A DNA stretch of 48,646 nt from Alphaproteobacteria bacterium HGW-Alphaproteobacteria-11. GTDB taxonomy: Bacteria; Pseudomonadota; Alphaproteobacteria; Parvibaculales; Parvibaculaceae. Positions 1 through 48,646 of this stretch are shown piece after piece (the stretch's first letter is position 1; each line of letters opens with the position of its first letter). Below the pieces are notes generated by a model that saw only the letters and a list, made by a program, of their open reading frames with translations, ran no database searches and had not been told where the DNA came from. The DNA lies in contig PHEO01000003.1 in the NCBI GenBank assembly GCA_002841195.1, positions 1-48,646 on the forward strand, given 5' to 3'. Made by a program: the position numbers and the translations under genes.

Positions 1-1476
1 GCTGGCGGCATGGGTGCCGGGGCCGCAGAGCCAGAGGCCCGATACCGGCGTCGCCGGACCGCGGGGACCGGGAAGGTCGGCCACACGGGCGCCGCCGCAA
101 TACCAGTCGCCGCCTGGAAGCCCGAACCTCGTTTCGATGTCGGGCGGCGTCAGCACATCGCCGGCGATCAGGCGGTCCAGAAAATCCGGCGAATACTGCG
201 CGATGGTTTTCGTCACGTGCTGCATGAATTCGTCGCGCCGCGCCGTCCAGCCGCCTTCGACATCATGCGGCATGAAGGGCACCAGCACCGACATTACATG
301 ATGGCCCGAAGGCGCCAGCGCCGGATCGACGGCGCTCGGGATGGTGATTTCCATGACCGGCTCGGAGGCAAGCGCGCGCTGGCCGAAATCGGTCGCGGCG
401 TGGTCGACCGCATCAAGAGACGGTGCGACCAGCAGCCGGGCGCCGCACATGGCGGGCGCGAGACCGCGAAACTCCGGAAGCCCATCGAGCGCCAGATTGA
501 CTTTCGCGACGCTGCCGGGGCGCGGGGGGCGGGCAAGACGGCGTGCCTCTTCCGTTTCGATATGCGCGGCGCCGAGAAGTTCGAGCATGGTGAAACGCGG
601 GTCGAGGCTCGAGACAACCAGCGGCGCGACGATCGCAATACCGTCCGAGGTTTCGACGCCGGCGACGGCGCCATTCTCGACAAGCAAGCGTGTGACGCGC
701 GCGCCCGTGCGTATCTCGCCGCGTTCGGCGGCGACGGCGGCGGCCAATGCATCCGTCGCCGCGCCAAGGCCGCCAAGCGGAATGGAAAGCCCACGACCGA
801 GGCCGCGCATCGCCATGCGGTGAAGAAGGCGCAGCACGGTGCCAAGGGCATAGGGCCCATCGGCACCACCCAACACCGCGTCGAGGGCGAGCGCGCCTTT
901 CAGCAACGGGTATTCGAATTCGGCATCCAGAAGATCGCCGACCGATTGCGGCAGCAGATGCAGCAGGTCGGCCAGTCTGTCGGCACGGTTCCACCCTGCG
1001 CGCCAGACGAGACGCCGCAAGCTGGATGCAGCCGGCGCCGCGTCGTCGAGCAACAACGGCGCGAGGAGCGCGGCATGCGCCTTCATGCGCCGGTCGAAAG
1101 CGCGCCAGGCAGCGGCGTCCTTCGGCTGCGCGACGGCCAGTGCGGCGATGTCCTTGCGGTTGCGCGGCACGACGAGATGCTTGCCGTCGCGGTCGAGCGC
1201 CACGGTCGGAATGTCGCGCGCCGCCATGCGCAGGCCATGTTTTGCAAGTTTCAGATCGCGTTCGACACTGCGCGGCAGCGCCTCGACGAGATGGGCAACC
1301 GTCGAGACACTGTAATCGGGCATGATCTCGCCGGTGACGGCGACGCCGCCGAGCGTCGCGCTTTCTTCCAGCACCAGGACGCGCTGATGGGCGCGGCCGA
1401 GATAGGCCGCGGCGGCAAGACCGTTCAGGTCTCCGCCGATCACGATTGCATCGTATTTGCGCCCGCCCCATGCCAT
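1..1476 (-). CDS. Phytoene dehydrogenase-like FAD oxidoreductase (partial, C-terminus off the window)
   Basis: An open frame of 492 codons runs from an ATG at 1476 to the window edge without a stop, so the C-terminus is missing. The N-terminus carries the dinucleotide-binding pattern VIGGDLNGLAAAAYLGRA, followed by an acidic strand end (VLVLEES). The usual third glycine of GxGxxG is replaced by Asp-Leu-Asn, although the neighbouring paralogue keeps GAGLNGL. The layout fits the amine oxidase/phytoene desaturase superfamily, PYROXD2-like branch; the substrate cannot be told. It starts 5 nt after the stop of the upstream paralogue, with a GGGGGTGA stretch as ribosome site, so the two are almost certainly co-transcribed. 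The long plus-strand frame over the same DNA is a GC-rich shadow. Confidence 0.85.
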   Translation of the reverse strand, partial: MAWGGRKYDAIVIGGDLNGLAAAAYLGRAHQRVLVLEESATLGGVAVTGEIMPDYSVSTVAHLVEALPRSVERDLKLAKHGLRMAARDIPTVALDRDGKHLVVPRNRKDIAALAVAQPKDAAAWRAFDRRMKAHAALLAPLLLDDAAPAASSLRRLVWRAGWNRADRLADLLHLLPQSVGDLLDAEFEYPLLKGALALDAVLGGADGPYALGTVLRLLHRMAMRGLGRGLSIPLGGLGAATDALAAAVAAERGEIRTGARVTRLLVENGAVAGVETSDGIAIVAPLVVSSLDPRFTMLELLGAAHIETEEARRLARPPRPGSVAKVNLALDGLPEFRGLAPAMCGARLLVAPSLDAVDHAATDFGQRALASEPVMEITIPSAVDPALAPSGHHVMSVLVPFMPHDVEGGWTARRDEFMQHVTKTIAQYSPDFLDRLIAGDVLTPPDIETRFGLPGGDWYCGGARVADLPGPRGPATPVSGLWLCGPGTHAAS

Positions 1477-1481
1477 GCGCG

Positions 1482-3080
1482 TCACCCCCGCTTCCGGTGA
1501 AGCGCGAGAACGCGCGCGGCGGCGTTGGCGCCGGCCTGACCCGGCAGCAACGGGCCGGGATGGGCGCTCGGCGAGCAGACATGGAAATTTTCGAGTTCGG
1601 TATCATAGCCGCCGGTGCCCGGCAGCGGACGATTGACGAACATCTGGTCGAGCGTCGTTTCGCCATGTGCGATGTCGCCCGCGGTCAGGCCGATCTGATC
1701 CTCGAGGTCGGCTGCGAGCAGTACCTCGCGCGCGACGATGCGGCCGGCGATGCCCGGGCTTGCGGCTTCAAGCCGTGCAACGACGAGATCGCCGAGCGCT
1801 TCGCGCCGCTCCGTGTTCCACGGACCGTCATGCAATGCCTCCGGCACGTACTGAATGAGCGCCGAAAGCACATGGCATCCGGCCGGCGCCAATGTCGCAT
1901 CGGAAAGCGAGGGGATCAGCACCTCGATCGGCGGATTGCGCGGCGGGATGCGGGCACGCCAGTCGTCGAATGCGTGCTGCATCTCGCCGATGGAACCGGC
2001 GAGCCGCAAGCCGCCGGCGACCGACGGGCAGCCCTTGGGAATACCCGGAAATTCCGGCGCGGCATCGAGCGCGAGATTGACCTTGGCCGTCGCACCTTTC
2101 ATGCGGAAGCGCCCGACGCGGCCGACAAGGCCGTCGGGCAGATCTTTCCACTGAAAGAGGCTGAGGAAGCTGCGTTTCAGGTCGAGACCGGAGAGGACAA
2201 CGCCGGCGCCGATTTCCTCGCCATTGGCCAGCACGACGCCGCGCACCTTGAGATCGCGCATCGCGACGTCGGTGACTTCGGCATCCATGCGCAAGCGGCC
2301 GCCATGTGCCTCGATGACGGCAACAAGCGCCGATGTCAGCGCGGCCGGGCCGCCATGCGGCAAGAGAATGTCGGGCGCGCCGCCATAGGCATCGCCGCGG
2401 GCCGCGAGCCAGGGCATCGAGAGCCGGCCGGCGCTGCCGGGCGACAACGGCCCCAGCGTGCCGCCCATCATCGCGGCGGCGGCAAGATGCGCCTTCACAT
2501 CGTCGGATTCGAAATAGCTGTCCAGAAATTCGGCGGCGGAAAGCGCCCATAGACGCAATGCGTCGCGGCGCTCGTCGGCATCGATGGCGGCGACCTTGCC
2601 GGCAAGTCCGAGCCGCGCCCGCAAGGCCGAGAGCCCGCGCGCCACCGGAAATTCCACCGCGCCCTCAAGCAGCGGCGTCAAGGCACGGGCGGCGCGCAGC
2701 ATGTCGCGGCGATAGCGCGTCCATGCGTCGGCATCGCGGCGTGAAAAACGCGCAAGCTCGCGCCGGTGAACATCGCCGTCGCGGTAGCTCGCGTGGTAGC
2801 GGCCGTCGGGAAAGATCGTGACGCCGCCTTCGGCGCGAACAAAACGCAGGCCGTGGCGGGCGAGATCGAGGTCGGCGACAAGGCGCGCAGGCAGACCGCC
2901 CGCACCCAGCACGTAACGCGGCACGCGAAAGCCCGGCGCGATCTCATGCGACGCAGACAAGCCGCCCGGCGCCGCATTGCGGTCGAGCACAAGAACGCCG
3001 AGACCGGCGCGCGCCAGACTGGCCGCGGCTGTCAGACCGTTGAGGCCGGCGCCTATGACGATCGCATCGTGACGCTCCAT
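1482..3080 (-). CDS. NAD(P)/FAD-dependent oxidoreductase, phytoene desaturase/PYROXD2-like
   Basis: A 532-aa protein starting MERHDAIVIGAGLNGLTAAA with a textbook FAD/NAD Rossmann motif (residues 8-13), then an acidic residue at the end of the second strand (VLVLDRN) and a PGG loop. The C-terminal part, with LPGTGGYDTELENF and a final PGLLPGQAGANAAARVL segment, is typical of the carotenoid dehydrogenase-like family, where a second FAD contact lies near the end. The start has GGAG nine bases upstream. It forms a tandem pair with the next gene (1-1476); such pairs may act as a heteromer or be a simple duplication. The substrate is unknown: no crtB or other carotenoid genes lie nearby, so a carotenoid role is not supported by context. 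Confidence 0.88.
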   Translation of the reverse strand: MERHDAIVIGAGLNGLTAAASLARAGLGVLVLDRNAAPGGLSASHEIAPGFRVPRYVLGAGGLPARLVADLDLARHGLRFVRAEGGVTIFPDGRYHASYRDGDVHRRELARFSRRDADAWTRYRRDMLRAARALTPLLEGAVEFPVARGLSALRARLGLAGKVAAIDADERRDALRLWALSAAEFLDSYFESDDVKAHLAAAAMMGGTLGPLSPGSAGRLSMPWLAARGDAYGGAPDILLPHGGPAALTSALVAVIEAHGGRLRMDAEVTDVAMRDLKVRGVVLANGEEIGAGVVLSGLDLKRSFLSLFQWKDLPDGLVGRVGRFRMKGATAKVNLALDAAPEFPGIPKGCPSVAGGLRLAGSIGEMQHAFDDWRARIPPRNPPIEVLIPSLSDATLAPAGCHVLSALIQYVPEALHDGPWNTERREALGDLVVARLEAASPGIAGRIVAREVLLAADLEDQIGLTAGDIAHGETTLDQMFVNRPLPGTGGYDTELENFHVCSPSAHPGPLLPGQAGANAAARVLALHRKRG

Positions 3081-3295
3081 GCGCCGTTACTCCACATGCG
3101 CTCCGTCCGCCTCAGGTTCTACCTACCCGAAACGTGCCGTATTGACACGCTTCGAAGACGGAGGTTTCCCGGTCGCGCACAACGCCACCGGGCGATTAAC
3201 CATGTAAGTCCGGGATTTCCTTGTCTTCGGCACGCAAACCCGGTGCAGGGTTAACGCGCCGCTCGTCCCGGCCCGCATGGCTACGCTGCAAGGAG

Positions 3296-6268
3296 TCAGC
3301 CAGCCGGGGCGCCCGCGGCCGCAACGACGATAGCATCGAATGCGGCGCGCACCCGGGCCTGATTTTCCAGAAGTTCGGCCTCGAGCGCGGCGAAATCCGG
3401 CGCGTTGCCGGCGCGCGCCAGCAAGGATTTGAGACCGATCGTCGCTTCGCCCGGATTGAAGACGCCTTCGACGCATATGCGGATGACCTGCGTCAGGTTG
3501 AGATTGAGCTCGACGGCGGCGACCAGCATGTCGGCCGTGTCGGGCGGCAAGAGCCCCGCCGCGGCGATGCGCGACAGCGATGTGCGCGTGTGGGCGTGCA
3601 GGATTTCCGGATGATCGTGGCCATGCACGAGTTGCAGGTATTGGCAGATGAATTCGATATCGACGAGGCCGCCGCGCACATGCTTCAGTTCCCAGGGATC
3701 GGTGCTGACGCGCTCCTTCTCGATGCGGGCGCGCATGTCGGCGACGTCGGCGGCGATCTTCGCCTTGTCGCGCGGGCGGCGCAGCGTCTCGCCGATCGCA
3801 TCGGCAATTTTTGTCCGCAGTTCGGCGGGACCTGAAACGGGACGGGCGCGCGTCAACGCCATGTGCTCCCAGGTCCAGGCTTCCTCTTGCTGGTAGGCTA
3901 CGAAACTGTCGAAACCCGTTGCGATTGGTCCGGCATTGCCGGAGGGACGCAGCCGCATGTCGACTTCGTAGAGCTTGCCTTCGGCCGTCGGCGCCGTCAG
4001 CGCACCGATCAACTGCTGGCAGACGCGAGCGTAGTATTGCGCCGCATAGAGCGGACGCTCTCCGTCCGACATCGCCTCCGGATCGTCGAGATCGTAGATC
4101 ACGATGAGATCGAGATCGGAACTCGCGCTCATCTCCTCGCTGCCGAGCTTGCCCATTGCGACGACCGCGAAGCGCCCGCCAGGCATTTTCCCGTGCTTCT
4201 CACCGACGCGACGTTCGGCGACCGGCGCCAGTGCGGCGACCAGCTCCGTCGCAAGAGCCGCATAGGCTGGACCCGCCTCTTCGGCGTCGGCACTGCCCGT
4301 CAACACGCGAACGCCGAGACGGAAGCGATATTCACGCGCCCAGACGCGCACGAAATCGAGCGTATCCTGATAGTCGGCGGCATGAACCAGCGCGCTTTCC
4401 AGGCTGCGATGCAGGTCTTCTGGATCCGGCAGCACCTTGAAGAAATTCGGATCGACCACCGCTTCGAGCACGCGCGGGTTCTGGCTCAGATAGCGCGCGA
4501 GGCGCGGCGCGGTGCCGCAAATGCCGGCAAGCAGGTCGAGCAGGCTCGGATTGGAGTAGAGCATCGAGAAAAGCTGCACGCCCGCCGGCAGGCCGGTGAG
4601 AAAACGGTCGAAACGAGAAAACGCGGTGTCAGGGCTCGATGTGCGCGACAGGGCGCGCAGCAGCGCCGGCATCAAGCTGGTCAACAATTCGCGCGAGCGC
4701 GGCGTCCGCGTGGCGGGGAATCGGCCGGTGTGCCAGCCGCGAATGGCTTCCGACATTTCCGAGACTTTCTCGAAGCCGAGGCCGCGCAGCGTTTCCAGCG
4801 TTTCGGGGTCGTCTTCCGTTCCGGTGAAAACGAGGCTGCCGCCCTCCTCGCCCAGCGGCGGCGCCGTCTCGAACAGCTTCGCGTAATGGCCCTGCACGCA
4901 TTGAAGCTGTTTCGTCAGTGCTTCCGAAAAAGCGGCGCGGCCGTCGAAGCCCATGAAACACGCGACGTGATCGAGCCCCTCGTCGTTTTTCGGCAGCGCA
5001 TGGGTCTGTTCGTCGTCGATCATCTGCAGGCGATGTTCGAGCGTGCGCAGAAATCGATAGGCGTCCTTCAGTTCGACGGCCGCTTCGGGGGCAATCCATT
5101 TCTTGCGGGCCAGCTCGTCGAGCATCGGGCAGGTTTTCTTGCCACGCAGATCATGGTCGCGGCCGCCGGCGATCAATTGCTGCGTCTGGACGAAAAACTC
5201 GATTTCGCGGATGCCGCCGCGGCCAAGCTTGATGTTGTGACCGGCGACGGCGACAACGCCGTGACCGCCGACGGCATGGATTTGCCGCTTCATCGAATGA
5301 ATATCGTCGATGGCCGCATAGTCGAGGTTCTTTCGCCAGATATAGGGCGTCAGCATTTTCAGGAAGCGCTCGCCCGCCGCGATGTCGCCGGCAACGGCGC
5401 GCGCCTTGATGAAGGCCGCGCGCTCCCAGTTCTGACCGCGGCTCTCATAATAGCTTTCGGCGGCGGGCAGCGATACGGCAACCGGCGTTCCGCCGGGATC
5501 GGGGCGCAGGCGCAGGTCGGTGCGGAAGACATAGCCATCCTCGGTGCGTTCCTGCATCAGCTTGACGAGGTCCTTCGTCAGACGGACGAAGAAATCGCTG
5601 TCGTCGAGACCGGGTTTGAGCGGAAGCTGGCCCGGCTCGTAGAAGACGACGAGGTCGATGTCGCTCGAATAATTGAGTTCGCGCGAGCCGTATTTTCCCA
5701 TGCCGAGAATGGCGAGACCGGAGCGCTCGGCCGACATTTCCTCGGGCGCGCGCAAGACCTGTCCGCGTTTCGCCGCGTTGACCAGAAGCCAGTCGATGCC
5801 GGCATTGACGGTTGCGTCGGCGAACGAGGTCAGCGCGTTCGTTACCTCGTCGAGTTGCCATGCGCCGCAGAGATCGGCTATCGCGATGAGCAGCGCCGCC
5901 TCGGCCTTGGCGTTGCGCAATGCGGCCATGATGCCGGCCTGCGTGTCGCAGGCAGTGGCGGCGCGAACACGGTGGATCACATCGTCAAGCGCCGTGTCGG
6001 GCGCGCTGGCGAGAAGACGCGGCAGCCATTCGGGGTGACGGCGCAGGATGCGCGTCAGATAGGGCGAGTTGCCGTGGATCGAAGCCAGCAGACGCCGAAC
6101 CTCCTTGTCGCCGAGAACGGCCGCGATCTCCCGCGCTGCGTCGTCCTGTGCCGCAGCGGCCGACGCTTCGAGGTCTTCGATTTCGCGCGCGACGCGGGAC
6201 TTGTCGTATGGCGGTGGCGCTTTGACCGCCCATTCGCGCAGCGTCTTCGCGCCGCTTGCCGTTGTCAC
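3296..6268 (-). CDS. glnE: Bifunctional glutamine synthetase adenylyltransferase/adenylyl-removase
   Basis: A 990-aa protein with the two-nucleotidyltransferase layout of GlnE. The removase half has GMGKYGSRELNYSSDIDLVV at about residue 189, and the transferase half has AMGKLGSEEMSASSDLDLIV at about residue 706. Both keep the GS-(x)n-SDxDL metal-binding signature. GlnE attaches AMP to glutamine synthetase, or removes it, in response to PII and glutamine, so it sets ammonia assimilation. Length matches rhizobial GlnE (about 980 aa). It lies 23 nt downstream of the histidine kinase gene in the order degP-regulator-kinase-glnE, which is conserved in rhizobia, and is probably read through from that operon. 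The start MTTASGAKT at 6268 is the first in-frame ATG. Confidence 0.97.
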   Translation of the reverse strand: MTTASGAKTLREWAVKAPPPYDKSRVAREIEDLEASAAAAQDDAAREIAAVLGDKEVRRLLASIHGNSPYLTRILRRHPEWLPRLLASAPDTALDDVIHRVRAATACDTQAGIMAALRNAKAEAALLIAIADLCGAWQLDEVTNALTSFADATVNAGIDWLLVNAAKRGQVLRAPEEMSAERSGLAILGMGKYGSRELNYSSDIDLVVFYEPGQLPLKPGLDDSDFFVRLTKDLVKLMQERTEDGYVFRTDLRLRPDPGGTPVAVSLPAAESYYESRGQNWERAAFIKARAVAGDIAAGERFLKMLTPYIWRKNLDYAAIDDIHSMKRQIHAVGGHGVVAVAGHNIKLGRGGIREIEFFVQTQQLIAGGRDHDLRGKKTCPMLDELARKKWIAPEAAVELKDAYRFLRTLEHRLQMIDDEQTHALPKNDEGLDHVACFMGFDGRAAFSEALTKQLQCVQGHYAKLFETAPPLGEEGGSLVFTGTEDDPETLETLRGLGFEKVSEMSEAIRGWHTGRFPATRTPRSRELLTSLMPALLRALSRTSSPDTAFSRFDRFLTGLPAGVQLFSMLYSNPSLLDLLAGICGTAPRLARYLSQNPRVLEAVVDPNFFKVLPDPEDLHRSLESALVHAADYQDTLDFVRVWAREYRFRLGVRVLTGSADAEEAGPAYAALATELVAALAPVAERRVGEKHGKMPGGRFAVVAMGKLGSEEMSASSDLDLIVIYDLDDPEAMSDGERPLYAAQYYARVCQQLIGALTAPTAEGKLYEVDMRLRPSGNAGPIATGFDSFVAYQQEEAWTWEHMALTRARPVSGPAELRTKIADAIGETLRRPRDKAKIAADVADMRARIEKERVSTDPWELKHVRGGLVDIEFICQYLQLVHGHDHPEILHAHTRTSLSRIAAAGLLPPDTADMLVAAVELNLNLTQVIRICVEGVFNPGEATIGLKSLLARAGNAPDFAALEAELLENQARVRAAFDAIVVAAAGAPAG

Positions 6269-6291
6269 TTGCCGTTTCCCCTGTTCGCTCG

Positions 6292-7692
6292 TCAGCGGCC
6301 CATGACCGGTAGGTGCAGATTGACCTTGAGGCCGGGTTTGTTGTCTTCCAGTTCGATCTGTCCGCCGTGCAGCCGCGCCACGGCGGCAACGAGGCTGAGG
6401 CCAAGGCCCGAACCTGGCGTGTTGCGGCTTGCTTCGAGGCGTACGAAACGCTCGAGCACATGATGCCGTTCGCCGGGCGGGATGCCGATGCCGCGATCGG
6501 CAACGGCGAGAACCACGCCGCGGCCCGGACGCGCCGGATCGGGCATCGCGGACACCGTGATGATGTGCTCGGCGTCGCCGGACTGCGGCAGGCCGTGCTT
6601 GAGCGCATTGTCGATCAGGTTGGCGGTCGCCTGCGACAGCAGCTCGCGATTGCCGCGAATCTGCAGGCCTTCCTGCACATCCACCCGCAGGGTCAGGCCG
6701 CTCTGCTCGGCGACAGGCTCATAGAGTTCGGCGGCGTCGTTGACGATTGCGGCGAGGTCGACCCACGTCATCGCCTCGCGCAGCGATCCGGCCTCGGCGC
6801 GCGCGATCATCAACAGCGCATTGAACGTGCCGAGCAGATTGTCAGCCTCGGCGATGGTTCGCTCGAGCGCATGACGGTAGTCGGCGGGCGAAGCTTCCTG
6901 CATCAACGTGACTTCGAGGCGATTGCGCAGGCGGTTGAGCGGGCTGCGGAGGTCATGGGCGATGTTGTCGGTGACCTGCCGCATGCCGGTCATCAGCGCC
7001 TCGATCTGGTCGAGCATCGCGTTGAGATTGCGGCCGAGCTGGTCGAGCTCGTCGCCTGTGCCGGCGATCGGCAGGCGCTGCGAGAGGTCGCCATCCATGA
7101 TGTCGCGGCTCGACCGGTTGATGTCGTCGACGCGGGCCAGCATGTTGCGGCTCATAAAGAGACCGCCGGCAAGGCCGAGCGCGACCGTCATGGCGATGGC
7201 CCAGATCAGTGCATTGGTGATGAGGTTTTCGATCTCGCGGCGTTCCTGCACGTCGCGGCCGACCAGCAGGTAGTAGCCTTCCGGCAGATAGAAGGCGCGG
7301 GCGCGGGCGGCCTTCACTTCGGTGCCGTCGAGTGTCTTGCGGTTGTAGTCGAAGTCGAACCAGCCGTCGGCGCCGGCTGCTATGGCAGGGCGCGCGTCCA
7401 GCGTGCCGGCGAGGACGCGGCTGGCGGGGTCAAGCACGAGGTAGAGGCTCTGGCCGGGATCGCGCGAGCGCTGGATTACCGTATGGACCAGCAGCGGCAA
7501 CCCGCCCTGCCGGTATTGTTCGGCAAGGCCGGTGATTTCGGCTTCCACCGCCTCGTCGGTCTGGCGCGCCAGAAAGCCGGCGGTATTCCAATAGACATAG
7601 GCCAGAAGCGTGATCGCCGAAGCGGCGAACAGCGCCAGATAGATGACCGCGAGCCGAAAGGTCGAGGTCTTGAGGAGATTAGTCAGCGGCAC
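6292..7692 (-). CDS. Sensor histidine kinase, HAMP type, partner of the 7679-8356 regulator
   Basis: Membrane sensor kinase of about 466 aa. A first transmembrane helix (LAVIYLALFAASAITLLAYV) and a periplasmic domain are followed by a second helix (ALIWAIAMTVALGLAGGLF), a HAMP linker, the phosphoacceptor box DNIAHDLRSPLNRLRNRLE (His near residue 245) and an ATPase domain with the N, G1 (VADRGIGIPP) and G2 (GSGLGLSLV) boxes. The frame is open back to a TTG at 7740, but that start has no ribosome site. I prefer the GTG at 7692, which overlaps the regulator stop by 14 nt and suggests translational coupling. Rhizobia have an equivalent pair (RagAB type) between degP and glnE; the signal is not known from sequence. 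Confidence 0.93.
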   Translation of the reverse strand: MPLTNLLKTSTFRLAVIYLALFAASAITLLAYVYWNTAGFLARQTDEAVEAEITGLAEQYRQGGLPLLVHTVIQRSRDPGQSLYLVLDPASRVLAGTLDARPAIAAGADGWFDFDYNRKTLDGTEVKAARARAFYLPEGYYLLVGRDVQERREIENLITNALIWAIAMTVALGLAGGLFMSRNMLARVDDINRSSRDIMDGDLSQRLPIAGTGDELDQLGRNLNAMLDQIEALMTGMRQVTDNIAHDLRSPLNRLRNRLEVTLMQEASPADYRHALERTIAEADNLLGTFNALLMIARAEAGSLREAMTWVDLAAIVNDAAELYEPVAEQSGLTLRVDVQEGLQIRGNRELLSQATANLIDNALKHGLPQSGDAEHIITVSAMPDPARPGRGVVLAVADRGIGIPPGERHHVLERFVRLEASRNTPGSGLGLSLVAAVARLHGGQIELEDNKPGLKVNLHLPVMGR

Positions 7693-8356
7693 GTAGCGAG
7701 TATCCGGCTCCCCGAACGGTATGCAAGAGCGGCTGTTCAAAATTCTTGTCGATCTTGGCTCTCAGCCGCGAGATATGCACATCGATCACGTTGGTCTGCG
7801 GATCGAAATGATACTCCCAGACGTTCTCCAGCAACATGGTCCGCGTGACAACCTGGCCGGCATGCTTCATCAGATATTCGAGCAGGCGGAATTCGCGGGG
7901 CTGAAGGTCGATTTCGGTGCCTTCGCGGACCACCTTGCGGGCGAGCAGGTCGATTTCGAGATTGCCGACCTGGAGGCGGGTGCGGACCTGATCGGGGTTG
8001 GAGCGGCGCACCAGCACTTCGATGCGGGCCAGCAGTTCGGCAAAGGCATAGGGCTTGGTCAGGTAGTCGTCGCCACCCGCCTTCAGGCCCTTGATGCGGT
8101 CGTCGACCTCGCCCAGCGCGGAGAGGAAGAGTACCGGCGTGCGCACGGCCTCCTCGCGCAGCGTCTCGACGACGCTCAACCCGTCGCGCTTGGGGAGCAT
8201 GCGGTCGACGATCATCACGTCGAAGGTGCTGGAGAAGGCCAAGGTCAGCCCTTCCTCGCCATCCGCCGCATGGTCGACGATGTGCCCGCTTTCGCGCAGG
8301 CCCTTCACGACATAGGCGGCGGCTTCCAGATCGTCCTCGATCACCAGAATGCGCAT
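7679..8356 (-). CDS. OmpR-family response regulator
   Basis: A 225-aa two-domain regulator. The receiver domain begins MRILVIEDD, has its phosphoacceptor Asp51 in IVDRMLP, the conserved Thr/Ser region VLFLSA and Lys in YLTKPYAFAEL. The C-terminal winged helix contains LQPREFRLLEYLMKHAGQVV and ends VRGAGYSLRAAD. The frame is open upstream to 8515, but the receiver fold begins only at the ATG at 8356, so that start is used. It lies 46 nt downstream of degP and overlaps the kinase gene, so degP, regulator and kinase look like one envelope-stress unit. An inverted repeat TTACA-N4-TGTAA upstream of degP is a candidate autoregulatory site. Confidence 0.95.
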   Translation of the reverse strand: MRILVIEDDLEAAAYVVKGLRESGHIVDHAADGEEGLTLAFSSTFDVMIVDRMLPKRDGLSVVETLREEAVRTPVLFLSALGEVDDRIKGLKAGGDDYLTKPYAFAELLARIEVLVRRSNPDQVRTRLQVGNLEIDLLARKVVREGTEIDLQPREFRLLEYLMKHAGQVVTRTMLLENVWEYHFDPQTNVIDVHISRLRAKIDKNFEQPLLHTVRGAGYSLRAAD

Positions 8357-8402
8357 CGTTCGATCAAACTCCCGTATCGCGGCGGCGGATAGGGCGCGGC
8401 GC

Positions 8403-9860
8403 CTAGGACTTGTTGAGCGACAGCGCGACGAAACGCTGCTGTTCCTCGCTGCGCAGAAGCAGAAGCACCGAGCTCTTGTCGGCCTTGCTCGCCTCTTCGA
8501 CGCCGGCCACGACATCGCTGGGCTTTTTCACATCCTTGCCGGAGACTTTCACGATCACGTCGCCGGGCCGGATGCCCTTTTCGGCCGCGTCGCTCGCGGG
8601 ATCGACGCTCTGCACCACGACGCCGTCCGGCGTCTGCGTCAGCGCAAGGCCGAGGCTCTTCGTGGCGGTGGCGGCCGGCGCTTCGCCCGGCTCCACGGCC
8701 GCGACATCGACCGTGTCGGGGAAAGTCCCGATGTTCGCCGTCAGCGTGCGGCGCTTGCCGTCGCGCCAGACAACGATCTTCGAGCGCGTGTCGGGCTTCA
8801 GTTCGGCGACGGTGCGGCTCACCGCGCGCACGTCTTCCATATCCTTGCCGTCGACGTTCAGAATGACGTCGCCGATCAGTACGCCAGCTTTTTTTGCCGG
8901 GCTGTCTTCGGCGACCTGCGCCACAAGCGCGCCTTGCGGCTTGTCGAGCGCGAGGGAGGATGCCATTTCGGGGTCGACCTGCTGGATTGTGACACCGAGC
9001 CAGCCGCGCGTCACGCGGCCGCTGTCCTTCAGGTCGGCGATGACCCTGGAGGCGATCGAGGCGGGAATGGCGAAGCCGATGCCGACGCTGCCGCCGCTCG
9101 GCGAGAAGATCGCCGTGTTGACGCCGATCACGTTGCCACGCACGTCGAAGGTCGGGCCGCCGGAATTGCCGCGGTTGATCGATGCGTCGATCTGGATGAA
9201 ATCGTCATAGGGGCCGGCGCCGATTTCGCGGCCGCGCGCCGAAACGATGCCGGTCGTCACCGTGCCGCCGAGACCGAAGGGATTGCCGACCGCCAGCACC
9301 CAGTCGCCAACGCGAACCGTGTCGGAATCGCCGAAGGCAACATAGGGCAGATCGGATTTGCTCTCGACCTTGACCAGCGCCAGGTCGGTCTTCGGATCGC
9401 GGCCGACGAGCTTGGCCGGCATTTCCGTGCCGTCGTCGCGGACCACCGTGATGTCCTTGCCGTCGCCGACGACATGATTGTTGGTCACGATGTAGCCGTC
9501 GGCCGAAATGATGAAGCCGGAGCCCAGCGCGGTCGCCTGACGGCCGCGCGGTGCGTTGCCCGGGTCCTGTGGCTGCAGATCGCGGAAGAAGCGCTCGAAG
9601 GGGCTGCCGGGCGGGAAAGGCAGATCGGGCGTGCCGGCCGGTGCGCGGACGGCGCGCTCCTCGGCAACGCGAATGCTGACCACGGCGGGGCTCACCTTCT
9701 CCACCAGGTCGGCGAAGCTCGGCAAACGTTCAAGCGCGGCGGTGGCGGGTGCGGCCGATCTTGTGTCGAGAGGCTGCGCCTGAACGCTCGGCGCAACGAG
9801 CGCCAGCGCCAACGCGCCACAGGCCATGGAAACGAAGTATCTCTTTCCGCCGGTCGTCAT
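8403..9860 (-). CDS. degP: Periplasmic Do/DegP-family serine endoprotease (MucD-like)
   Basis: A 485-aa secreted protease/chaperone that degrades or holds misfolded envelope proteins. A signal peptide (MTTGGKRYFVSMACGALALA, cleaved near VQA-QPLD) precedes the trypsin-like domain with catalytic triad His129 (NNHVV), Asp159 (KTDLALVK) and Ser233 (NRGNSGGP). Two PDZ domains follow: one around TRGWLGVTIQQV to DVILNVDGKDM, a second at LALTQTPDGVVVQ to GDVIVKVSGKDV. The frame continues upstream to 9938, but the ATG at 9860 is preceded by AGGAG nine bases before it and begins the signal peptide, so it is the likely start. The gene opens the degP-regulator-kinase-glnE run and lies 142 nt after ccmH. 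Confidence 0.95.
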   Translation of the reverse strand: MTTGGKRYFVSMACGALALALVAPSVQAQPLDTRSAAPATAALERLPSFADLVEKVSPAVVSIRVAEERAVRAPAGTPDLPFPPGSPFERFFRDLQPQDPGNAPRGRQATALGSGFIISADGYIVTNNHVVGDGKDITVVRDDGTEMPAKLVGRDPKTDLALVKVESKSDLPYVAFGDSDTVRVGDWVLAVGNPFGLGGTVTTGIVSARGREIGAGPYDDFIQIDASINRGNSGGPTFDVRGNVIGVNTAIFSPSGGSVGIGFAIPASIASRVIADLKDSGRVTRGWLGVTIQQVDPEMASSLALDKPQGALVAQVAEDSPAKKAGVLIGDVILNVDGKDMEDVRAVSRTVAELKPDTRSKIVVWRDGKRRTLTANIGTFPDTVDVAAVEPGEAPAATATKSLGLALTQTPDGVVVQSVDPASDAAEKGIRPGDVIVKVSGKDVKKPSDVVAGVEEASKADKSSVLLLLRSEEQQRFVALSLNKS

Positions 9861-9970
9861 CGCGATGAACTCCTGTGGATACGGGCCGCCCGAGATGGCG
9901 GCAGACATTGCTCGATAGGCTTTGAGGATCAGCATCATGTCCCGATCCTTACCAATTCATGTCGGATATA

Positions 9971-9984
9971 TTACAAATCTGTAA
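9971..9984. promoter_or_regulatory. Perfect inverted repeat TTACA-N4-TGTAA upstream of degP
   Basis: The 14-nt sequence TTACAAATCTGTAA is a perfect 5-bp inverted repeat with a 4-bp centre. It lies in the AT-rich 142-bp gap between the ends of ccmH and degP, 111-124 nt upstream of the degP start. It is a candidate binding site, most simply for the OmpR-family regulator encoded two genes downstream. The base pattern is seen directly; the regulator assignment is inference. Confidence 0.45.
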
Positions 9985-10002
9985 GGCGAAAAGATGGCGG
10001 CC

Positions 10003-10482
10003 TTATTCGGCCTTTTCGGACATGTCCGGGCCGGCCAGAGCCGCCAGCCGCGCCTCTTCCTCTGCCGTGAGGCGCGCACCTGCACCACCGGCGCGTGCGC
10101 GGCGCAACGTCAGCAGGGCAATGCCGCCGCCGACGATCAGCACGAGGCCGGGCGCCAGCCAAAGCAGCCATGTCTCGGGCCTGAAAGGCGGAGTCATCAG
10201 CACGAAATCGCCATAGCGGGCGACGACGAAATCGAAGACTTCGGCGTCGCTGTCGCCGGCGCGGATGCGGTCGCGCACCACCATACGGAGATCGCGCGCC
10301 AGTTCCGCATCGGAATCGTCGATCGACTGGTTCTGACACACCATGCAGCGGAGTTCTTTGGAGATGGCGCGGGCGCGGGCTTCCGCGGCGGGGTCGTCGA
10401 GCATCTCGCTCGGGTCGAGTGCGGCGAAGCCCGGCACGGCGAGCGCCAGCAAAAACAGGAATGCCGCGAGGCCCGCTCGCAT
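10003..10482 (-). CDS. ccmH: Cytochrome c maturation protein CcmH (CycL)
   Basis: A 159-aa periplasmic, membrane-anchored thioredoxin-like reductant of apocytochrome c. A signal/anchor (MRAGLAAFLFLLALAVPGFA) is followed by the family motif ELRCMVCQNQSI with Cys46 and Cys49, then RYGDFVLMTPPF and a C-terminal transmembrane helix (LLWLAPGLVLIVGGGIALL) with a charged cytoplasmic tail. The frame is open to 10548, inside ccmF, but the ATG at 10482 has a GGAG site and starts the signal peptide. It is the last gene of the ccm run here and sits 4 nt after ccmF. It works with CcmF in haem ligation to c-type cytochromes. Confidence 0.95.
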   Translation of the reverse strand: MRAGLAAFLFLLALAVPGFAALDPSEMLDDPAAEARARAISKELRCMVCQNQSIDDSDAELARDLRMVVRDRIRAGDSDAEVFDFVVARYGDFVLMTPPFRPETWLLWLAPGLVLIVGGGIALLTLRRARAGGAGARLTAEEEARLAALAGPDMSEKAE

Positions 10483-10486
10483 CGCC

Positions 10487-12475
10487 CTACTCCGCCGCGG
10501 CGGGCCGGACGCCCGCATGGATTTTCGCGTTGACCGGGGCACCGACACGCAGGCGCCGGTCGGTCAGCGATATGGCGCCGCCGAGCGCCATGATCATGCC
10601 GCCGATCCAAATCCACGGCGCCAGCGCATTGCGGTAGGCGCGCACGACCCATTTGCCCTCGCCCGCCACGTCGCCGAGTACGACATAGATGTCGGAAAGC
10701 AGGTTTGTGTGGATGCCGGCTTCGGTTTTCTCCTGACGCTCGGCCGGGAAGCGGCGCTTCTCCGGCATCAGGCGGGCGACGAAGCGTTCGCCGCGATCGA
10801 TGCGGACGATGCCCGTCGTCGCCTCGAAATTCGGTCCGTCGCGCATGCCGACCGCTTCGAGCGTCAGCGTGTAACCGGCGAGTTCGGTGCTTTCGCCCGG
10901 CGCCAGCGCGACGATGGTTTCGGCGCGCCATGCGGTGACGCCGACGATGCCGGCAACCGCGATGCCGAGGCCGCCATGCGCCAGCGCCATGCCCCAGGCG
11001 GCGCGCGGCAGGCGGCGGGCACGACCGAGGCTCTCGGCCAAGGGTGCCGCAAAGAGTTTGGTCCGGTAGGCGATCTCCGACGCCGCGCCGGCAACGAGCC
11101 AGACGGCGAGCGCGATGCCGAGCGGCGCAAGCCAGGGCCCGTCCCACATGAAACCGTAAGCAACCAGCATCGCAACGAAAGCGAGACCGGCCGCGGCCAT
11201 CAATCGCTCGGCGGCCGCCTGAATGTCGGCGCGCTTCCAGCCGAGCAAGGGCCCGAAGGGCACCAGCACAAGCAGCACAATGAAGATCGGTGCGAAGGTG
11301 AGATTGAAGAAGGTCGGGCCAACGGTGATCTTCGGCCCGTCCAGCGCATCGAGCAGCAGCGGATAGAGCGTGCCGAAGAATACGGCGGCGGTTGCGGCGG
11401 CAAGCAGCAGGTTATTGACCAGCAATGCGCCTTCGCGGCTGACCGGTGCGAAAATGCCGTCCGTCTTCAAGAGCGGCGCGCGCCAGGCATAAAGCGCCAG
11501 CGAACCGCCGACGAAGAAAATCAGAATGCCGAGAATGAAAATACCGCGCTCGGGATCGACAGCGAAGGCATGGACCGATGTCAGCACGCCGGAGCGCACG
11601 AGGAACGTGCCGAGCAGCGACAACGAGAAGGCGATGATCGCGAGCAGCAGCGTCCAGCTCTTCAGCGCGCCGCGTTTTTCGGCGACGATGGCCGAGTGGA
11701 GCAACGCCGTGCCGACGATCCACGGCATCAGCGAAGCGTTCTCGACCGGGTCCCAGAACCAGAAGCCGCCCCAGCCGAGCGTGTAGTAGGCCCACCACGA
11801 ACCCATCGCGATGCCGATGGTGAGCGAGAGCCACGCAGCGAGCGCCCAGGGCCGCACCCAGCGCGCCCAGCTTGCATCGACGCGGCCTTCCAGCAACGCC
11901 GCGACGGCAAAGGAAAACGTCATCGAATAGCCGACATAGCCCGCATAGAGCCAGGGCGGGTGAAAGGCGAGCGCGCGGTCCTGGAGCAGCGGGTTGAGCC
12001 CTGTGCCCTCGAAGGGCGCGGGATCGAGCCGCACGAAAGGATTGGAGGTGAAGACGATGAAGAGCAGAAAAGCGACCGCGATCGAGGCCTGCACCGACAA
12101 TACGCGGGCGCGCAACGTCGCCGGGAGGTTGCCGCCGAACAGCGCCACCATTGCGCCGAACAGCGCGAGGATCAGCACCCAGAGAACCATCGAGCCTTCA
12201 TGGTTCCCCCAGACGCCGGAAATCTTGTAGATCAGCGGCTTTGCCGAATGCGAATTGTCGTAGGCGAGTTTCAGCGAGAAATCGGAAACGAGGAAGGCCC
12301 ATGTCAGGGCGGCGAATGCGAGCAGCACCAGCGCGAATTGCAGCAGCGCCGCAGGACCGGCAATGCTCATCAGCGTCGCGTCGCGGCGATGCGCGCCCAG
12401 CATCGGCGCCACCATCTGCGCGACGGCAACGGCAAGCGCCAGCACCAGCGCGAAATGACCAATCTCGATAATCAT
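10487..12475 (-). CDS. ccmF: Haem lyase CcmF (CycK)
   Basis: A 662-aa polytopic membrane protein of the haem-handling CcmF/CycK family. The tryptophan-rich WWD-type loop is present (WWAYYTLGWGGFWFWDPVEN). Other family stretches include GVWGNHEGSMVLWVLILALF near the N-terminus and PPWLYAGYVGYSMTF. CcmF takes haem from holo-CcmE and joins it to CxxCH of apocytochrome c. The gene begins 10 nt after ccmE and is followed 4 nt later by ccmH. Length agrees with other CcmF proteins (about 650 aa). The 790-aa plus-strand frame opposite it has no recognisable domain and is a shadow. Confidence 0.97.
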   Translation of the reverse strand: MIIEIGHFALVLALAVAVAQMVAPMLGAHRRDATLMSIAGPAALLQFALVLLAFAALTWAFLVSDFSLKLAYDNSHSAKPLIYKISGVWGNHEGSMVLWVLILALFGAMVALFGGNLPATLRARVLSVQASIAVAFLLFIVFTSNPFVRLDPAPFEGTGLNPLLQDRALAFHPPWLYAGYVGYSMTFSFAVAALLEGRVDASWARWVRPWALAAWLSLTIGIAMGSWWAYYTLGWGGFWFWDPVENASLMPWIVGTALLHSAIVAEKRGALKSWTLLLAIIAFSLSLLGTFLVRSGVLTSVHAFAVDPERGIFILGILIFFVGGSLALYAWRAPLLKTDGIFAPVSREGALLVNNLLLAAATAAVFFGTLYPLLLDALDGPKITVGPTFFNLTFAPIFIVLLVLVPFGPLLGWKRADIQAAAERLMAAAGLAFVAMLVAYGFMWDGPWLAPLGIALAVWLVAGAASEIAYRTKLFAAPLAESLGRARRLPRAAWGMALAHGGLGIAVAGIVGVTAWRAETIVALAPGESTELAGYTLTLEAVGMRDGPNFEATTGIVRIDRGERFVARLMPEKRRFPAERQEKTEAGIHTNLLSDIYVVLGDVAGEGKWVVRAYRNALAPWIWIGGMIMALGGAISLTDRRLRVGAPVNAKIHAGVRPAAAE

Positions 12476-12485
12476 GGATCGACAA

Positions 12486-12968
12486 TCATGGATAGGCGCC
12501 CTGCCCGTAGGTCTCGGCGTGCGACGCCTCGGCGCCTTCGCCCTGCCAGTTGCCGGTACGCTTCAGCGCGTCGACGACTTCGGACGGCATGTAGGTTTCG
12601 TCGTGCTTGGCAAGCACCGTGTCGGCGGCGAAGCTTCCGTCTTCCAGCAGCACGCCCTCGGCGACGACGCCCTGCCCCTCGCGGAACAGGTCCGGCAGGA
12701 TGCCGCGATAGGTAACCCGGATCGTCTCGACCATGTCGGTGACCGCGAAGCGCGCCGCGCCGTCGGCAAGCGTTTCGACCGAACCCGCTTCCACCAGACC
12801 GCCAAGACGGATGCGCTGGCCGGGCGCGACTTCGCGTTCGACGACGTCGCTCGGGCTGTGAAAGAAGACAATATTGTCGCGCATCGCATAAAGCACCAGC
12901 CCGACGGCGAGCGCCAGAATGGCAAGACCGATGGCGATGAAAGCGGCGCGGCGCTGCTTGCGCGTCAT
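12486..12968 (-). CDS. ccmE: Periplasmic haem chaperone CcmE (CycJ)
   Basis: A 160-aa protein with one N-terminal membrane anchor ([20 protein letters not shown]) after a basic MTRKQRR start, and an OB-fold periplasmic domain. The haem-binding motif HxxxY is visible as [10 protein letters not shown], with His122 as the residue that binds haem covalently in this family and Tyr126 as ligand. The typical RLGGLV and ITVTYRG-like ([18 protein letters not shown]) strands are present. It hands haem from the CcmABCD complex to CcmF, whose gene follows after 10 nt. Unlike the rhizobial order, ccmE is separated from ccmI by a carbohydrate-active-enzyme gene (13103-14035). Confidence 0.97.
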
Positions 12969-13102
12969 GACGTTTCCTGTTTCCCGGACGCACTGTTGTC
13001 GGCCGGCGCGGTGTGGACAAGCTGAGATATAGCGGGACGAAGATAGCCGATCAAACCGCTAAATGGTCGCGGTGAAAGAGATTTTCCTCGGAAAACGGCT
13101 AT

Positions 13103-14035
13103 TCAGAGCCCCAGTATCATTCGCGTTGCCGGGCCGGCAATGCCGTCGGCGATGAGCCCGTGTTCCTTCTGGAAAGACTTCAATGCGCCTTCGAGCCCGG
13201 CGTCGAACACGCCGTCGACATTGATCGCATAGCCGTCCTTTACCAGTGCCTCTTCCAGCGCGCGGACATCGGCGCCGGTCATGTGGGGCTGTGTCAGGCG
13301 CAGGTTGCGCGTGGCGGCATCGACGGCCGAGACCGGCACCGGCGGCCGGTAGTCGAAAACGGTCTGGTCGATGCGAACGCCGCGCACCGCGACCGGCAGC
13401 GCGAGTTGCCAGTTCCTTGCGCCGATCAACGCCTCGAAGGCATCCATCCGGTAGACGGTTTTGCCGAGCAGCGGGTTTGAATGCGTCGCCAGCCAGTTTC
13501 GGCGCTCCTTCACATAGGCGCCGATCCAGCCGCGCTCACCGGCTTTCGACGGCAGGCCGACTTTCGCCACGGTCCGGTCGCGCATCGCCGTCCACGATCC
13601 GTGGATCGTGCTGTCGTAAACGACCGCCAGCGAAAGCGCTTCGGCGAGACCGAGCTTCGACGCCGCCTCGGCGGAGGGGCGCCAGAAAACGCGGTCGAAA
13701 AAACTGTCCTGCGTTTCCTGCATCGCGGGGTCCGCGCCGGCGTCTTGCAGCAGGCCGCGAAATTTCATGTCGTTGTCAAGCCGAAGGTCGATGTCGGCGA
13801 GGCTTTGCAGATAAGGCTTCAGCGCCGCCGCATAGGCTGCGCCCGGCACCGCGCAATAGGCCTTGATCAGCAGATAGAGATTGCCGCTGCCAAGCGTCGT
13901 CTGCGCCATGCCATAGGTCAGATGTCCGCTGTCGCCGGCCAGCAGCGTCACGCGACCGTAGTCTCCGAGCGCGCGTCCCGTCTCGAAGATGTTGACGATG
14001 GCCTTGGCCGTCTGCCTCTGAATTTCGCTGAGCAT
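13103..14035 (-). CDS. GH46 chitosanase-like protein with C-terminal peptidoglycan-binding domain
   Basis: A 310-aa protein. The N-terminal 230 residues resemble glycoside hydrolase family 46: NIFETGRALGDYGRVTLLAG with a candidate acid Glu18 and, 17 residues later, Asp35 in AGDSGHLTYG. In characterised GH46 chitosanases the acid and base are 18 residues apart. The last 65 residues form a PG_binding_1 repeat (MTGADVRALEEALVKDGY ... GVFDAGLEGALKSFQKEHGL). No signal peptide is seen, so export would need another route. The ATG at 14035 is chosen because the upstream GTG overlaps its GGAGGGG ribosome site. It sits 56 nt after ccmI and 134 nt before ccmE, same strand, inside an otherwise conserved operon. 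The substrate may be a peptidoglycan-type glycan rather than chitosan; this is inference. Confidence 0.8.
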   Translation of the reverse strand: MLSEIQRQTAKAIVNIFETGRALGDYGRVTLLAGDSGHLTYGMAQTTLGSGNLYLLIKAYCAVPGAAYAAALKPYLQSLADIDLRLDNDMKFRGLLQDAGADPAMQETQDSFFDRVFWRPSAEAASKLGLAEALSLAVVYDSTIHGSWTAMRDRTVAKVGLPSKAGERGWIGAYVKERRNWLATHSNPLLGKTVYRMDAFEALIGARNWQLALPVAVRGVRIDQTVFDYRPPVPVSAVDAATRNLRLTQPHMTGADVRALEEALVKDGYAINVDGVFDAGLEGALKSFQKEHGLIADGIAGPATRMILGL

Positions 14036-14091
14036 GTTCCCCTCCCGCACGAGTCGGCGACCATGTTAGCCCGGCATGAACGGGGTGGGGA

Positions 14092-14958
14092 TTACTCTCC
14101 GGCGATTTCCGCCTCAACGGCGGCGATGCGCGCCTCGACCGCCGCCGTCCAGGCAGCGTCTTGGGGGGCTTTGGCCAGCAGCGCCTTCCAGCGGGCAAGC
14201 GCGGCGGCGCGGCGGCCTTCGTCATAGTCGGCAAGGCCGAGGAAATATTGCGCGCGCGGTTCGGCCTCGTCGAGGGCGACGGCTTTTTCGAAATCGGCCC
14301 TGGCGCCCGCCGTCACCCGGCCTTCGGCGGCCAGCACGCGCGCTTCGCCGCGCGCCGCCAGCCGTTCGGCCGTCGCGCCGTCGAGGATCATCGCCCGCGT
14401 CCAGGCGCCCGCCGCGTCGTCGTAACGGCCGAGCCGCAGATAGGTCGGTGCAATCAGCTCCCAACCTTGCAGATCGTCCGGTTGCGCTTTCAGTCGCCGT
14501 TCGATGCGAACGACCAGCGCTTCGACCGGCAAGGTGTCGGCCGGCGCCGCGAGCCGCGCCGCGATCGGCCGGTCCGGCAGGCCGGGCGATCCTTCCTGCA
14601 GGTAAACTACCAGCGCAAGCAGCGGCACGCCGAGCGCCAGCACCAGCGCCATGCCTTTGCGCCAGCGCGGGTCGGCCGCTTCGCCTTGACGCATTGCCTC
14701 TTGCCGCATCTCGTCGGCGGCCAGCAGTCGCCGCGAGACCTCGACACGCGCCGCGCCGGCTTCGGCCTCGCCGATCACGCCTCGATCGACGTCGCGGGCG
14801 ATTTCGGCAAGCTGGTCGCGATAAAGCGCCACCTCGCTCTCGCCTTGATCGGCAGGAGCGCCGCCGGTCGCCCGCAAAGGCCGGAGCAGCAGCGTCACGA
14901 CGAGGCCGGCCAGAAGCGCAAGCGCGACGAAGAGCGGAATGTCGCCGGAAAATGCCAA
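14092..14958 (-). CDS. ccmI: Cytochrome c maturation protein CcmI (CycH)
   Basis: A membrane-anchored TPR protein that presents apocytochrome c to the CcmF/H ligation complex. The N-terminal helix (IPLFVALALLAGLVVTLLL) is followed by a cytoplasmic leucine-zipper-like region (ALYRDQLAEIARDVDRGVIG), a second helix (GMALVLALGVPLLALVVYL) and tetratricopeptide-like helices (GWELIAPTYLRLGRYDDAAG; ARADFEKAVALDEAEPRAQY). No ATG lies close to the first helix; a TTG at 14958 with GAAAGG upstream is the most plausible start (288 aa), another TTG is 6 nt earlier. The open frame back to 15216 overlaps the divergent acylase gene and is not credible. First ccm gene of the operon. Confidence 0.88.
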   Translation of the reverse strand: MAFSGDIPLFVALALLAGLVVTLLLRPLRATGGAPADQGESEVALYRDQLAEIARDVDRGVIGEAEAGAARVEVSRRLLAADEMRQEAMRQGEAADPRWRKGMALVLALGVPLLALVVYLQEGSPGLPDRPIAARLAAPADTLPVEALVVRIERRLKAQPDDLQGWELIAPTYLRLGRYDDAAGAWTRAMILDGATAERLAARGEARVLAAEGRVTAGARADFEKAVALDEAEPRAQYFLGLADYDEGRRAAALARWKALLAKAPQDAAWTAAVEARIAAVEAEIAGE

Positions 14959-15112
14959 GGACAAGGCCTTTCGCGAGGGTCGGTTGCGGGACGCCCCTTG
15001 TATAGAGGCTCGTGGCCCTGGCGCAAAAGCGGCGCAGGGACGCAGGCCCGCTTTGCGGATCGGACCGCGGCGGCTAGGCTCCGGCGCAATTCGGAGAATC
15101 AGGAGGGCGCAC

Positions 15113-17272
15113 GTGCTGCGGATCGTCAAAACGGGGGGAATGGGGCTTGCCGGCCTCGCGCTTGCGGTGCTCGCCGTCATTCTGGTCAGGGGCGCCATCG
15201 AGGCCCCCGCACGCATCGACCCCGCGCCGTTGATCGAACGCGCGGCGGACTACGACGTACTCATCCGCCGCGACGAATGGGGCGTGCCGCATATTCTCGG
15301 GACGAGCGACGCCGATGCCGCTTTCGGCGTCGGCTTTGCCCATGCCGAGGATGATTATGCGACGATCGAGGAAGTCGCCATCGCGACGCGCGGCAAGCTC
15401 GCATCGGTGAAGGGCGAAAAGGCGGCGGTCGGCGACTATCTCGTTCATCTGATGCGGGTGTGGGAAACGGTCGAGGCGCGCTACGAAAGCGACCTCAGCG
15501 CGGAAGTGCGGCGCGTGATCGAGGCCTATGCGGACGGCGTCAACTACTATGCAGCCCTCAACCCGGACCGGGTGACGCCCGGTTTCCTGCCGCTCACAGG
15601 CAAGGACGTGGCCGCCGGCTTCATGTTCAAGACGCCGTTCTTCTATGGGCTCGATAAAACACTGATGGCGATTTTCGAAGGACGGATCGGCAAGGCGGGC
15701 GGCTTGTCCAAGGAGGGCGTCGATGCGTTCCTGCCGACGCAGACGCCGCTGCCGGTCGGCTCCAACGCCGTCGCGGTCAGCCCCGCGCGCTCGGCCGACG
15801 GCAAGACGCGGCTCCTCGTCAATTCGCACCAGCCCTTCACCGGTCCCGTCGCCTGGTGGGAGGCGGTGGTGCGCAGCGCCGAAGGCTGGCATGTGGCTGG
15901 TGGATTTTTCCCCGGCACGCCGTTCATGCTGCATGGACACAACCGGCATCTGGGCTGGGCCAACACGGTCAATGAGCCCGACCTCATCGACGTCTACGCC
16001 CTGACGATCAATCCCGACAATGAGGACCAGTATCTCCTCGACGGCGAATGGCGCGACTTCGAAAAGCAGGTGGCGAAAATTCGCGTCGATCTGTGGGGAC
16101 CGTTCTGGTGGACGGCGGCGCGCGATGTGCTGTTCTCGACGCACGGGCCGGTGCTGAAGACCGACGCGGGCGCCTTTGCGGTGCGCTATGCCGGCATGGG
16201 AGAGATCCGGCAGGTCGAACAATATTATGCGCTCAACAAGGCGACGCAGCTCGGCGAGTGGATCGAGGCGATGAAGCTGCAGACGCTGCCGAGCATCAAT
16301 TACATCTATGCCGACCGGCAGGGAAACATCGCCTATGTCTACAACGCGCAGTTTCCGGCGCGCGTCGAGGGACCCGACTGGTCAGGCGTCGTCGCGGGCG
16401 ACGATTCAAACCTGATCTGGCAAGGCTATTTGCCGTTCGAGGCGGTACCGAAACTGTTCAATCCCAATTCGGGCTTTCTCTACAACGCCAACAACACGCC
16501 CTTCCGCGCCACGGCGCCGCGCGACAATCTGCGGGCGGAGCAGTTCGCCTCGTCGATGGGCATTCAGACCGACATGACCAACCGGGCGATGCGCGCCGAG
16601 GAAACATGGGGCGCCGACCGGTCGATCACGGCCGAGGAATTCCGGACCTACAAATACGATCTGAAATACAGCGACGGCTCGGAAATGGCGCGGCTGATCG
16701 ACGAAGTGTTGCAGGTGGATGCCGATGGCGACGCCGACCTCGCCGAAGCGCAGAACATTCTGGCCGGTTGGGACCGCGTGACGAACCGGGAGAGCCGCGG
16801 CGCGGCGCTCGGCGTGTTGATGGCCGAGCCCGTGGTCCGCGCCGGACTGATGGGGCGCGATCCGCCCGCCGCGCTCGACACGCTGCGCGACGCCATCGCA
16901 ACGCTGAAAACCCATCATGGCCGCCTCGATCCGCTATGGGGCGACGTCAACCGGCTCCGGCGCGGCGATGTCGATCTTCCCGTCGATGGCGGGCCCGACA
17001 CGTTGCGCGCCATCTATGGCAGGCTCGAAGCGGACGGCACATTGACGGCGCGCGGCGGCGACACGCTGATCATGTTCGTGGAATGGGACCGGCAGGGACG
17101 GCTGACGTCGGAGAGCGTTCACCAGTTCGGTTCGGCGACGCTCGATGAGACGTCGCCGCATTATGCCGATCAGGCGCCGCTTTTCGCCGAGATGCGAACC
17201 AGGCCCGTGCGTTTTGAGGAGGAAGACCTCGAAGGTCACATCGCCGAGAGCTACAGGCCGGGCGAGCGGTGA
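15113..17272 (+). CDS. Penicillin acylase family Ntn-hydrolase
   Basis: A 719-aa protein of the penicillin G acylase/acyl-homoserine-lactone acylase family, which hydrolyse amide bonds and self-cleave. A near-perfect ribosome site AGGAGG lies 6 nt before the GTG at 15113, fixing the start. An N-terminal hydrophobic helix (MGLAGLALAVLAVILV) exports or anchors the protein. The alpha-chain motif VLIRRDEWGVPHILG is followed by the processing site: LPVGSNAVAVSP with candidate nucleophile Ser217. The beta chain has family signatures NSHQPF, GHNRHLGWANT and FNPNSGFLYNANNTP. The substrate (beta-lactam, N-acyl-homoserine lactone or N-acyl amino acid) cannot be told. It is divergent from ccmI and converges on the PAS kinase with 1 nt between stops. 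Confidence 0.92.
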   Translation: MLRIVKTGGMGLAGLALAVLAVILVRGAIEAPARIDPAPLIERAADYDVLIRRDEWGVPHILGTSDADAAFGVGFAHAEDDYATIEEVAIATRGKLASVKGEKAAVGDYLVHLMRVWETVEARYESDLSAEVRRVIEAYADGVNYYAALNPDRVTPGFLPLTGKDVAAGFMFKTPFFYGLDKTLMAIFEGRIGKAGGLSKEGVDAFLPTQTPLPVGSNAVAVSPARSADGKTRLLVNSHQPFTGPVAWWEAVVRSAEGWHVAGGFFPGTPFMLHGHNRHLGWANTVNEPDLIDVYALTINPDNEDQYLLDGEWRDFEKQVAKIRVDLWGPFWWTAARDVLFSTHGPVLKTDAGAFAVRYAGMGEIRQVEQYYALNKATQLGEWIEAMKLQTLPSINYIYADRQGNIAYVYNAQFPARVEGPDWSGVVAGDDSNLIWQGYLPFEAVPKLFNPNSGFLYNANNTPFRATAPRDNLRAEQFASSMGIQTDMTNRAMRAEETWGADRSITAEEFRTYKYDLKYSDGSEMARLIDEVLQVDADGDADLAEAQNILAGWDRVTNRESRGAALGVLMAEPVVRAGLMGRDPPAALDTLRDAIATLKTHHGRLDPLWGDVNRLRRGDVDLPVDGGPDTLRAIYGRLEADGTLTARGGDTLIMFVEWDRQGRLTSESVHQFGSATLDETSPHYADQAPLFAEMRTRPVRFEEEDLEGHIAESYRPGER

Positions 17273-17273
17273 A

Positions 17274-19103
17274 CTAAAGGATCGCGCTTTCCTTCGACGG
17301 CGTATCGCGGCCGACGATGCGCGACAGCGGCAGGTCGACATAGACCGTCGTGCCGGCCTCGACCTTGCTTTCGATGGTCAGCGTGCCGCCATGCAGTTCG
17401 GTCAGATGCTTGGCGAGCGGCAGGCCAAGCCCGGTGCCTTCATGGGTGCGCGACAACGAGCCGTCGACCTGGGTGAACGGCGTCAGCGCGCGCGGGATGT
17501 CGTGTTCGGCGATGCCGATGCCCTTGTCGATGACGGCGATGCGCAGGCTTTCGGCGCAAACCTGCGTCTCGATCCTCACCGTGCTTCCGTTGGGGCTGAA
17601 CTTCACGGCGTTCGACACGAGGTTGATCAGCACCTGCTTCAAGGCCCGTTCGTCGGCAACAAGGAAGAGCGGCGGCGACGGCAATTCGCACTCGATCGTG
17701 ATATTCGCTTGCTGGGCACGGTGACGCACGATGCGGGTTGCCGCCTGGACCAAGTGGTCGAGCTCGGTTTCGTCTTCATGCAGCTTGAAGTGACCCGCTT
17801 CGATTTTCGAGAGATCGAGAATGTCGTTGATCAGGCTCAGCAGGTGAACGCCGCTGTCGTGGATGTCCTCGGCATATTCGCGGTAACGCGGATTGCCGAC
17901 GGGGCCGAAGAGCTCGCGCTCCAGCGCTTCCGAAAATCCGATGATGGCGTTCAGCGGCGTCCGGAGTTCGTGGCTCATGTTGGCAAGGAATTCGGATTTC
18001 GAGCGGCTTGCCGCGGTCGCCTGATCGCGCGCCTCGCGCAGCGTCTCGGCTTCCTTGTGACGCGCGGTTACGTCCTGAATGCCGGTCAGCAGCGCCGCGC
18101 GGCCCTGGAACTGCACCGTTGCCGCCGAAACAAGCGCCCATATCGTCGAGCCGTCGCGCCGCGTCAGGCGGAACTCCACCGGCACGCCGGCGCGGCCGCT
18201 GACCAGCAGGCGCTCGAGACGGGCGTCGAGGTTTTCCTCGGTGAAGAAGGTTCGAACGTCAAACCCCGTGGCGTCCTCTTCCGAAATATCGAAAAGCTTC
18301 AGCGCCGCGATGTTGGCCTGCACCAGCTTGTAGTTGGCCGGGTCGACCAGCGAGATCGGCAGCGGCGCGGCATAGAAGAGGCTCTGGAAGCTTTCCTCGG
18401 TGGCGCGGACGGCCTGTTCGGCTTCGCGCCGCACCTCGACTTCGCGTTTCAGTTGCTCGTAAAGCTCCTGCTGACGGACAAGCGTCAGAAAGCCATTGCG
18501 GCGCAGCCGGTTCGCCGCGCGCACCATCTCGACACCGATCGCATTGACGACGACGAAAAGCGCCGCGATCTGTGCGAGCGCGGCCGGCGACACGTCGGCA
18601 AGCCAGGGGCAGATCGCGACGAAGGCGACGCTCAGCGCCAGCGAATTGGCGAGCGTCGCGCGCAGCGCCGTCGGCATACTGACATAGAAGGCAAAGATGA
18701 CGACAACCACGGCGAGCAGGCTGGCCGCGAAATCGGCTTGGCCGAGCACCAGCGAAACGGGCGCGACAATGGCGACCAGCACCTGCGTGGTCGTCGCGCA
18801 GCGCAGGAACTTCCGGTTGTCGTCATAGGATGTGAAACGCTTGAGGGCGATGAGGGCAACTGCGAGCGTTGCAAGCCGGCCCGCCGTCAGCGCCGCGAAG
18901 GCCCAGCCGAAACCGATCAGCAGAAAGTCGAAGACGGCCCAGCCGACAAAGATATAAATGGCGATCAGGACGGCGCGCAGCCGGGACCGCGTTTCGGCCC
19001 AGTTGGCGCGCGCGTAAGTCTCTTCCAGCGCCCGGTCGACGAATTCGCCGGTCCAGCGGAACGCGCGCTCGACCGACGGCCCGGCGGCGCCGGAATCGGG
19101 CAA
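17274..19103 (-). CDS. PAS-domain sensor histidine kinase, six-helix membrane sensor
   Basis: About 609 aa. Six hydrophobic helices at the N-terminus (starting near AVLIAIYIFVGWAVFDFLLI) are followed by a short coiled coil (LYEQLKREVEVRREAEQAVR), a PAS domain (SFQSLFYAAPLPISLVDPA ... LTRRDGSTIWALVS), a HisKA domain (SEFLANMSHELRTPLNAIIG) and an ATPase domain (VIDKGIGIAEHDI; GTGLGLPLAKHL). The frame is open to a TTG at 19211, but a TTG at 19103 has AGGAG five bases before it and is preferred; a GTG at 19136 is also possible. There is no regulator next to it, so it is an orphan kinase. It is divergent from the CoA transferase gene. Confidence 0.9.
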   Translation of the reverse strand: MPDSGAAGPSVERAFRWTGEFVDRALEETYARANWAETRSRLRAVLIAIYIFVGWAVFDFLLIGFGWAFAALTAGRLATLAVALIALKRFTSYDDNRKFLRCATTTQVLVAIVAPVSLVLGQADFAASLLAVVVVIFAFYVSMPTALRATLANSLALSVAFVAICPWLADVSPAALAQIAALFVVVNAIGVEMVRAANRLRRNGFLTLVRQQELYEQLKREVEVRREAEQAVRATEESFQSLFYAAPLPISLVDPANYKLVQANIAALKLFDISEEDATGFDVRTFFTEENLDARLERLLVSGRAGVPVEFRLTRRDGSTIWALVSAATVQFQGRAALLTGIQDVTARHKEAETLREARDQATAASRSKSEFLANMSHELRTPLNAIIGFSEALERELFGPVGNPRYREYAEDIHDSGVHLLSLINDILDLSKIEAGHFKLHEDETELDHLVQAATRIVRHRAQQANITIECELPSPPLFLVADERALKQVLINLVSNAVKFSPNGSTVRIETQVCAESLRIAVIDKGIGIAEHDIPRALTPFTQVDGSLSRTHEGTGLGLPLAKHLTELHGGTLTIESKVEAGTTVYVDLPLSRIVGRDTPSKESAIL

Positions 19104-19335
19104 AGCTTCTCCTGCCGTGTCCTCGGACCCCCTCACGCGGCTTCCCTTCCCACAAATGGCCCCGGTCGACGTGTCTCCCCACCCGTCGAGTGCCGGTACA
19201 GTACGGGTCAAAGCCTAAATAAAATGCAAAATTCGCCCGGACGGCCTTTCTCAAAACCGGCTCGCCGCCTATCGTTTCGGCACCTGTCCGGTGTACGAAA
19301 ACGAGACAGGACAAAGGATCAGGGAGAGAGACGGC

Positions 19336-20565
19336 ATGACGGAACGGAGCGGCGGGAATTCGGCGCAGGGCATACTGGCGGGCATCCGCGTACTCGATTT
19401 CGGCCGCTATATCGCCGGCCCCTATTGCGCGGCGCTTCTGGGCGACATGGGCGCCGAAGTCATCCGCATCGAAAGGCGCGAAGGCAGCGAAGACCGTTTC
19501 GTGCAGCCCATCGTTCCGGATGCCGGTCCCGGCGCGGGCGGCGAAGGCGCGATGTTCCTGCAGATGAACCGCAACAAGAAGGGCCTGACGCTCGATCCGA
19601 TGACGGAGGCGGGACGCGGCATCGTCCGCCGCCTGGTCGCCACGGCCGACGTCGTTGTCGCCAACCTGCCTCCCTCGACGCTGAAGACGATGGGTCTCGA
19701 CTATGAGAGCCTTTCGGCGGCGAAGCCCGACATCATTCTCACCACCGTCTCGGCCTTCGGTCATGGCGGGCCCTATAGCGAGCGCACAGGCTTCGACGGC
19801 GTCGCGCAGTCGATGGTCGGCGCGGCCTATCTGACCGGATACCCCGAGGAGCCGGTCAAAAGCTACGCGCCCTGGGTCGATTTCGGCACCGCCTCGCTAT
19901 CCGCCTTCGGCACGATGGCGGCGCTGATGGAACGTCAGAAATCCGGCAAGGGCCAGATCGTCGAAGGCGCGCTGCTGTCGACGGCGCTCGCCTATTTCAA
20001 CTTCCACCTGATCGAACAGCAATTGCGTCACACCGATCGCGTTGCCATCGGCAACCGCTCGCCCTATGCGGGACCGGCCGACATTGTGCGCACGAAGGAC
20101 GGCTGGATTTTGGTGCAGGCCATCGGCGCGCCGCTCTTCAAGCGCTGGGCGCGGCTGATGGGCGAGGATCACTGGCTCACCGACCCGCGCTTCAAGGACG
20201 ATCTGGCGCGCGGCGACAATGGCGCGGCGCTGTCGGAACGCACATCACGCTGGGCGGAGACGCGCACCACCGAGGAAGCGCTTGCCGAGCTTGAAAAGGC
20301 GCGCATACCGGCCGGGCCCGTCTATTCGCCGCAACAGGCGCTCGACGACCGGCATATCCGCGAAATGGGCTATCTGAAGCCGCTCGATTATCCGGGCCTG
20401 CCGGGTCCGGCGCCCATCATGGAGACGCCGCTGCGCCTCTCGCGCACCCCGGCCACGATCCGCGAGCGCGCGCCGGTTCTCGGCGAACACACCGACGCCA
20501 TTCTCGGCGAGCTTGGATACTCACCTGCCGAGATCGCGTCGTTTCGCGCCGAAGGGATCGTCTGA
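19336..20565 (+). CDS. Class III (CaiB/BaiF) CoA transferase
   Basis: A 409-aa family III CoA transferase, which moves CoA between carboxylic acids. The family opening is clear: GIRVLDFGRYIAGPYCAALL and GDMGAEVIRIE, followed by the nucleotide loop NRNKKGLTLD. The catalytic aspartate is likely Asp182 in APWVDFGTAS. The C-terminal part ends with RAPVLGEHTDAILGELGY, which is typical. The frame is open from 19291, but ATG 19336 is preceded by AGGGAGAGAG and begins the conserved domain. The stop is 2 nt before the GTG of the PLP enzyme gene, so the two are co-transcribed. The substrate is not predictable. Confidence 0.94.
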   Translation: MTERSGGNSAQGILAGIRVLDFGRYIAGPYCAALLGDMGAEVIRIERREGSEDRFVQPIVPDAGPGAGGEGAMFLQMNRNKKGLTLDPMTEAGRGIVRRLVATADVVVANLPPSTLKTMGLDYESLSAAKPDIILTTVSAFGHGGPYSERTGFDGVAQSMVGAAYLTGYPEEPVKSYAPWVDFGTASLSAFGTMAALMERQKSGKGQIVEGALLSTALAYFNFHLIEQQLRHTDRVAIGNRSPYAGPADIVRTKDGWILVQAIGAPLFKRWARLMGEDHWLTDPRFKDDLARGDNGAALSERTSRWAETRTTEEALAELEKARIPAGPVYSPQQALDDRHIREMGYLKPLDYPGLPGPAPIMETPLRLSRTPATIRERAPVLGEHTDAILGELGYSPAEIASFRAEGIV

Positions 20566-20567
20566 CC

Positions 20568-21584
20568 GTGACCGATGCGCTTGCCCGCTTTCCGCGTTTC
20601 ACGCTCGCCCATCTACCAACGCCGCTCACCGAAATGACGCGGCTGCGCGCGGCGCTTGCCGCTGGCATGGATCGCACGCCCCCGCGCCTCTTCATCAAGC
20701 GCGACGACTGCACCGGGCTTGCCGGCGGCGGCAACAAGACGCGCAAACTCGAATTCCTGATCGGCGACGCGCTGGCCAAGGGCTGCGATACGGTGGTGAC
20801 GACGGGTGCGTTGCAATCGAACCACGCGCGGCAAACGGCGGCGGCCGCCGCCGCGGCCGGCCTCCGCTGCGTCCTCGTGCTGTTCGACAGTGTGCCTTAT
20901 ACGGGCCACGCCTATCGCGGTTCGGGCAATCTGCTGCTCGATCGCATTCTCGGCGCCGATGTTCGCGTCGAGCCGGCGGATGCCGATGCCGGCGCGGTGT
21001 TCACGCGCATCATGGGCGAGATCGAAGCCGGCGGCGGCAAACCCTATCTGGTGCCGGTCGGCGGCTCGAACGCCGTCGGTTCGCTCGGCTATGCGGCCGC
21101 CTATCTCGAAATTGCCGACGGGCTCGATGCGCGCGGCATCGGCGCGGCGCGCATCGTTCATGCCTCGTCGAGCGGCGGAACGCAGGCCGGTCTTGTCGCG
21201 GGCCGTATGTTGCGCGGCGCCGGGCCGTCGATTGCCGGCGTCAATGTCTACCGCGCCGACAACGACGCGATGGCGGCCAGCATTCTGGCGCTGGCGGCGA
21301 AAACGACGGCGCTGCTCGGCATCGCCGCGCCTGGCCCCGATGCGGTGGTGCTGGACGGCGCGCATCTCGGCGCGCGTTACGGCATGCCGACGGCGGACAT
21401 GAAAGCCGCGGTCGAATGCCTGGCGCGCGAGGAAGGCGTGTTGCTCGATCCGGTCTATACCGGCAAGGGAATGGCCGGCTTCATGGCGCAGATTCAAGCC
21501 GGCGCGCACAACGATGTCGAGGCGCTGGTGTTTCTGCACACCGGCGGCATGCCGGGTCTCTTTGCCTATGAGGGCGAGTTCTAG
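20568..21584 (+). CDS. PLP-dependent D-cysteine desulfhydrase/ACC deaminase-like enzyme
   Basis: A 338-aa fold-type II PLP enzyme. The cofactor lysine is probably Lys57 in AGGGNKTRKLEFL; the substrate loop TTGALQSNHARQTAAAAAAA and glycine-rich phosphate loop HASSSGGTQAG are present. HTGGMPGLFAYEGEF at the C-terminus is the usual family ending. Members deaminate D-cysteine to pyruvate, H2S and ammonia, or act on 1-aminocyclopropane-1-carboxylate; the sequence cannot separate these, so the narrower name is tentative. It uses a GTG start 2 nt after the CoA transferase stop. Its TAG stop overlaps the stop of the opposing gene in the shared tetranucleotide CTAG. Confidence 0.93.
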   Translation: MTDALARFPRFTLAHLPTPLTEMTRLRAALAAGMDRTPPRLFIKRDDCTGLAGGGNKTRKLEFLIGDALAKGCDTVVTTGALQSNHARQTAAAAAAAGLRCVLVLFDSVPYTGHAYRGSGNLLLDRILGADVRVEPADADAGAVFTRIMGEIEAGGGKPYLVPVGGSNAVGSLGYAAAYLEIADGLDARGIGAARIVHASSSGGTQAGLVAGRMLRGAGPSIAGVNVYRADNDAMAASILALAAKTTALLGIAAPGPDAVVLDGAHLGARYGMPTADMKAAVECLAREEGVLLDPVYTGKGMAGFMAQIQAGAHNDVEALVFLHTGGMPGLFAYEGEF

Positions 21585-23038
21585 CTCGCGACCTGCAACG
21601 CCACATCGGCGCGGCGGCGCAATATATCCGCCGTGCGGTCCTCGCCCAGCGCCTCGCGGAAGCGGGCGGCGATTTCAATGAATGCTTCGGCGTTGATGCG
21701 GGCCGTTCCGGTCGCGGTTCTGAGCTCTTCGAGCAGGCGGTCTTCGTAAGTGTTGAGATAGACCGTGATCTGGCTGCGGACGCTCCGGCAATGGCTCTGC
21801 GCGCCGACCGCCTCGCAGATCGGCGACAAGCCTTCGAGGAAACGCAGACAGGCGCTCATGCGCTCGGTGCGCGCGGTGTCGGGCGCGGCCGAAATATCGG
21901 GGCGCAGCGGACCGCCGCGTCCATATTGTCCGATCTGGTGCAGCGGCAGGGCGCGCGGAAGATCGGTTTCGAAGCGCGCCATTTCCTGCGAGATCGCCGC
22001 CGAGAGGCGCGCCCGCGCGCCGAGCAGGCGTTGTCCCCATTCGCCGTGGCGCCGCAAATCGATTTCGGAGGTGAAGCCGCGCGAAATGCGGGCGAAGCGC
22101 TTTATCTCGCCGCGCAGCATGTCGAGATCGGCATGGCCGGGGCGTTTGCTTTCGGCGGCGCGCGCGATCCGGTCCATGTCGGCAAGCAACGCCTCCCCGA
22201 GAACCGCGAGTTCGCTGCGGCTGATCAGCATGTCGTTGCGATAATGGGCGACCTTCCGCGCCAGGCGGAGGATCTGCCAGGGTTCCGCAAGGCGCGCCAT
22301 CGCGCCAAACGCCACATAGAGCGCCGCCTCGGGGGATTTTTCGCGCGCCTCTTCGTAGAGTTCCTTGACGGCCGTCACCAGACTTTCATCGAAGTCGGCG
22401 GCGCCCAACGGCAACGCCGATTGCAGCTTCAGCATCACGGGCGCGATCGACAATGCGGCGGCGATCGCGCGCGCATCCTCGATGCCACTCTCGCCACCGA
22501 GACGCGTCTCGATCTCGCGGCGCCGCGCGCCGTCGCGGCGCACGTCGCCGAGTGCCGCGGCGATGGCGGCCGCGACCGAAGCGTGCATCACCGACACGGT
22601 CGTATCGCGTGCGGCGGCATCGCCCTTCAATGTGTGATCGACGATGCGCTGCGCCATATCGGGCAAGGCATCGGGCAGCAATTCGGTTTCAAGCCAGGAC
22701 CACAACGGCTGGATGACGCTGCGCGCGATGCGGCCGCGCGCACGGTCAACCTCCGGCGCGTTGGACAGCAAATCCTCGAAGGGCTGACAGAGGCGGCGCA
22801 TCGGATCGGCCATGCCCGGACGCGCGCCGCGAAAGGCGGCGAGCAGCGGACGCAGGCCCGAGAGAATTGTCTCATAGGGAAGACCGGCATTGCCGCGCAG
22901 CTTTTCGCGCTCGATGCCCGAGGCGAGCTTCAACACGGCAGGCGGCGGCAATTGCGCCAGGTAGTTTGCCAGGCGCTGCGACAGCGATGCGTTCGGTTCT
23001 TTGGCCATGACGTCTCGGCTGAACTCGGCGGCCCCCAT
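21581..23038 (-). CDS. Conserved-looking hypothetical protein, 485 aa, mostly helical
   Basis: I do not recognise this protein. It is rich in Ala, Arg and Leu, lacks a signal peptide or membrane helices and is likely an all-helical cytoplasmic protein. Two cysteines lie close together near the C-terminus (PICEAVGAQSHCRSV). The N-terminus (LSQRLANYLAQLPPPAVLKL) and the ending (RTADILRRRADVALQV) show no known motif. The start is uncertain: ATG 23038 has GGGGAG upstream; ATG 23008 (MAKEPNASL) is an alternative. It converges with the PLP enzyme gene and is divergent from the cold-shock gene, so it has its own promoter in 23039-23281. Codon use matches its neighbours, which supports a real native gene. 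Confidence 0.75.
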   Translation of the reverse strand: MGAAEFSRDVMAKEPNASLSQRLANYLAQLPPPAVLKLASGIEREKLRGNAGLPYETILSGLRPLLAAFRGARPGMADPMRRLCQPFEDLLSNAPEVDRARGRIARSVIQPLWSWLETELLPDALPDMAQRIVDHTLKGDAAARDTTVSVMHASVAAAIAAALGDVRRDGARRREIETRLGGESGIEDARAIAAALSIAPVMLKLQSALPLGAADFDESLVTAVKELYEEAREKSPEAALYVAFGAMARLAEPWQILRLARKVAHYRNDMLISRSELAVLGEALLADMDRIARAAESKRPGHADLDMLRGEIKRFARISRGFTSEIDLRRHGEWGQRLLGARARLSAAISQEMARFETDLPRALPLHQIGQYGRGGPLRPDISAAPDTARTERMSACLRFLEGLSPICEAVGAQSHCRSVRSQITVYLNTYEDRLLEELRTATGTARINAEAFIEIAARFREALGEDRTADILRRRADVALQVAS

Positions 23039-23281
23039 GCCGCTCCCCAAGGTTCTACCCTAGGGACCCATGCTTAAAATTTGGTTCCATATCGCCGTAA
23101 GTGGCGGAGTTTAGCCATTTTCGTCTGTGATATGGGAGAGTAAGCGCGATTGCGGGCGCCGTCTTCGGGACGGGATTTTCGTTGGTCCGAGCCAAATTTC
23201 GGTGATAGCGTTTTTTCTCGGGTGCGGCCCCGAACGGCGGCATCCGTTCGTTCTATCTCTATGCGAGGCAATCAACGCACT

Positions 23282-23488
23282 ATGGCTAGCGGAGTCGTGA
23301 AGTGGTTCAACGCCACTAAGGGTTATGGATTCATCGCACCTGCCGACGGAGGCAAGGACGTTTTCGTCCACATTTCCGCCGTCGAACAGGCCGGCCAGAA
23401 GACCCTGCAGGAAGGTCAGCAAATCCAGTATGAACTGGTCGAGGGGCGCAACGGTCGCTCCTCCGCCGAAAATCTGGTACTCGGCTGA
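23282..23488 (+). CDS. Cold-shock domain protein (CspA family)
   Basis: A 68-aa single cold-shock domain protein that binds single-stranded RNA/DNA. RNP1 is KGYGFIAP (residues 13-20) and RNP2 is VFVHISAV (27-34); the start [17 protein letters not shown] is typical of alphaproteobacterial Csp proteins. The frame is open from 23150, but the domain begins at ATG 23282. Only a GAGG about 13 nt upstream serves as ribosome site, so translation may depend on leader structure. The gap of more than 200 nt to the divergent gene could hold a long 5' leader, as in enteric cspA. A strong hairpin follows at 23538. Whether it is cold-induced or constitutive cannot be told. Confidence 0.97.
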
Positions 23489-23537
23489 TCGACAATCAGC
23501 ATCGGCGCGGGCGGTGCCGCCCGCCCGCAAAATATCG

Positions 23538-23569
23538 AGGCCCTCCCCGGGAACGGTGGAGGGCCTTTC
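23538..23569 (+). terminator. Intrinsic terminator after the cold-shock gene
   Basis: A perfect 9-bp stem, AGGCCCTCC (23538-23546) and GGAGGGCCT (23558-23566), encloses an 11-nt loop and is followed by a short TT run. It lies 50 nt after the csp stop and before the yihY-like gene, so csp is probably monocistronic. Confidence 0.8.
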
Positions 23570-23600
23570 GGTTGCGGGCTCCGGCGTCTAGCATGGCGCC

Positions 23601-24968
23601 ATGTTCGGCTCCGCTTCGCTCATCGAGCGCCTTCACGCTCTCATCTGGGATCGTACCCTCGACAACCAGCCCTTCTGGATGCGAACGATATTCATCGCCG
23701 CGCGGATCGGCTGGGCGACGGCGCGCGAGATCGCCGGCGGGGCGCTGAGCCTCCGGGCCATGAGCCTCGTCTATACGACATTGCTGGCGCTGGTGCCGGC
23801 ACTCGCCATCGCCTTCGCGATTTTCCGCGCCTTCGGCTTCGACAGTTACATCGAAACCATCATGGCCGACTTTCTGGCACCGCTCGGCGACCAGGGGGCC
23901 GAGATCACGCAGCGCATGATGGAGTTCGTGCAACGGGTCAACGCCAATGTGCTCGGCACGGTCGGCTTCGCCTTCCTGCTCTACACGGTCATTTCGCTGA
24001 TCAACAAGGTCGAGGCGGCGTTCAACAGCATCTGGCACGTCGAATCCAACCGCTCCTTCGCGCGCCAGTTCACCGAGATTGTCAGCATGGGCATTCTCGG
24101 ACCGCTGATCGTGCTGACCGTTGTCGGCATCATGGCGGGCGCGATTTCCAACACATTTATCGGCAGCGCCGCCGAGCACTGGCTGGTCGCCTACATCGTC
24201 GAGCAATCGAGCCGGCTGCTGCCTTTCGCGGTGCTGATCGCCGCCTTCGCCTTCATCTACATGATGATCCCCAACACACGGGTCAAACTCGACGCCGCGC
24301 TTGTCGGCGCGACGGTTGCGGGCGTCGTCTGGGGGGCGGCAGGCTGGACCTTTGCGACATTCGTCGTCAAATCGGCGCAATATGTGGCGATCTATTCGGC
24401 CTTTGCCAGCCTGGTCTTCTTCATGATCTGGCTCTACGCGGCATGGCTGATCCTGCTCGGCGGCTGCGCCATCGCCTTCTACTATCAGAACCGCGCCTAT
24501 CTTTCGGCGCAGGCTGGCGTCAGCCCGCTGACATTGCGCCAGCTCGACCGGATGGCGGTTCAGGCGCTGCTGCTGATCCACGATGCTTTCGAGCACGCGC
24601 AGACGCCCTGGACCGAAGAGGCGCTGGCGCGGCGGCTTCACGTGCCGATGGAGGCGATGGGCGAACTCTCACGTGCGCTCTGCAACGCCGGGCTTGTCAC
24701 CTTCGCCGCCGGCACCCCGCCCCGCTTCGTGCCGGCCCGCCCGGCCGACAAGACCCGTGTCGCCGACGTTCTGGATGCCGTACGGGCGCAGCGCTACAAG
24801 CGCCATGTCGAGGATGCGAGCCTTGCGCATGAGCCCCGCGTCGACGCCTTTTTTGGCTCGCTGGCGGCGCGGGAGGCTGAACTTGCCGATCCGACCACCA
24901 TTGCCTCGCTGCTGGCGGCCGAGGAACCCGCCGCCGAAGCCGGCGAAGCGACCGCTGCGGGCCGTTAA
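23601..24968 (+). CDS. YihY/BrkB (UPF0761) family inner-membrane protein with C-terminal extension
   Basis: A 455-aa protein. Residues about 30-310 carry the YihY/virulence factor BrkB domain: GGALSLRAMSLVYTTLLALVPALAIAFAIF opens it, and further hydrophobic helices follow (GFAFLLYTVISLI, GILGPLIVLTVVGIMAGA, LLPFAVLIAAFAFIYMMI, LVFFMIWLYAAWLILLGGCA). The last 140 residues are soluble; QALLLIHDAFEHAQTPWTEEALARRLHVP with ELSRALCNAGLVTF looks like a winged-helix fold. Despite the old name, the family is not ribonuclease BN, and its function is unsettled. The start at 23601 follows the conserved beginning; an ATG 8 nt earlier is out of frame. It stands alone between two hairpins. Confidence 0.92.
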   Translation: MFGSASLIERLHALIWDRTLDNQPFWMRTIFIAARIGWATAREIAGGALSLRAMSLVYTTLLALVPALAIAFAIFRAFGFDSYIETIMADFLAPLGDQGAEITQRMMEFVQRVNANVLGTVGFAFLLYTVISLINKVEAAFNSIWHVESNRSFARQFTEIVSMGILGPLIVLTVVGIMAGAISNTFIGSAAEHWLVAYIVEQSSRLLPFAVLIAAFAFIYMMIPNTRVKLDAALVGATVAGVVWGAAGWTFATFVVKSAQYVAIYSAFASLVFFMIWLYAAWLILLGGCAIAFYYQNRAYLSAQAGVSPLTLRQLDRMAVQALLLIHDAFEHAQTPWTEEALARRLHVPMEAMGELSRALCNAGLVTFAAGTPPRFVPARPADKTRVADVLDAVRAQRYKRHVEDASLAHEPRVDAFFGSLAAREAELADPTTIASLLAAEEPAAEAGEATAAGR

Positions 24969-25090
24969 CTTCTCGATTCGATGTCAAAATCCGCGCCGCT
25001 CCGGCCGTATCCGGCCGGCGATCCGCGGCATCGCGCGGTGCCGCAAGATTCAAAAATACCAATAATGACGGGCATCGCGGACACTCGATC

Positions 25091-25115
25091 GTGTGTGCAT
25101 GAACTCTTCACACAC
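25091..25115. promoter_or_regulatory. Inverted repeat GTGTGTG-N11-CACACAC before the 36-aa reading frame
   Basis: The 7-bp arms GTGTGTG (25091-25097) and CACACAC (25109-25115) flank 11 nt. A possible -35 element TTGACG follows at 25122-25127, but a convincing -10 at 17 nt spacing is not visible (CACGCT). The position, 74-98 nt before the 25189 start codon, fits either an operator or a 5' leader hairpin. Both arms are seen; function is inference. Confidence 0.35.
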
Positions 25116-25188
25116 ATTCTCTTGACGCGCGCGCATTCCGGATTCACGCTTGCGATACTGGGTTCAACAATTGAAAGGAGGTGATCCG

Positions 25189-25299
25189 ATGTCTAACGGT
25201 TACGTGACGCCGTTTGCCATCGCCAAGATTTCGATCTCAACAGAGGGTCGTGTGGCGAGGCCGGTAAGGTCGGAAACTTCCGGAGGCCTTTCTGCCTGA
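25189..25299 (+). CDS. Candidate 36-aa microprotein or leader peptide behind a full-length Shine-Dalgarno match
   Basis: The frame starts MSNGYVTPFAIAKISISTEG and stops with TGA at 25299. Its start codon is preceded by AAAGGAGGTGATCC, a 14-nt perfect complement of the 3' end of 16S rRNA, with 2 nt between the end of the match and the ATG (5-9 nt from the GGAGG core). Typical genes in this window match only 4-6 nt. The peptide has no membrane helix or signal sequence and is net basic; no family was recognised. It is followed by a hairpin (TCGCCGC 25314-25320 with GCGGCGA 25333-25339) and a strong terminator at 25421, so a discrete transcript of roughly 300 nt is likely. It could be a real small protein, a leader peptide, or an RNA that acts by binding ribosomes. 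Confidence 0.6.
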   Translation: MSNGYVTPFAIAKISISTEGRVARPVRSETSGGLSA

Positions 25300-25420
25300 G
25301 CCTTTATCCTTCATCGCCGCACCGGTTCCGGCGCGGCGACTCTGCAATCGAAATAGATGGGCGCAAACGGGGCGGTCCATAGACAAGATAAACTGACCGC
25401 GTCGCTGCCGTTTCCGAACT

Positions 25421-25456
25421 GGCCGCCGCTTTCCTCAAGGAGAGCGGCGGCCTTTT
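25421..25456 (+). terminator. Strong intrinsic terminator with T tract, plus strand
   Basis: A perfect 10-bp stem, GGCCGCCGCT (25421-25430) and AGCGGCGGCC (25443-25452), is followed by TTTT. The T run exists only on the plus strand, so it should end the transcript carrying the 36-aa frame. On the minus strand it could still slow read-through from the lipoprotein gene. Confidence 0.85.
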
Positions 25457-25506
25457 CACGTTCGGTGTCGCACGAAGGAGATGTCTCACGAAGGTCTGGT
25501 TTCGTC

Positions 25507-25992
25507 TTAACCGACGATCTGCCATGAGCCGTCGGGCTGACGGCAAGCGGTGCCGTAGGCCTGTTCGGCGCGACCGCCGATATAGACGGTCTGGTTGTAT
25601 TCGCGGCAGTAGCCGGAATTCGACTGATAGGAGCGGCCGGGATTGACGTAGCCGTAATTGCCGCTGTCCGGATTGCGCCACTGCGTCGACTGGCCGCTCT
25701 GGAACGCGCTGTAGGAGGCGTTCTGGAGATAAGCCTGGTCGGCGCGGTCGAGGCTGCGGCCGATACTGTTGCCGACCATCGCACCGATCAGAACGCCGGC
25801 GCCCGTTGCCCACAGCCTGCCCGAGCCGCCGCCGATCTGCGAACCGGCAAGGCCGCCCGCGACCGCGCCAGCCAATGTGCCGATGCCCTGCTTCGGGCCG
25901 CTGCCGCCATAACCGTAGCCGGGACCGCCGGTCTGACAGCCGGCCAGTGCCAGGGCCAGTGCGCCTACGACAAGTGTGCTCTTGATCTTCAT
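25507..25992 (-). CDS. Glycine-zipper outer-membrane lipoprotein (17-kDa surface-antigen-like)
   Basis: A 161-aa lipoprotein: signal sequence MKIKSTLVVGALALALAGC with lipobox LAGC (Cys19). A glycine-zipper region follows (GTLAGAVAGGLAGSQIGGGS and GAGVLIGAMVGNSIGRSLD), as in the Rickettsia 17-kDa antigen family. The C-terminal part (YCREYNQTVYIGGRAEQAYG TACRQPDGSWQI, two cysteines) is the typical closing domain in this family, which probably stabilises the envelope. It lies downstream of the PepSY-regulator-kinase operon on the same strand, with a separate 123-nt promoter region that contains a GTTCA direct repeat also found before that operon. It may therefore be a target of the regulator. 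Confidence 0.93.
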   Translation of the reverse strand: MKIKSTLVVGALALALAGCQTGGPGYGYGGSGPKQGIGTLAGAVAGGLAGSQIGGGSGRLWATGAGVLIGAMVGNSIGRSLDRADQAYLQNASYSAFQSGQSTQWRNPDSGNYGYVNPGRSYQSNSGYCREYNQTVYIGGRAEQAYGTACRQPDGSWQIVG

Positions 25993-26072
25993 CGCTGTAC
26001 CCCATGTCCTGATTGGGTGATGTAACGATGATCAGGATAGGAGAGCGCCCTTGAGCGGGGCCTGAATGCGCC

Positions 26073-26088
26073 GTTCATCCGGCGTTCA
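26073..26088 (+). promoter_or_regulatory. GTTCA-N6-GTTCA direct repeat upstream of the lipoprotein gene
   Basis: Two GTTCA pentamers (26073-26077 and 26084-26088) are 11 bp apart, about one helical turn, within GTTCATCCGGCGTTCAG. The site lies 81-96 nt before the lipoprotein start, on the non-coding strand. A near-identical repeat stands before the PepSY operon (28546-28561). Tandem half-sites one turn apart are the usual layout for OmpR-family regulators. Confidence 0.5.
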
Positions 26089-26115
26089 GCTTCGCGCGCC
26101 GGATCGGGCCGGATT

Positions 26116-27486
26116 TCAGTCGGCGGATGCCGGGAGCAGGAGTTCGGCCCGCAAGCCGCCGGTTTCCGAGGTTTCGAGGCGCAATTCGCCGCCATAGAGT
26201 TCGGCGATTTCGGTGACGATCGAGAGGCCGAGGCCCGAACCCGGCTTGGTTTCGTCGAGCCGTGTGCCGCGTTTCAGCACCGTCTGACGCTGTTCTTCGG
26301 GTAGGCCCGGCCCGTCATCCTCGACCGCCAGCAGGAAAAATGGTCGCCCGTTGCGCATGACGCCCGGCGTCACGGTCAGCGCCACCTGCGCGGCGGCCCA
26401 TTTACAGGCATTGTCGACAAGGTTGCCGGCCACTTCCTCGAGGTCCTGTGCCTCGCCGCGAAAGCCGGTCGTCGCCGGGCAGTCGACGGCAATGCGGATG
26501 CCGCGTTCGGCATAGATGCGTTCCAGCGCACGCGCGAGCCGCGCCAGCACCGGCGCGACCGGCGTGTTGACGCCGAGCACATTGGCCGATGCCGCCATGC
26601 GGGCGCGGGCCAGATGATGGTCGATCTGTTCGCGCATCTGCGCCGTCATGCGGGTCACGGTTTCTCCCAGAGGCCCGTCATGCGTGCGTGCTTCGTTGGT
26701 CAGCACGCTGAGCGGCGTCTTCAGCGCATGCGCCAGATTGCCGACATGGGTGCGGGCACGCTCCAGCACCTCGCGGTTGCCTTCCAGCAGCCGGTTCAGT
26801 TCCTCCGCCAGCGGTTCGATTTCCTGCGGAAACTGCCCTTCAAGCCGGGTCGCCTTGCCGGAGCGTATCTGCGCCAGCGCGAGGCGCACGCGTTCGAGCG
26901 GCTGGAGGCCGAAGCGCACCTGGATCAGCAAGGCGATCAGCAGGCCCGCGCCCATCGCCGCCATCGCCGCGAACAGCCATGTGTTGAAGCCCTGAATTTC
27001 AGCGTTGATTTCGCCGCGATCGCCGGCAACCGCGAAGGACACCCGGATGTCGTAGTCCGGCAGCGTCACCCGGCGTTCGGCGACGCGCAGCGGCTGGTTT
27101 TCGGGACCGGCGACATCGAAGACCTTGAGACCGAGATCGTTGCGCTCGATGCCGCGCCGCGCGGAAAGGTCGAGCGACTGATCGAACAGCGACCGCGAAC
27201 GCAGCGCCGGCCGCTCCGCCATCGGCGAGACCTGCCAGTACCAGCCCGAATAAACGAGATCGAAGCGAGTTTCGGAGAGATCGCGGACGCGAACGATATT
27301 GCCGTCGTCATCGACCTCCGTCGTCGCGATCAGGCTGTCGAGCAGCACATCGAGACGCCCGTCGAAACTGCGCTCGACCGAATTGCGGAAAATGGCGGAG
27401 AGGATCAGGCCGCCGGCGACGAGTGCCACGACGCTCCACAGCGCCGCGCCCGCGACGAGGCGGAATGCGAGACTGTCAGACCGCAT
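26116..27486 (-). CDS. Sensor histidine kinase (PhoQ/EnvZ type), partner of the 27476-28147 regulator
   Basis: A 456-aa kinase. The first helix (AALWSVVALVAGGLILSAIF) is followed by a periplasmic sensor domain of about 140 residues, a second helix (LFAAMAAMGAGLLIALLIQV), a HAMP linker, and the acceptor box NLAHALKTPLSVLTNEART (His near residue 252). The ATPase domain has VEDDGPGLPEEQ and GSGLGLSIVTEIAELYGG. The gene overlaps the regulator by 11 nt, so the pair is translationally coupled. With a PepSY protein in the same operon the system resembles PhoPQ-like envelope-stress or divalent-cation sensors of alphaproteobacteria; the signal is not shown by sequence. Confidence 0.94.
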   Translation of the reverse strand: MRSDSLAFRLVAGAALWSVVALVAGGLILSAIFRNSVERSFDGRLDVLLDSLIATTEVDDDGNIVRVRDLSETRFDLVYSGWYWQVSPMAERPALRSRSLFDQSLDLSARRGIERNDLGLKVFDVAGPENQPLRVAERRVTLPDYDIRVSFAVAGDRGEINAEIQGFNTWLFAAMAAMGAGLLIALLIQVRFGLQPLERVRLALAQIRSGKATRLEGQFPQEIEPLAEELNRLLEGNREVLERARTHVGNLAHALKTPLSVLTNEARTHDGPLGETVTRMTAQMREQIDHHLARARMAASANVLGVNTPVAPVLARLARALERIYAERGIRIAVDCPATTGFRGEAQDLEEVAGNLVDNACKWAAAQVALTVTPGVMRNGRPFFLLAVEDDGPGLPEEQRQTVLKRGTRLDETKPGSGLGLSIVTEIAELYGGELRLETSETGGLRAELLLPASAD

Positions 27487-28147
27487 CTTCCGGCGCCGTC
27501 AGCCTGTAGCCGAGGCCGCGCACGGTCTCGATCACATCCTTGCCGAGCTTGCGGCGCAGGCGGCCCACAAAGACCTCGATGGTGTTGGAATCGCGGTCGA
27601 AATCCTGATCGTAGAGATGTTCGACGAGTTCGGTGCGCGAGATCACGCGGTCGCGGTGGTGCATCATATAGGCGAGCAGGCGGTATTCGAGCGAGGTCAG
27701 CTTGATCGCCCTGCCCTCCACCGTCACGCGCGAGCTGCGCGTGTCGACGCGGACCGGCCCGCATTCGAGTTCGCTGGTTGCATGGCCGGTGGCGCGGCGC
27801 AGCAGCGCCCGGAGCCGCGCCAGCACTTCCTCCATGAAAAACGGTTTGGCCACGTAGTCGTCGGCGCCGGCGTCGAAGCCCGCCACCTTGTCCGACCAGC
27901 GGTCGCGCGCGGTCAGGATCAGCACCGGCATGGTCTTGCCGTCGCGGCGCCACTTTTCCAGCACCGTCACGCCGTCCATTTCGGGCAGGCCGAGATCGAG
28001 CACCACGGCGTCATAGGGCTCGGTATCGCCGAGGAAGTGTCCTTCCTCGCCGTCCTGGGCGCTGTCCACCACATAGCCCGCTTCCTCAAGCGCGCCGACG
28101 AGCTGCCGGTTGAGATCGGGATCGTCCTCGACAACCAAAAGCCGCAT
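27476..28147 (-). CDS. OmpR/PhoP-family response regulator
   Basis: A 223-aa regulator. The receiver MRLLVVEDDPDLNRQL has phosphoacceptor Asp51 (VVLDLGLPEMDG), the LTARD switch region and Lys in YVAKPFFMEEVLARL. The winged helix (LTSLEYRLLAYMMHHRDRVI ... VRGLGYRLTAPE) follows the PhoP subgroup, with a recognition helix in FDRDSNTIEVFVGRLRRKLG. It is the middle gene of PepSY-regulator-kinase: 23 nt after the PepSY gene and overlapping the kinase by 11 nt. Candidate targets are the GTTCA repeats in its own promoter and before the lipoprotein gene. Confidence 0.96.
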   Translation of the reverse strand: MRLLVVEDDPDLNRQLVGALEEAGYVVDSAQDGEEGHFLGDTEPYDAVVLDLGLPEMDGVTVLEKWRRDGKTMPVLILTARDRWSDKVAGFDAGADDYVAKPFFMEEVLARLRALLRRATGHATSELECGPVRVDTRSSRVTVEGRAIKLTSLEYRLLAYMMHHRDRVISRTELVEHLYDQDFDRDSNTIEVFVGRLRRKLGKDVIETVRGLGYRLTAPEDAV

Positions 28148-28170
28148 ACCCCTGTCTCCGCTTCTGCCCG

Positions 28171-28521
28171 TTACCGGGCGCCCATGACCCGGCCCGAGCT
28201 GGCATCAACCGCCACCACGACGACCCGGTTGTCCGCCGTCCTGATCTTCACATAGTAGGTCTGGCCCGCAAGGCTCATGTCGAGATAGCGGCCGGGATAG
28301 CTCGACAGTGCGGCCTGCTTGGCCTGGCCCGGCGAAATCACCCGGCCCTGGCGCACGGCGTCACGCGCGTCGTCCTCGCGGCCCCAGTACTGGGCTTCGA
28401 CCAGCAGGTCGGAAGCGCCCGGGCCGCCGATCACATCGTCGGCGCGCGCCTGCCCGAGCCCCATTAAAATGAGGATCGGAGCGGCGAATGCCAGAGCGGC
28501 CCATGTGCGTTTCTTCGTCAT
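28171..28521 (-). CDS. Secreted PepSY-domain protein
   Basis: A 116-aa protein with an N-terminal signal peptide (WAALAFAAPILILMGLGQARA) and one PepSY domain in the C-terminal half (ISPGQAKQAALSSYPGRYLD ... VVVVAVDASSGRVMGAR). PepSY domains modulate proteases or act as accessory periplasmic modules. Here it is the first gene of an operon with an OmpR-type regulator and its kinase, so a role as periplasmic accessory sensor or as feedback-controlled product is likely (inference). A GTTCA direct repeat lies 25-40 nt before its start. Confidence 0.88.
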   Translation of the reverse strand: MTKKRTWAALAFAAPILILMGLGQARADDVIGGPGASDLLVEAQYWGREDDARDAVRQGRVISPGQAKQAALSSYPGRYLDMSLAGQTYYVKIRTADNRVVVVAVDASSGRVMGAR

Positions 28522-28545
28522 GCCCCGTTCTTAGGTCATCCCGAC

Positions 28546-28561
28546 TGAACCCGCGATGAAC
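28546..28561 (-). promoter_or_regulatory. GTTCA-N6-GTTCA direct repeat before the PepSY operon
   Basis: On the coding (minus) strand the sequence is GTTCATCGCGGGTTCAG: two GTTCA pentamers with an 11-bp period, at plus-strand positions 28546-28550 and 28557-28561. It shares the pattern GTTCATC-N2-G-N-GTTCAG with the site at 26073-26088. The position in the 72-nt gap between the nitroreductase and PepSY genes suggests autoregulation. Confidence 0.5.
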
Positions 28562-28593
28562 GGGCGTTCCGGCTTTCTGTCAGAATTCGCCGC

Positions 28594-29265
28594 TCAGAAA
28601 CCGCTGAACGTGACAAATTCCTCAAGCGGCGCGCGATCCGTGCGCAATTGGTTAATGGGCGCCGCCTCGTCCATGTAGCCAAGCCCCATGCCGCAGAACA
28701 GCATAAGCTCTTCCGGCATCCCGACAAACTCCCCGACCGTCTTGTACCAGATCGCCCATGCTTCCTGCGGCGCGGTGTGGAGCCCGTGCTCGCGGGCGGC
28801 CAGCATCACCGACTGGATGAACATGCCGAGGTCGGACCACTGGCCGAGGCCCATCTGCCGGTCGATGGCGAAGAACAGCGCCACCGGCGCATCGAAGAAG
28901 CGGAAATTGCGCGCGAACTGCGCCTGCCGTCCCGCCTTGTCCTCGCGCGTCACGCCGATGGTCGCGTACATGTCCTCGCCGCATTTGAAGCGCCTGCCCT
29001 TGTAGGGCTCGGTCAGGCCTTTTGGATAAATGTCGTATTCGAGACCGTCGCCGAAGGGCGTGTCCTTCTGCTTCTCCGCCACGATGGCCAGAAATTCCTT
29101 CAGCCGGTCGCCTGCCACCGCATAGACGTGCCAGGGCTGCAGGTTGCCGCCCGACGGCGCATATTTCGCCTCTTCGAGTATCTGGCGCACGGTCGCTTCG
29201 GGCACCGGCTTGTCGAGAAAGGCGCGGCAGGTGATGCGGCTCTTCAGCGCTTCGGAAACTTTCAT
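28594..29265 (-). CDS. Nitroreductase family FMN oxidoreductase
   Basis: A 223-aa nitroreductase. The N-terminal flavin-binding pattern SRITCRAFLDKPVPE and APSGGNLQPWHVYAV is typical, and the C-terminal FCGMGLGYMDEAAPINQLRTDRAPLEEFV closes the fold. These FMN enzymes reduce nitro groups, quinones or enones with NAD(P)H; the true substrate is not predictable. It is the fourth gene of a tight minus-strand run (SDR, two acyl-CoA dehydrogenases, nitroreductase), starting 29 nt after the small acyl-CoA dehydrogenase, so a role in the same catabolic route is likely. Confidence 0.93.
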   Translation of the reverse strand: MKVSEALKSRITCRAFLDKPVPEATVRQILEEAKYAPSGGNLQPWHVYAVAGDRLKEFLAIVAEKQKDTPFGDGLEYDIYPKGLTEPYKGRRFKCGEDMYATIGVTREDKAGRQAQFARNFRFFDAPVALFFAIDRQMGLGQWSDLGMFIQSVMLAAREHGLHTAPQEAWAIWYKTVGEFVGMPEELMLFCGMGLGYMDEAAPINQLRTDRAPLEEFVTFSGF

Positions 29266-29294
29266 CTATGAGGCTCTCTCTTCGGTTGCGGATT

Positions 29295-30308
29295 CTATCG
29301 CGCCGTCACATAGGGCCAGAGCGCATCGGCGCCGCGCGAGATCGTCTCGCGGCCGAGGCTTTCGGCCCATTCGGTCCCGGCGCCGAACTCCGCGCGCCAC
29401 GACCAGAGGCGGCGCGTTGCGAAATGGAGCCCGTGCTCATACGTGAAACCGATTGCGCCATGCACTTGATGGGCGATCGACGTGGCGATGCTCGACGCAT
29501 CGTCGGCGCGGATCTTCGCCACCGCAATCTCGAACGTCGCATCGCCCTTGTTCAAGCTTGCACAGGCATGGTCGGCGGCGATGCCGGCAGCGGCGGCTTG
29601 CGTCGCCAGCACCGCGAGCTGCTGCTGGATCGCCTGGAATTTGCCGATGGGCTTGCCGAATTGGGTGCGCTCATTGGCGTAAGCAACCGTCTGTTCGGCC
29701 AGATAGTCGAGCGCACCGGCCATCTGGCAGGCGCGGATCAGCGCACCGTAAAGGCGCAGTGCGTTCTTCGGCAGCGAAACGGATGCCGATTGCACCGCCA
29801 CGTCTTTCAGCGTCACCGCGTCGCGCGGCTCGCGCGCCACATTGATGTCATGCCCAATCGCAGCGCCGGCAAGCGGCGCCAGCACGACTTCCGCGCCGAA
29901 CAGCGCCACGCCATGCGCCGCGTGGCGGCCCCAGGGCACGCGCGGCGCGGTGCCCGACAGCTTGCCGCCGGCAAGCGCGAAGTCACCTTCCATCACCGTC
30001 AGCACGCCATCGGGCGCGGCGATGCCGGCTTCCGCCAGCAGCCAATGCGCCAGCACCGCTTCCGCAAGCGGCAGCGGCGCGACATGGCGGCCCGCCGCCT
30101 TCAGCACGATGGCCGCATCCGCCCATGTGCCGCCCGCGCCGCCCTGCGCCTCCGGCGCCAGCACACGGGTCAGCCCGTTCGCTTCGAGTTCGTTCCACAA
30201 GGCTTGCGGCCACACGCCGTCCTCGGCCTTCTGGATTAGGTCCCTGGTCACGCGCTCGGACAGCAGTCCGTTGACGCTGTCGGCGAGGATCGTCTGCAAT
30301 TCGTTCAT
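29295..30308 (-). CDS. Acyl-CoA dehydrogenase family protein (short, 337 aa)
   Basis: A member of the acyl-CoA dehydrogenase superfamily, shorter than the usual 380 aa. The C-terminal helical domain keeps YANERTQFGKPIGKFQAIQQ and VHGAIGFTYEHGLHFATRRL; the middle beta domain is reduced (GKLSGTAPRVPWGRHAAHGV). It starts 10 nt after a full-length acyl-CoA dehydrogenase (30319-31470). Adjacent long/short pairs in steroid, bile-acid and related catabolism form heteromeric enzymes in which each subunit carries part of the FAD and substrate sites; that is the likely arrangement here, by inference. ATG 30308 is preceded by GAGGAG; the in-frame start upstream lies inside the previous gene. Confidence 0.9.
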   Translation of the reverse strand: MNELQTILADSVNGLLSERVTRDLIQKAEDGVWPQALWNELEANGLTRVLAPEAQGGAGGTWADAAIVLKAAGRHVAPLPLAEAVLAHWLLAEAGIAAPDGVLTVMEGDFALAGGKLSGTAPRVPWGRHAAHGVALFGAEVVLAPLAGAAIGHDINVAREPRDAVTLKDVAVQSASVSLPKNALRLYGALIRACQMAGALDYLAEQTVAYANERTQFGKPIGKFQAIQQQLAVLATQAAAAGIAADHACASLNKGDATFEIAVAKIRADDASSIATSIAHQVHGAIGFTYEHGLHFATRRLWSWRAEFGAGTEWAESLGRETISRGADALWPYVTAR

Positions 30309-30318
30309 CTGCCGCTCC

Positions 30319-31470
30319 TCACCGCAGTCCGAGCCCGCGGGCAATGATGCCGCGCAGGATTTCGCGCGTGCCGCCGCGCAACGAAAACGACGGTGTCGTC
30401 TGCGTCAGGTAGCCGAGCACCTGTTCGTAGTCGCTGCCCGCGCCGACCGTCGGCTCCAGCCCCAACAGCTCATGCGCGCGCACCGGCATGTCCTGCTCGA
30501 AGATCGCGCCGAGGTCTTTCACCACCGAGGCTTCGAGCGCCGGGTTCTCGCCCTTGTCCAGCATGCCGGCGACCGATAGCGACATCTGGCGCAGCGTCAC
30601 AAGATGCGCGACGAGGCGGCCGATTTCACGGGCGCCGCGCGAACCGCCTTCCTTTTCAAGCTGGCGGATCATCTCGACCATCAGGATGAAACTTGAAAGA
30701 TAACGCTCCGGCCCCGAACGCTCGAAGGCAAGTTCCGCCGTCACCTGGTTCCAGCCGCCGCCTTCGGTCCCGACCATCATCTCGTCCGGCACGAAGGCGT
30801 CCTGGAACACCACCTCGTTGAAATGCGACTTGCCGGCGAGGTCCTTGATCGGGCGGACGGTGACGCCGTCGGTCGTCTTCATGTCGACCAGAAACTGCGT
30901 CAGCCCGGCATGCTTGTTCTGCGGATCGAGATGGGTGCGGAAAAGACCGATCATGTAATGCGCGGTATGGGCGCCGGAGGTCCAGAGCTTGGTGCCGTTG
31001 ACCTTGTAGCCGCCCTCCACCTTTTCGGCGCGGGTGCGCGTCGCGGCGAGATCGGAGCCCGAATCCGGCTCCGACATGCCGATGCAGAAATAACATTCGC
31101 CCTTCGCGACGCGCGGCAGGATTTTCTGCCGCTGTTCCTCGGTGCCGAAGCGCATCAGCAGCGGACCCGACTGCCGGTCGCCGATCCAGTGCGCGCCGAC
31201 AGGCGCGCCGGCCGCCAGCATTTCCTCCAGCACCACATAGCGGTCGAAGGCGCTGCGTTCATGGCCGCCATATTTCTTCGGCCAGGTCATCGCGATCCAT
31301 CCCTTCGCGCCCATCTTGCGGCTGAATTCGGGATCGGAGCCCGACCAGGTCTGCGCCCGCGTCACCGCCGGCACATTGGCCAATTCCTTTGCCAGAAAGG
31401 CGCGCACATCGTCGCGCAGGCCCTTCGTTTCGCCGGGCAGTTCACACAGATCGAAGTGGAAGGCCTGCAT
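30319..31470 (-). CDS. Acyl-CoA dehydrogenase (383 aa)
   Basis: Full-length flavoprotein that oxidises acyl-CoA at the alpha-beta bond. The N-terminal helices are followed by the FAD/substrate region CYFCIGMSEPDSGSDLAATR and GYKVNGTKLWTSGAHTAHY. The C-terminal part has ELAFERSGPERYLSS, where FERSGPE carries a candidate glutamate, and the closing segment SLRGGTREILRGIIARGLGL. It is flanked 9 nt upstream by an SDR gene and 10 nt downstream by the short paralogue. It probably forms the large half of a heteromeric dehydrogenase. The acyl group (fatty acid, terpenoid or steroid side chain) is unknown. Confidence 0.93.
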   Translation of the reverse strand: MQAFHFDLCELPGETKGLRDDVRAFLAKELANVPAVTRAQTWSGSDPEFSRKMGAKGWIAMTWPKKYGGHERSAFDRYVVLEEMLAAGAPVGAHWIGDRQSGPLLMRFGTEEQRQKILPRVAKGECYFCIGMSEPDSGSDLAATRTRAEKVEGGYKVNGTKLWTSGAHTAHYMIGLFRTHLDPQNKHAGLTQFLVDMKTTDGVTVRPIKDLAGKSHFNEVVFQDAFVPDEMMVGTEGGGWNQVTAELAFERSGPERYLSSFILMVEMIRQLEKEGGSRGAREIGRLVAHLVTLRQMSLSVAGMLDKGENPALEASVVKDLGAIFEQDMPVRAHELLGLEPTVGAGSDYEQVLGYLTQTTPSFSLRGGTREILRGIIARGLGLR

Positions 31471-31479
31471 CTCGTCTCC

Positions 31480-32271
31480 TCACGTCACCAATGCGGTCGT
31501 GCCGCCGTCGATCCGGATATTGAGCGCGTTGATCGCACCCGCTTTCGGACTGGCGACGAAGGCCACCAGATCGGCGATTTCCTCGGGCAGCGGAATTTTC
31601 CCCGTCAGGTTGCCCATGAAATTCTTCAGCACATGCGGCTCGACCTCGTCCCATGTCGCGCCCCAGCCGCGCTCGCGGCCTTGCACGATGAAGCGCTCCT
31701 CCACTTCCTTCGTGCGGATCAGGCCCGGCGAAACCAGATTGACGGTGACGCCCGTGCTTTTGAGTTCCTTCGCCAGCGAAATCGTCATCGTCGCCAGCGC
31801 GCCTTTCGACGCGTAATATTGCGGCATGCGCGCGGCCGGTTCCGTCGAGCCGATAGTGCCCAGCATCACGATGCGGCCCCAGCCCTTGCGCGTCATCGCG
31901 CCCATGAAGGCGCGCGTCAGGCGCATCGCCGACAGCACGTTTTTCTCATAGGCCTCGATCCAGTCCGGCGTTTCGGATTTCGTCCAGGAGCCCGCATCGG
32001 CGGTGCCGTAATTGTTGACGAGAATGTCGATGTCGCCCGCGGCGGCCGCGACTTCAGCGGCGCCGGCATCGTTCAATATGTCGCCGGCGATGCCCTTTGC
32101 CGAAAACCCGAGGCTACGAATTTCATCGGCGGCGGCGTCGGCGGCGCCTTGCTCGAAGCCATGCACGAACACATGCGCGCCCTCACGCGCCAGCGCATGC
32201 GCGATGGCGCGGCCGGTGCCGCGATGCGCGCCCGAGACGAGTGCTGTCTTGCCGGTGAGTTGAAGGTCCAT
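31480..32271 (-). CDS. Short-chain dehydrogenase/reductase (SDR)
   Basis: A 263-aa classical SDR. The cofactor motif is SGAHRGTGRAIA (TGxxxGxG type, with Ser for Thr), NNYG (residues 86-89) replaces NNAG, and the catalytic residues are Ser142, Tyr152 and Lys156 (QYYASKG). LVSPGLIRT and IRIDGGTTALVT complete the fold. It probably oxidises a 3-hydroxyacyl or steroid-type alcohol in the same route as the downstream acyl-CoA dehydrogenases, whose genes follow after 9 nt. The open frame reaches 32325, but the domain starts at ATG 32271. Confidence 0.94.
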   Translation of the reverse strand: MDLQLTGKTALVSGAHRGTGRAIAHALAREGAHVFVHGFEQGAADAAADEIRSLGFSAKGIAGDILNDAGAAEVAAAAGDIDILVNNYGTADAGSWTKSETPDWIEAYEKNVLSAMRLTRAFMGAMTRKGWGRIVMLGTIGSTEPAARMPQYYASKGALATMTISLAKELKSTGVTVNLVSPGLIRTKEVEERFIVQGRERGWGATWDEVEPHVLKNFMGNLTGKIPLPEEIADLVAFVASPKAGAINALNIRIDGGTTALVT

Positions 32272-32411
32272 AAACGCCGATCCTGCCCGTCGCCCCTCAT
32301 CGTTCGGGGGCGTTTCTAGCAGCATATGGTTCGCCTGTCCGCGTGGGAACAGCGGCGTTCGGATATTGAAGGGAGATTGGCGGCGGGTGAGAGCCTCGTG
32401 CGCGCGGCGGA

Positions 32412-32627
32412 TCAGAATTCCGCTGCGGTAAGCGACACCGGCACGACATTGGAAGCAACGGGTGCCGCGGCTGTCGCGGGCGACAGCGATGCGAGGCTGA
32501 ACAGGGCGGGATAGGACTTGCCGGTATAGACGCCGGCCGAGAACAGGGCGGTGGCAACGACGCAGACGCCCGTCACCGCCAGCATGCGGCGGCGTGATCG
32601 GCGATTGTAAAAAATCTTCCGCGCCAT
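32412..32627 (-). CDS. Small hypothetical single-span membrane protein, 71 aa
   Basis: A basic N-terminus (MARKIFYNRRSRRRM) precedes one hydrophobic segment (LAVTGVCVVATALFSAGVYT) and an Ala/Ser-rich tail, probably N-in with a periplasmic tail. I do not recognise the family. The ATG is preceded by GAGGGGA at a good distance, which supports a real gene. It is monocistronic: 140 nt from the SDR start and 84 nt or less from a palindrome (32694-32711). Confidence 0.65.
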   Translation of the reverse strand: MARKIFYNRRSRRRMLAVTGVCVVATALFSAGVYTGKSYPALFSLASLSPATAAAPVASNVVPVSLTAAEF

Positions 32628-32693
32628 TGAGTTTCCCCTCGTTCGTTCGGACCGGCGAGAACCGGCCGTCCGGGGTACGCTACAATTGCGATT

Positions 32694-32711
32694 TTAGGGA
32701 TTGCGCCCTAA
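32694..32711. promoter_or_regulatory. Perfect inverted repeat TTAGGG-N6-CCCTAA
   Basis: TTAGGGATTGCGCCCTAA is an inverted repeat of 6-bp arms in an AT-rich stretch 67-84 nt upstream of the 71-aa gene. It lies between that gene and the end of the GTA region. It may be an operator for the small gene; no T tract follows on the minus strand in terminator position. Confidence 0.35.
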
Positions 32712-32779
32712 TGAAACTCTAATAAACCGTGGTGAATTTTAAGTTCGCGGCTGCGGAAATCCGCCAAAACAGACGCCTC

Positions 32780-32815
32780 GCGCCACGCCGAACCTCAATC
32801 GGTGCGGCATGGCGC
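32780..32815 (-). terminator. Probable terminator of the GTA-flanking hydrolase/small membrane gene unit
   Basis: Arms GCGCCACGCCG (32780-32790) and CGGCATGGCGC (32805-32815) form an 11-bp stem with one mismatch or wobble. Read on the minus strand the stem starts 16 nt after the 59-aa gene stop and a TTTT run follows about 10 nt later. This is where the GTA-side transcription unit would end. Confidence 0.6.
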
Positions 32816-32830
32816 AAGGTAATCGCCGGA

Positions 32831-33010
32831 CTACAGGCGGCGGATGTTGCCGACATTGAGGGCAAGAAAATCGACGATGCGGACGATCTTGCCGACGATC
32901 TTGTCGTCCTTCTGCGTCGGCGTCGCAGCCGCGACGGCGGATGCGGCGCCGATGACGGCGAGCAGCGGTTCGATCCAACCGAGCAGCGCATTGAGGAAGA
33001 GAAAGTTCAT
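32831..33010 (-). CDS. Small membrane protein next to the GTA hydrolase, 59 aa (holin-like size)
   Basis: The frame MNFLFLNALLGWIEPLLAVI begins with a hydrophobic span of about 25 residues (to SAVAAA), followed by TPTQKDDKIVGKIVRIVDFL, an amphipathic basic segment, and ends NIRRL. AGGAAA lies 8 nt before the ATG. It starts 54 nt after the SleB-like hydrolase and before a terminator, so both probably share one transcript. A hydrolase plus a small membrane protein resembles a phage lysis pair, but no holin family could be identified; a structural role is also possible. The 90-aa frame on the same strand overlapping it (MRCSVGSN...) is a shadow. Confidence 0.6.
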   Translation of the reverse strand: MNFLFLNALLGWIEPLLAVIGAASAVAAATPTQKDDKIVGKIVRIVDFLALNVGNIRRL

Positions 33011-33064
33011 ACCGGGGTTTCCTTTCGGGGTTGGGCCCTGCGCGGCGAGCGGCTGCCCGGCGCA

Positions 33065-33436
33065 TCAAGGCGGGTAAAAGAAGTGCTTTCCTATCAGCGC
33101 ATTCGGCGCGGTCTGGCTCGCCCAGCGCGGATAATCCGTGTGCGAATGAAAGCGCGTGGCGCCGTCGGTCGGATCGGGCGCGTCGCCGGTCCAGGCACGG
33201 CAGGCGGCCGACAGCGCGCGCCAGAAGGCCGGATCGGCGAAATCGGAATTCGTCGGCGCAAAGCGGCTCTCGCCGAGCCGGGGGCGGCCGCCCGCGCAAC
33301 GGTTCAGCAGCGCCCAGGCCAGCGCCACGCAGGCTTCCTCGCCCTCGTTTCCGGCCGCGTCGCGCACGATCGCTGCGAGCGCCGCCATTTCGGCAAGCGT
33401 CGGCGTCCGGTCGAAAAGGTCCCTCGCCCCGCCCAT
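33065..33436 (-). CDS. SleB-like cell wall hydrolase (Hydrolase_2 family), GTA-associated
   Basis: A 123-aa protein resembling the catalytic domain of cell wall hydrolase SleB. Visible signatures: TLAEMAALAAIVRDAAGNEGEE with a candidate catalytic Glu, VALAWALLNRC, the FHSHTDYPRWA strand and IGKHFFYPP at the end. No signal peptide is present, as for endolysins and tail-borne peptidoglycan hydrolases. The start is ATG 33436 with GGAGG 8 nt upstream; the GTG at 33451 overlaps that site. The gene lies 94 nt after the GTA tip protein gene. A LexA-type box lies 42-56 nt before the start, so expression may be SOS-controlled. Confidence 0.8.
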   Translation of the reverse strand: MGGARDLFDRTPTLAEMAALAAIVRDAAGNEGEEACVALAWALLNRCAGGRPRLGESRFAPTNSDFADPAFWRALSAACRAWTGDAPDPTDGATRFHSHTDYPRWASQTAPNALIGKHFFYPP

Positions 33437-33477
33437 GGCTGCGGCCTCCACCTCTAGGATTTTGTTCCCATATCTCA

Positions 33478-33492
33478 GAACAAATAGGGAAC
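33478..33492 (-). promoter_or_regulatory. LexA-type SOS box (GTTC-N7-GTTC) before the cell wall hydrolase
   Basis: On the minus strand the sequence is GTTCCCTATTTGTTC, an exact match to the alphaproteobacterial LexA site GAAC-N7-GAAC read on the other strand. It lies in the 94-bp gap between the GTA tip gene and the hydrolase, 42-56 nt before the hydrolase ATG. The second half-site is part of TTGTTC, which could be a -35 element with AATCCT some 16-17 nt further as -10; LexA would then block the promoter. A further GGGAAC arm lies 9 nt downstream. Confidence 0.7.
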
Positions 33493-33530
33493 ACTGTCAA
33501 GCAAAAGCCACGCCGAATTGGAGAGGTCCG

Positions 33531-36500
33531 TCAGAGCGCGACGGTTGCGTGGCCGCCCGTGCCGCGGCCGAAGCGCGCGCTCAACTGGTAGACGGCGATT
33601 TCAAGCGACGGAAAATCCGCGCCGCCGAAATCGGCGATCTGGTCGGCGGTTGCGTATTCCGCTTGCTGCTCGCTCGCCGCGATGACGCGCTTCACCGTCG
33701 TGCCGTCGCGGATTTCGACTTCGTAGCGTTCCGTCTCTTCGGCGAGCGGCACGTCGAGCCCCGCCCAACTGTCGCCGCCGATGCGCGTGCGGCGGATCCA
33801 TGCGATCTCTATATGCCCGTCCGCGTCGCGCCGCGCCCGCAGATGCACAGGACTCAACGGACGCAGGCCGACGCCCACGAAGGCCCGCGTCACGCTCTGA
33901 TAGGTCGCGTCGTCGCGGGGCAGCGGCGCGGGCCCGTAGGCCCAGACGCGCGCGAGGCCGCGCTCGGCGTCGCTCAGCCCGAGTTCGCTCACCGCATCGT
34001 CGAGCAGCACGAAGCGGGCACCGGGCGCAAGCGGCGCGCGCATCGCCGCTTCGCTGCCCGCCTGTCCGCGCAACAACCCGGAAAGTTTCATCTCGCCCGC
34101 CGCGACCAGCAGCGCCTCGCGAAACTGCAATATCTCCCAGTCGCCGTCCGGCGTTTCGAGCGCGGCGGCATTGGCGCCCGCCAGCACGGACAGCGCATCG
34201 GCGCTTGCAAGCGCGCCGCTCGACAATTCGACGCTGAATGCGTTGACCTCGTCCCAGCGCCCGACCGGCCCCCGCATCAAGGGCGTCAGCGTCCGGCCGA
34301 GCGTCGCGGCGCGCGTCACCACGCGGTCGAAGGCAAAGCCCGCGCCGGCGCTCTTGAAAAAGGCGACGCCGCCCGGCCAGGGATCGGCTGCCACCGCGAC
34401 GCGCGGCGCATGCGGCGTCTCCTCGCCGGTCAGGAGCGGCAAGTCCATCAAGACGGCCAGCGGCGTGCCGTAACTTGGCGCGGCGGCCGGGCGGCTCGTG
34501 CGAACCGGCGCCGTCACCGGCCCGTAAAGGCTCGCCTCGCTCTCGACGCCGCGGGCCTCGCGCGCACCGGCATCCGAAATTTCAGTCAGGCGGATGCGCG
34601 CGGCGCGATGCGGCAGGTCGAGCGTCACCACATCGCCCGGATCGAGCGCCAGGAGGCTCGGCGGCAGCGACAGCGCCGCCCGCTCGCGTTCGCTCCACGC
34701 TTTCTGCATCCATATATCGGCGATGCCTTGCGCGGCGGCTTGCGTCAGCACCATCGGCAGCGTCGTTGCCGCCACGCGCTCGCTGCTGCCTGCAAGCCGC
34801 CTTGCCTCGACCGCCGCCTGGCGGTATTCGCCGCCGCCATCGATATAGGCGAGCTTGGCGGCGAGCGGCAGTTCGGTTTCCTGTCCGCGCGTCAGCGCAT
34901 AGCCGGGCGCGGCGCTGGCCTCGCCGACCGCCAGCATGCCGGGTATCAGCGCGACAACGGGCGCATCGCCGAAATGGCGGAAGCGGATCCGGCCTTGCGT
35001 CTCGGCCGCGTCGAAGAAATGCGCCAGCATCAGCGGTTCGAGCGCGGCGCGCGGCGACATGATGCGGTCGATGACGAAGCCCTCGACCGTGCCGCCGAGT
35101 TCGCCGACGTCGAAATCCTCAAAGCCCGCCTCGCGCATGATCGCGGCGGCAAGATCGGCGAGCGGTGCCGCGCCCATGCGGCCGTTCAGCCAGTGGCCGA
35201 GCCGCCAGTTCTCGCCATCGGACCAGATGTCGGTGCGATCCGGGAAGGCCGGAAAGGGCCGCGCGTCCCAGGTCCAGAAAAAGATTCGGGCCGGATCGAC
35301 CATGCGTCCGCCATAGACCGCCGAAACGGGATTGGCGCCCGCGACATGATCCGCATGGGCCGGGTTCCAGTACGACATCTGCGCCTCAATGAAGCGGCGC
35401 TGCATGAAATCGTCCCGTGTGCCGCGCGAGAAATGCGGCAGCGCACTCTCGGCCGATTTCGGATCGACAAACACATTGGGCTGGTTCGTTCCCTTGTCGA
35501 CCGCCGGGCAGCCGAGTTCGGTGAACCAGACCGGCTTCGATTGCGGCACCCAGGCGGTCGGCGTCGTGGCTTCCGCGCCGCCCGGCCGGTTGTAATGTTC
35601 GTTCTGCCACCAGGACTTGATGTCCTTCGCCCGCCACACCCAGGGCTTGCCATGCGCGCCGTCGGTGATCGGCGTGCGGATTTGCGCGGCGCGGTCTTCC
35701 TCGTTCGCATAATACCAGTCGAAACCCTCGCCGCCCGCGATGCGGCCGCGCAGATAATCGAGATCGTAGATCGAACGCCAGCCCGCCACGGCGTCGAGAT
35801 GCGCGTGGCCGTCGCGCCAGTCGGTCAGGGCTGCATAATTGTCGATGCCGATGAAATCGACATTGGTATCGGCCCAGAGCGGATCGAGATGAAAATGGAG
35901 ATCGCCCGTGCCATCGCCCGGCGCGTGGCCCGCATATTCCGACCAGTCGGCCGCATAGGAGATTTTCGTCGCGGGCCCGAGGATCGCGCGCACATCGGCG
36001 GCGAGCGTCTTCAGCGCCGCGACGGCCGGATAGGTGCCGGCCGCACTCCGCACTTGCGTCAGCGCCTTCAGTTCCGAGCCGATCAGGAAGGCGTCGACGC
36101 CGCCGGCATCGGCGCAAAGCTGCGCATAGTGCAGCACCATGCGGCGATAGGACCATTCGCTTCCCGTGGGCAATCCGCTGCCGAAGAATGCCGCGACCTG
36201 CGTTGCCGCCGCGCTTGTCTTGTCGGGCGTGCCGTCGCGGCCGGGCGCCGGGTCGCAGGTGATGCGCCCGCGCCACGGATAGGCGGGTTGCGCGGCCGCA
36301 TCGCTCCACGGGTCGGGCAGTTCGTTGCCGGCCGCCACATCCATCATCACGAAGGGATAAAAGACCGCCGCAAGCCCGCGCGCCTTGATGTCCTGCAACG
36401 CCCGCACAACCGATGCATCCGACGGCGTGCCGCCATAGGCCGGACGGCCATCGATCGTGCTGACGGTTTGCGCGGCGGCGCGCGTGAGCCCCGCGACCGA

Positions 36501-37439
36501 CCAGTGTCCCGGCTGCGTGATCTTGTGGCCGATTTCGACCTTCGGGCGAACCGTGCAATGCCCGCAGCGCAGATCGTCGCCGAACCAGCTCACCACCAGC
36601 GACACGGCCTTTGCGTTCGGGCAGGTCGCCTCGAGATCGTCGAGCGCCACGTGCCAGTCGGCGCGGGCATCGGATGTATGCACGTTCAGCGCCCGGCTCG
36701 ACGTCTCGCTCAGGATTTCGCGCTGCGGGCTCGTGTCGTAGACGAATTCGCCCGCACCGGGGATCATCGTCACCGCGCGCACCATGCCTTCGACTTCGCT
36801 CAACGCGCGGAACACCTCGAAGCTCAGCTGCGGAATGCGATTGCCGAAGGGCGTCACATCCATGTCCTCGAAGACGACATAGGCCGTGCCGCGACAGGCG
36901 GGCGCCGCGTCCGCGCCCTCGATCGCCTCGATCAGCGGGGCGGGCTGCTGCGTTTCGCCGCCCTTGTGCAGCCGCCATGTGAGGCCCGACAGCGGCAGCG
37001 GCTTGCCGTCGGCCCAGATGCGGCCGATGCGCGTCACCTCGCCCTCGCAGAGGCCGACCGCGAAGGAGACGCTGTAACTGTATTCGGTGACGGTCGCCGA
37101 CGATCCGCCGCCGCCCTTGCCGCCGCCTGACGAACGCCGGCTGACATGCTCCTTGTATTCGGTCGCCCAGATCACCTGGCCCGCCAGCCGCGCGCGCCCG
37201 TAAACGCGCGGCACCGGCGCGCCCTCGGTCGAGGCCATCACATGCAGATCGTTGAGGCGCGGGCCTTCGGCGCTCGCGGATGCGCCGAAAAGCTGGCCGT
37301 CGACGTAAGAGCCGAGCCCGGCACCGAGCGCGCCGCCCAGTGCCGCGCCGCTGATGGACGCGCCGAAAATGCTCAGGCCCGACGGCAAAAGCGCGCCGCC
37401 GATGGCCGAGCCGACGGAGGAGAGAACGAGTGTCGCCAT
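33531..37439 (-). CDS. GTA tail tip/host-interaction protein with TIM-barrel domain (g15 homologue)
   Basis: A 1302-aa protein homologous to the last structural protein of the R. capsulatus GTA. The N-terminal glycine-rich region (SVGSAIGGALLPSGLSIFGA) is followed by a segment with RVYGRARLAGQVIWATEYKE. From about residue 330 comes the GTA TIM-barrel-like domain (LQDIKARGLAAVFYPFVMMD ... KPVWFTELGCPAVDKGTNQP, near 643). A tail-tip domain (QGIADIWMQKAWSERERAAL) and a beta-rich C-terminus follow. The protein forms the tail tip that touches the recipient cell. It is intact and follows the NlpC/P60 gene after 3 nt. The opposing 1324-aa frame is a GC shadow. Confidence 0.93.
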   Translation of the reverse strand: MATLVLSSVGSAIGGALLPSGLSIFGASISGAALGGALGAGLGSYVDGQLFGASASAEGPRLNDLHVMASTEGAPVPRVYGRARLAGQVIWATEYKEHVSRRSSGGGKGGGGSSATVTEYSYSVSFAVGLCEGEVTRIGRIWADGKPLPLSGLTWRLHKGGETQQPAPLIEAIEGADAAPACRGTAYVVFEDMDVTPFGNRIPQLSFEVFRALSEVEGMVRAVTMIPGAGEFVYDTSPQREILSETSSRALNVHTSDARADWHVALDDLEATCPNAKAVSLVVSWFGDDLRCGHCTVRPKVEIGHKITQPGHWSVAGLTRAAAQTVSTIDGRPAYGGTPSDASVVRALQDIKARGLAAVFYPFVMMDVAAGNELPDPWSDAAAQPAYPWRGRITCDPAPGRDGTPDKTSAAATQVAAFFGSGLPTGSEWSYRRMVLHYAQLCADAGGVDAFLIGSELKALTQVRSAAGTYPAVAALKTLAADVRAILGPATKISYAADWSEYAGHAPGDGTGDLHFHLDPLWADTNVDFIGIDNYAALTDWRDGHAHLDAVAGWRSIYDLDYLRGRIAGGEGFDWYYANEEDRAAQIRTPITDGAHGKPWVWRAKDIKSWWQNEHYNRPGGAEATTPTAWVPQSKPVWFTELGCPAVDKGTNQPNVFVDPKSAESALPHFSRGTRDDFMQRRFIEAQMSYWNPAHADHVAGANPVSAVYGGRMVDPARIFFWTWDARPFPAFPDRTDIWSDGENWRLGHWLNGRMGAAPLADLAAAIMREAGFEDFDVGELGGTVEGFVIDRIMSPRAALEPLMLAHFFDAAETQGRIRFRHFGDAPVVALIPGMLAVGEASAAPGYALTRGQETELPLAAKLAYIDGGGEYRQAAVEARRLAGSSERVAATTLPMVLTQAAAQGIADIWMQKAWSERERAALSLPPSLLALDPGDVVTLDLPHRAARIRLTEISDAGAREARGVESEASLYGPVTAPVRTSRPAAAPSYGTPLAVLMDLPLLTGEETPHAPRVAVAADPWPGGVAFFKSAGAGFAFDRVVTRAATLGRTLTPLMRGPVGRWDEVNAFSVELSSGALASADALSVLAGANAAALETPDGDWEILQFREALLVAAGEMKLSGLLRGQAGSEAAMRAPLAPGARFVLLDDAVSELGLSDAERGLARVWAYGPAPLPRDDATYQSVTRAFVGVGLRPLSPVHLRARRDADGHIEIAWIRRTRIGGDSWAGLDVPLAEETERYEVEIRDGTTVKRVIAASEQQAEYATADQIADFGGADFPSLEIAVYQLSARFGRGTGGHATVAL

Positions 37440-37442
37440 GTT

Positions 37443-37886
37443 TCAGTCTTCCAAACCGGGAAAGCGGAACGCATAGGCGGTGCGCGCGCGCCACCAGCGG
37501 CCCATCGCCGTTTCGACAACCGCATGGCCCGACCAGGCGTGGATCATCCGGTCGGCGCCCGAGAGGATCGCCGCATGTTTCGCCGGGCCGCCGTCGCGCA
37601 TGCGGAACAGCATCACGTCGCCCGCGCCCGCATCCGCCGCCGCAATCTCGATCATGTGCCGCCGCGCGGCCTCGGCCATGGTCTCGCGCGCGCCGCCGCC
37701 CGGCCGCTCGGCCCAATCGGCCGTGTAGGGCGGCGGCAATTCGGGTTCGGCGCCCACCGCCTCGCGCCAGACGCCGCGCACAAGGCCGAGGCAATCCGTG
37801 CCCGCGCTTTTGAGGCTTGCCTGATGGCGATAGGGCGTGCCGATCCAGCCGCGCGCCGCGGCCACGATGTCGTCGCGTCTTGTCAT
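37443..37886 (-). CDS. GTA NlpC/P60 cell wall peptidase (g14 homologue)
   Basis: A 147-aa cysteine peptidase of the NlpC/P60 fold. The catalytic Cys32 lies in SAGTDCLGLVRGVW, a candidate His104 in PAKHAAILSG and a third polar residue near His116 (MIHAWSGHAVVE). In the GTA it is attached to the tail and cuts peptide cross-links so DNA can pass the recipient cell wall. It follows the hub gene by 1 nt and precedes the tip gene by 3 nt, the standard GTA order. Confidence 0.93.
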   Translation of the reverse strand: MTRRDDIVAAARGWIGTPYRHQASLKSAGTDCLGLVRGVWREAVGAEPELPPPYTADWAERPGGGARETMAEAARRHMIEIAAADAGAGDVMLFRMRDGGPAKHAAILSGADRMIHAWSGHAVVETAMGRWWRARTAYAFRFPGLED

Positions 37887-37887
37887 G

Positions 37888-38772
37888 TCAGTTCCGCCTG
37901 CCGCCGTCGTTCGGACCCTGGCCGGCGCGCGCCACCACGAAGTCGTTGCCGGGCATATGCGGGAAGCCGCGAAAATTGATGCCGTTCGAAAACTTCGCGC
38001 GGCAGGTCGCGAACTGCTTGTCGCATCCCGCCGTCACCGTGAACGTGTCGCCTTCCGCGACCGGCCGCGCCATGCGCCGCCAGAGTTCGAGCCGTGCGCC
38101 TTCCGGCGCAAGCGCATGCGCCTTCACTTCCATCGCCGCGCCTCCGTTGGCGCCGCTCGTGAAAACCAGCTTGCCGCGTTCGAACCATCCGGCGGTAAAG
38201 CCGCCAAGTCCGCTTGCCACAATCACACGGTCGTCCTCGGCGCTTGTCACGACGCCCTCGCCGCGAAAACCCGATGAAGAAAGATCGATGCCGCAGCGCG
38301 CATCGCCCAGATCCGCGTCGCAGCCATACTGGAAAATCCGGCCCGTCGGCTGGTTGAGCCGGTGCGCGAGGCCGCGCAGCTCGGCGGTGAAACTTCCGCG
38401 CCCGCGCGTCACCTCGCCGATATTTCCCTTGCGCAGCAACACGCGCTCCGCCGGCGCCTGCCAGTTGACGCGCCAGATCTCGACCTCGGCATCGTCATAG
38501 AGACCGGCCGCGAGGTCGCCCTCCTCGATCCGCGCCGAGGACAGCGCGCCCGCGACATCGAGATTGTCGACCGCGAGCCCCGAGGAATGTTCGAGCGCCG
38601 ACGCGGTGAAGCCGCCCGCCGCCTCGTATGTCGTGCCGCCGAATGCGATGTCGCGGTCGTGATCGGTGAAGCCCATCGTCGCGCCGTCGGCGCGCGTCAG
38701 CTTCCAGCAGGTCGCCAGCGCCGTCGCGCCCGACGCCAGATGCGCTTCGAGGCCGGGGGGAAGGGTTTTCAT
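37888..38772 (-). CDS. GTA baseplate hub protein, DUF2163 family (g13 homologue)
   Basis: A 294-aa protein of the DUF2163/phage BR0599 family. The N-terminus LPPGLEAHLASGATALATCW and TDHDRDIAFGGTTYEA are characteristic, as is the C-terminal pattern with four cysteines (FQYGCDADLGDARCGI; TAGCDKQFATCRAKF). Phage lambda gpL, its functional equivalent, holds an iron-sulfur cluster on four cysteines, so the same may hold here (inference). It lies 3 nt after the distal tail gene and 1 nt before the peptidase gene. Confidence 0.93.
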   Translation of the reverse strand: MKTLPPGLEAHLASGATALATCWKLTRADGATMGFTDHDRDIAFGGTTYEAAGGFTASALEHSSGLAVDNLDVAGALSSARIEEGDLAAGLYDDAEVEIWRVNWQAPAERVLLRKGNIGEVTRGRGSFTAELRGLAHRLNQPTGRIFQYGCDADLGDARCGIDLSSSGFRGEGVVTSAEDDRVIVASGLGGFTAGWFERGKLVFTSGANGGAAMEVKAHALAPEGARLELWRRMARPVAEGDTFTVTAGCDKQFATCRAKFSNGINFRGFPHMPGNDFVVARAGQGPNDGGRRN

Positions 38773-38775
38773 CGG

Positions 38776-39408
38776 TCACATCCTCACTTCGACCACCGGC
38801 ACCGCCGGAACGCTGCCAGCGTCGAAAGCACCGAGGTCGATGTCGAGAAAATCGGTGTCGAAGCGCACCGGCACGTCGAACTCAAAGCCCGCGGTCACGC
38901 TCGCGCCGTCCGCCGGCGGCGCCGCGAATGTCACGATGCCGGTCGCATGATCGACCGAAAAATCCGTGCCCGCTGTTTTCTCGACGCCGCCGACCGCAAC
39001 ACGCACGCTGCCCGCGACCGGCTTTGCAATTTCGCGCGTATAGCTCGCGCCGCCCGACGCATAGGTCTTGACGAGCTGAAACGCCGTGCGCGTTCCGTCG
39101 CCCGCACCGAGCGCCTGATCCGTCGCGGCGATGCCCGCGCCCGGCGCACCGCTCTTCCAGTCGGCACGGTCCTTCCAGCGAAAGCCGTGCAACCGTCCGT
39201 GCCGCGCCTCGAAAAATTCGATCAGCGCATGAATGTCGTCGAGCGCGCGAAGCCCGTAACCGGCATTCCAGCGCCGCCGCGATCCGGCCCAGGGGCTGTT
39301 GCGCTCCTCATGGCCCGACCCCAGCGTCACAATCTCGGTGCGCCGCTCCGGCCCGCCCGACGAACCGAAAGCGATGTCGAGCGGAAAGCGGATTTCGTGA
39401 AAGGCCAT
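38776..39408 (-). CDS. GTA distal tail protein, DUF2460 family (g12 homologue)
   Basis: A 210-aa protein beginning MAFHEIRFPLDIAFGSSGGP, the hallmark start of the DUF2460/TIGR02217 family, with GYGLRALDDIHALIEFFEAR and HGRLHGFRWKDRADWKSG next. It joins the tail tube to the baseplate. The frame continues 77 codons upstream to 39639, but those codons come from a repeat element with inverted ends (39444-39653), so they are not part of the ancestral protein. The element separates it from the tape measure gene, the only large gap in this otherwise tightly packed section. Confidence 0.93.
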   Translation of the reverse strand: MAFHEIRFPLDIAFGSSGGPERRTEIVTLGSGHEERNSPWAGSRRRWNAGYGLRALDDIHALIEFFEARHGRLHGFRWKDRADWKSGAPGAGIAATDQALGAGDGTRTAFQLVKTYASGGASYTREIAKPVAGSVRVAVGGVEKTAGTDFSVDHATGIVTFAAPPADGASVTAGFEFDVPVRFDTDFLDIDLGAFDAGSVPAVPVVEVRM

Positions 39409-39443
39409 GTCGGGATTCCCATTTTCCGGTTCGCGTTCTTTTC

Positions 39444-39653
39444 TCCACCCTCCCCCATCCTTGGCGGCTTGTCCGCCAAGGCGAACAAGCTGAGGGGGAG
39501 GGTCGAAATTTTCGAGCGTCAGCGAGAACAATTTCGGGGAGGGGTAAGCGTCGAACCTCAGCGCATAATCGATCGCGCGTCGTCCGCCGATATCGGAGCA
39601 CCCCTCCCCAAACGGCTTCCAGCCGTTTGACCCTCCCACAGGGGGAGGGTGGA
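39444..39653. repeat. 210-bp element with 13-bp terminal inverted repeats inside the GTA cluster
   Basis: The ends are TCCACCCTCCCCC (39444-39456) and GGGGGAGGGTGGA (39641-39653), perfect inverse copies. Inside are further paired stretches: CTTGGCGG/CCGCCAAG (39460-39480) forming a hairpin, GAGGGGGAGGGT near the left end, and CACCCCTCCCC plus AACGGCTTCCAGCCGTT (39611-39627) near the right. No transposase is encoded; the frame through it is accidental. It fills the 268-bp gap between the tape measure and distal tail genes and looks like a MITE-like or palindromic dispersed repeat. A second copy was not seen in this window. Confidence 0.7.
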
Positions 39654-39676
39654 ACGAAAAGTACCTTGCGCGCTCC

Positions 39677-40306
39677 TCACAAATTCCTCGTTCCCCGTTT
39701 CGTCGCGCGGGCGAGCATTGCGGCGATCTGCGATTCCGAACGGCGGAAACTTTCGGCGTCGGCCGCCGTCACGTTGAAGGTCACGTTGATCGCGCGGCCG
39801 CCGCCTTCGGTCGCCACGCCGAGGCGGCCGTCGGCGCCGCGCTTCAGCGGCAATATCGCTTCCGGCCCCGCCTCGCCCGCGAGCCCCGCGCCGCCGCGCA
39901 GCGGAAACAGCAACGGGCTGTTGACGACGCCCCCTTTCGCAAAAGGCATCACGCGGCCATCGGCAAAGGCGTTTCCCTTCGCGCTGCCGACGATGCCGCC
40001 GACAAGACCGCTCAAGCCGCCCGCCACCGCGCCCGAAATCGAACGCGTCACGCTTTCAAGCGCGAGGCGCGAAATATCGAGCGCCAGTTTCCGCAACACG
40101 TCGGAAAGCGAGCGCCCCTTCAGCGCGATGCCGTCGAAGGCCGACGACAGCGCCCGGCCGAAATCACGCCCGCCGGCGCCGGCGCGGCGATAATCCTCGG
40201 TCACGCCGCGCAGCGTGCGCTGCGTTTCAAGGCCGAAGGCGAGCGTCGCCGCGGCCGCGTCCTCCATGGCGCGCGCCGTCGCGGCCGGGTCGTTGTCTGG
40301 GGTCAT
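39677..40306 (-). CDS. GTA tape measure protein (g11 homologue)
   Basis: A 209-aa short tape measure protein, which sets the length of the short GTA tail. Helical N-terminus (ATLAFGLETQRTLRGVTEDY), a glycine-rich middle with hydrophobic character (SISGAVAGGLSGLVGGIVGS), then the C-terminal FADGRVMPFAKGGVVNSP and LAGEAGPEAILPL motif found in many tape measures. Length is close to the about 220 aa of R. capsulatus g11. It starts 10 nt after the small chaperone gene. Confidence 0.9.
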   Translation of the reverse strand: MTPDNDPAATARAMEDAAAATLAFGLETQRTLRGVTEDYRRAGAGGRDFGRALSSAFDGIALKGRSLSDVLRKLALDISRLALESVTRSISGAVAGGLSGLVGGIVGSAKGNAFADGRVMPFAKGGVVNSPLLFPLRGGAGLAGEAGPEAILPLKRGADGRLGVATEGGGRAINVTFNVTAADAESFRRSESQIAAMLARATKRGTRNL

Positions 40307-40316
40307 GCTCTCTCTT

Positions 40317-40508
40317 TCAGTCCGGGAACCGTCGCATCAATCCTTCAAGCTCGCCGCGCGCCATCGGCGCTTGCCCGCCCGGTGCGAAGGCCCGTGCCGC
40401 TGCCGCAAGCTCCGGCAGCGTCAGCCGCCAGAAAATTTCGGGTGCGAGGCGCAGGCGTCCGAGGCCAAGCGTCATCGCTTCGTCCCAGGGAAAACGCGCT
40501 TCTCTCAT
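40317..40508 (-). CDS. GTA tail assembly chaperone-like small protein (g10.1 homologue)
   Basis: A 63-aa protein (LGLGRLRLAPEIFWRLTLPE ... RGELEGLMRRFPD) matching the short phage tail-assembly chaperone family PF09550 found after g10 in GTAs. The ATG overlaps the previous stop by 4 nt. It probably coats the tape measure during tail assembly. Confidence 0.85.
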   Translation of the reverse strand: MREARFPWDEAMTLGLGRLRLAPEIFWRLTLPELAAAARAFAPGGQAPMARGELEGLMRRFPD

Positions 40509-40834
40509 TTCATCTCCGCGCCACCGCCAAAGGTCGCCGACAAAAGATCGGCGACAATGGCGATGAAGCCCGCCGCGCCGCCTTCGGCCGTCAGCCGCGC
40601 CACCTCGGCGTCCGAAATCTCCGCGCCCGCGCCGCGCAAGCCGGCGCCGATCACGCGCACCGCATCCATCGCCGAAATGCGGCCCGTCTCGAAGCGCGCC
40701 GCCAGCGCCAGCATGTCCTCGCCGCCGAAGGCTTGCTCAAGTTCCGCCAACGCCCCCAGTGTCAACACAAGCACACGCCGCTCGCCGCCAAGCCAGGCCT
40801 CGATCTCGCCGCGATGTCTGTTGGCCATCGTCAC
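40505..40834 (-). CDS. GTA family tail chaperone (g10 homologue)
   Basis: A 109-aa protein of the gene-transfer-agent tail chaperone family (PF11836 type): GEIEAWLGGERRVLVLTLGA LAELEQAFGGEDMLALAARF, then ISAMDAVRVIGAGLRGAGAE. It sits between the major tail gene (4-nt overlap) and the small chaperone (4-nt overlap), exactly as in RcGTA. Likely start ATG 40834 (MTMANRHRGE); the second ATG 6 nt later is an alternative. Confidence 0.88.
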   Translation of the reverse strand: MTMANRHRGEIEAWLGGERRVLVLTLGALAELEQAFGGEDMLALAARFETGRISAMDAVRVIGAGLRGAGAEISDAEVARLTAEGGAAGFIAIVADLLSATFGGGAEMK

Positions 40835-41244
40835 GCGCCCGTGAACGAAATCGCGCCGGCGCTTTCGAGCGCCAGGTCGAATGTCACTTCGCCGTCATGC
40901 TCGCCGGAAAATTCCAGCGCGACGATCTGGAACGGGCCTTGAGCCGTTCCGAAGTCGGGGATCACCACCTGCCAGTCGCGGATCGCGCCGTCGAAGAAAA
41001 TCTGGCGCACGCTCGCATCCGAGCCTGCATCCTTGAAGATGCCGCGCCCGGTCACGCCGGCCGAACGCACGCCCGCGCCCTCCAGCAGCTCGCGCCAGCG
41101 CCCGGCCGATTCCGCATGGGTGATATCGACGGGCCGTGCGTTGAAGGCGAGCGCGCGCGAGCGCAGCCCCGCAACGGTTGCAAAGCTGCCCGTGCCGGTC
41201 TCGTCGAGCTTCACCAGCAGGTCCTTGCCTTTCTGGGCGGTCAT
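40831..41244 (-). CDS. GTA major tail tube protein (g9 homologue)
   Basis: A 137-aa protein of the TP901-1-type phage major tail family: MTAQKGKDLLVKLDETGTGS FATVAGLRSRALAFNARPVDITH, with GRGIFKDAGSD and the C-terminal FSGEHDGEVTFDLALESAG. It builds the tail tube. It begins 16 nt after the tail terminator gene and overlaps the chaperone gene by 4 nt. Ribosome site GAAAGGAAAG is present before the ATG. Confidence 0.93.
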   Translation of the reverse strand: MTAQKGKDLLVKLDETGTGSFATVAGLRSRALAFNARPVDITHAESAGRWRELLEGAGVRSAGVTGRGIFKDAGSDASVRQIFFDGAIRDWQVVIPDFGTAQGPFQIVALEFSGEHDGEVTFDLALESAGAISFTGA

Positions 41245-41260
41245 TACGCTTTCCTTTCGT

Positions 41261-41662
41261 TCATGTTTGTTCTGTCACCGCGCGGAAGCGGATCGTGCCG
41301 CGCCAGGTCGTGCCGTCCGGCTCGCGCCGCGTTTCGGCGTCGAGAAAGCGCAGATTGACCAGCGCATGGCCGTCCAGCGTCAGCGCCGCGTCGTGCAACG
41401 CCGCGCGCACCGCGCCGAGGATCGCCTTTGCTTGTGTCCGCCCGCCGCCGCGCGTGAAGGCATGAAACGAAAGCCGGTGTTCGGCGCCCGCGCCCTCGCC
41501 CGCGCTCCAGTCGCGCATTGCGCTTTCGCCGAGCGTCAGGTAGGGCATCGCTACGTCGTCCGGCGGGTTGTCGTGAAGGCGCGTCCCGACCAGCACGGCG
41601 AGCGCCGCATCGGCGGCCAGCGCCGCATGGACCGCTTTCTGCAAGGCGAAGTCCGCACTCAT
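41261..41662 (-). CDS. GTA tail terminator protein, DUF3168 family (g8 homologue)
   Basis: A 133-aa DUF3168 protein: MSADFALQKAVHAALAADAA, VGTRLHDNPPDDVAMPYLTLGES and HAFTRGGGRTQAKAILGAVR. DUF3168 proteins cap the tail and link it to the head. The open frame extends to 42007 across the head-closure gene, but ATG 41662 overlaps that gene's stop by 4 nt and starts the domain. Confidence 0.93.
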   Translation of the reverse strand: MSADFALQKAVHAALAADAALAVLVGTRLHDNPPDDVAMPYLTLGESAMRDWSAGEGAGAEHRLSFHAFTRGGGRTQAKAILGAVRAALHDAALTLDGHALVNLRFLDAETRREPDGTTWRGTIRFRAVTEQT

Positions 41663-41979
41663 TGGCCGCCCTCCTCGCAATCGATCAGCAGCATGTGCCG
41701 CTTGCCGTCGATGTCGCACATGGTCCGGATATCGAGCGCGCGGCCCTGCCACACGAGCCGCATGGCCGCGGTCACGTCGCTCCGGTAGCGGATCAACACC
41801 TGCAGGCGGCGGCGCGCCTCCATGCGTTCGCCGGCGGGTCGCTCGCGCCCCGACAGCGCCATGACGCTCGCCCAGACGGTTGCGACGTCGCTCCACGTCA
41901 CATCCGCGCCGCCGGCGCCGTCCGGCGTCCGGACCGGCACCTGCAGCGTCACGCGCTCGCGCATCGCGCCCGCGTTCAC
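41659..41979 (-). CDS. GTA head closure protein (g7 homologue)
   Basis: A 106-aa phage head closure/stopper protein (SPP1 gp16-like): MRERVTLQVPVRTPDGAGG ADVTWSDVATVWASVMALSGRE and RRRLQVLIRYRSDVTAAMRLV. It plugs the connector below the portal. It overlaps the connector gene and the tail terminator gene by 4 nt each, so translation is coupled. Confidence 0.92.
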   Translation of the reverse strand: MNAGAMRERVTLQVPVRTPDGAGGADVTWSDVATVWASVMALSGRERPAGERMEARRRLQVLIRYRSDVTAAMRLVWQGRALDIRTMCDIDGKRHMLLIDCEEGGQ

Positions 41980-42539
41980 AGCCGCACCCGCTTGTAGGGC
42001 GCGACAAGCGCCGTGATCGTGCGCGGCAGTTCGTTGCCGAGGCCCACCGGCTCGCGGTTTTCGAACCAGTGCGCGACCAGAAACAGCAGCGCCTGTTTCA
42101 GCGGCAGCGGCACATCGGCGGCGGCGCCATAGCCCGCGGTGAAATCCACCGCGATGCCCGCCAGCCGCGTCGCCGGCTTCGGCCAGGCCTGACCGCGCTT
42201 GGCGGCAAGGCGCGGCGGTTCGCCGGCGAGGTCGGTTTCGTAGAAGCCCGGATCGATCGGCAGCATCGCGCCGCTGAGGCTTGCGACCTTCACCGCCGTC
42301 ACGGCGGCAACCGGCGCAAGCGGCAGCCGCACGGGGTCCGCCGGCCAGTCGTCCAGTGTCAGCCGCCAGCTTTGCGTCACGAAGGCGCGCCGCGTCTCGG
42401 CTTCAAGCGCCGCGCGGGCCGCCGCGATCAGCGCCTCGACGAGCGGGTTCTCCTCCGTCCCGTCGAGGCGCAGATGCGCGCGGGCTTCCGCCAGCGTCAC
42501 CGGCTCGGCGGCCGGGCCTGTCAGAAGCGCCAGCGTCAT
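41976..42539 (-). CDS. GTA head-tail connector protein (g6 homologue, gp6-like)
   Basis: A 187-aa connector of the phiE125 gp8/HK97 gp6 type: PVTLAEARAHLRLDGTEENP LVEALIAAARAALEAETRRAF is the family hallmark, and YGAAADVPLPLKQALLFLVAHWFENREPV lies near the end. It forms the ring that sits on the portal. Here it is kept although the portal gene has been lost. It overlaps the preceding 144-aa gene by 4 nt. Confidence 0.92.
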   Translation of the reverse strand: MTLALLTGPAAEPVTLAEARAHLRLDGTEENPLVEALIAAARAALEAETRRAFVTQSWRLTLDDWPADPVRLPLAPVAAVTAVKVASLSGAMLPIDPGFYETDLAGEPPRLAAKRGQAWPKPATRLAGIAVDFTAGYGAAADVPLPLKQALLFLVAHWFENREPVGLGNELPRTITALVAPYKRVRL

Positions 42540-42970
42540 GGCGTCACCGGCTTCAGATGCGCGTGCGCCAGCAGCGCCAGCGCCGCAATCGGCGTGCCGT
42601 CCTCATGCGTGCCGGTCAGGCGGACCGCGACGCGCGTATAGCGCGCCGGGCCCACATAACCGATCCGGTAGTCGCGCTGGTCGCCCGCCACATCGTCGAT
42701 GACGGCGAAAATGCCGTCCTCGCCGAGCGGGCCGCCCAGCACCTCGTGCTGCGCCGTCACCGGCTGCCAGTCGCCGCCGTTCTCCGAAACCTCGATCGCG
42801 CAAGCGATGGCGCGTTCCGGCGACAGCTCCTCGCCGGTCGCACCGATGCAGACGATATGCTCCACCGCCTCGAAGCCCTTGCGGTCGACCGGCGCGCCGT
42901 AGCGCGTGGCGGTCGTCAGCGCGGGGTCGAGGGTCTGCACGGTGGCGATGCCGCTATGAATGTCGCGCAT
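42536..42970 (-). CDS. Extra 144-aa protein between capsid and connector genes
   Basis: A 144-aa protein without a recognised family (MRDIHSGIATVQTLDPALTT; SENGGDWQPVTAQHEVLGGP; YRIGYVGPARYTRVAVRL). It is predicted to be beta-rich, like a small head-decoration or tail domain. RcGTA has no gene at this place. It starts 10 nt after the capsid stop with AGGAACGAG as ribosome site and overlaps the connector gene by 4 nt, so it is part of the structural operon. A capsid-decorating role is inference. Confidence 0.8.
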   Translation of the reverse strand: MRDIHSGIATVQTLDPALTTATRYGAPVDRKGFEAVEHIVCIGATGEELSPERAIACAIEVSENGGDWQPVTAQHEVLGGPLGEDGIFAVIDDVAGDQRDYRIGYVGPARYTRVAVRLTGTHEDGTPIAALALLAHAHLKPVTP

Positions 42971-42980
42971 CTCGTTCCTC

Positions 42981-44294
42981 CTATTCGGCGAATTTCAGAA
43001 ACTTGATCGCCTCGAAGTTCTGCACCCCGCCGCCGACGCGCTTGGTGGTGTAGAACAGCACGTAGGGCTTGGCGCTGTAGGGGTCGCGCAGCACGCGCAC
43101 GCCGAGCCGGTCGACGATCAGGTAGCCGCGCTTGAAATCGCCGAAGGCGATGGCCGGCGCATTGGCGCCGATCGACGGCATCTCCTCGGCCTCCGTCACC
43201 GGATAGTTCAGCAGCGTCGGCGGCTGACCGGCGGCCAGCGCCGGCTGCCAGAGATAATTGCCATCGACGTCCTTGAACTTGCGGATCACCGATTGCGTGG
43301 CGCGGTTCATCACGAAGCGGCCATTGGCGCGGTAGCCGGCCTTCACCGCATAGATGAGGTCGATCAGCTTGTCGGACGGATTGGTCGCCGGGAAAGCGCC
43401 GGCCGCGCCCGTCGCGACGAAGCCGAGCTTGCCCCATTCCCAACTCGCATCGGCCACCATCTCGTAGTCGAGGAAGCCGCGCGGCTTTTTGACGCCGTCG
43501 CCGGCGACGAATGCGGCGCCTTCCTGTTCGGCAAAGGCGGTCTGCACCTCTTCGGCCAGCCACTGGTCGATATTGACGGCGGCGTCGTCGAGCAGCGTCG
43601 AGGTCGCGGCCGGCATCGCGTAGAGCTCCATCGCCGGAAACTCGATTTCCGACAGCGTCGGCGTCGCGGTTTGCGCGCGCGCTTCCGTTTCGCCGACCCA
43701 GCCCGTTTGCGGGCCGCCGGTCGTGAACGGCTTCTTGTAGCTCGCGGCGCCGATCTGGCGGACGCCGGCGATGGCGCGTATCGGCGAGACTTCCGAGACG
43801 ATGCGGTCGATCAGCCTTTCGGTCTCGACCGGCACGAGGTAGCCGCCGTCCGGTCCGGGTTGCGTCGACAGCGCCTTCGCCTCCAGCCCGCGCAGCTCAT
43901 GCGCCTCGCCCTTGCGCACATAATGTTCGAAGGCGCGCTTGTGTTCGCGCGCCGCGGCGGGGCCGGCGCGTTCGCCGCCGAGTTCGGGCCGGGCCGCCGC
44001 CAGCGCCAGGTCCTCGACCTTCTTCGTTTGCCGGTCGAGGGCGCGGTCGATGCGGGCGAGCTTCTCGTCGGTCAGCGGATCGGCCGCCACCTTGCGCTCG
44101 ATTTCGCCAAGCCGCTCGTCGTTCGCCTCCTTGAAGGCCTCGAAGGACGTCAGCAGCTCGTCCATCGCCTCGCGCATTTCGGCGCCGGTCGCATCGGCGC
44201 TCTTTCGCTCGCCTTTGGCATCGGGCGCGCTCTTGCGTTCCGGTTCCTTCAGCGAGGCGCCGACGCGCGGCAGGTCGTTCATCCAGAGGGACAT
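42981..44294 (-). CDS. GTA HK97-type major capsid protein (g5 homologue)
   Basis: A 437-aa capsid protein. The first 130 residues (MSLWMNDLPRVGASLKEPER, then a charged coiled coil EMREAMDELLTSFEAFKEAN) form the scaffolding part that the prohead protease normally removes. The HK97 fold follows: LSTQPGPDGGYLVPVETERLIDRI, GWVGETEARAQTATPTLSEI, FVAGDGVKKPRGFLDYEM and FGDFKRGYLIVDRLGVRVLR. The start is ATG 44294 with GGAG six bases upstream. The reading frame is open back to 45596 because of the upstream deletion, which gives an apparent 871-aa terminase-capsid fusion; the separate ribosome site argues that the capsid is made on its own. Confidence 0.9.
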   Translation of the reverse strand: MSLWMNDLPRVGASLKEPERKSAPDAKGERKSADATGAEMREAMDELLTSFEAFKEANDERLGEIERKVAADPLTDEKLARIDRALDRQTKKVEDLALAAARPELGGERAGPAAAREHKRAFEHYVRKGEAHELRGLEAKALSTQPGPDGGYLVPVETERLIDRIVSEVSPIRAIAGVRQIGAASYKKPFTTGGPQTGWVGETEARAQTATPTLSEIEFPAMELYAMPAATSTLLDDAAVNIDQWLAEEVQTAFAEQEGAAFVAGDGVKKPRGFLDYEMVADASWEWGKLGFVATGAAGAFPATNPSDKLIDLIYAVKAGYRANGRFVMNRATQSVIRKFKDVDGNYLWQPALAAGQPPTLLNYPVTEAEEMPSIGANAPAIAFGDFKRGYLIVDRLGVRVLRDPYSAKPYVLFYTTKRVGGGVQNFEAIKFLKFAE

Positions 44295-44323
44295 GGGTTT
44301 CTCCGTTCGGGGGGTGAAAGGTT

Positions 44324-44425
44324 TCAGCTTCGGAAAAGACGCGCCGCCGCCCGCATCGCGCGAACGAGAGCCGCATCGGCGCTCCGTGCCGCCTTGACGG
44401 CGCTGACGCGCGCCTCCGGCAGCAG
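44324..44425 (-). pseudogene. 3' remnant of the GTA prohead protease gene (g4 homologue)
   Basis: In the frame offset from terminase, the last 33 codons before a TGA at 44326-44324 read LLPEARVSAVKAARSADAAL and end AARLFRS. P-(x)2-ARV-(x)2-VK is the usual C-terminal signature of HK97-family prohead proteases in GTAs, and the position just before the capsid start is the normal one. The catalytic N-terminal part is missing. The remnant is joined directly to the large terminase gene. Confidence 0.7.
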
Positions 44426-44426
44426 C

Positions 44427-45545
44427 GGCCACGGGCTCGGCGCGCAGCCGCTTGCCCCGCGTCGCATGGACAAGCCGGATCGGCGCGTCGGGCATTTCCT
44501 GGCGCATCACCTGCGCGACCATCTCGCCGCCGTTGTTCGCCTCGGCGACGATCCGGTCGGCCTCATGGGCGCGGTAGCAGCCGGCGACGCGCTTTGCCCA
44601 GGCAAGCGGCGAGAGGCGGCCCATCGAGCGGTCGTCGATGACGTAAGCCCGGCCGTCGGCGCCGAGCCCCGCGCAGACAATGCCGCATTCGTCGGCGCCG
44701 GTGCCGCTCGAGGCCGGCGGATCGACCGCCACCACCACGCGCACGAAATCGCGCGCGTCGCGCAGGCGCCCCCGCTCGATCGTTTCGCGCGTCCACAGCG
44801 CGTCCGGATTGTCTTCGATCAGCTCGGCGTCGAGTTCCTGCCGCCCGAGCCGCGTGCCTTCGTAGCGCGCGATCACGCTGCGGAAAAATCCATCGGCGAG
44901 GTTGACGCGGTTTGCCGCCGTCGCCGCCCGGGTCACCGCCGTTCTTTCGTCGGCGATCAGCCGTTTCACCAGCGGCGCGGGCCGTGGCGTCGTCGTCATC
45001 ACCTGCCGGGGGCGTGTGCCCAGCCGCAGCCCGAATTGCAGCATGTCCCAGGCGGCCTCGGCGTGGCGCCATTTCGCCAGCTCGTCGCCCCATGCCGCGT
45101 CGAATTGCGGGCCCCGCAGGCTTTCCGGTTCGCCCGCCGAAAACACATAAGCCACCGCGCCGTTCGGCCAGAGCAGCCGCTTGCGCGACACTTCGTAGCG
45201 CGGCCGCATGTCGGCGCGCGCCACCCCGCGCAATCCCGACGGCCCGTCGATCATCACCTCGCGCACATCCGACAGCGTTTCGCCGACCAGCGCGATGCGG
45301 CCCGCGCGGCCGCTCTCGACCTCTTCCATCACCCATTCGGCGCCGGCCCGCGTTTTCCCGGCGCCGCGTCCGCCCAGCATCAGCCAGGTCGTCCAGCCGG
45401 TTTGCGGCGCGAGCTGGTCGGGCCGCGCCCAGAAGCGCCAGCAGGCTTCAAGCGTCCGCGCCTCGCGCGGCGTCAGCTTCTGCGTGAAGCCGGTCCTGAT
45501 CGGCGGCGGCAAAGCAGCGAGCGAAGCGATCCCGAAGTCCGGCAT
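44427..45545 (-). pseudogene. GTA large terminase, C-terminally truncated by deletion (g2 homologue)
   Basis: The first 373 residues of a TerL protein remain. The ATPase domain is intact: Walker A LMLGGRGAGKT (58-65), Walker B QFDAAWGDELAKW with acid pair Asp154/Glu155, and coupling motif MTTTPRP. The nuclease domain begins (VVAVDPPASSGTGADECGIV, Asp275; VAEANNGGEMV, Glu336) but stops at KRLRAEPVA, before the last acidic motif (DxVDAL type), and about 60 further residues are lost. Reading continues out of frame through the protease remnant and then in frame into the capsid. The start, ATG 45545, overlaps the small terminase gene by 98 nt; the frame is open to 45596. DNA packaging by this protein is unlikely. 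Confidence 0.85.
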
Positions 45546-46059
45546 GGATTCGCTCGTCTTCGTCGCGCCGCTTTTTTCTGTCGCTGTCGGGGTCATTCTT
45601 TTTCGCCTGCCGCGCCGCCTGTTCGATTTCGTGAAGCTTGTCGATCGAGCGCACCAGCGAGGCGAGCCGCCGCGCCTGCCGCTCGCCTTCCGCGTCGTCG
45701 CGCGTCATCCGCCGCTGTCCCTCGACATCGGCGATCTCGCGGGCAATCAATTTCGTCAGTCGCGCCGCCAGCGCCTCGGCATCCTCGGGCAGGTCGCCGC
45801 CGGTTTTCGGCGTCGGCGCCACCGCAACCTCGGCGCGTTTCGGCCAATTGTCGCGCTGGGCGCGCGCCGTGATCTTCTGAAACTTGATCGCGTGTTCGTC
45901 CGCTATTTCTTGGAGCCGCTTGGCGCCGATTTCATAGTCGGCGCGAATGCGGTCCCAGTCGATGCCCGCATCGTCCGGCTTGCGCATACGCGGCTTCGCC
46001 GCAGGGCGCACACGCGGCTTCGCCGCGGGCGGCGCCTTCACCTTCCGCTTCGTCGTCAT
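45448..46059 (-). CDS. Putative terminase small subunit/DNA-recognition protein (g1 position)
   Basis: A 203-aa basic protein at the first position of the GTA cluster. The N-terminus is Lys/Arg/Pro/Ala-rich (MTTKRKVKAPPAAKPRVRPA). A helix-turn-helix-like stretch follows (YEIGAKRLQEIADEHAIKFQ KITARAQRDNWPKRA), as in small terminase subunits, then a charged coiled coil (RRLASLVRSIDKLHEIEQAA). ATG 46059 has GGACGG upstream. It overlaps the large terminase start by 98 nt, so its last 32 codons are read in two frames. The family assignment rests on the helix-turn-helix-like segment and on position. Confidence 0.7.
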   Translation of the reverse strand: MTTKRKVKAPPAAKPRVRPAAKPRMRKPDDAGIDWDRIRADYEIGAKRLQEIADEHAIKFQKITARAQRDNWPKRAEVAVAPTPKTGGDLPEDAEALAARLTKLIAREIADVEGQRRMTRDDAEGERQARRLASLVRSIDKLHEIEQAARQAKKNDPDSDRKKRRDEDERIHAGLRDRFARCFAAADQDRLHAEADAARGADA

Positions 46060-46238
46060 GTTCCGTCCGGGGTACAATTCTGGAGATGGACTGTAAGTGG
46101 GTATCGAGCGCAACGCTGACAACTGGGGATATCTTCTGGCGCGCGAAAAAATGCGGGTGGAGCGGTTGGCGCGCTACCAAATCCCCCCATCCCCGCCGCG
46201 ACTCGGCTATGCTGCCCCCGCATCACCCCGGAGCCCAC

Positions 46239-46703
46239 ATGCTGCGTCGCCTAGTCCTTTCGCTTCGCTACACCTTCCGCCGCCACGCGCCGCGCGCGCC
46301 GCAGCGGCAGGTCGGCGTCATTCCCTATGCGGTGGTCGATGGGCAGGTCGCGGTGCTGCTTGTCACCTCGCGGCGCACCGGGCGCTGGATTTTTCCCAAG
46401 GGCGGGTTGATCGACGGGCTGACGCCGGCGGAATCCGCGGCGCGCGAGGCCTTCGAGGAAGCGGGCGTCGAAGGCGAGATCGAGGCCGAACCGCTCGGCG
46501 CCTATCGCGGCTTCAAGCGGCGGGGCTTGCGCCCGCTTCCTATCGAAGTCGATCTCTACCCCTTGCGCGTCGCGACGCAACACGAGGAATGGCCCGAGAA
46601 AAAGCAGCGCCGCCGCCATTGGGCGACCGTCACGGAAGCGCGCAAGCTGCTGTCCGAGCCCGGCATCGCCAGCCTCGCCACGCTGCTGCGCCAGCGCCTC
46701 TAG
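46239..46703 (+). CDS. NUDIX hydrolase
   Basis: A 154-aa protein. The NUDIX signature is recognisable as FPKGGLIDGLTPAESAAREAFEEAGVEGEI. The REAFEEAGV part is complete, but the first glutamate of G-x5-E-x7-REUxEExGU is not in its usual place, a deviation seen in some proteobacterial members. The ATG at 46239 is preceded by GGAG at 7 nt. It is divergent from the GTA cluster and converges with the phosphate transporter with 5 nt between stops. Substrate is unknown; inositol-phosphate or diadenosine polyphosphate hydrolysis is possible. Confidence 0.9.
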   Translation: MLRRLVLSLRYTFRRHAPRAPQRQVGVIPYAVVDGQVAVLLVTSRRTGRWIFPKGGLIDGLTPAESAAREAFEEAGVEGEIEAEPLGAYRGFKRRGLRPLPIEVDLYPLRVATQHEEWPEKKQRRRHWATVTEARKLLSEPGIASLATLLRQRL

Positions 46704-46708
46704 GCGTC

Positions 46709-48223
46709 TCACATCACGACGAAAATTTTCAACGCCACATAAATTCCGGCGGCCAGCGCGCCCGCCGCCGGCACGGTGATGACCCAGGCGGCGGCGATGC
46801 TCAGCACATGACGGCGGCGCACCAGTTTGCGCGTCTCGCGCTTCGACTGGCGGCGGATCGCCTCTTCCGGCGTCTTGTTCAGCGTGTCGGGGTCGCCGGC
46901 GCGCACCTTTTTGGGTTTCACGCCGTCGGCACTCAATCCTCGATTGGCCAGAACCTCGCGCAGGAAGCCGACGCCGAAAACACCGCCGATCGCAACATGC
47001 GTCGTCGATACCGGAAGTCCGAGCGCGGAGGCGATCAGCACCGTGATCGCGGCGGCGAGCGCGACGCAGAAGGCGCGCACCGCGTCCATCTTGGTGATCT
47101 TCTCGCCCACCATGCGAATGAGGCGCGGGCCGAACAGCGCGAGCCCGAGCGAAATGCCCATCGCGCCGATCAACAGCACCCAGAGCGGCAGCGCCACCTT
47201 GTCGGGTGCGGCCTGGCCTGTTTCGGCGGCGGCGACGATGGCGGCCAGCGGGCCGACCGCGTTCGCCACGTCGTTGGCGCCATGCGCGAACGACAGCAGC
47301 GCGGCGGCGAAGATCAGCGGCAGCGTGAAGAGCTTCGCCACATGCTTGCGGCGGTTCTCGATCGTATCGGCGCGGCGCGCGACCCAGGGGCGCGTCAGCC
47401 ACCAGCCGGCCGCGAAACCGAGCGCACCCAGCGCCCACACCGTTTCGGGCGCCGGCCGCCAGATGCGCGAGAAACCCTTCAGCGACAGATACATCGCGAA
47501 GGTGCCGGCCATCAGGCCGATCATCACCGGCACCCAGCGTTTGGCCGCCGTAATCCGGTCCTCGCGAAAGAGCACCGTCCATTTGACGAAGCCGAGAAGG
47601 CCCGCCGCGATGATGCCGCCCATCAGCGGCGAGACCACCCAGCTCGCGGCGATCGCGCTCATCATCGACCAGTTGATCGCCGCCATGCCGGCCGCCATCA
47701 CGCCCGCGCCCAACACACCGCCGACGATCGAATGCGTCGTCGAGACGGGCGCATTGAGAAAAGTCGCGAGATGTATCCACAGCGCCGCGGCGAGGAACGA
47801 CGCCATCATCAGCAACACGAAGTCGAGCACTTCGAGCGATTCCGACGGCCGCACGATATTGCGCGAAATCGTGTTGACGACATCGCCGCCCGCCAGGATC
47901 GCACCCGCCGCCTCGCAGATCGCGGCGATGATCAATGCGGCGCCCAGCGGCAGCGCGCGGCTGCCGACCGCCGGTCCCATATTGTTGGCGACATCGTTGG
48001 CGCCGATGTTCAGCGCCATGTAGCCGGCGATCACGCCACCCGCGATCACGAAGATGCTCAAGGGGCCGACCGGCGCGAGGCCCGCCATGAAAAGCAGGAT
48101 CGCGAGCAGGAAAATGATGGCAAGACCCGGCGCCGCGATCGAACGCGAAAGCGCATAGGTCGCCTCTTCGAGACGGACGACCTTTTTGAGGTCCTTGTCG
48201 AGTGTGCTCTTCGCCAAAGCCAT
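46709..48223 (-). CDS. PiT-family inorganic phosphate transporter
   Basis: A 504-aa phosphate permease of the Pit/PHO-4 family, a low-affinity symporter. The duplicated family signature appears as GANDVANNMGPAVG (residues 74-87) and GANDVANAVGPLAA (near 311). Multiple hydrophobic helices surround both repeats, and a loop of about 100 residues separates them. ATG 48223 begins the conserved protein; the frame is open to 48277. The gene has no partner PhoU-like gene next to it. Three Pho-box repeats lie upstream (48303-48331). In Sinorhizobium meliloti a pit transporter is repressed by PhoB under phosphate starvation, and the same could hold here. Confidence 0.95.
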   Translation of the reverse strand: MALAKSTLDKDLKKVVRLEEATYALSRSIAAPGLAIIFLLAILLFMAGLAPVGPLSIFVIAGGVIAGYMALNIGANDVANNMGPAVGSRALPLGAALIIAAICEAAGAILAGGDVVNTISRNIVRPSESLEVLDFVLLMMASFLAAALWIHLATFLNAPVSTTHSIVGGVLGAGVMAAGMAAINWSMMSAIAASWVVSPLMGGIIAAGLLGFVKWTVLFREDRITAAKRWVPVMIGLMAGTFAMYLSLKGFSRIWRPAPETVWALGALGFAAGWWLTRPWVARRADTIENRRKHVAKLFTLPLIFAAALLSFAHGANDVANAVGPLAAIVAAAETGQAAPDKVALPLWVLLIGAMGISLGLALFGPRLIRMVGEKITKMDAVRAFCVALAAAITVLIASALGLPVSTTHVAIGGVFGVGFLREVLANRGLSADGVKPKKVRAGDPDTLNKTPEEAIRRQSKRETRKLVRRRHVLSIAAAWVITVPAAGALAAGIYVALKIFVVM

Positions 48224-48302
48224 CCCCGAATCGTCGGTGGCCACCCCCCGCGGATCGGCCGGGAGAGCACTTAGCATTTCGGGCGGGGCCCGGCTAGCAT
48301 TT

Positions 48303-48331
48303 GTGACAGTTTTTTGACAGTTCGATGACAG
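48303..48331 (-). promoter_or_regulatory. Triple Pho box upstream of the phosphate transporter
   Basis: On the minus strand three heptamers CTGTCAT, CTGTCAA and CTGTCAC follow each other at exact 11-bp intervals (plus-strand positions 48325-48331, 48314-48320, 48303-48309), separated by CGAA and AAAA. This is the PhoB site layout: CTGTCAT repeats with 4-bp spacers. They lie 80-108 nt before the transporter start codon. Confidence 0.85.
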
Positions 48332-48358
48332 TCGGGGGTCCGGACGGCCCCTCGCGGC

Positions 48359-48646
48359 TCATTCGGGCGGCATCAGCGGCCAGTCGACGATCCGCATTTC
48401 GAGGTCTTCCATGTCGGCCTCGTCCTCGTAGAGAAACCGTCCGTAAACGGACATTCCGGCGAAGCGCACCGTCTCGAACTCGCCCGAGACCAGCGGGTGC
48501 CACCACGGCAGGTCCTTGCCCTCCTTCAACAAACGGTAGGCGCAGGAAGGCGGCATCCAGTCGATGTCCGCGAGGTTTTGCGGCGTCAGCGTCACGCAAT
48601 CGGGCACCAGCGTCGAACGGTTCGGATAGTCCGAGCAACGGCAGGG
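48359..48646 (-). CDS. YcgN/UPF0260-family cysteine-cluster protein (partial, N-terminus off the window)
   Basis: The last 95 codons of a UPF0260 protein enter the window. [20 protein letters not shown] provides the cysteine cluster typical of the YkgJ/UPF0260 family, which may bind zinc or iron; [28 protein letters not shown] and [20 protein letters not shown] follow. It stops 27 nt before the Pho-box region, which is on the same strand. The internal ATG at 48607 is not the true start because the cysteine cluster precedes it. Confidence 0.9.

Follow-up and report, generated by a model that had tools for sequence, protein, structure and literature searches.

At the end of a GTA cluster, in the promoter of a gene for a SleB-fold protein, lies an exact LexA-type SOS box that is conserved in 19 of 20 orthologous promoters from Parvibaculum and a sister genus. 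The window, that is, the whole stretch of DNA analysed, comprises 48,646 nt from the genome of Alphaproteobacteria bacterium HGW-Alphaproteobacteria-11. We consider it probable that this box is a LexA operator controlling a short exit operon, that the SOS response would reach the GTA activators as well, through a further box before the gafYZ-like genes of the same genome, and that the SleB-fold protein and the small membrane protein encoded next to it aid the release of particles.

Position and conservation of the box

The box, GTTCCCTATTTGTTC (33478..33492, reverse strand), is separated by a gap of 41 nt from the ATG of the SleB-fold gene at 33436 and spans 42-56 nt upstream of it, just where the original prediction had claimed an exact GTTC-N7-GTTC. 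The hydrolase promoter, as we call it from here on, thereby has the direct repeat of the alphaproteobacterial LexA regulon. By itself this pattern proves little, since its excess is small in the window (4 matches vs 1.47 expected, with at least 4 in 7 of 100 shuffles) as well as across the 3.25-Mb genome (82 matches vs 46 for the reversed pattern); the spacers of the other three matches in the window are GC-rich.

Instead, it is conservation, not count, that settles at the level of sequence that the box is beyond chance. The hydrolase gene was found in 19 of the 27 genomes of the genus, Parvibaculum (G000-G026, G000 being the genome of the window), and its promoter was readable in 18, G005 being cut by a contig end. 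Seventeen of these 18 promoters have the exact box, as do both genomes of the sister genus g4 (G029, G033), and the 19 boxes carry 16 distinct spacers. Dinucleotide shuffles of the 20 promoters, performed on 130-nt stretches with that of G009 placed by hand around the box (an IS lies between promoter and gene there), gave a mean of 0.09 boxes and a maximum of 3 in 20, against the 19 in 20 observed. A chance match, for which one could cite the window count that is insignificant by itself, is refuted by this difference and retains practically no probability, and an origin of the box in coding sequence is ruled out by the same numbers. The original prediction had proposed to look for the box before the orthologous genes of close relatives; there the site is kept, and the predicted LexA-type operator in a conserved promoter of a GTA-attached gene is borne out.

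The relatives depart from this picture in several ways. In G004 the box lies on the opposite strand and closer to the start, and G018, in which the gp15, DUF2793, hydrolase and small-protein genes are all present, has no box, the hydrolase starting 11 nt past the upstream gene. Hydrolase gene and box are both lost in G006, G017, G020 and G026; in G017 and G026 (L190, L194) the DUF2793 gene is gone too, and the small membrane protein is retained directly after gp15. In G009 (L188, G009:C47) the inserted element is an IS-like transposase gene that separates the hydrolase from its SOS promoter and seems to have landed inside the second palindrome described below. The exact box is absent from all seven hydrolase loci of a further sister genus, g3, where L023 shows the pattern with one mismatch on the opposite strand, and from nine other gp15-positive loci outside Parvibaculum (L059, L060, L064-L069, L127), some of which share their genome with a g3 locus. 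Box-like sites at non-GTA SleB genes of other orders (L117, L115, L028) were judged unrelated.

Within the window genome, boxes of this kind stand upstream of lexA (TIGR00498, 3.8e-49), recA (TIGR02012, 8.5e-175), uvrA (TIGR00630, 1.3e-260), imuA, an imuB-like polymerase gene and a yifB/comM-type gene, at distances of 73, 119 and 164 nt for the first three; ImuA scores under the NCBIfam cut-off, and ImuB was named by a weak polymerase IV match together with its place beside imuA. The imuB box and the hydrolase box differ by one base. Scored with a matrix built from these six SOS genes, the hydrolase box ranks 10th among the 82 matches of the genome, the six training boxes included, and its score of 5.36 compares with 5.64 for the comM-type gene, 2.48 for the recA box and a median of -4.54 for all 82. 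Identical strong boxes, GTTCTTTTTATGTTC, are found at G000:C203:1373 and C258:4252, upstream of an mraZ-like gene (228 nt) and before a gene for a 247-aa protein, which are possible further SOS genes, and the box GTTCTTGTTATGTTC (G000:C382:8945) lies 23 nt before the gene for a PA0069-family radical SAM protein.

The GTTC repeats could also be read as part of an overlapping operator for a GTA-specific repressor, as inverted repeats (GTTCCC...GGGAAC, TTTGTTC...GAACAAA) do occur at 33461-33493 and the box of G004 lies on the opposite strand. Relatives, however, keep the direct GTTC-N7-GTTC and not the inverted repeats, and the spacers resemble those of the uvrA, imuA and imuB boxes; we hold this reading to be very improbable.

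Promoter architecture, encoded proteins and state of the GTA cluster

A -35-like TTGACA (33495..33500, reverse strand), conserved in relatives, is located directly upstream of the box and about 30 nt past the stop of the preceding gp15-type gene. In most orthologous promoters the box directly follows TTGAC, and next comes an AT-rich -10-like stretch, in the window GAGATAT (33470..33476, reverse strand), which was recognized from the sequence and by comparison with relatives and is weak in the window genome and better in the relatives; a strict sigma-70 promoter scan of the window found nothing, the hydrolase promoter site included. The combined pattern TTGACN{1,3}GTTCN7GTTC has 27 matches in the 27 genomes of the genus vs 5 for the control, and 16 of the 27 are at the GTA hydrolase promoter.

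Downstream of the box there is a second conserved element, an imperfect palindrome of the GGAA-N4-TTCC type (GGGAACAAAATCCTA, 33455..33469, reverse strand), and palindromes of type TAGGAATTAAATCCTA come after the -10-like stretch in the hydrolase promoters of the relatives. Its relaxed form, GGAH-N4-DDCC, is present in 18 of 20 hydrolase promoters (shuffle mean 1.6, maximum 5), the exact form in G014, G029 and G033, and similar palindromic elements precede the hydrolase in genus g3, there without the box. Pattern searches of the window and the genome yielded no further relevant copies of this second palindrome. It resembles, and we claim resemblance only, the GGAA-N4-TTCC repeats reported at RogA-bound promoters of Caulobacter (PMC9632790).

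The gene behind this promoter (33065..33436, reverse strand) encodes a protein of 123 aa, which the original prediction called a cell wall hydrolase. Its match to Pfam Hydrolase_2 (PF07486; E 1.5e-5) stays, at 26 bits, below the cut-off of 27 and covers the second half of the profile only. An AF2 model (pLDDT 87) matches the SleB structures 4f55 (Z 13.5, rmsd 2.3, 111 residues) and 4fet (Z 13.2 over 108 residues), and judged by this model the protein has the fold of the SleB catalytic domain; although the fold is the same, the Parvibaculum rows lack the region around the QFSCWN-type motif. The position of Glu157, the catalytic glutamate of B. cereus SleB (PMC11533991), is occupied by Ala in the window protein. 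In alignment A1, which does not comprise the g4 copies and in which L008 and L009 have insertions at this very position that make their placement unsure, Glu is found in 1 of 17 Parvibaculum rows, in 0 of 6 g3 rows and in 3 of 3 outgroup rows. With the catalytic Glu missing from 16 of the 17 aligned Parvibaculum copies, plain digestion of the wall is doubtful, and so is the hydrolase activity that had been predicted; wall binding or joint action with the membrane protein is the more probable function. The core DPT.GAT.FH.H....W....IG...FY is conserved in the alignment, and the gene is under purifying selection with a dN/dS of about 0.2 (0.041/0.207 for G000 vs G001; other pairs 0.037/0.221 and 0.011/0.165).

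The candidate small membrane protein, holin-like and 59 aa long (32831..33010, reverse strand), is a member of phrog_9685 (E 1.1e-11), a family of unknown function. Relatives of it adjoin Rz-like and lysozyme-like genes, both read by eye, in phage contig L269, and lie near a lysozyme in Azospirillum phage Cd. Matches to viral contigs are widespread, and among the 16 loci read from the best 80 of 297 confirmed ones, some of which are GTA loci, the other phage contigs showed no obvious endolysin adjoining the relative. By tblastn the small protein was undetected in G003, G004 and G007, all of which have the box. The R. capsulatus-type holin PF11351 gave 0 matches in the 27 genus genomes and none in the control either, making this search uninformative. 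A 71-aa protein, MARKIFYNRRSRRR..., without a Pfam match, is encoded at 32412-32627 (reverse strand), and several Parvibaculum genomes encode relatives of it close to the end of the GTA.

The cluster itself follows the RcGTA-type order of gp15, NlpC/P60, capsid and terminase genes, the gp15-type tail protein (33531..37439, reverse strand) being recognized by GTA_TIM (1.5e-155), Rcc01698_C (9e-30) and phrog_4271. In the window, a shortened terminase is fused in frame to the capsid protein (42981..45596, reverse strand) and the portal and protease genes are missing; relative to G001, a segment of about 3.2 kb comprising portal, protease and the end of the terminase is lacking. Both genes, read by size and place, are present in G001 and G013, and the 404-aa G001 ORF between terminase and protease, which was taken for the portal by its position, has no match elsewhere in G000. 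Given this gap and the absence of the 404-aa protein from the rest of the genome, the cluster may be defective or the assembly may be in error, and since portal and protease are missing, functional particles are doubtful in the window genome. The regulatory reading proposed here would therefore be one for the genus and not for the window strain. G013, presumably P. lavamentivorans DS-1, combines a complete GTA cluster with both the hydrolase box and the gafYZ box in a single-contig genome of 3,914,745 bases.

Could the LexA site be real and the gene nothing but the decaying remnant of a GTA lysin, with a promoter that persists by inertia? Several of the above observations would suit such a course: the catalytic Glu missing from 16 of 17 rows, the gene lost along with the box in four genomes, the IS inserted after the promoter in G009, and a window cluster without portal and protease genes. 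Yet neither the dN/dS value nor the conserved core motif is expected of a decaying gene, and the box has been retained in 19 of 20 promoters despite spacer drift, for which reasons we regard decay as improbable.

A further box at the rogA-gafYZ region

Elsewhere in the window genome, the region that separates a rogA-like gene from gafY-like and gafZ-like genes running in the opposite direction contains the box GTTCCTCTATTGTTC (G000:C130:4152-4166, equal to L033:2003-2017). It spans about 37-51 nt upstream of the gafY ATG, and this start codon is preceded by an SD-like stretch. The gafY-like product matches Bac_DnaA_C (8e-16) and the gafZ-like product DUF6456 (1.2e-50), and the arrangement, in which an XRE gene points away from the genes with DnaA-C and DUF6456 domains, is the layout of a RogA-GafYZ module. 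Thirteen of 23 Parvibaculum rogA loci have the exact box on the gafYZ strand at -105 to -115 from rogA (shuffle mean 0.11, maximum 3), and so do both g4 genomes, which carry the hydrolase box too. It is absent from the other 10 Parvibaculum loci, from all 10 loci of g2, g3 and g5, and also from G017 and G026. On a gafZ tree of 36 rows, built without G005, whose contig yielded no gafZ match, and without short fragments from G014 and G023, the box accounts for 6 changes, a number that fits, rather than demonstrates, an old site with several losses.

In G017 and G026, where gafYZ has no rogA neighbour, the gafYZ promoter contains an exact GGAA-N4-TTCC, and in the 23 rogA-adjacent Parvibaculum loci this element occurs in none, even when relaxed; these promoters thus do not confirm the second palindrome as a RogA operator. 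The rogA-like genes (L294-L316) are preceded by another element with strong conservation, TTTRCRTATTTCGTAYATA..GGGGATAAA, at which the local regulator itself may bind, and genus g3 has a TTTGCGTAAAACGCAAA-type palindrome at that place. Two loci, L314 (G003:C104) and L318 (G050), have one in-frame TAG stop inside the rogA-like match.

According to the original prediction, DNA damage would switch on the hydrolase separately from the structural genes. This is probably too narrow: no box precedes the first structural gene in the clusters of five relatives (three matches with GC-rich spacers occur in three of the five), in agreement with it, but the gafYZ-like genes are boxed, those of the window genome included. 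Taken as a whole, the earlier interpretation is upheld in part, namely for the predicted operator in a conserved promoter, and gives way with regard to hydrolase activity and to the separation from the structural genes.

Seven genomes (G008, G009, G010, G012, G016, G024, G025) keep the hydrolase box and lack the gafYZ box. Together with the tight association of the box with the hydrolase gene (the 16 of 27 combined matches) and the lost enzyme residue, this would accord with an ordinary SOS envelope toxin or checkpoint, comparable to TisB and SulA of E. coli, which sits beside the GTA and halts or kills damaged cells with no role in release. Against such a function stand the phage-type order, in which a tail gene is followed by lysis-like genes, the GTA synteny that is kept in other genera where the box is absent, and the second palindrome of the type of the Caulobacter GTA-repressor site, exact at gafYZ in G017 and G026. 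We think this explanation rather unlikely.

A proposed model of SOS control and its relation to known systems

We therefore return to the reading in which SOS serves the GTA itself. A LexA operator would sit between the -35 and the -10 of the promoter for a short operon that ends the GTA cluster and comprises the SleB-fold protein, mostly followed by the small holin-like membrane protein. LexA would repress this operon, and upon DNA damage the RecA-stimulated cleavage of LexA would turn it on. The palindrome just downstream is probably the operator of a GTA-specific repressor akin to RogA or CdxB, in which case the module would require both locks to be open. Through the gafYZ promoter box of the window genome and many relatives, SOS would probably raise expression of the activators and, through them, of the structural genes. 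Transcription that reads through from the GTA operon may contribute to the expression of the pair and is seemingly the sole route in G018. Most likely, the pair has an auxiliary part in lysis and helps to open the envelope so that particles can leave, a role suggested by gene order and phage relatives.

More tentatively, as a possibility that we rate a little below even, the GTA of Parvibaculum and its sister genus would be wired to SOS at two points. LexA would repress both gafYZ and the exit module, in which a SleB fold without its catalytic residue is paired with a holin-like protein under a second lock shared with GTA repression, and a damaged cell would package and release its DNA. If true, kin would gain repair templates, in a manner like prophage induction but benefiting the host population.

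The arrangement is reminiscent of the RogA-GafYZ system of Caulobacter crescentus, with an XRE-type gene divergent from gafY (DnaA-C) and gafZ (DUF6456 here) and palindromes of the GGAA-N4-TTCC type; HTH is the only Pfam domain of the Parvibaculum RogA-like protein. The gafYZ genes of Caulobacter are activators of its GTA cluster (PMC11150451), and the signal by which RogA is removed there is called unknown (PMC9632790). GTAs help recipients to survive DNA damage (PMC9632790). In contrast to that system, as described in the accessible text of these papers, Parvibaculum adds a LexA-type box at gafYZ and at the hydrolase promoter. Furthermore, Caulobacter has in CdxB a repressor of both gafYZ and the lysis operon lypABC (PMC13236601, in whose accessible text the terms SOS and LexA do not occur). 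Here too one regulator would couple GTA activation with lysis, the shared regulator being LexA, but SleB-like and holin-like genes are found instead of the CARD-NLR-like LypABC.

In R. capsulatus, production of RcGTA requires LexA, which appears to work through CckA by an unclear mechanism, and CtrA-P together with GafA triggers the lysis genes rcc00555/6 (PMC9638019), while in-silico LexA sites were described for the GTA cluster of D. shibae (PMC6473078). LexA is linked to GTA biology in both, as it would be here, but the accessible text of these two accounts describes no SOS box at gafYZ or at any lysis-like gene of a GTA; a literature search, with subscription papers mostly outside it, likewise returned no report of one at either place. 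If LexA had its own operator before the activators as well as before a lysis-like module, DNA damage would be linked to GTA output in a simple and testable manner, and damage may itself be the direct trigger for producing or releasing GTA particles. Prophage and colicin lysis genes of enterobacteria are repressed by LexA, through which DNA damage opens the way to lysis. Compared to these, the particle in the Parvibaculum case would be a domesticated one that does not replicate, and the activator and the exit module would each have a box of their own.

Follow-up and report, generated by a model that had tools for sequence, protein, structure and literature searches.

A highly probable recent deletion spanning portal and prohead protease genes in an otherwise well-preserved RcGTA-like cluster

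In the RcGTA-like head-tail cluster studied here, the gene for the large terminase (TerL) runs straight into the tail of a prohead protease gene, which raises the question of whether this joint is a real deletion or a product of assembly, and what it would mean for the production of GTA particles. The window we analyzed is an entire contig (C161, 48,646 bp) of G000, a draft genome of 3.25 Mb in 398 contigs that is 98.6% complete and has Parvibaculum MAGs as its closest named relatives in the public collection. Two relatives, G001 (contig L031) and G022, served as references with an intact GTA cluster. Apart from a gap of about 3 kb, the contig is collinear with G001 at ~94.5% identity and differs from it at three further places, each up to ~240 bp.

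The cluster lies at positions 33531 to 46122 on the minus strand, as do all of its parts, and its genes are numbered by their order. Upstream of TerL, a gene at 45448 to 46122 occupies the g1 position and is a putative small terminase by gene order only; it has no Pfam match. TerL itself, at 44425 to 45542, is 96 to 97% identical to the intact TerL of G001 and G022. Its ATPase domain is whole (Terminase_6N complete in Pfam) and its nuclease domain is without the last third, as Terminase_6C is matched over profile positions 2 to 100 of 155, versus 2 to 153 in the intact G001 protein. The HK97-type major capsid gene (42981 to 44294; PF05065, E value 9e-96) is intact, has its own ribosome-binding site, and is 98 to 99% identical to its counterparts in G001 and G022. 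The remaining head-tail genes, g6- to g15-like (33531 to 42970), have uninterrupted frames and are 89 to 99% identical to those of the same two relatives, as judged from Pfam families and alignments. They include connector, head completion, tail tube, and GTA-gp10 families, and the later tail genes are also present. Collinearity of the remaining genes with the intact G001 and G022 clusters, together with the GTA-gp10 match, makes this an RcGTA-like cluster by descent.

The joint itself is abrupt. TerL is collinear with its relatives up to 44425, and from 44424 on the sequence is that of the protease C terminus, LPEARVSAVKAARSADAALVRAMRAAARLFRS, with a stop codon at 44324 to 44326. By protein match, protease residues 147 to 182, the last 36 of 182, lie at 44327 to 44434; the remnant with its stop spans 44324 to 44424, and the catalytic part is absent. 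The capsid ATG follows at 44294, preceded by GGAGAAACCC with a GGAG ribosome-binding site. A sequence-only reading of the window had described this direct switch from TerL to protease tail and then capsid, as well as a terminase without its nuclease end, and both descriptions hold. It had also called for a comparison of the joint with the closest relatives; that comparison, by blastn collinearity and flanking sequence, found G001 and G022 intact and placed the breakpoints within TerL and the protease. In the relatives, the TerL side of the breakpoint reads GTGGCCGC|GCTTTAC and the protease side reads TTTTCCGA|TGCTGCC, while the window reads GTGGCCGC|TGCTGCC.

Relative to G001, 3163 bp are missing at the joint, and relative to G022, 2964 bp, rather than the roughly 2 kb first estimated. 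In G001 (L031), TerL ends at 7318 and is followed by a repeat-bearing spacer, the portal gene (7751 to 8965; PF04860, E value 6e-90), a small gene, a second repeat-bearing spacer, and the protease gene, which ends at 10407 (PF04586, E value 3e-34), with the capsid gene starting at 10437. The G000 locus therefore lacks the TerL nuclease end, the portal, the small gene that follows it, and the catalytic part of the protease, in agreement with the sequence-only reading. As a side observation, the two G001 spacers (L031:7318-7751 and L031:9519-9811) carry repeats of which short pieces occur in dozens of copies in G000.

One way in which the cluster might still function is that the missing genes lie elsewhere in the genome and GTA production continues; the sequence-only reading had listed this option, and GTA genes are indeed spread over several loci in R. 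capsulatus (PMC6854486). A search of the whole draft for portal (PF04860) and protease (PF04586) families returned no matches, and the G001 portal protein as query likewise found nothing in the 3.25 Mb. In a protein search with the protease, only the last 36 residues matched, at this locus, and TerL has a single match. The missing ~3 kb had one copy of its protease-tail flank in G000 and otherwise only scattered short repeats. Given a draft that is 98.6% complete, supply from another locus is very improbable. For a genome in draft form, these searches amount to strong but incomplete evidence that the segment is absent.

A second concern is that the joint is an artefact, with the two places linked by a chimeric molecule and the intact 3-kb segment lost in assembly or binning. 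The draft is split into 398 contigs, several related MAGs have contig breaks in this region, and the relatives carry repeats in the segment that G000 lacks. The structure of the joint speaks against such an origin. Homology across it amounts to 0 to 4 bp, with a CCG common to both sides just beside the joint, and there is no shared word at the joint itself; within 150 bp of the two G001 breakpoints, no shared word exceeds 8 bp, the longest being out of register. The absence of a shared word makes a de Bruijn overlap misjoin very unlikely, and the same 0 to 4 bp argue against recombination between repeats; neither a direct repeat nor a repeated element occurs at both breakpoints. The intergenic repeats that the relatives carry in the missing segment are not at the joint, and an origin by recombination between them was rejected, as the breakpoints lie inside the TerL and protease coding sequences, away from these repeats. 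Slippage or short-homology recombination on a TGGCCGC match, which the sequence-only reading had proposed, was also discarded: such a word is absent from the protease side in the relatives. A joint with zero overlap is not expected from assembly on shared k-mers, so it was probably carried by molecules present in the library.

The bin holds no contig with the intact path, and the same 30-bp joint recurs in IMGVR_UViG_3300029890_000044, from a second assembly whose contig ends differ. Over 8.7 kb this IMG/VR contig has no base substitutions relative to the window, and its 10 mismatch columns are N; the reads of the two assemblies may thus be shared. Its runs of N and gaps, the loss of 25 bp within the capsid gene, and its other ends mark it as a separate assembly, perhaps from overlapping reads. 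A literature search on the IMG sample number found no paper. On this evidence, it is unlikely that the joint is an artefact or that the assembly merely skipped a segment. The 25 bp that the IMG/VR contig (L101) lacks in the capsid gene are those at 44112 to 44136, a frameshift that reflects either a low-coverage assembly error or further decay in the population.

The IMG/VR contig stops 37 bp past the joint, which gives some weight to the artefact reading and bears on another explanation that overlaps with a real deletion. Low coverage, or a branching assembly graph caused by mixed alleles or a chimera, may account for its ending here. If alleles are mixed, the deletion would be real, and deleted and intact forms would coexist in one population, the deleted cells being non-producers that still receive DNA, that is, cheaters. 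Pseudogenized GTA clusters have been suggested to be recent cheaters (PMC10883770), and DprA and ComEC families encoded in G000 could allow receipt of DNA. These two families occur in most bacteria, however, and are hence little informative, and an intact allele of this strain was found neither in the bin nor in IMG/VR. There, neither the TerL flank nor the protease flank of this strain occurred in any other contig, and no contig bearing TerL or portal belonged to the strain, the closest portal being 78% identical. We regard a mixed population as a doubtful reading, and it is similarly improbable that the contig records a freshly arisen non-producer allele that shares its natural population with producers or is sweeping through them. 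Were it so, the cheater model of GTA loss would become directly observable.

We conclude that the locus most likely carries a single, real, and recent deletion of ~3 kb, made by end joining and private among the searched genomes, which would have abolished DNA packaging in an otherwise well-preserved RcGTA-like cluster. In this scheme, end joining without a homologous repeat would have removed the end of TerL and the portal, together with the small gene after it and the bulk of the prohead protease. Only one other stretch longer than 1 kb is missing from G000 relative to G001 in the ~93 kb that could be compared in total, a sample that extends beyond the contig, and it lies at a 77-bp repeated overlap.

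Of the three genes expected in a functional producer, portal and prohead protease have no family match genome-wide (PF04860 and PF04586), and TerL is incomplete, with Terminase_6C cut at position 100 of 155. Heads lacking portal, TerL nuclease, and protease would be neither packaged nor matured, leaving a GTA non-producer; judged by gene content, working GTA particles are very probably no longer made. In RcGTA without its small terminase, production stalls: heads and portals form, DNA stays unpackaged, and tails are unattached (PMC6854486). By analogy, a cluster without portal, protease, and TerL nuclease end should be impaired to the same degree or more.

The scar also leaves a long reading frame. 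An in-frame TerL-capsid frame of 871 codons (42981 to 45596) crosses the joint, and could be taken, with the intact tail genes, to mean that the cluster has been repurposed, through the fusion protein or through DNA-free heads and tails with a new use. The frame is better explained by chance, as the sequence-only reading had supposed: of the three possible phases at the joint, one was bound to be in frame, and the fused phase of the window has no stops over 43 codons. The capsid gene keeps its own start, RcGTA without packaging yields no tailed particles (PMC6854486), and a comparable fusion was not seen among the searched relatives. Repurposing is therefore extremely unlikely. The fusion frame may be translated, probably as a by-product, and the long "TerL-capsid" frame of an automatic annotation should be read as a deletion scar, not as a new protein.

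How long ago the deletion occurred was approached through the state of the remaining genes. Compared with G001 and G022, the remaining GTA genes that were checked contain no frameshifts. Counting private nonsynonymous and synonymous changes on the G000 branch gives 88:196 for the GTA genes and 60:146 for the controls (Fisher P value of 0.69). On the other two branches, the count for these GTA genes is 123:397 (P value of 0.03), but control genes are also raised on the G000 branch, so no specific relaxation is evident. Two entries in this test, "c25304" and "gp1like," seem to be misframed or misaligned; without them, the values are ~0.39 versus 0.25 on the G000 branch and ~0.30 versus 0.20 on the other two, a similar ratio. 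Relaxed selection gave no clear signal and was rejected as a clock for the loss. Intact frames without specific relaxation indicate either that the loss is recent or that the test is underpowered; we favor the former, and the loss looks young. The sequence-only reading had judged the rest of the cluster free of decay and the deletion recent, and its view gains support from intact relatives, an otherwise clean cluster, no second copy, and the same joint in another assembly.

Among 61 genomes (G000 included), TerL occurs in 44, a protein related to the G001 portal in 40, and a protease relative in 38. Nearly all relatives whose contigs cover the region have both portal and protease. Within the genus, considering genomes with TerL and the following region on one contig, the portal is absent only from G000 and G019. 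In G019 (contig C11, L037:1-2683), TerL is likewise cut in the nuclease domain and portal and protease are likewise absent, yet the ~356-codon stub is truncated near residue 341 and adjoins unrelated genes, and the capsid and g15-like gene are gone as well: this genome, rated 100% complete, had no match to portal, protease, capsid, or g15-like gene. The breakpoints of G000 and G019 differ, and GTA has been lost independently, at least twice in the genus.

With intact clusters of the Rhodobacter capsulatus type, including those of the Parvibaculum relatives G001 and G022, the G000 cluster shares its order, GTA-gp10 tail family, HK97 capsid, and TerL family; it differs by the deletion of the portal gene, the small gene behind it, the catalytic part of the protease, and the nuclease end of TerL. 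Pseudogenization and loss of GTA clusters have been reported in several alphaproteobacterial lineages (PMC10883770). G000 resembles these clusters in having lost essential head genes, so that a non-producer is expected, but unlike them it shows one clean deletion with the other genes intact and was apparently caught early. The deletion thus adds a clean case, apparently an early one, of an already known process, and a loss at this stage, with the packaging module deleted and the other genes intact, would be useful for testing whether non-producers spread in populations.

Two minor observations concern the relatives. Two short G026 contigs, C295 and C57 (L191 and L192), carry two capsid variants in one MAG, probably from two strains, and both stop inside the protease gene; a recurrent joint there was rejected, as both simply end within that gene at contig edges. 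An intergenic element of ~165 bp lies at 39494 to 39659 of the window, between the g11- and g12-like genes, and similar elements occur at other places in the GTA regions of G013, G022, and G026, so a small repeat apparently moves from spacer to spacer within the cluster.
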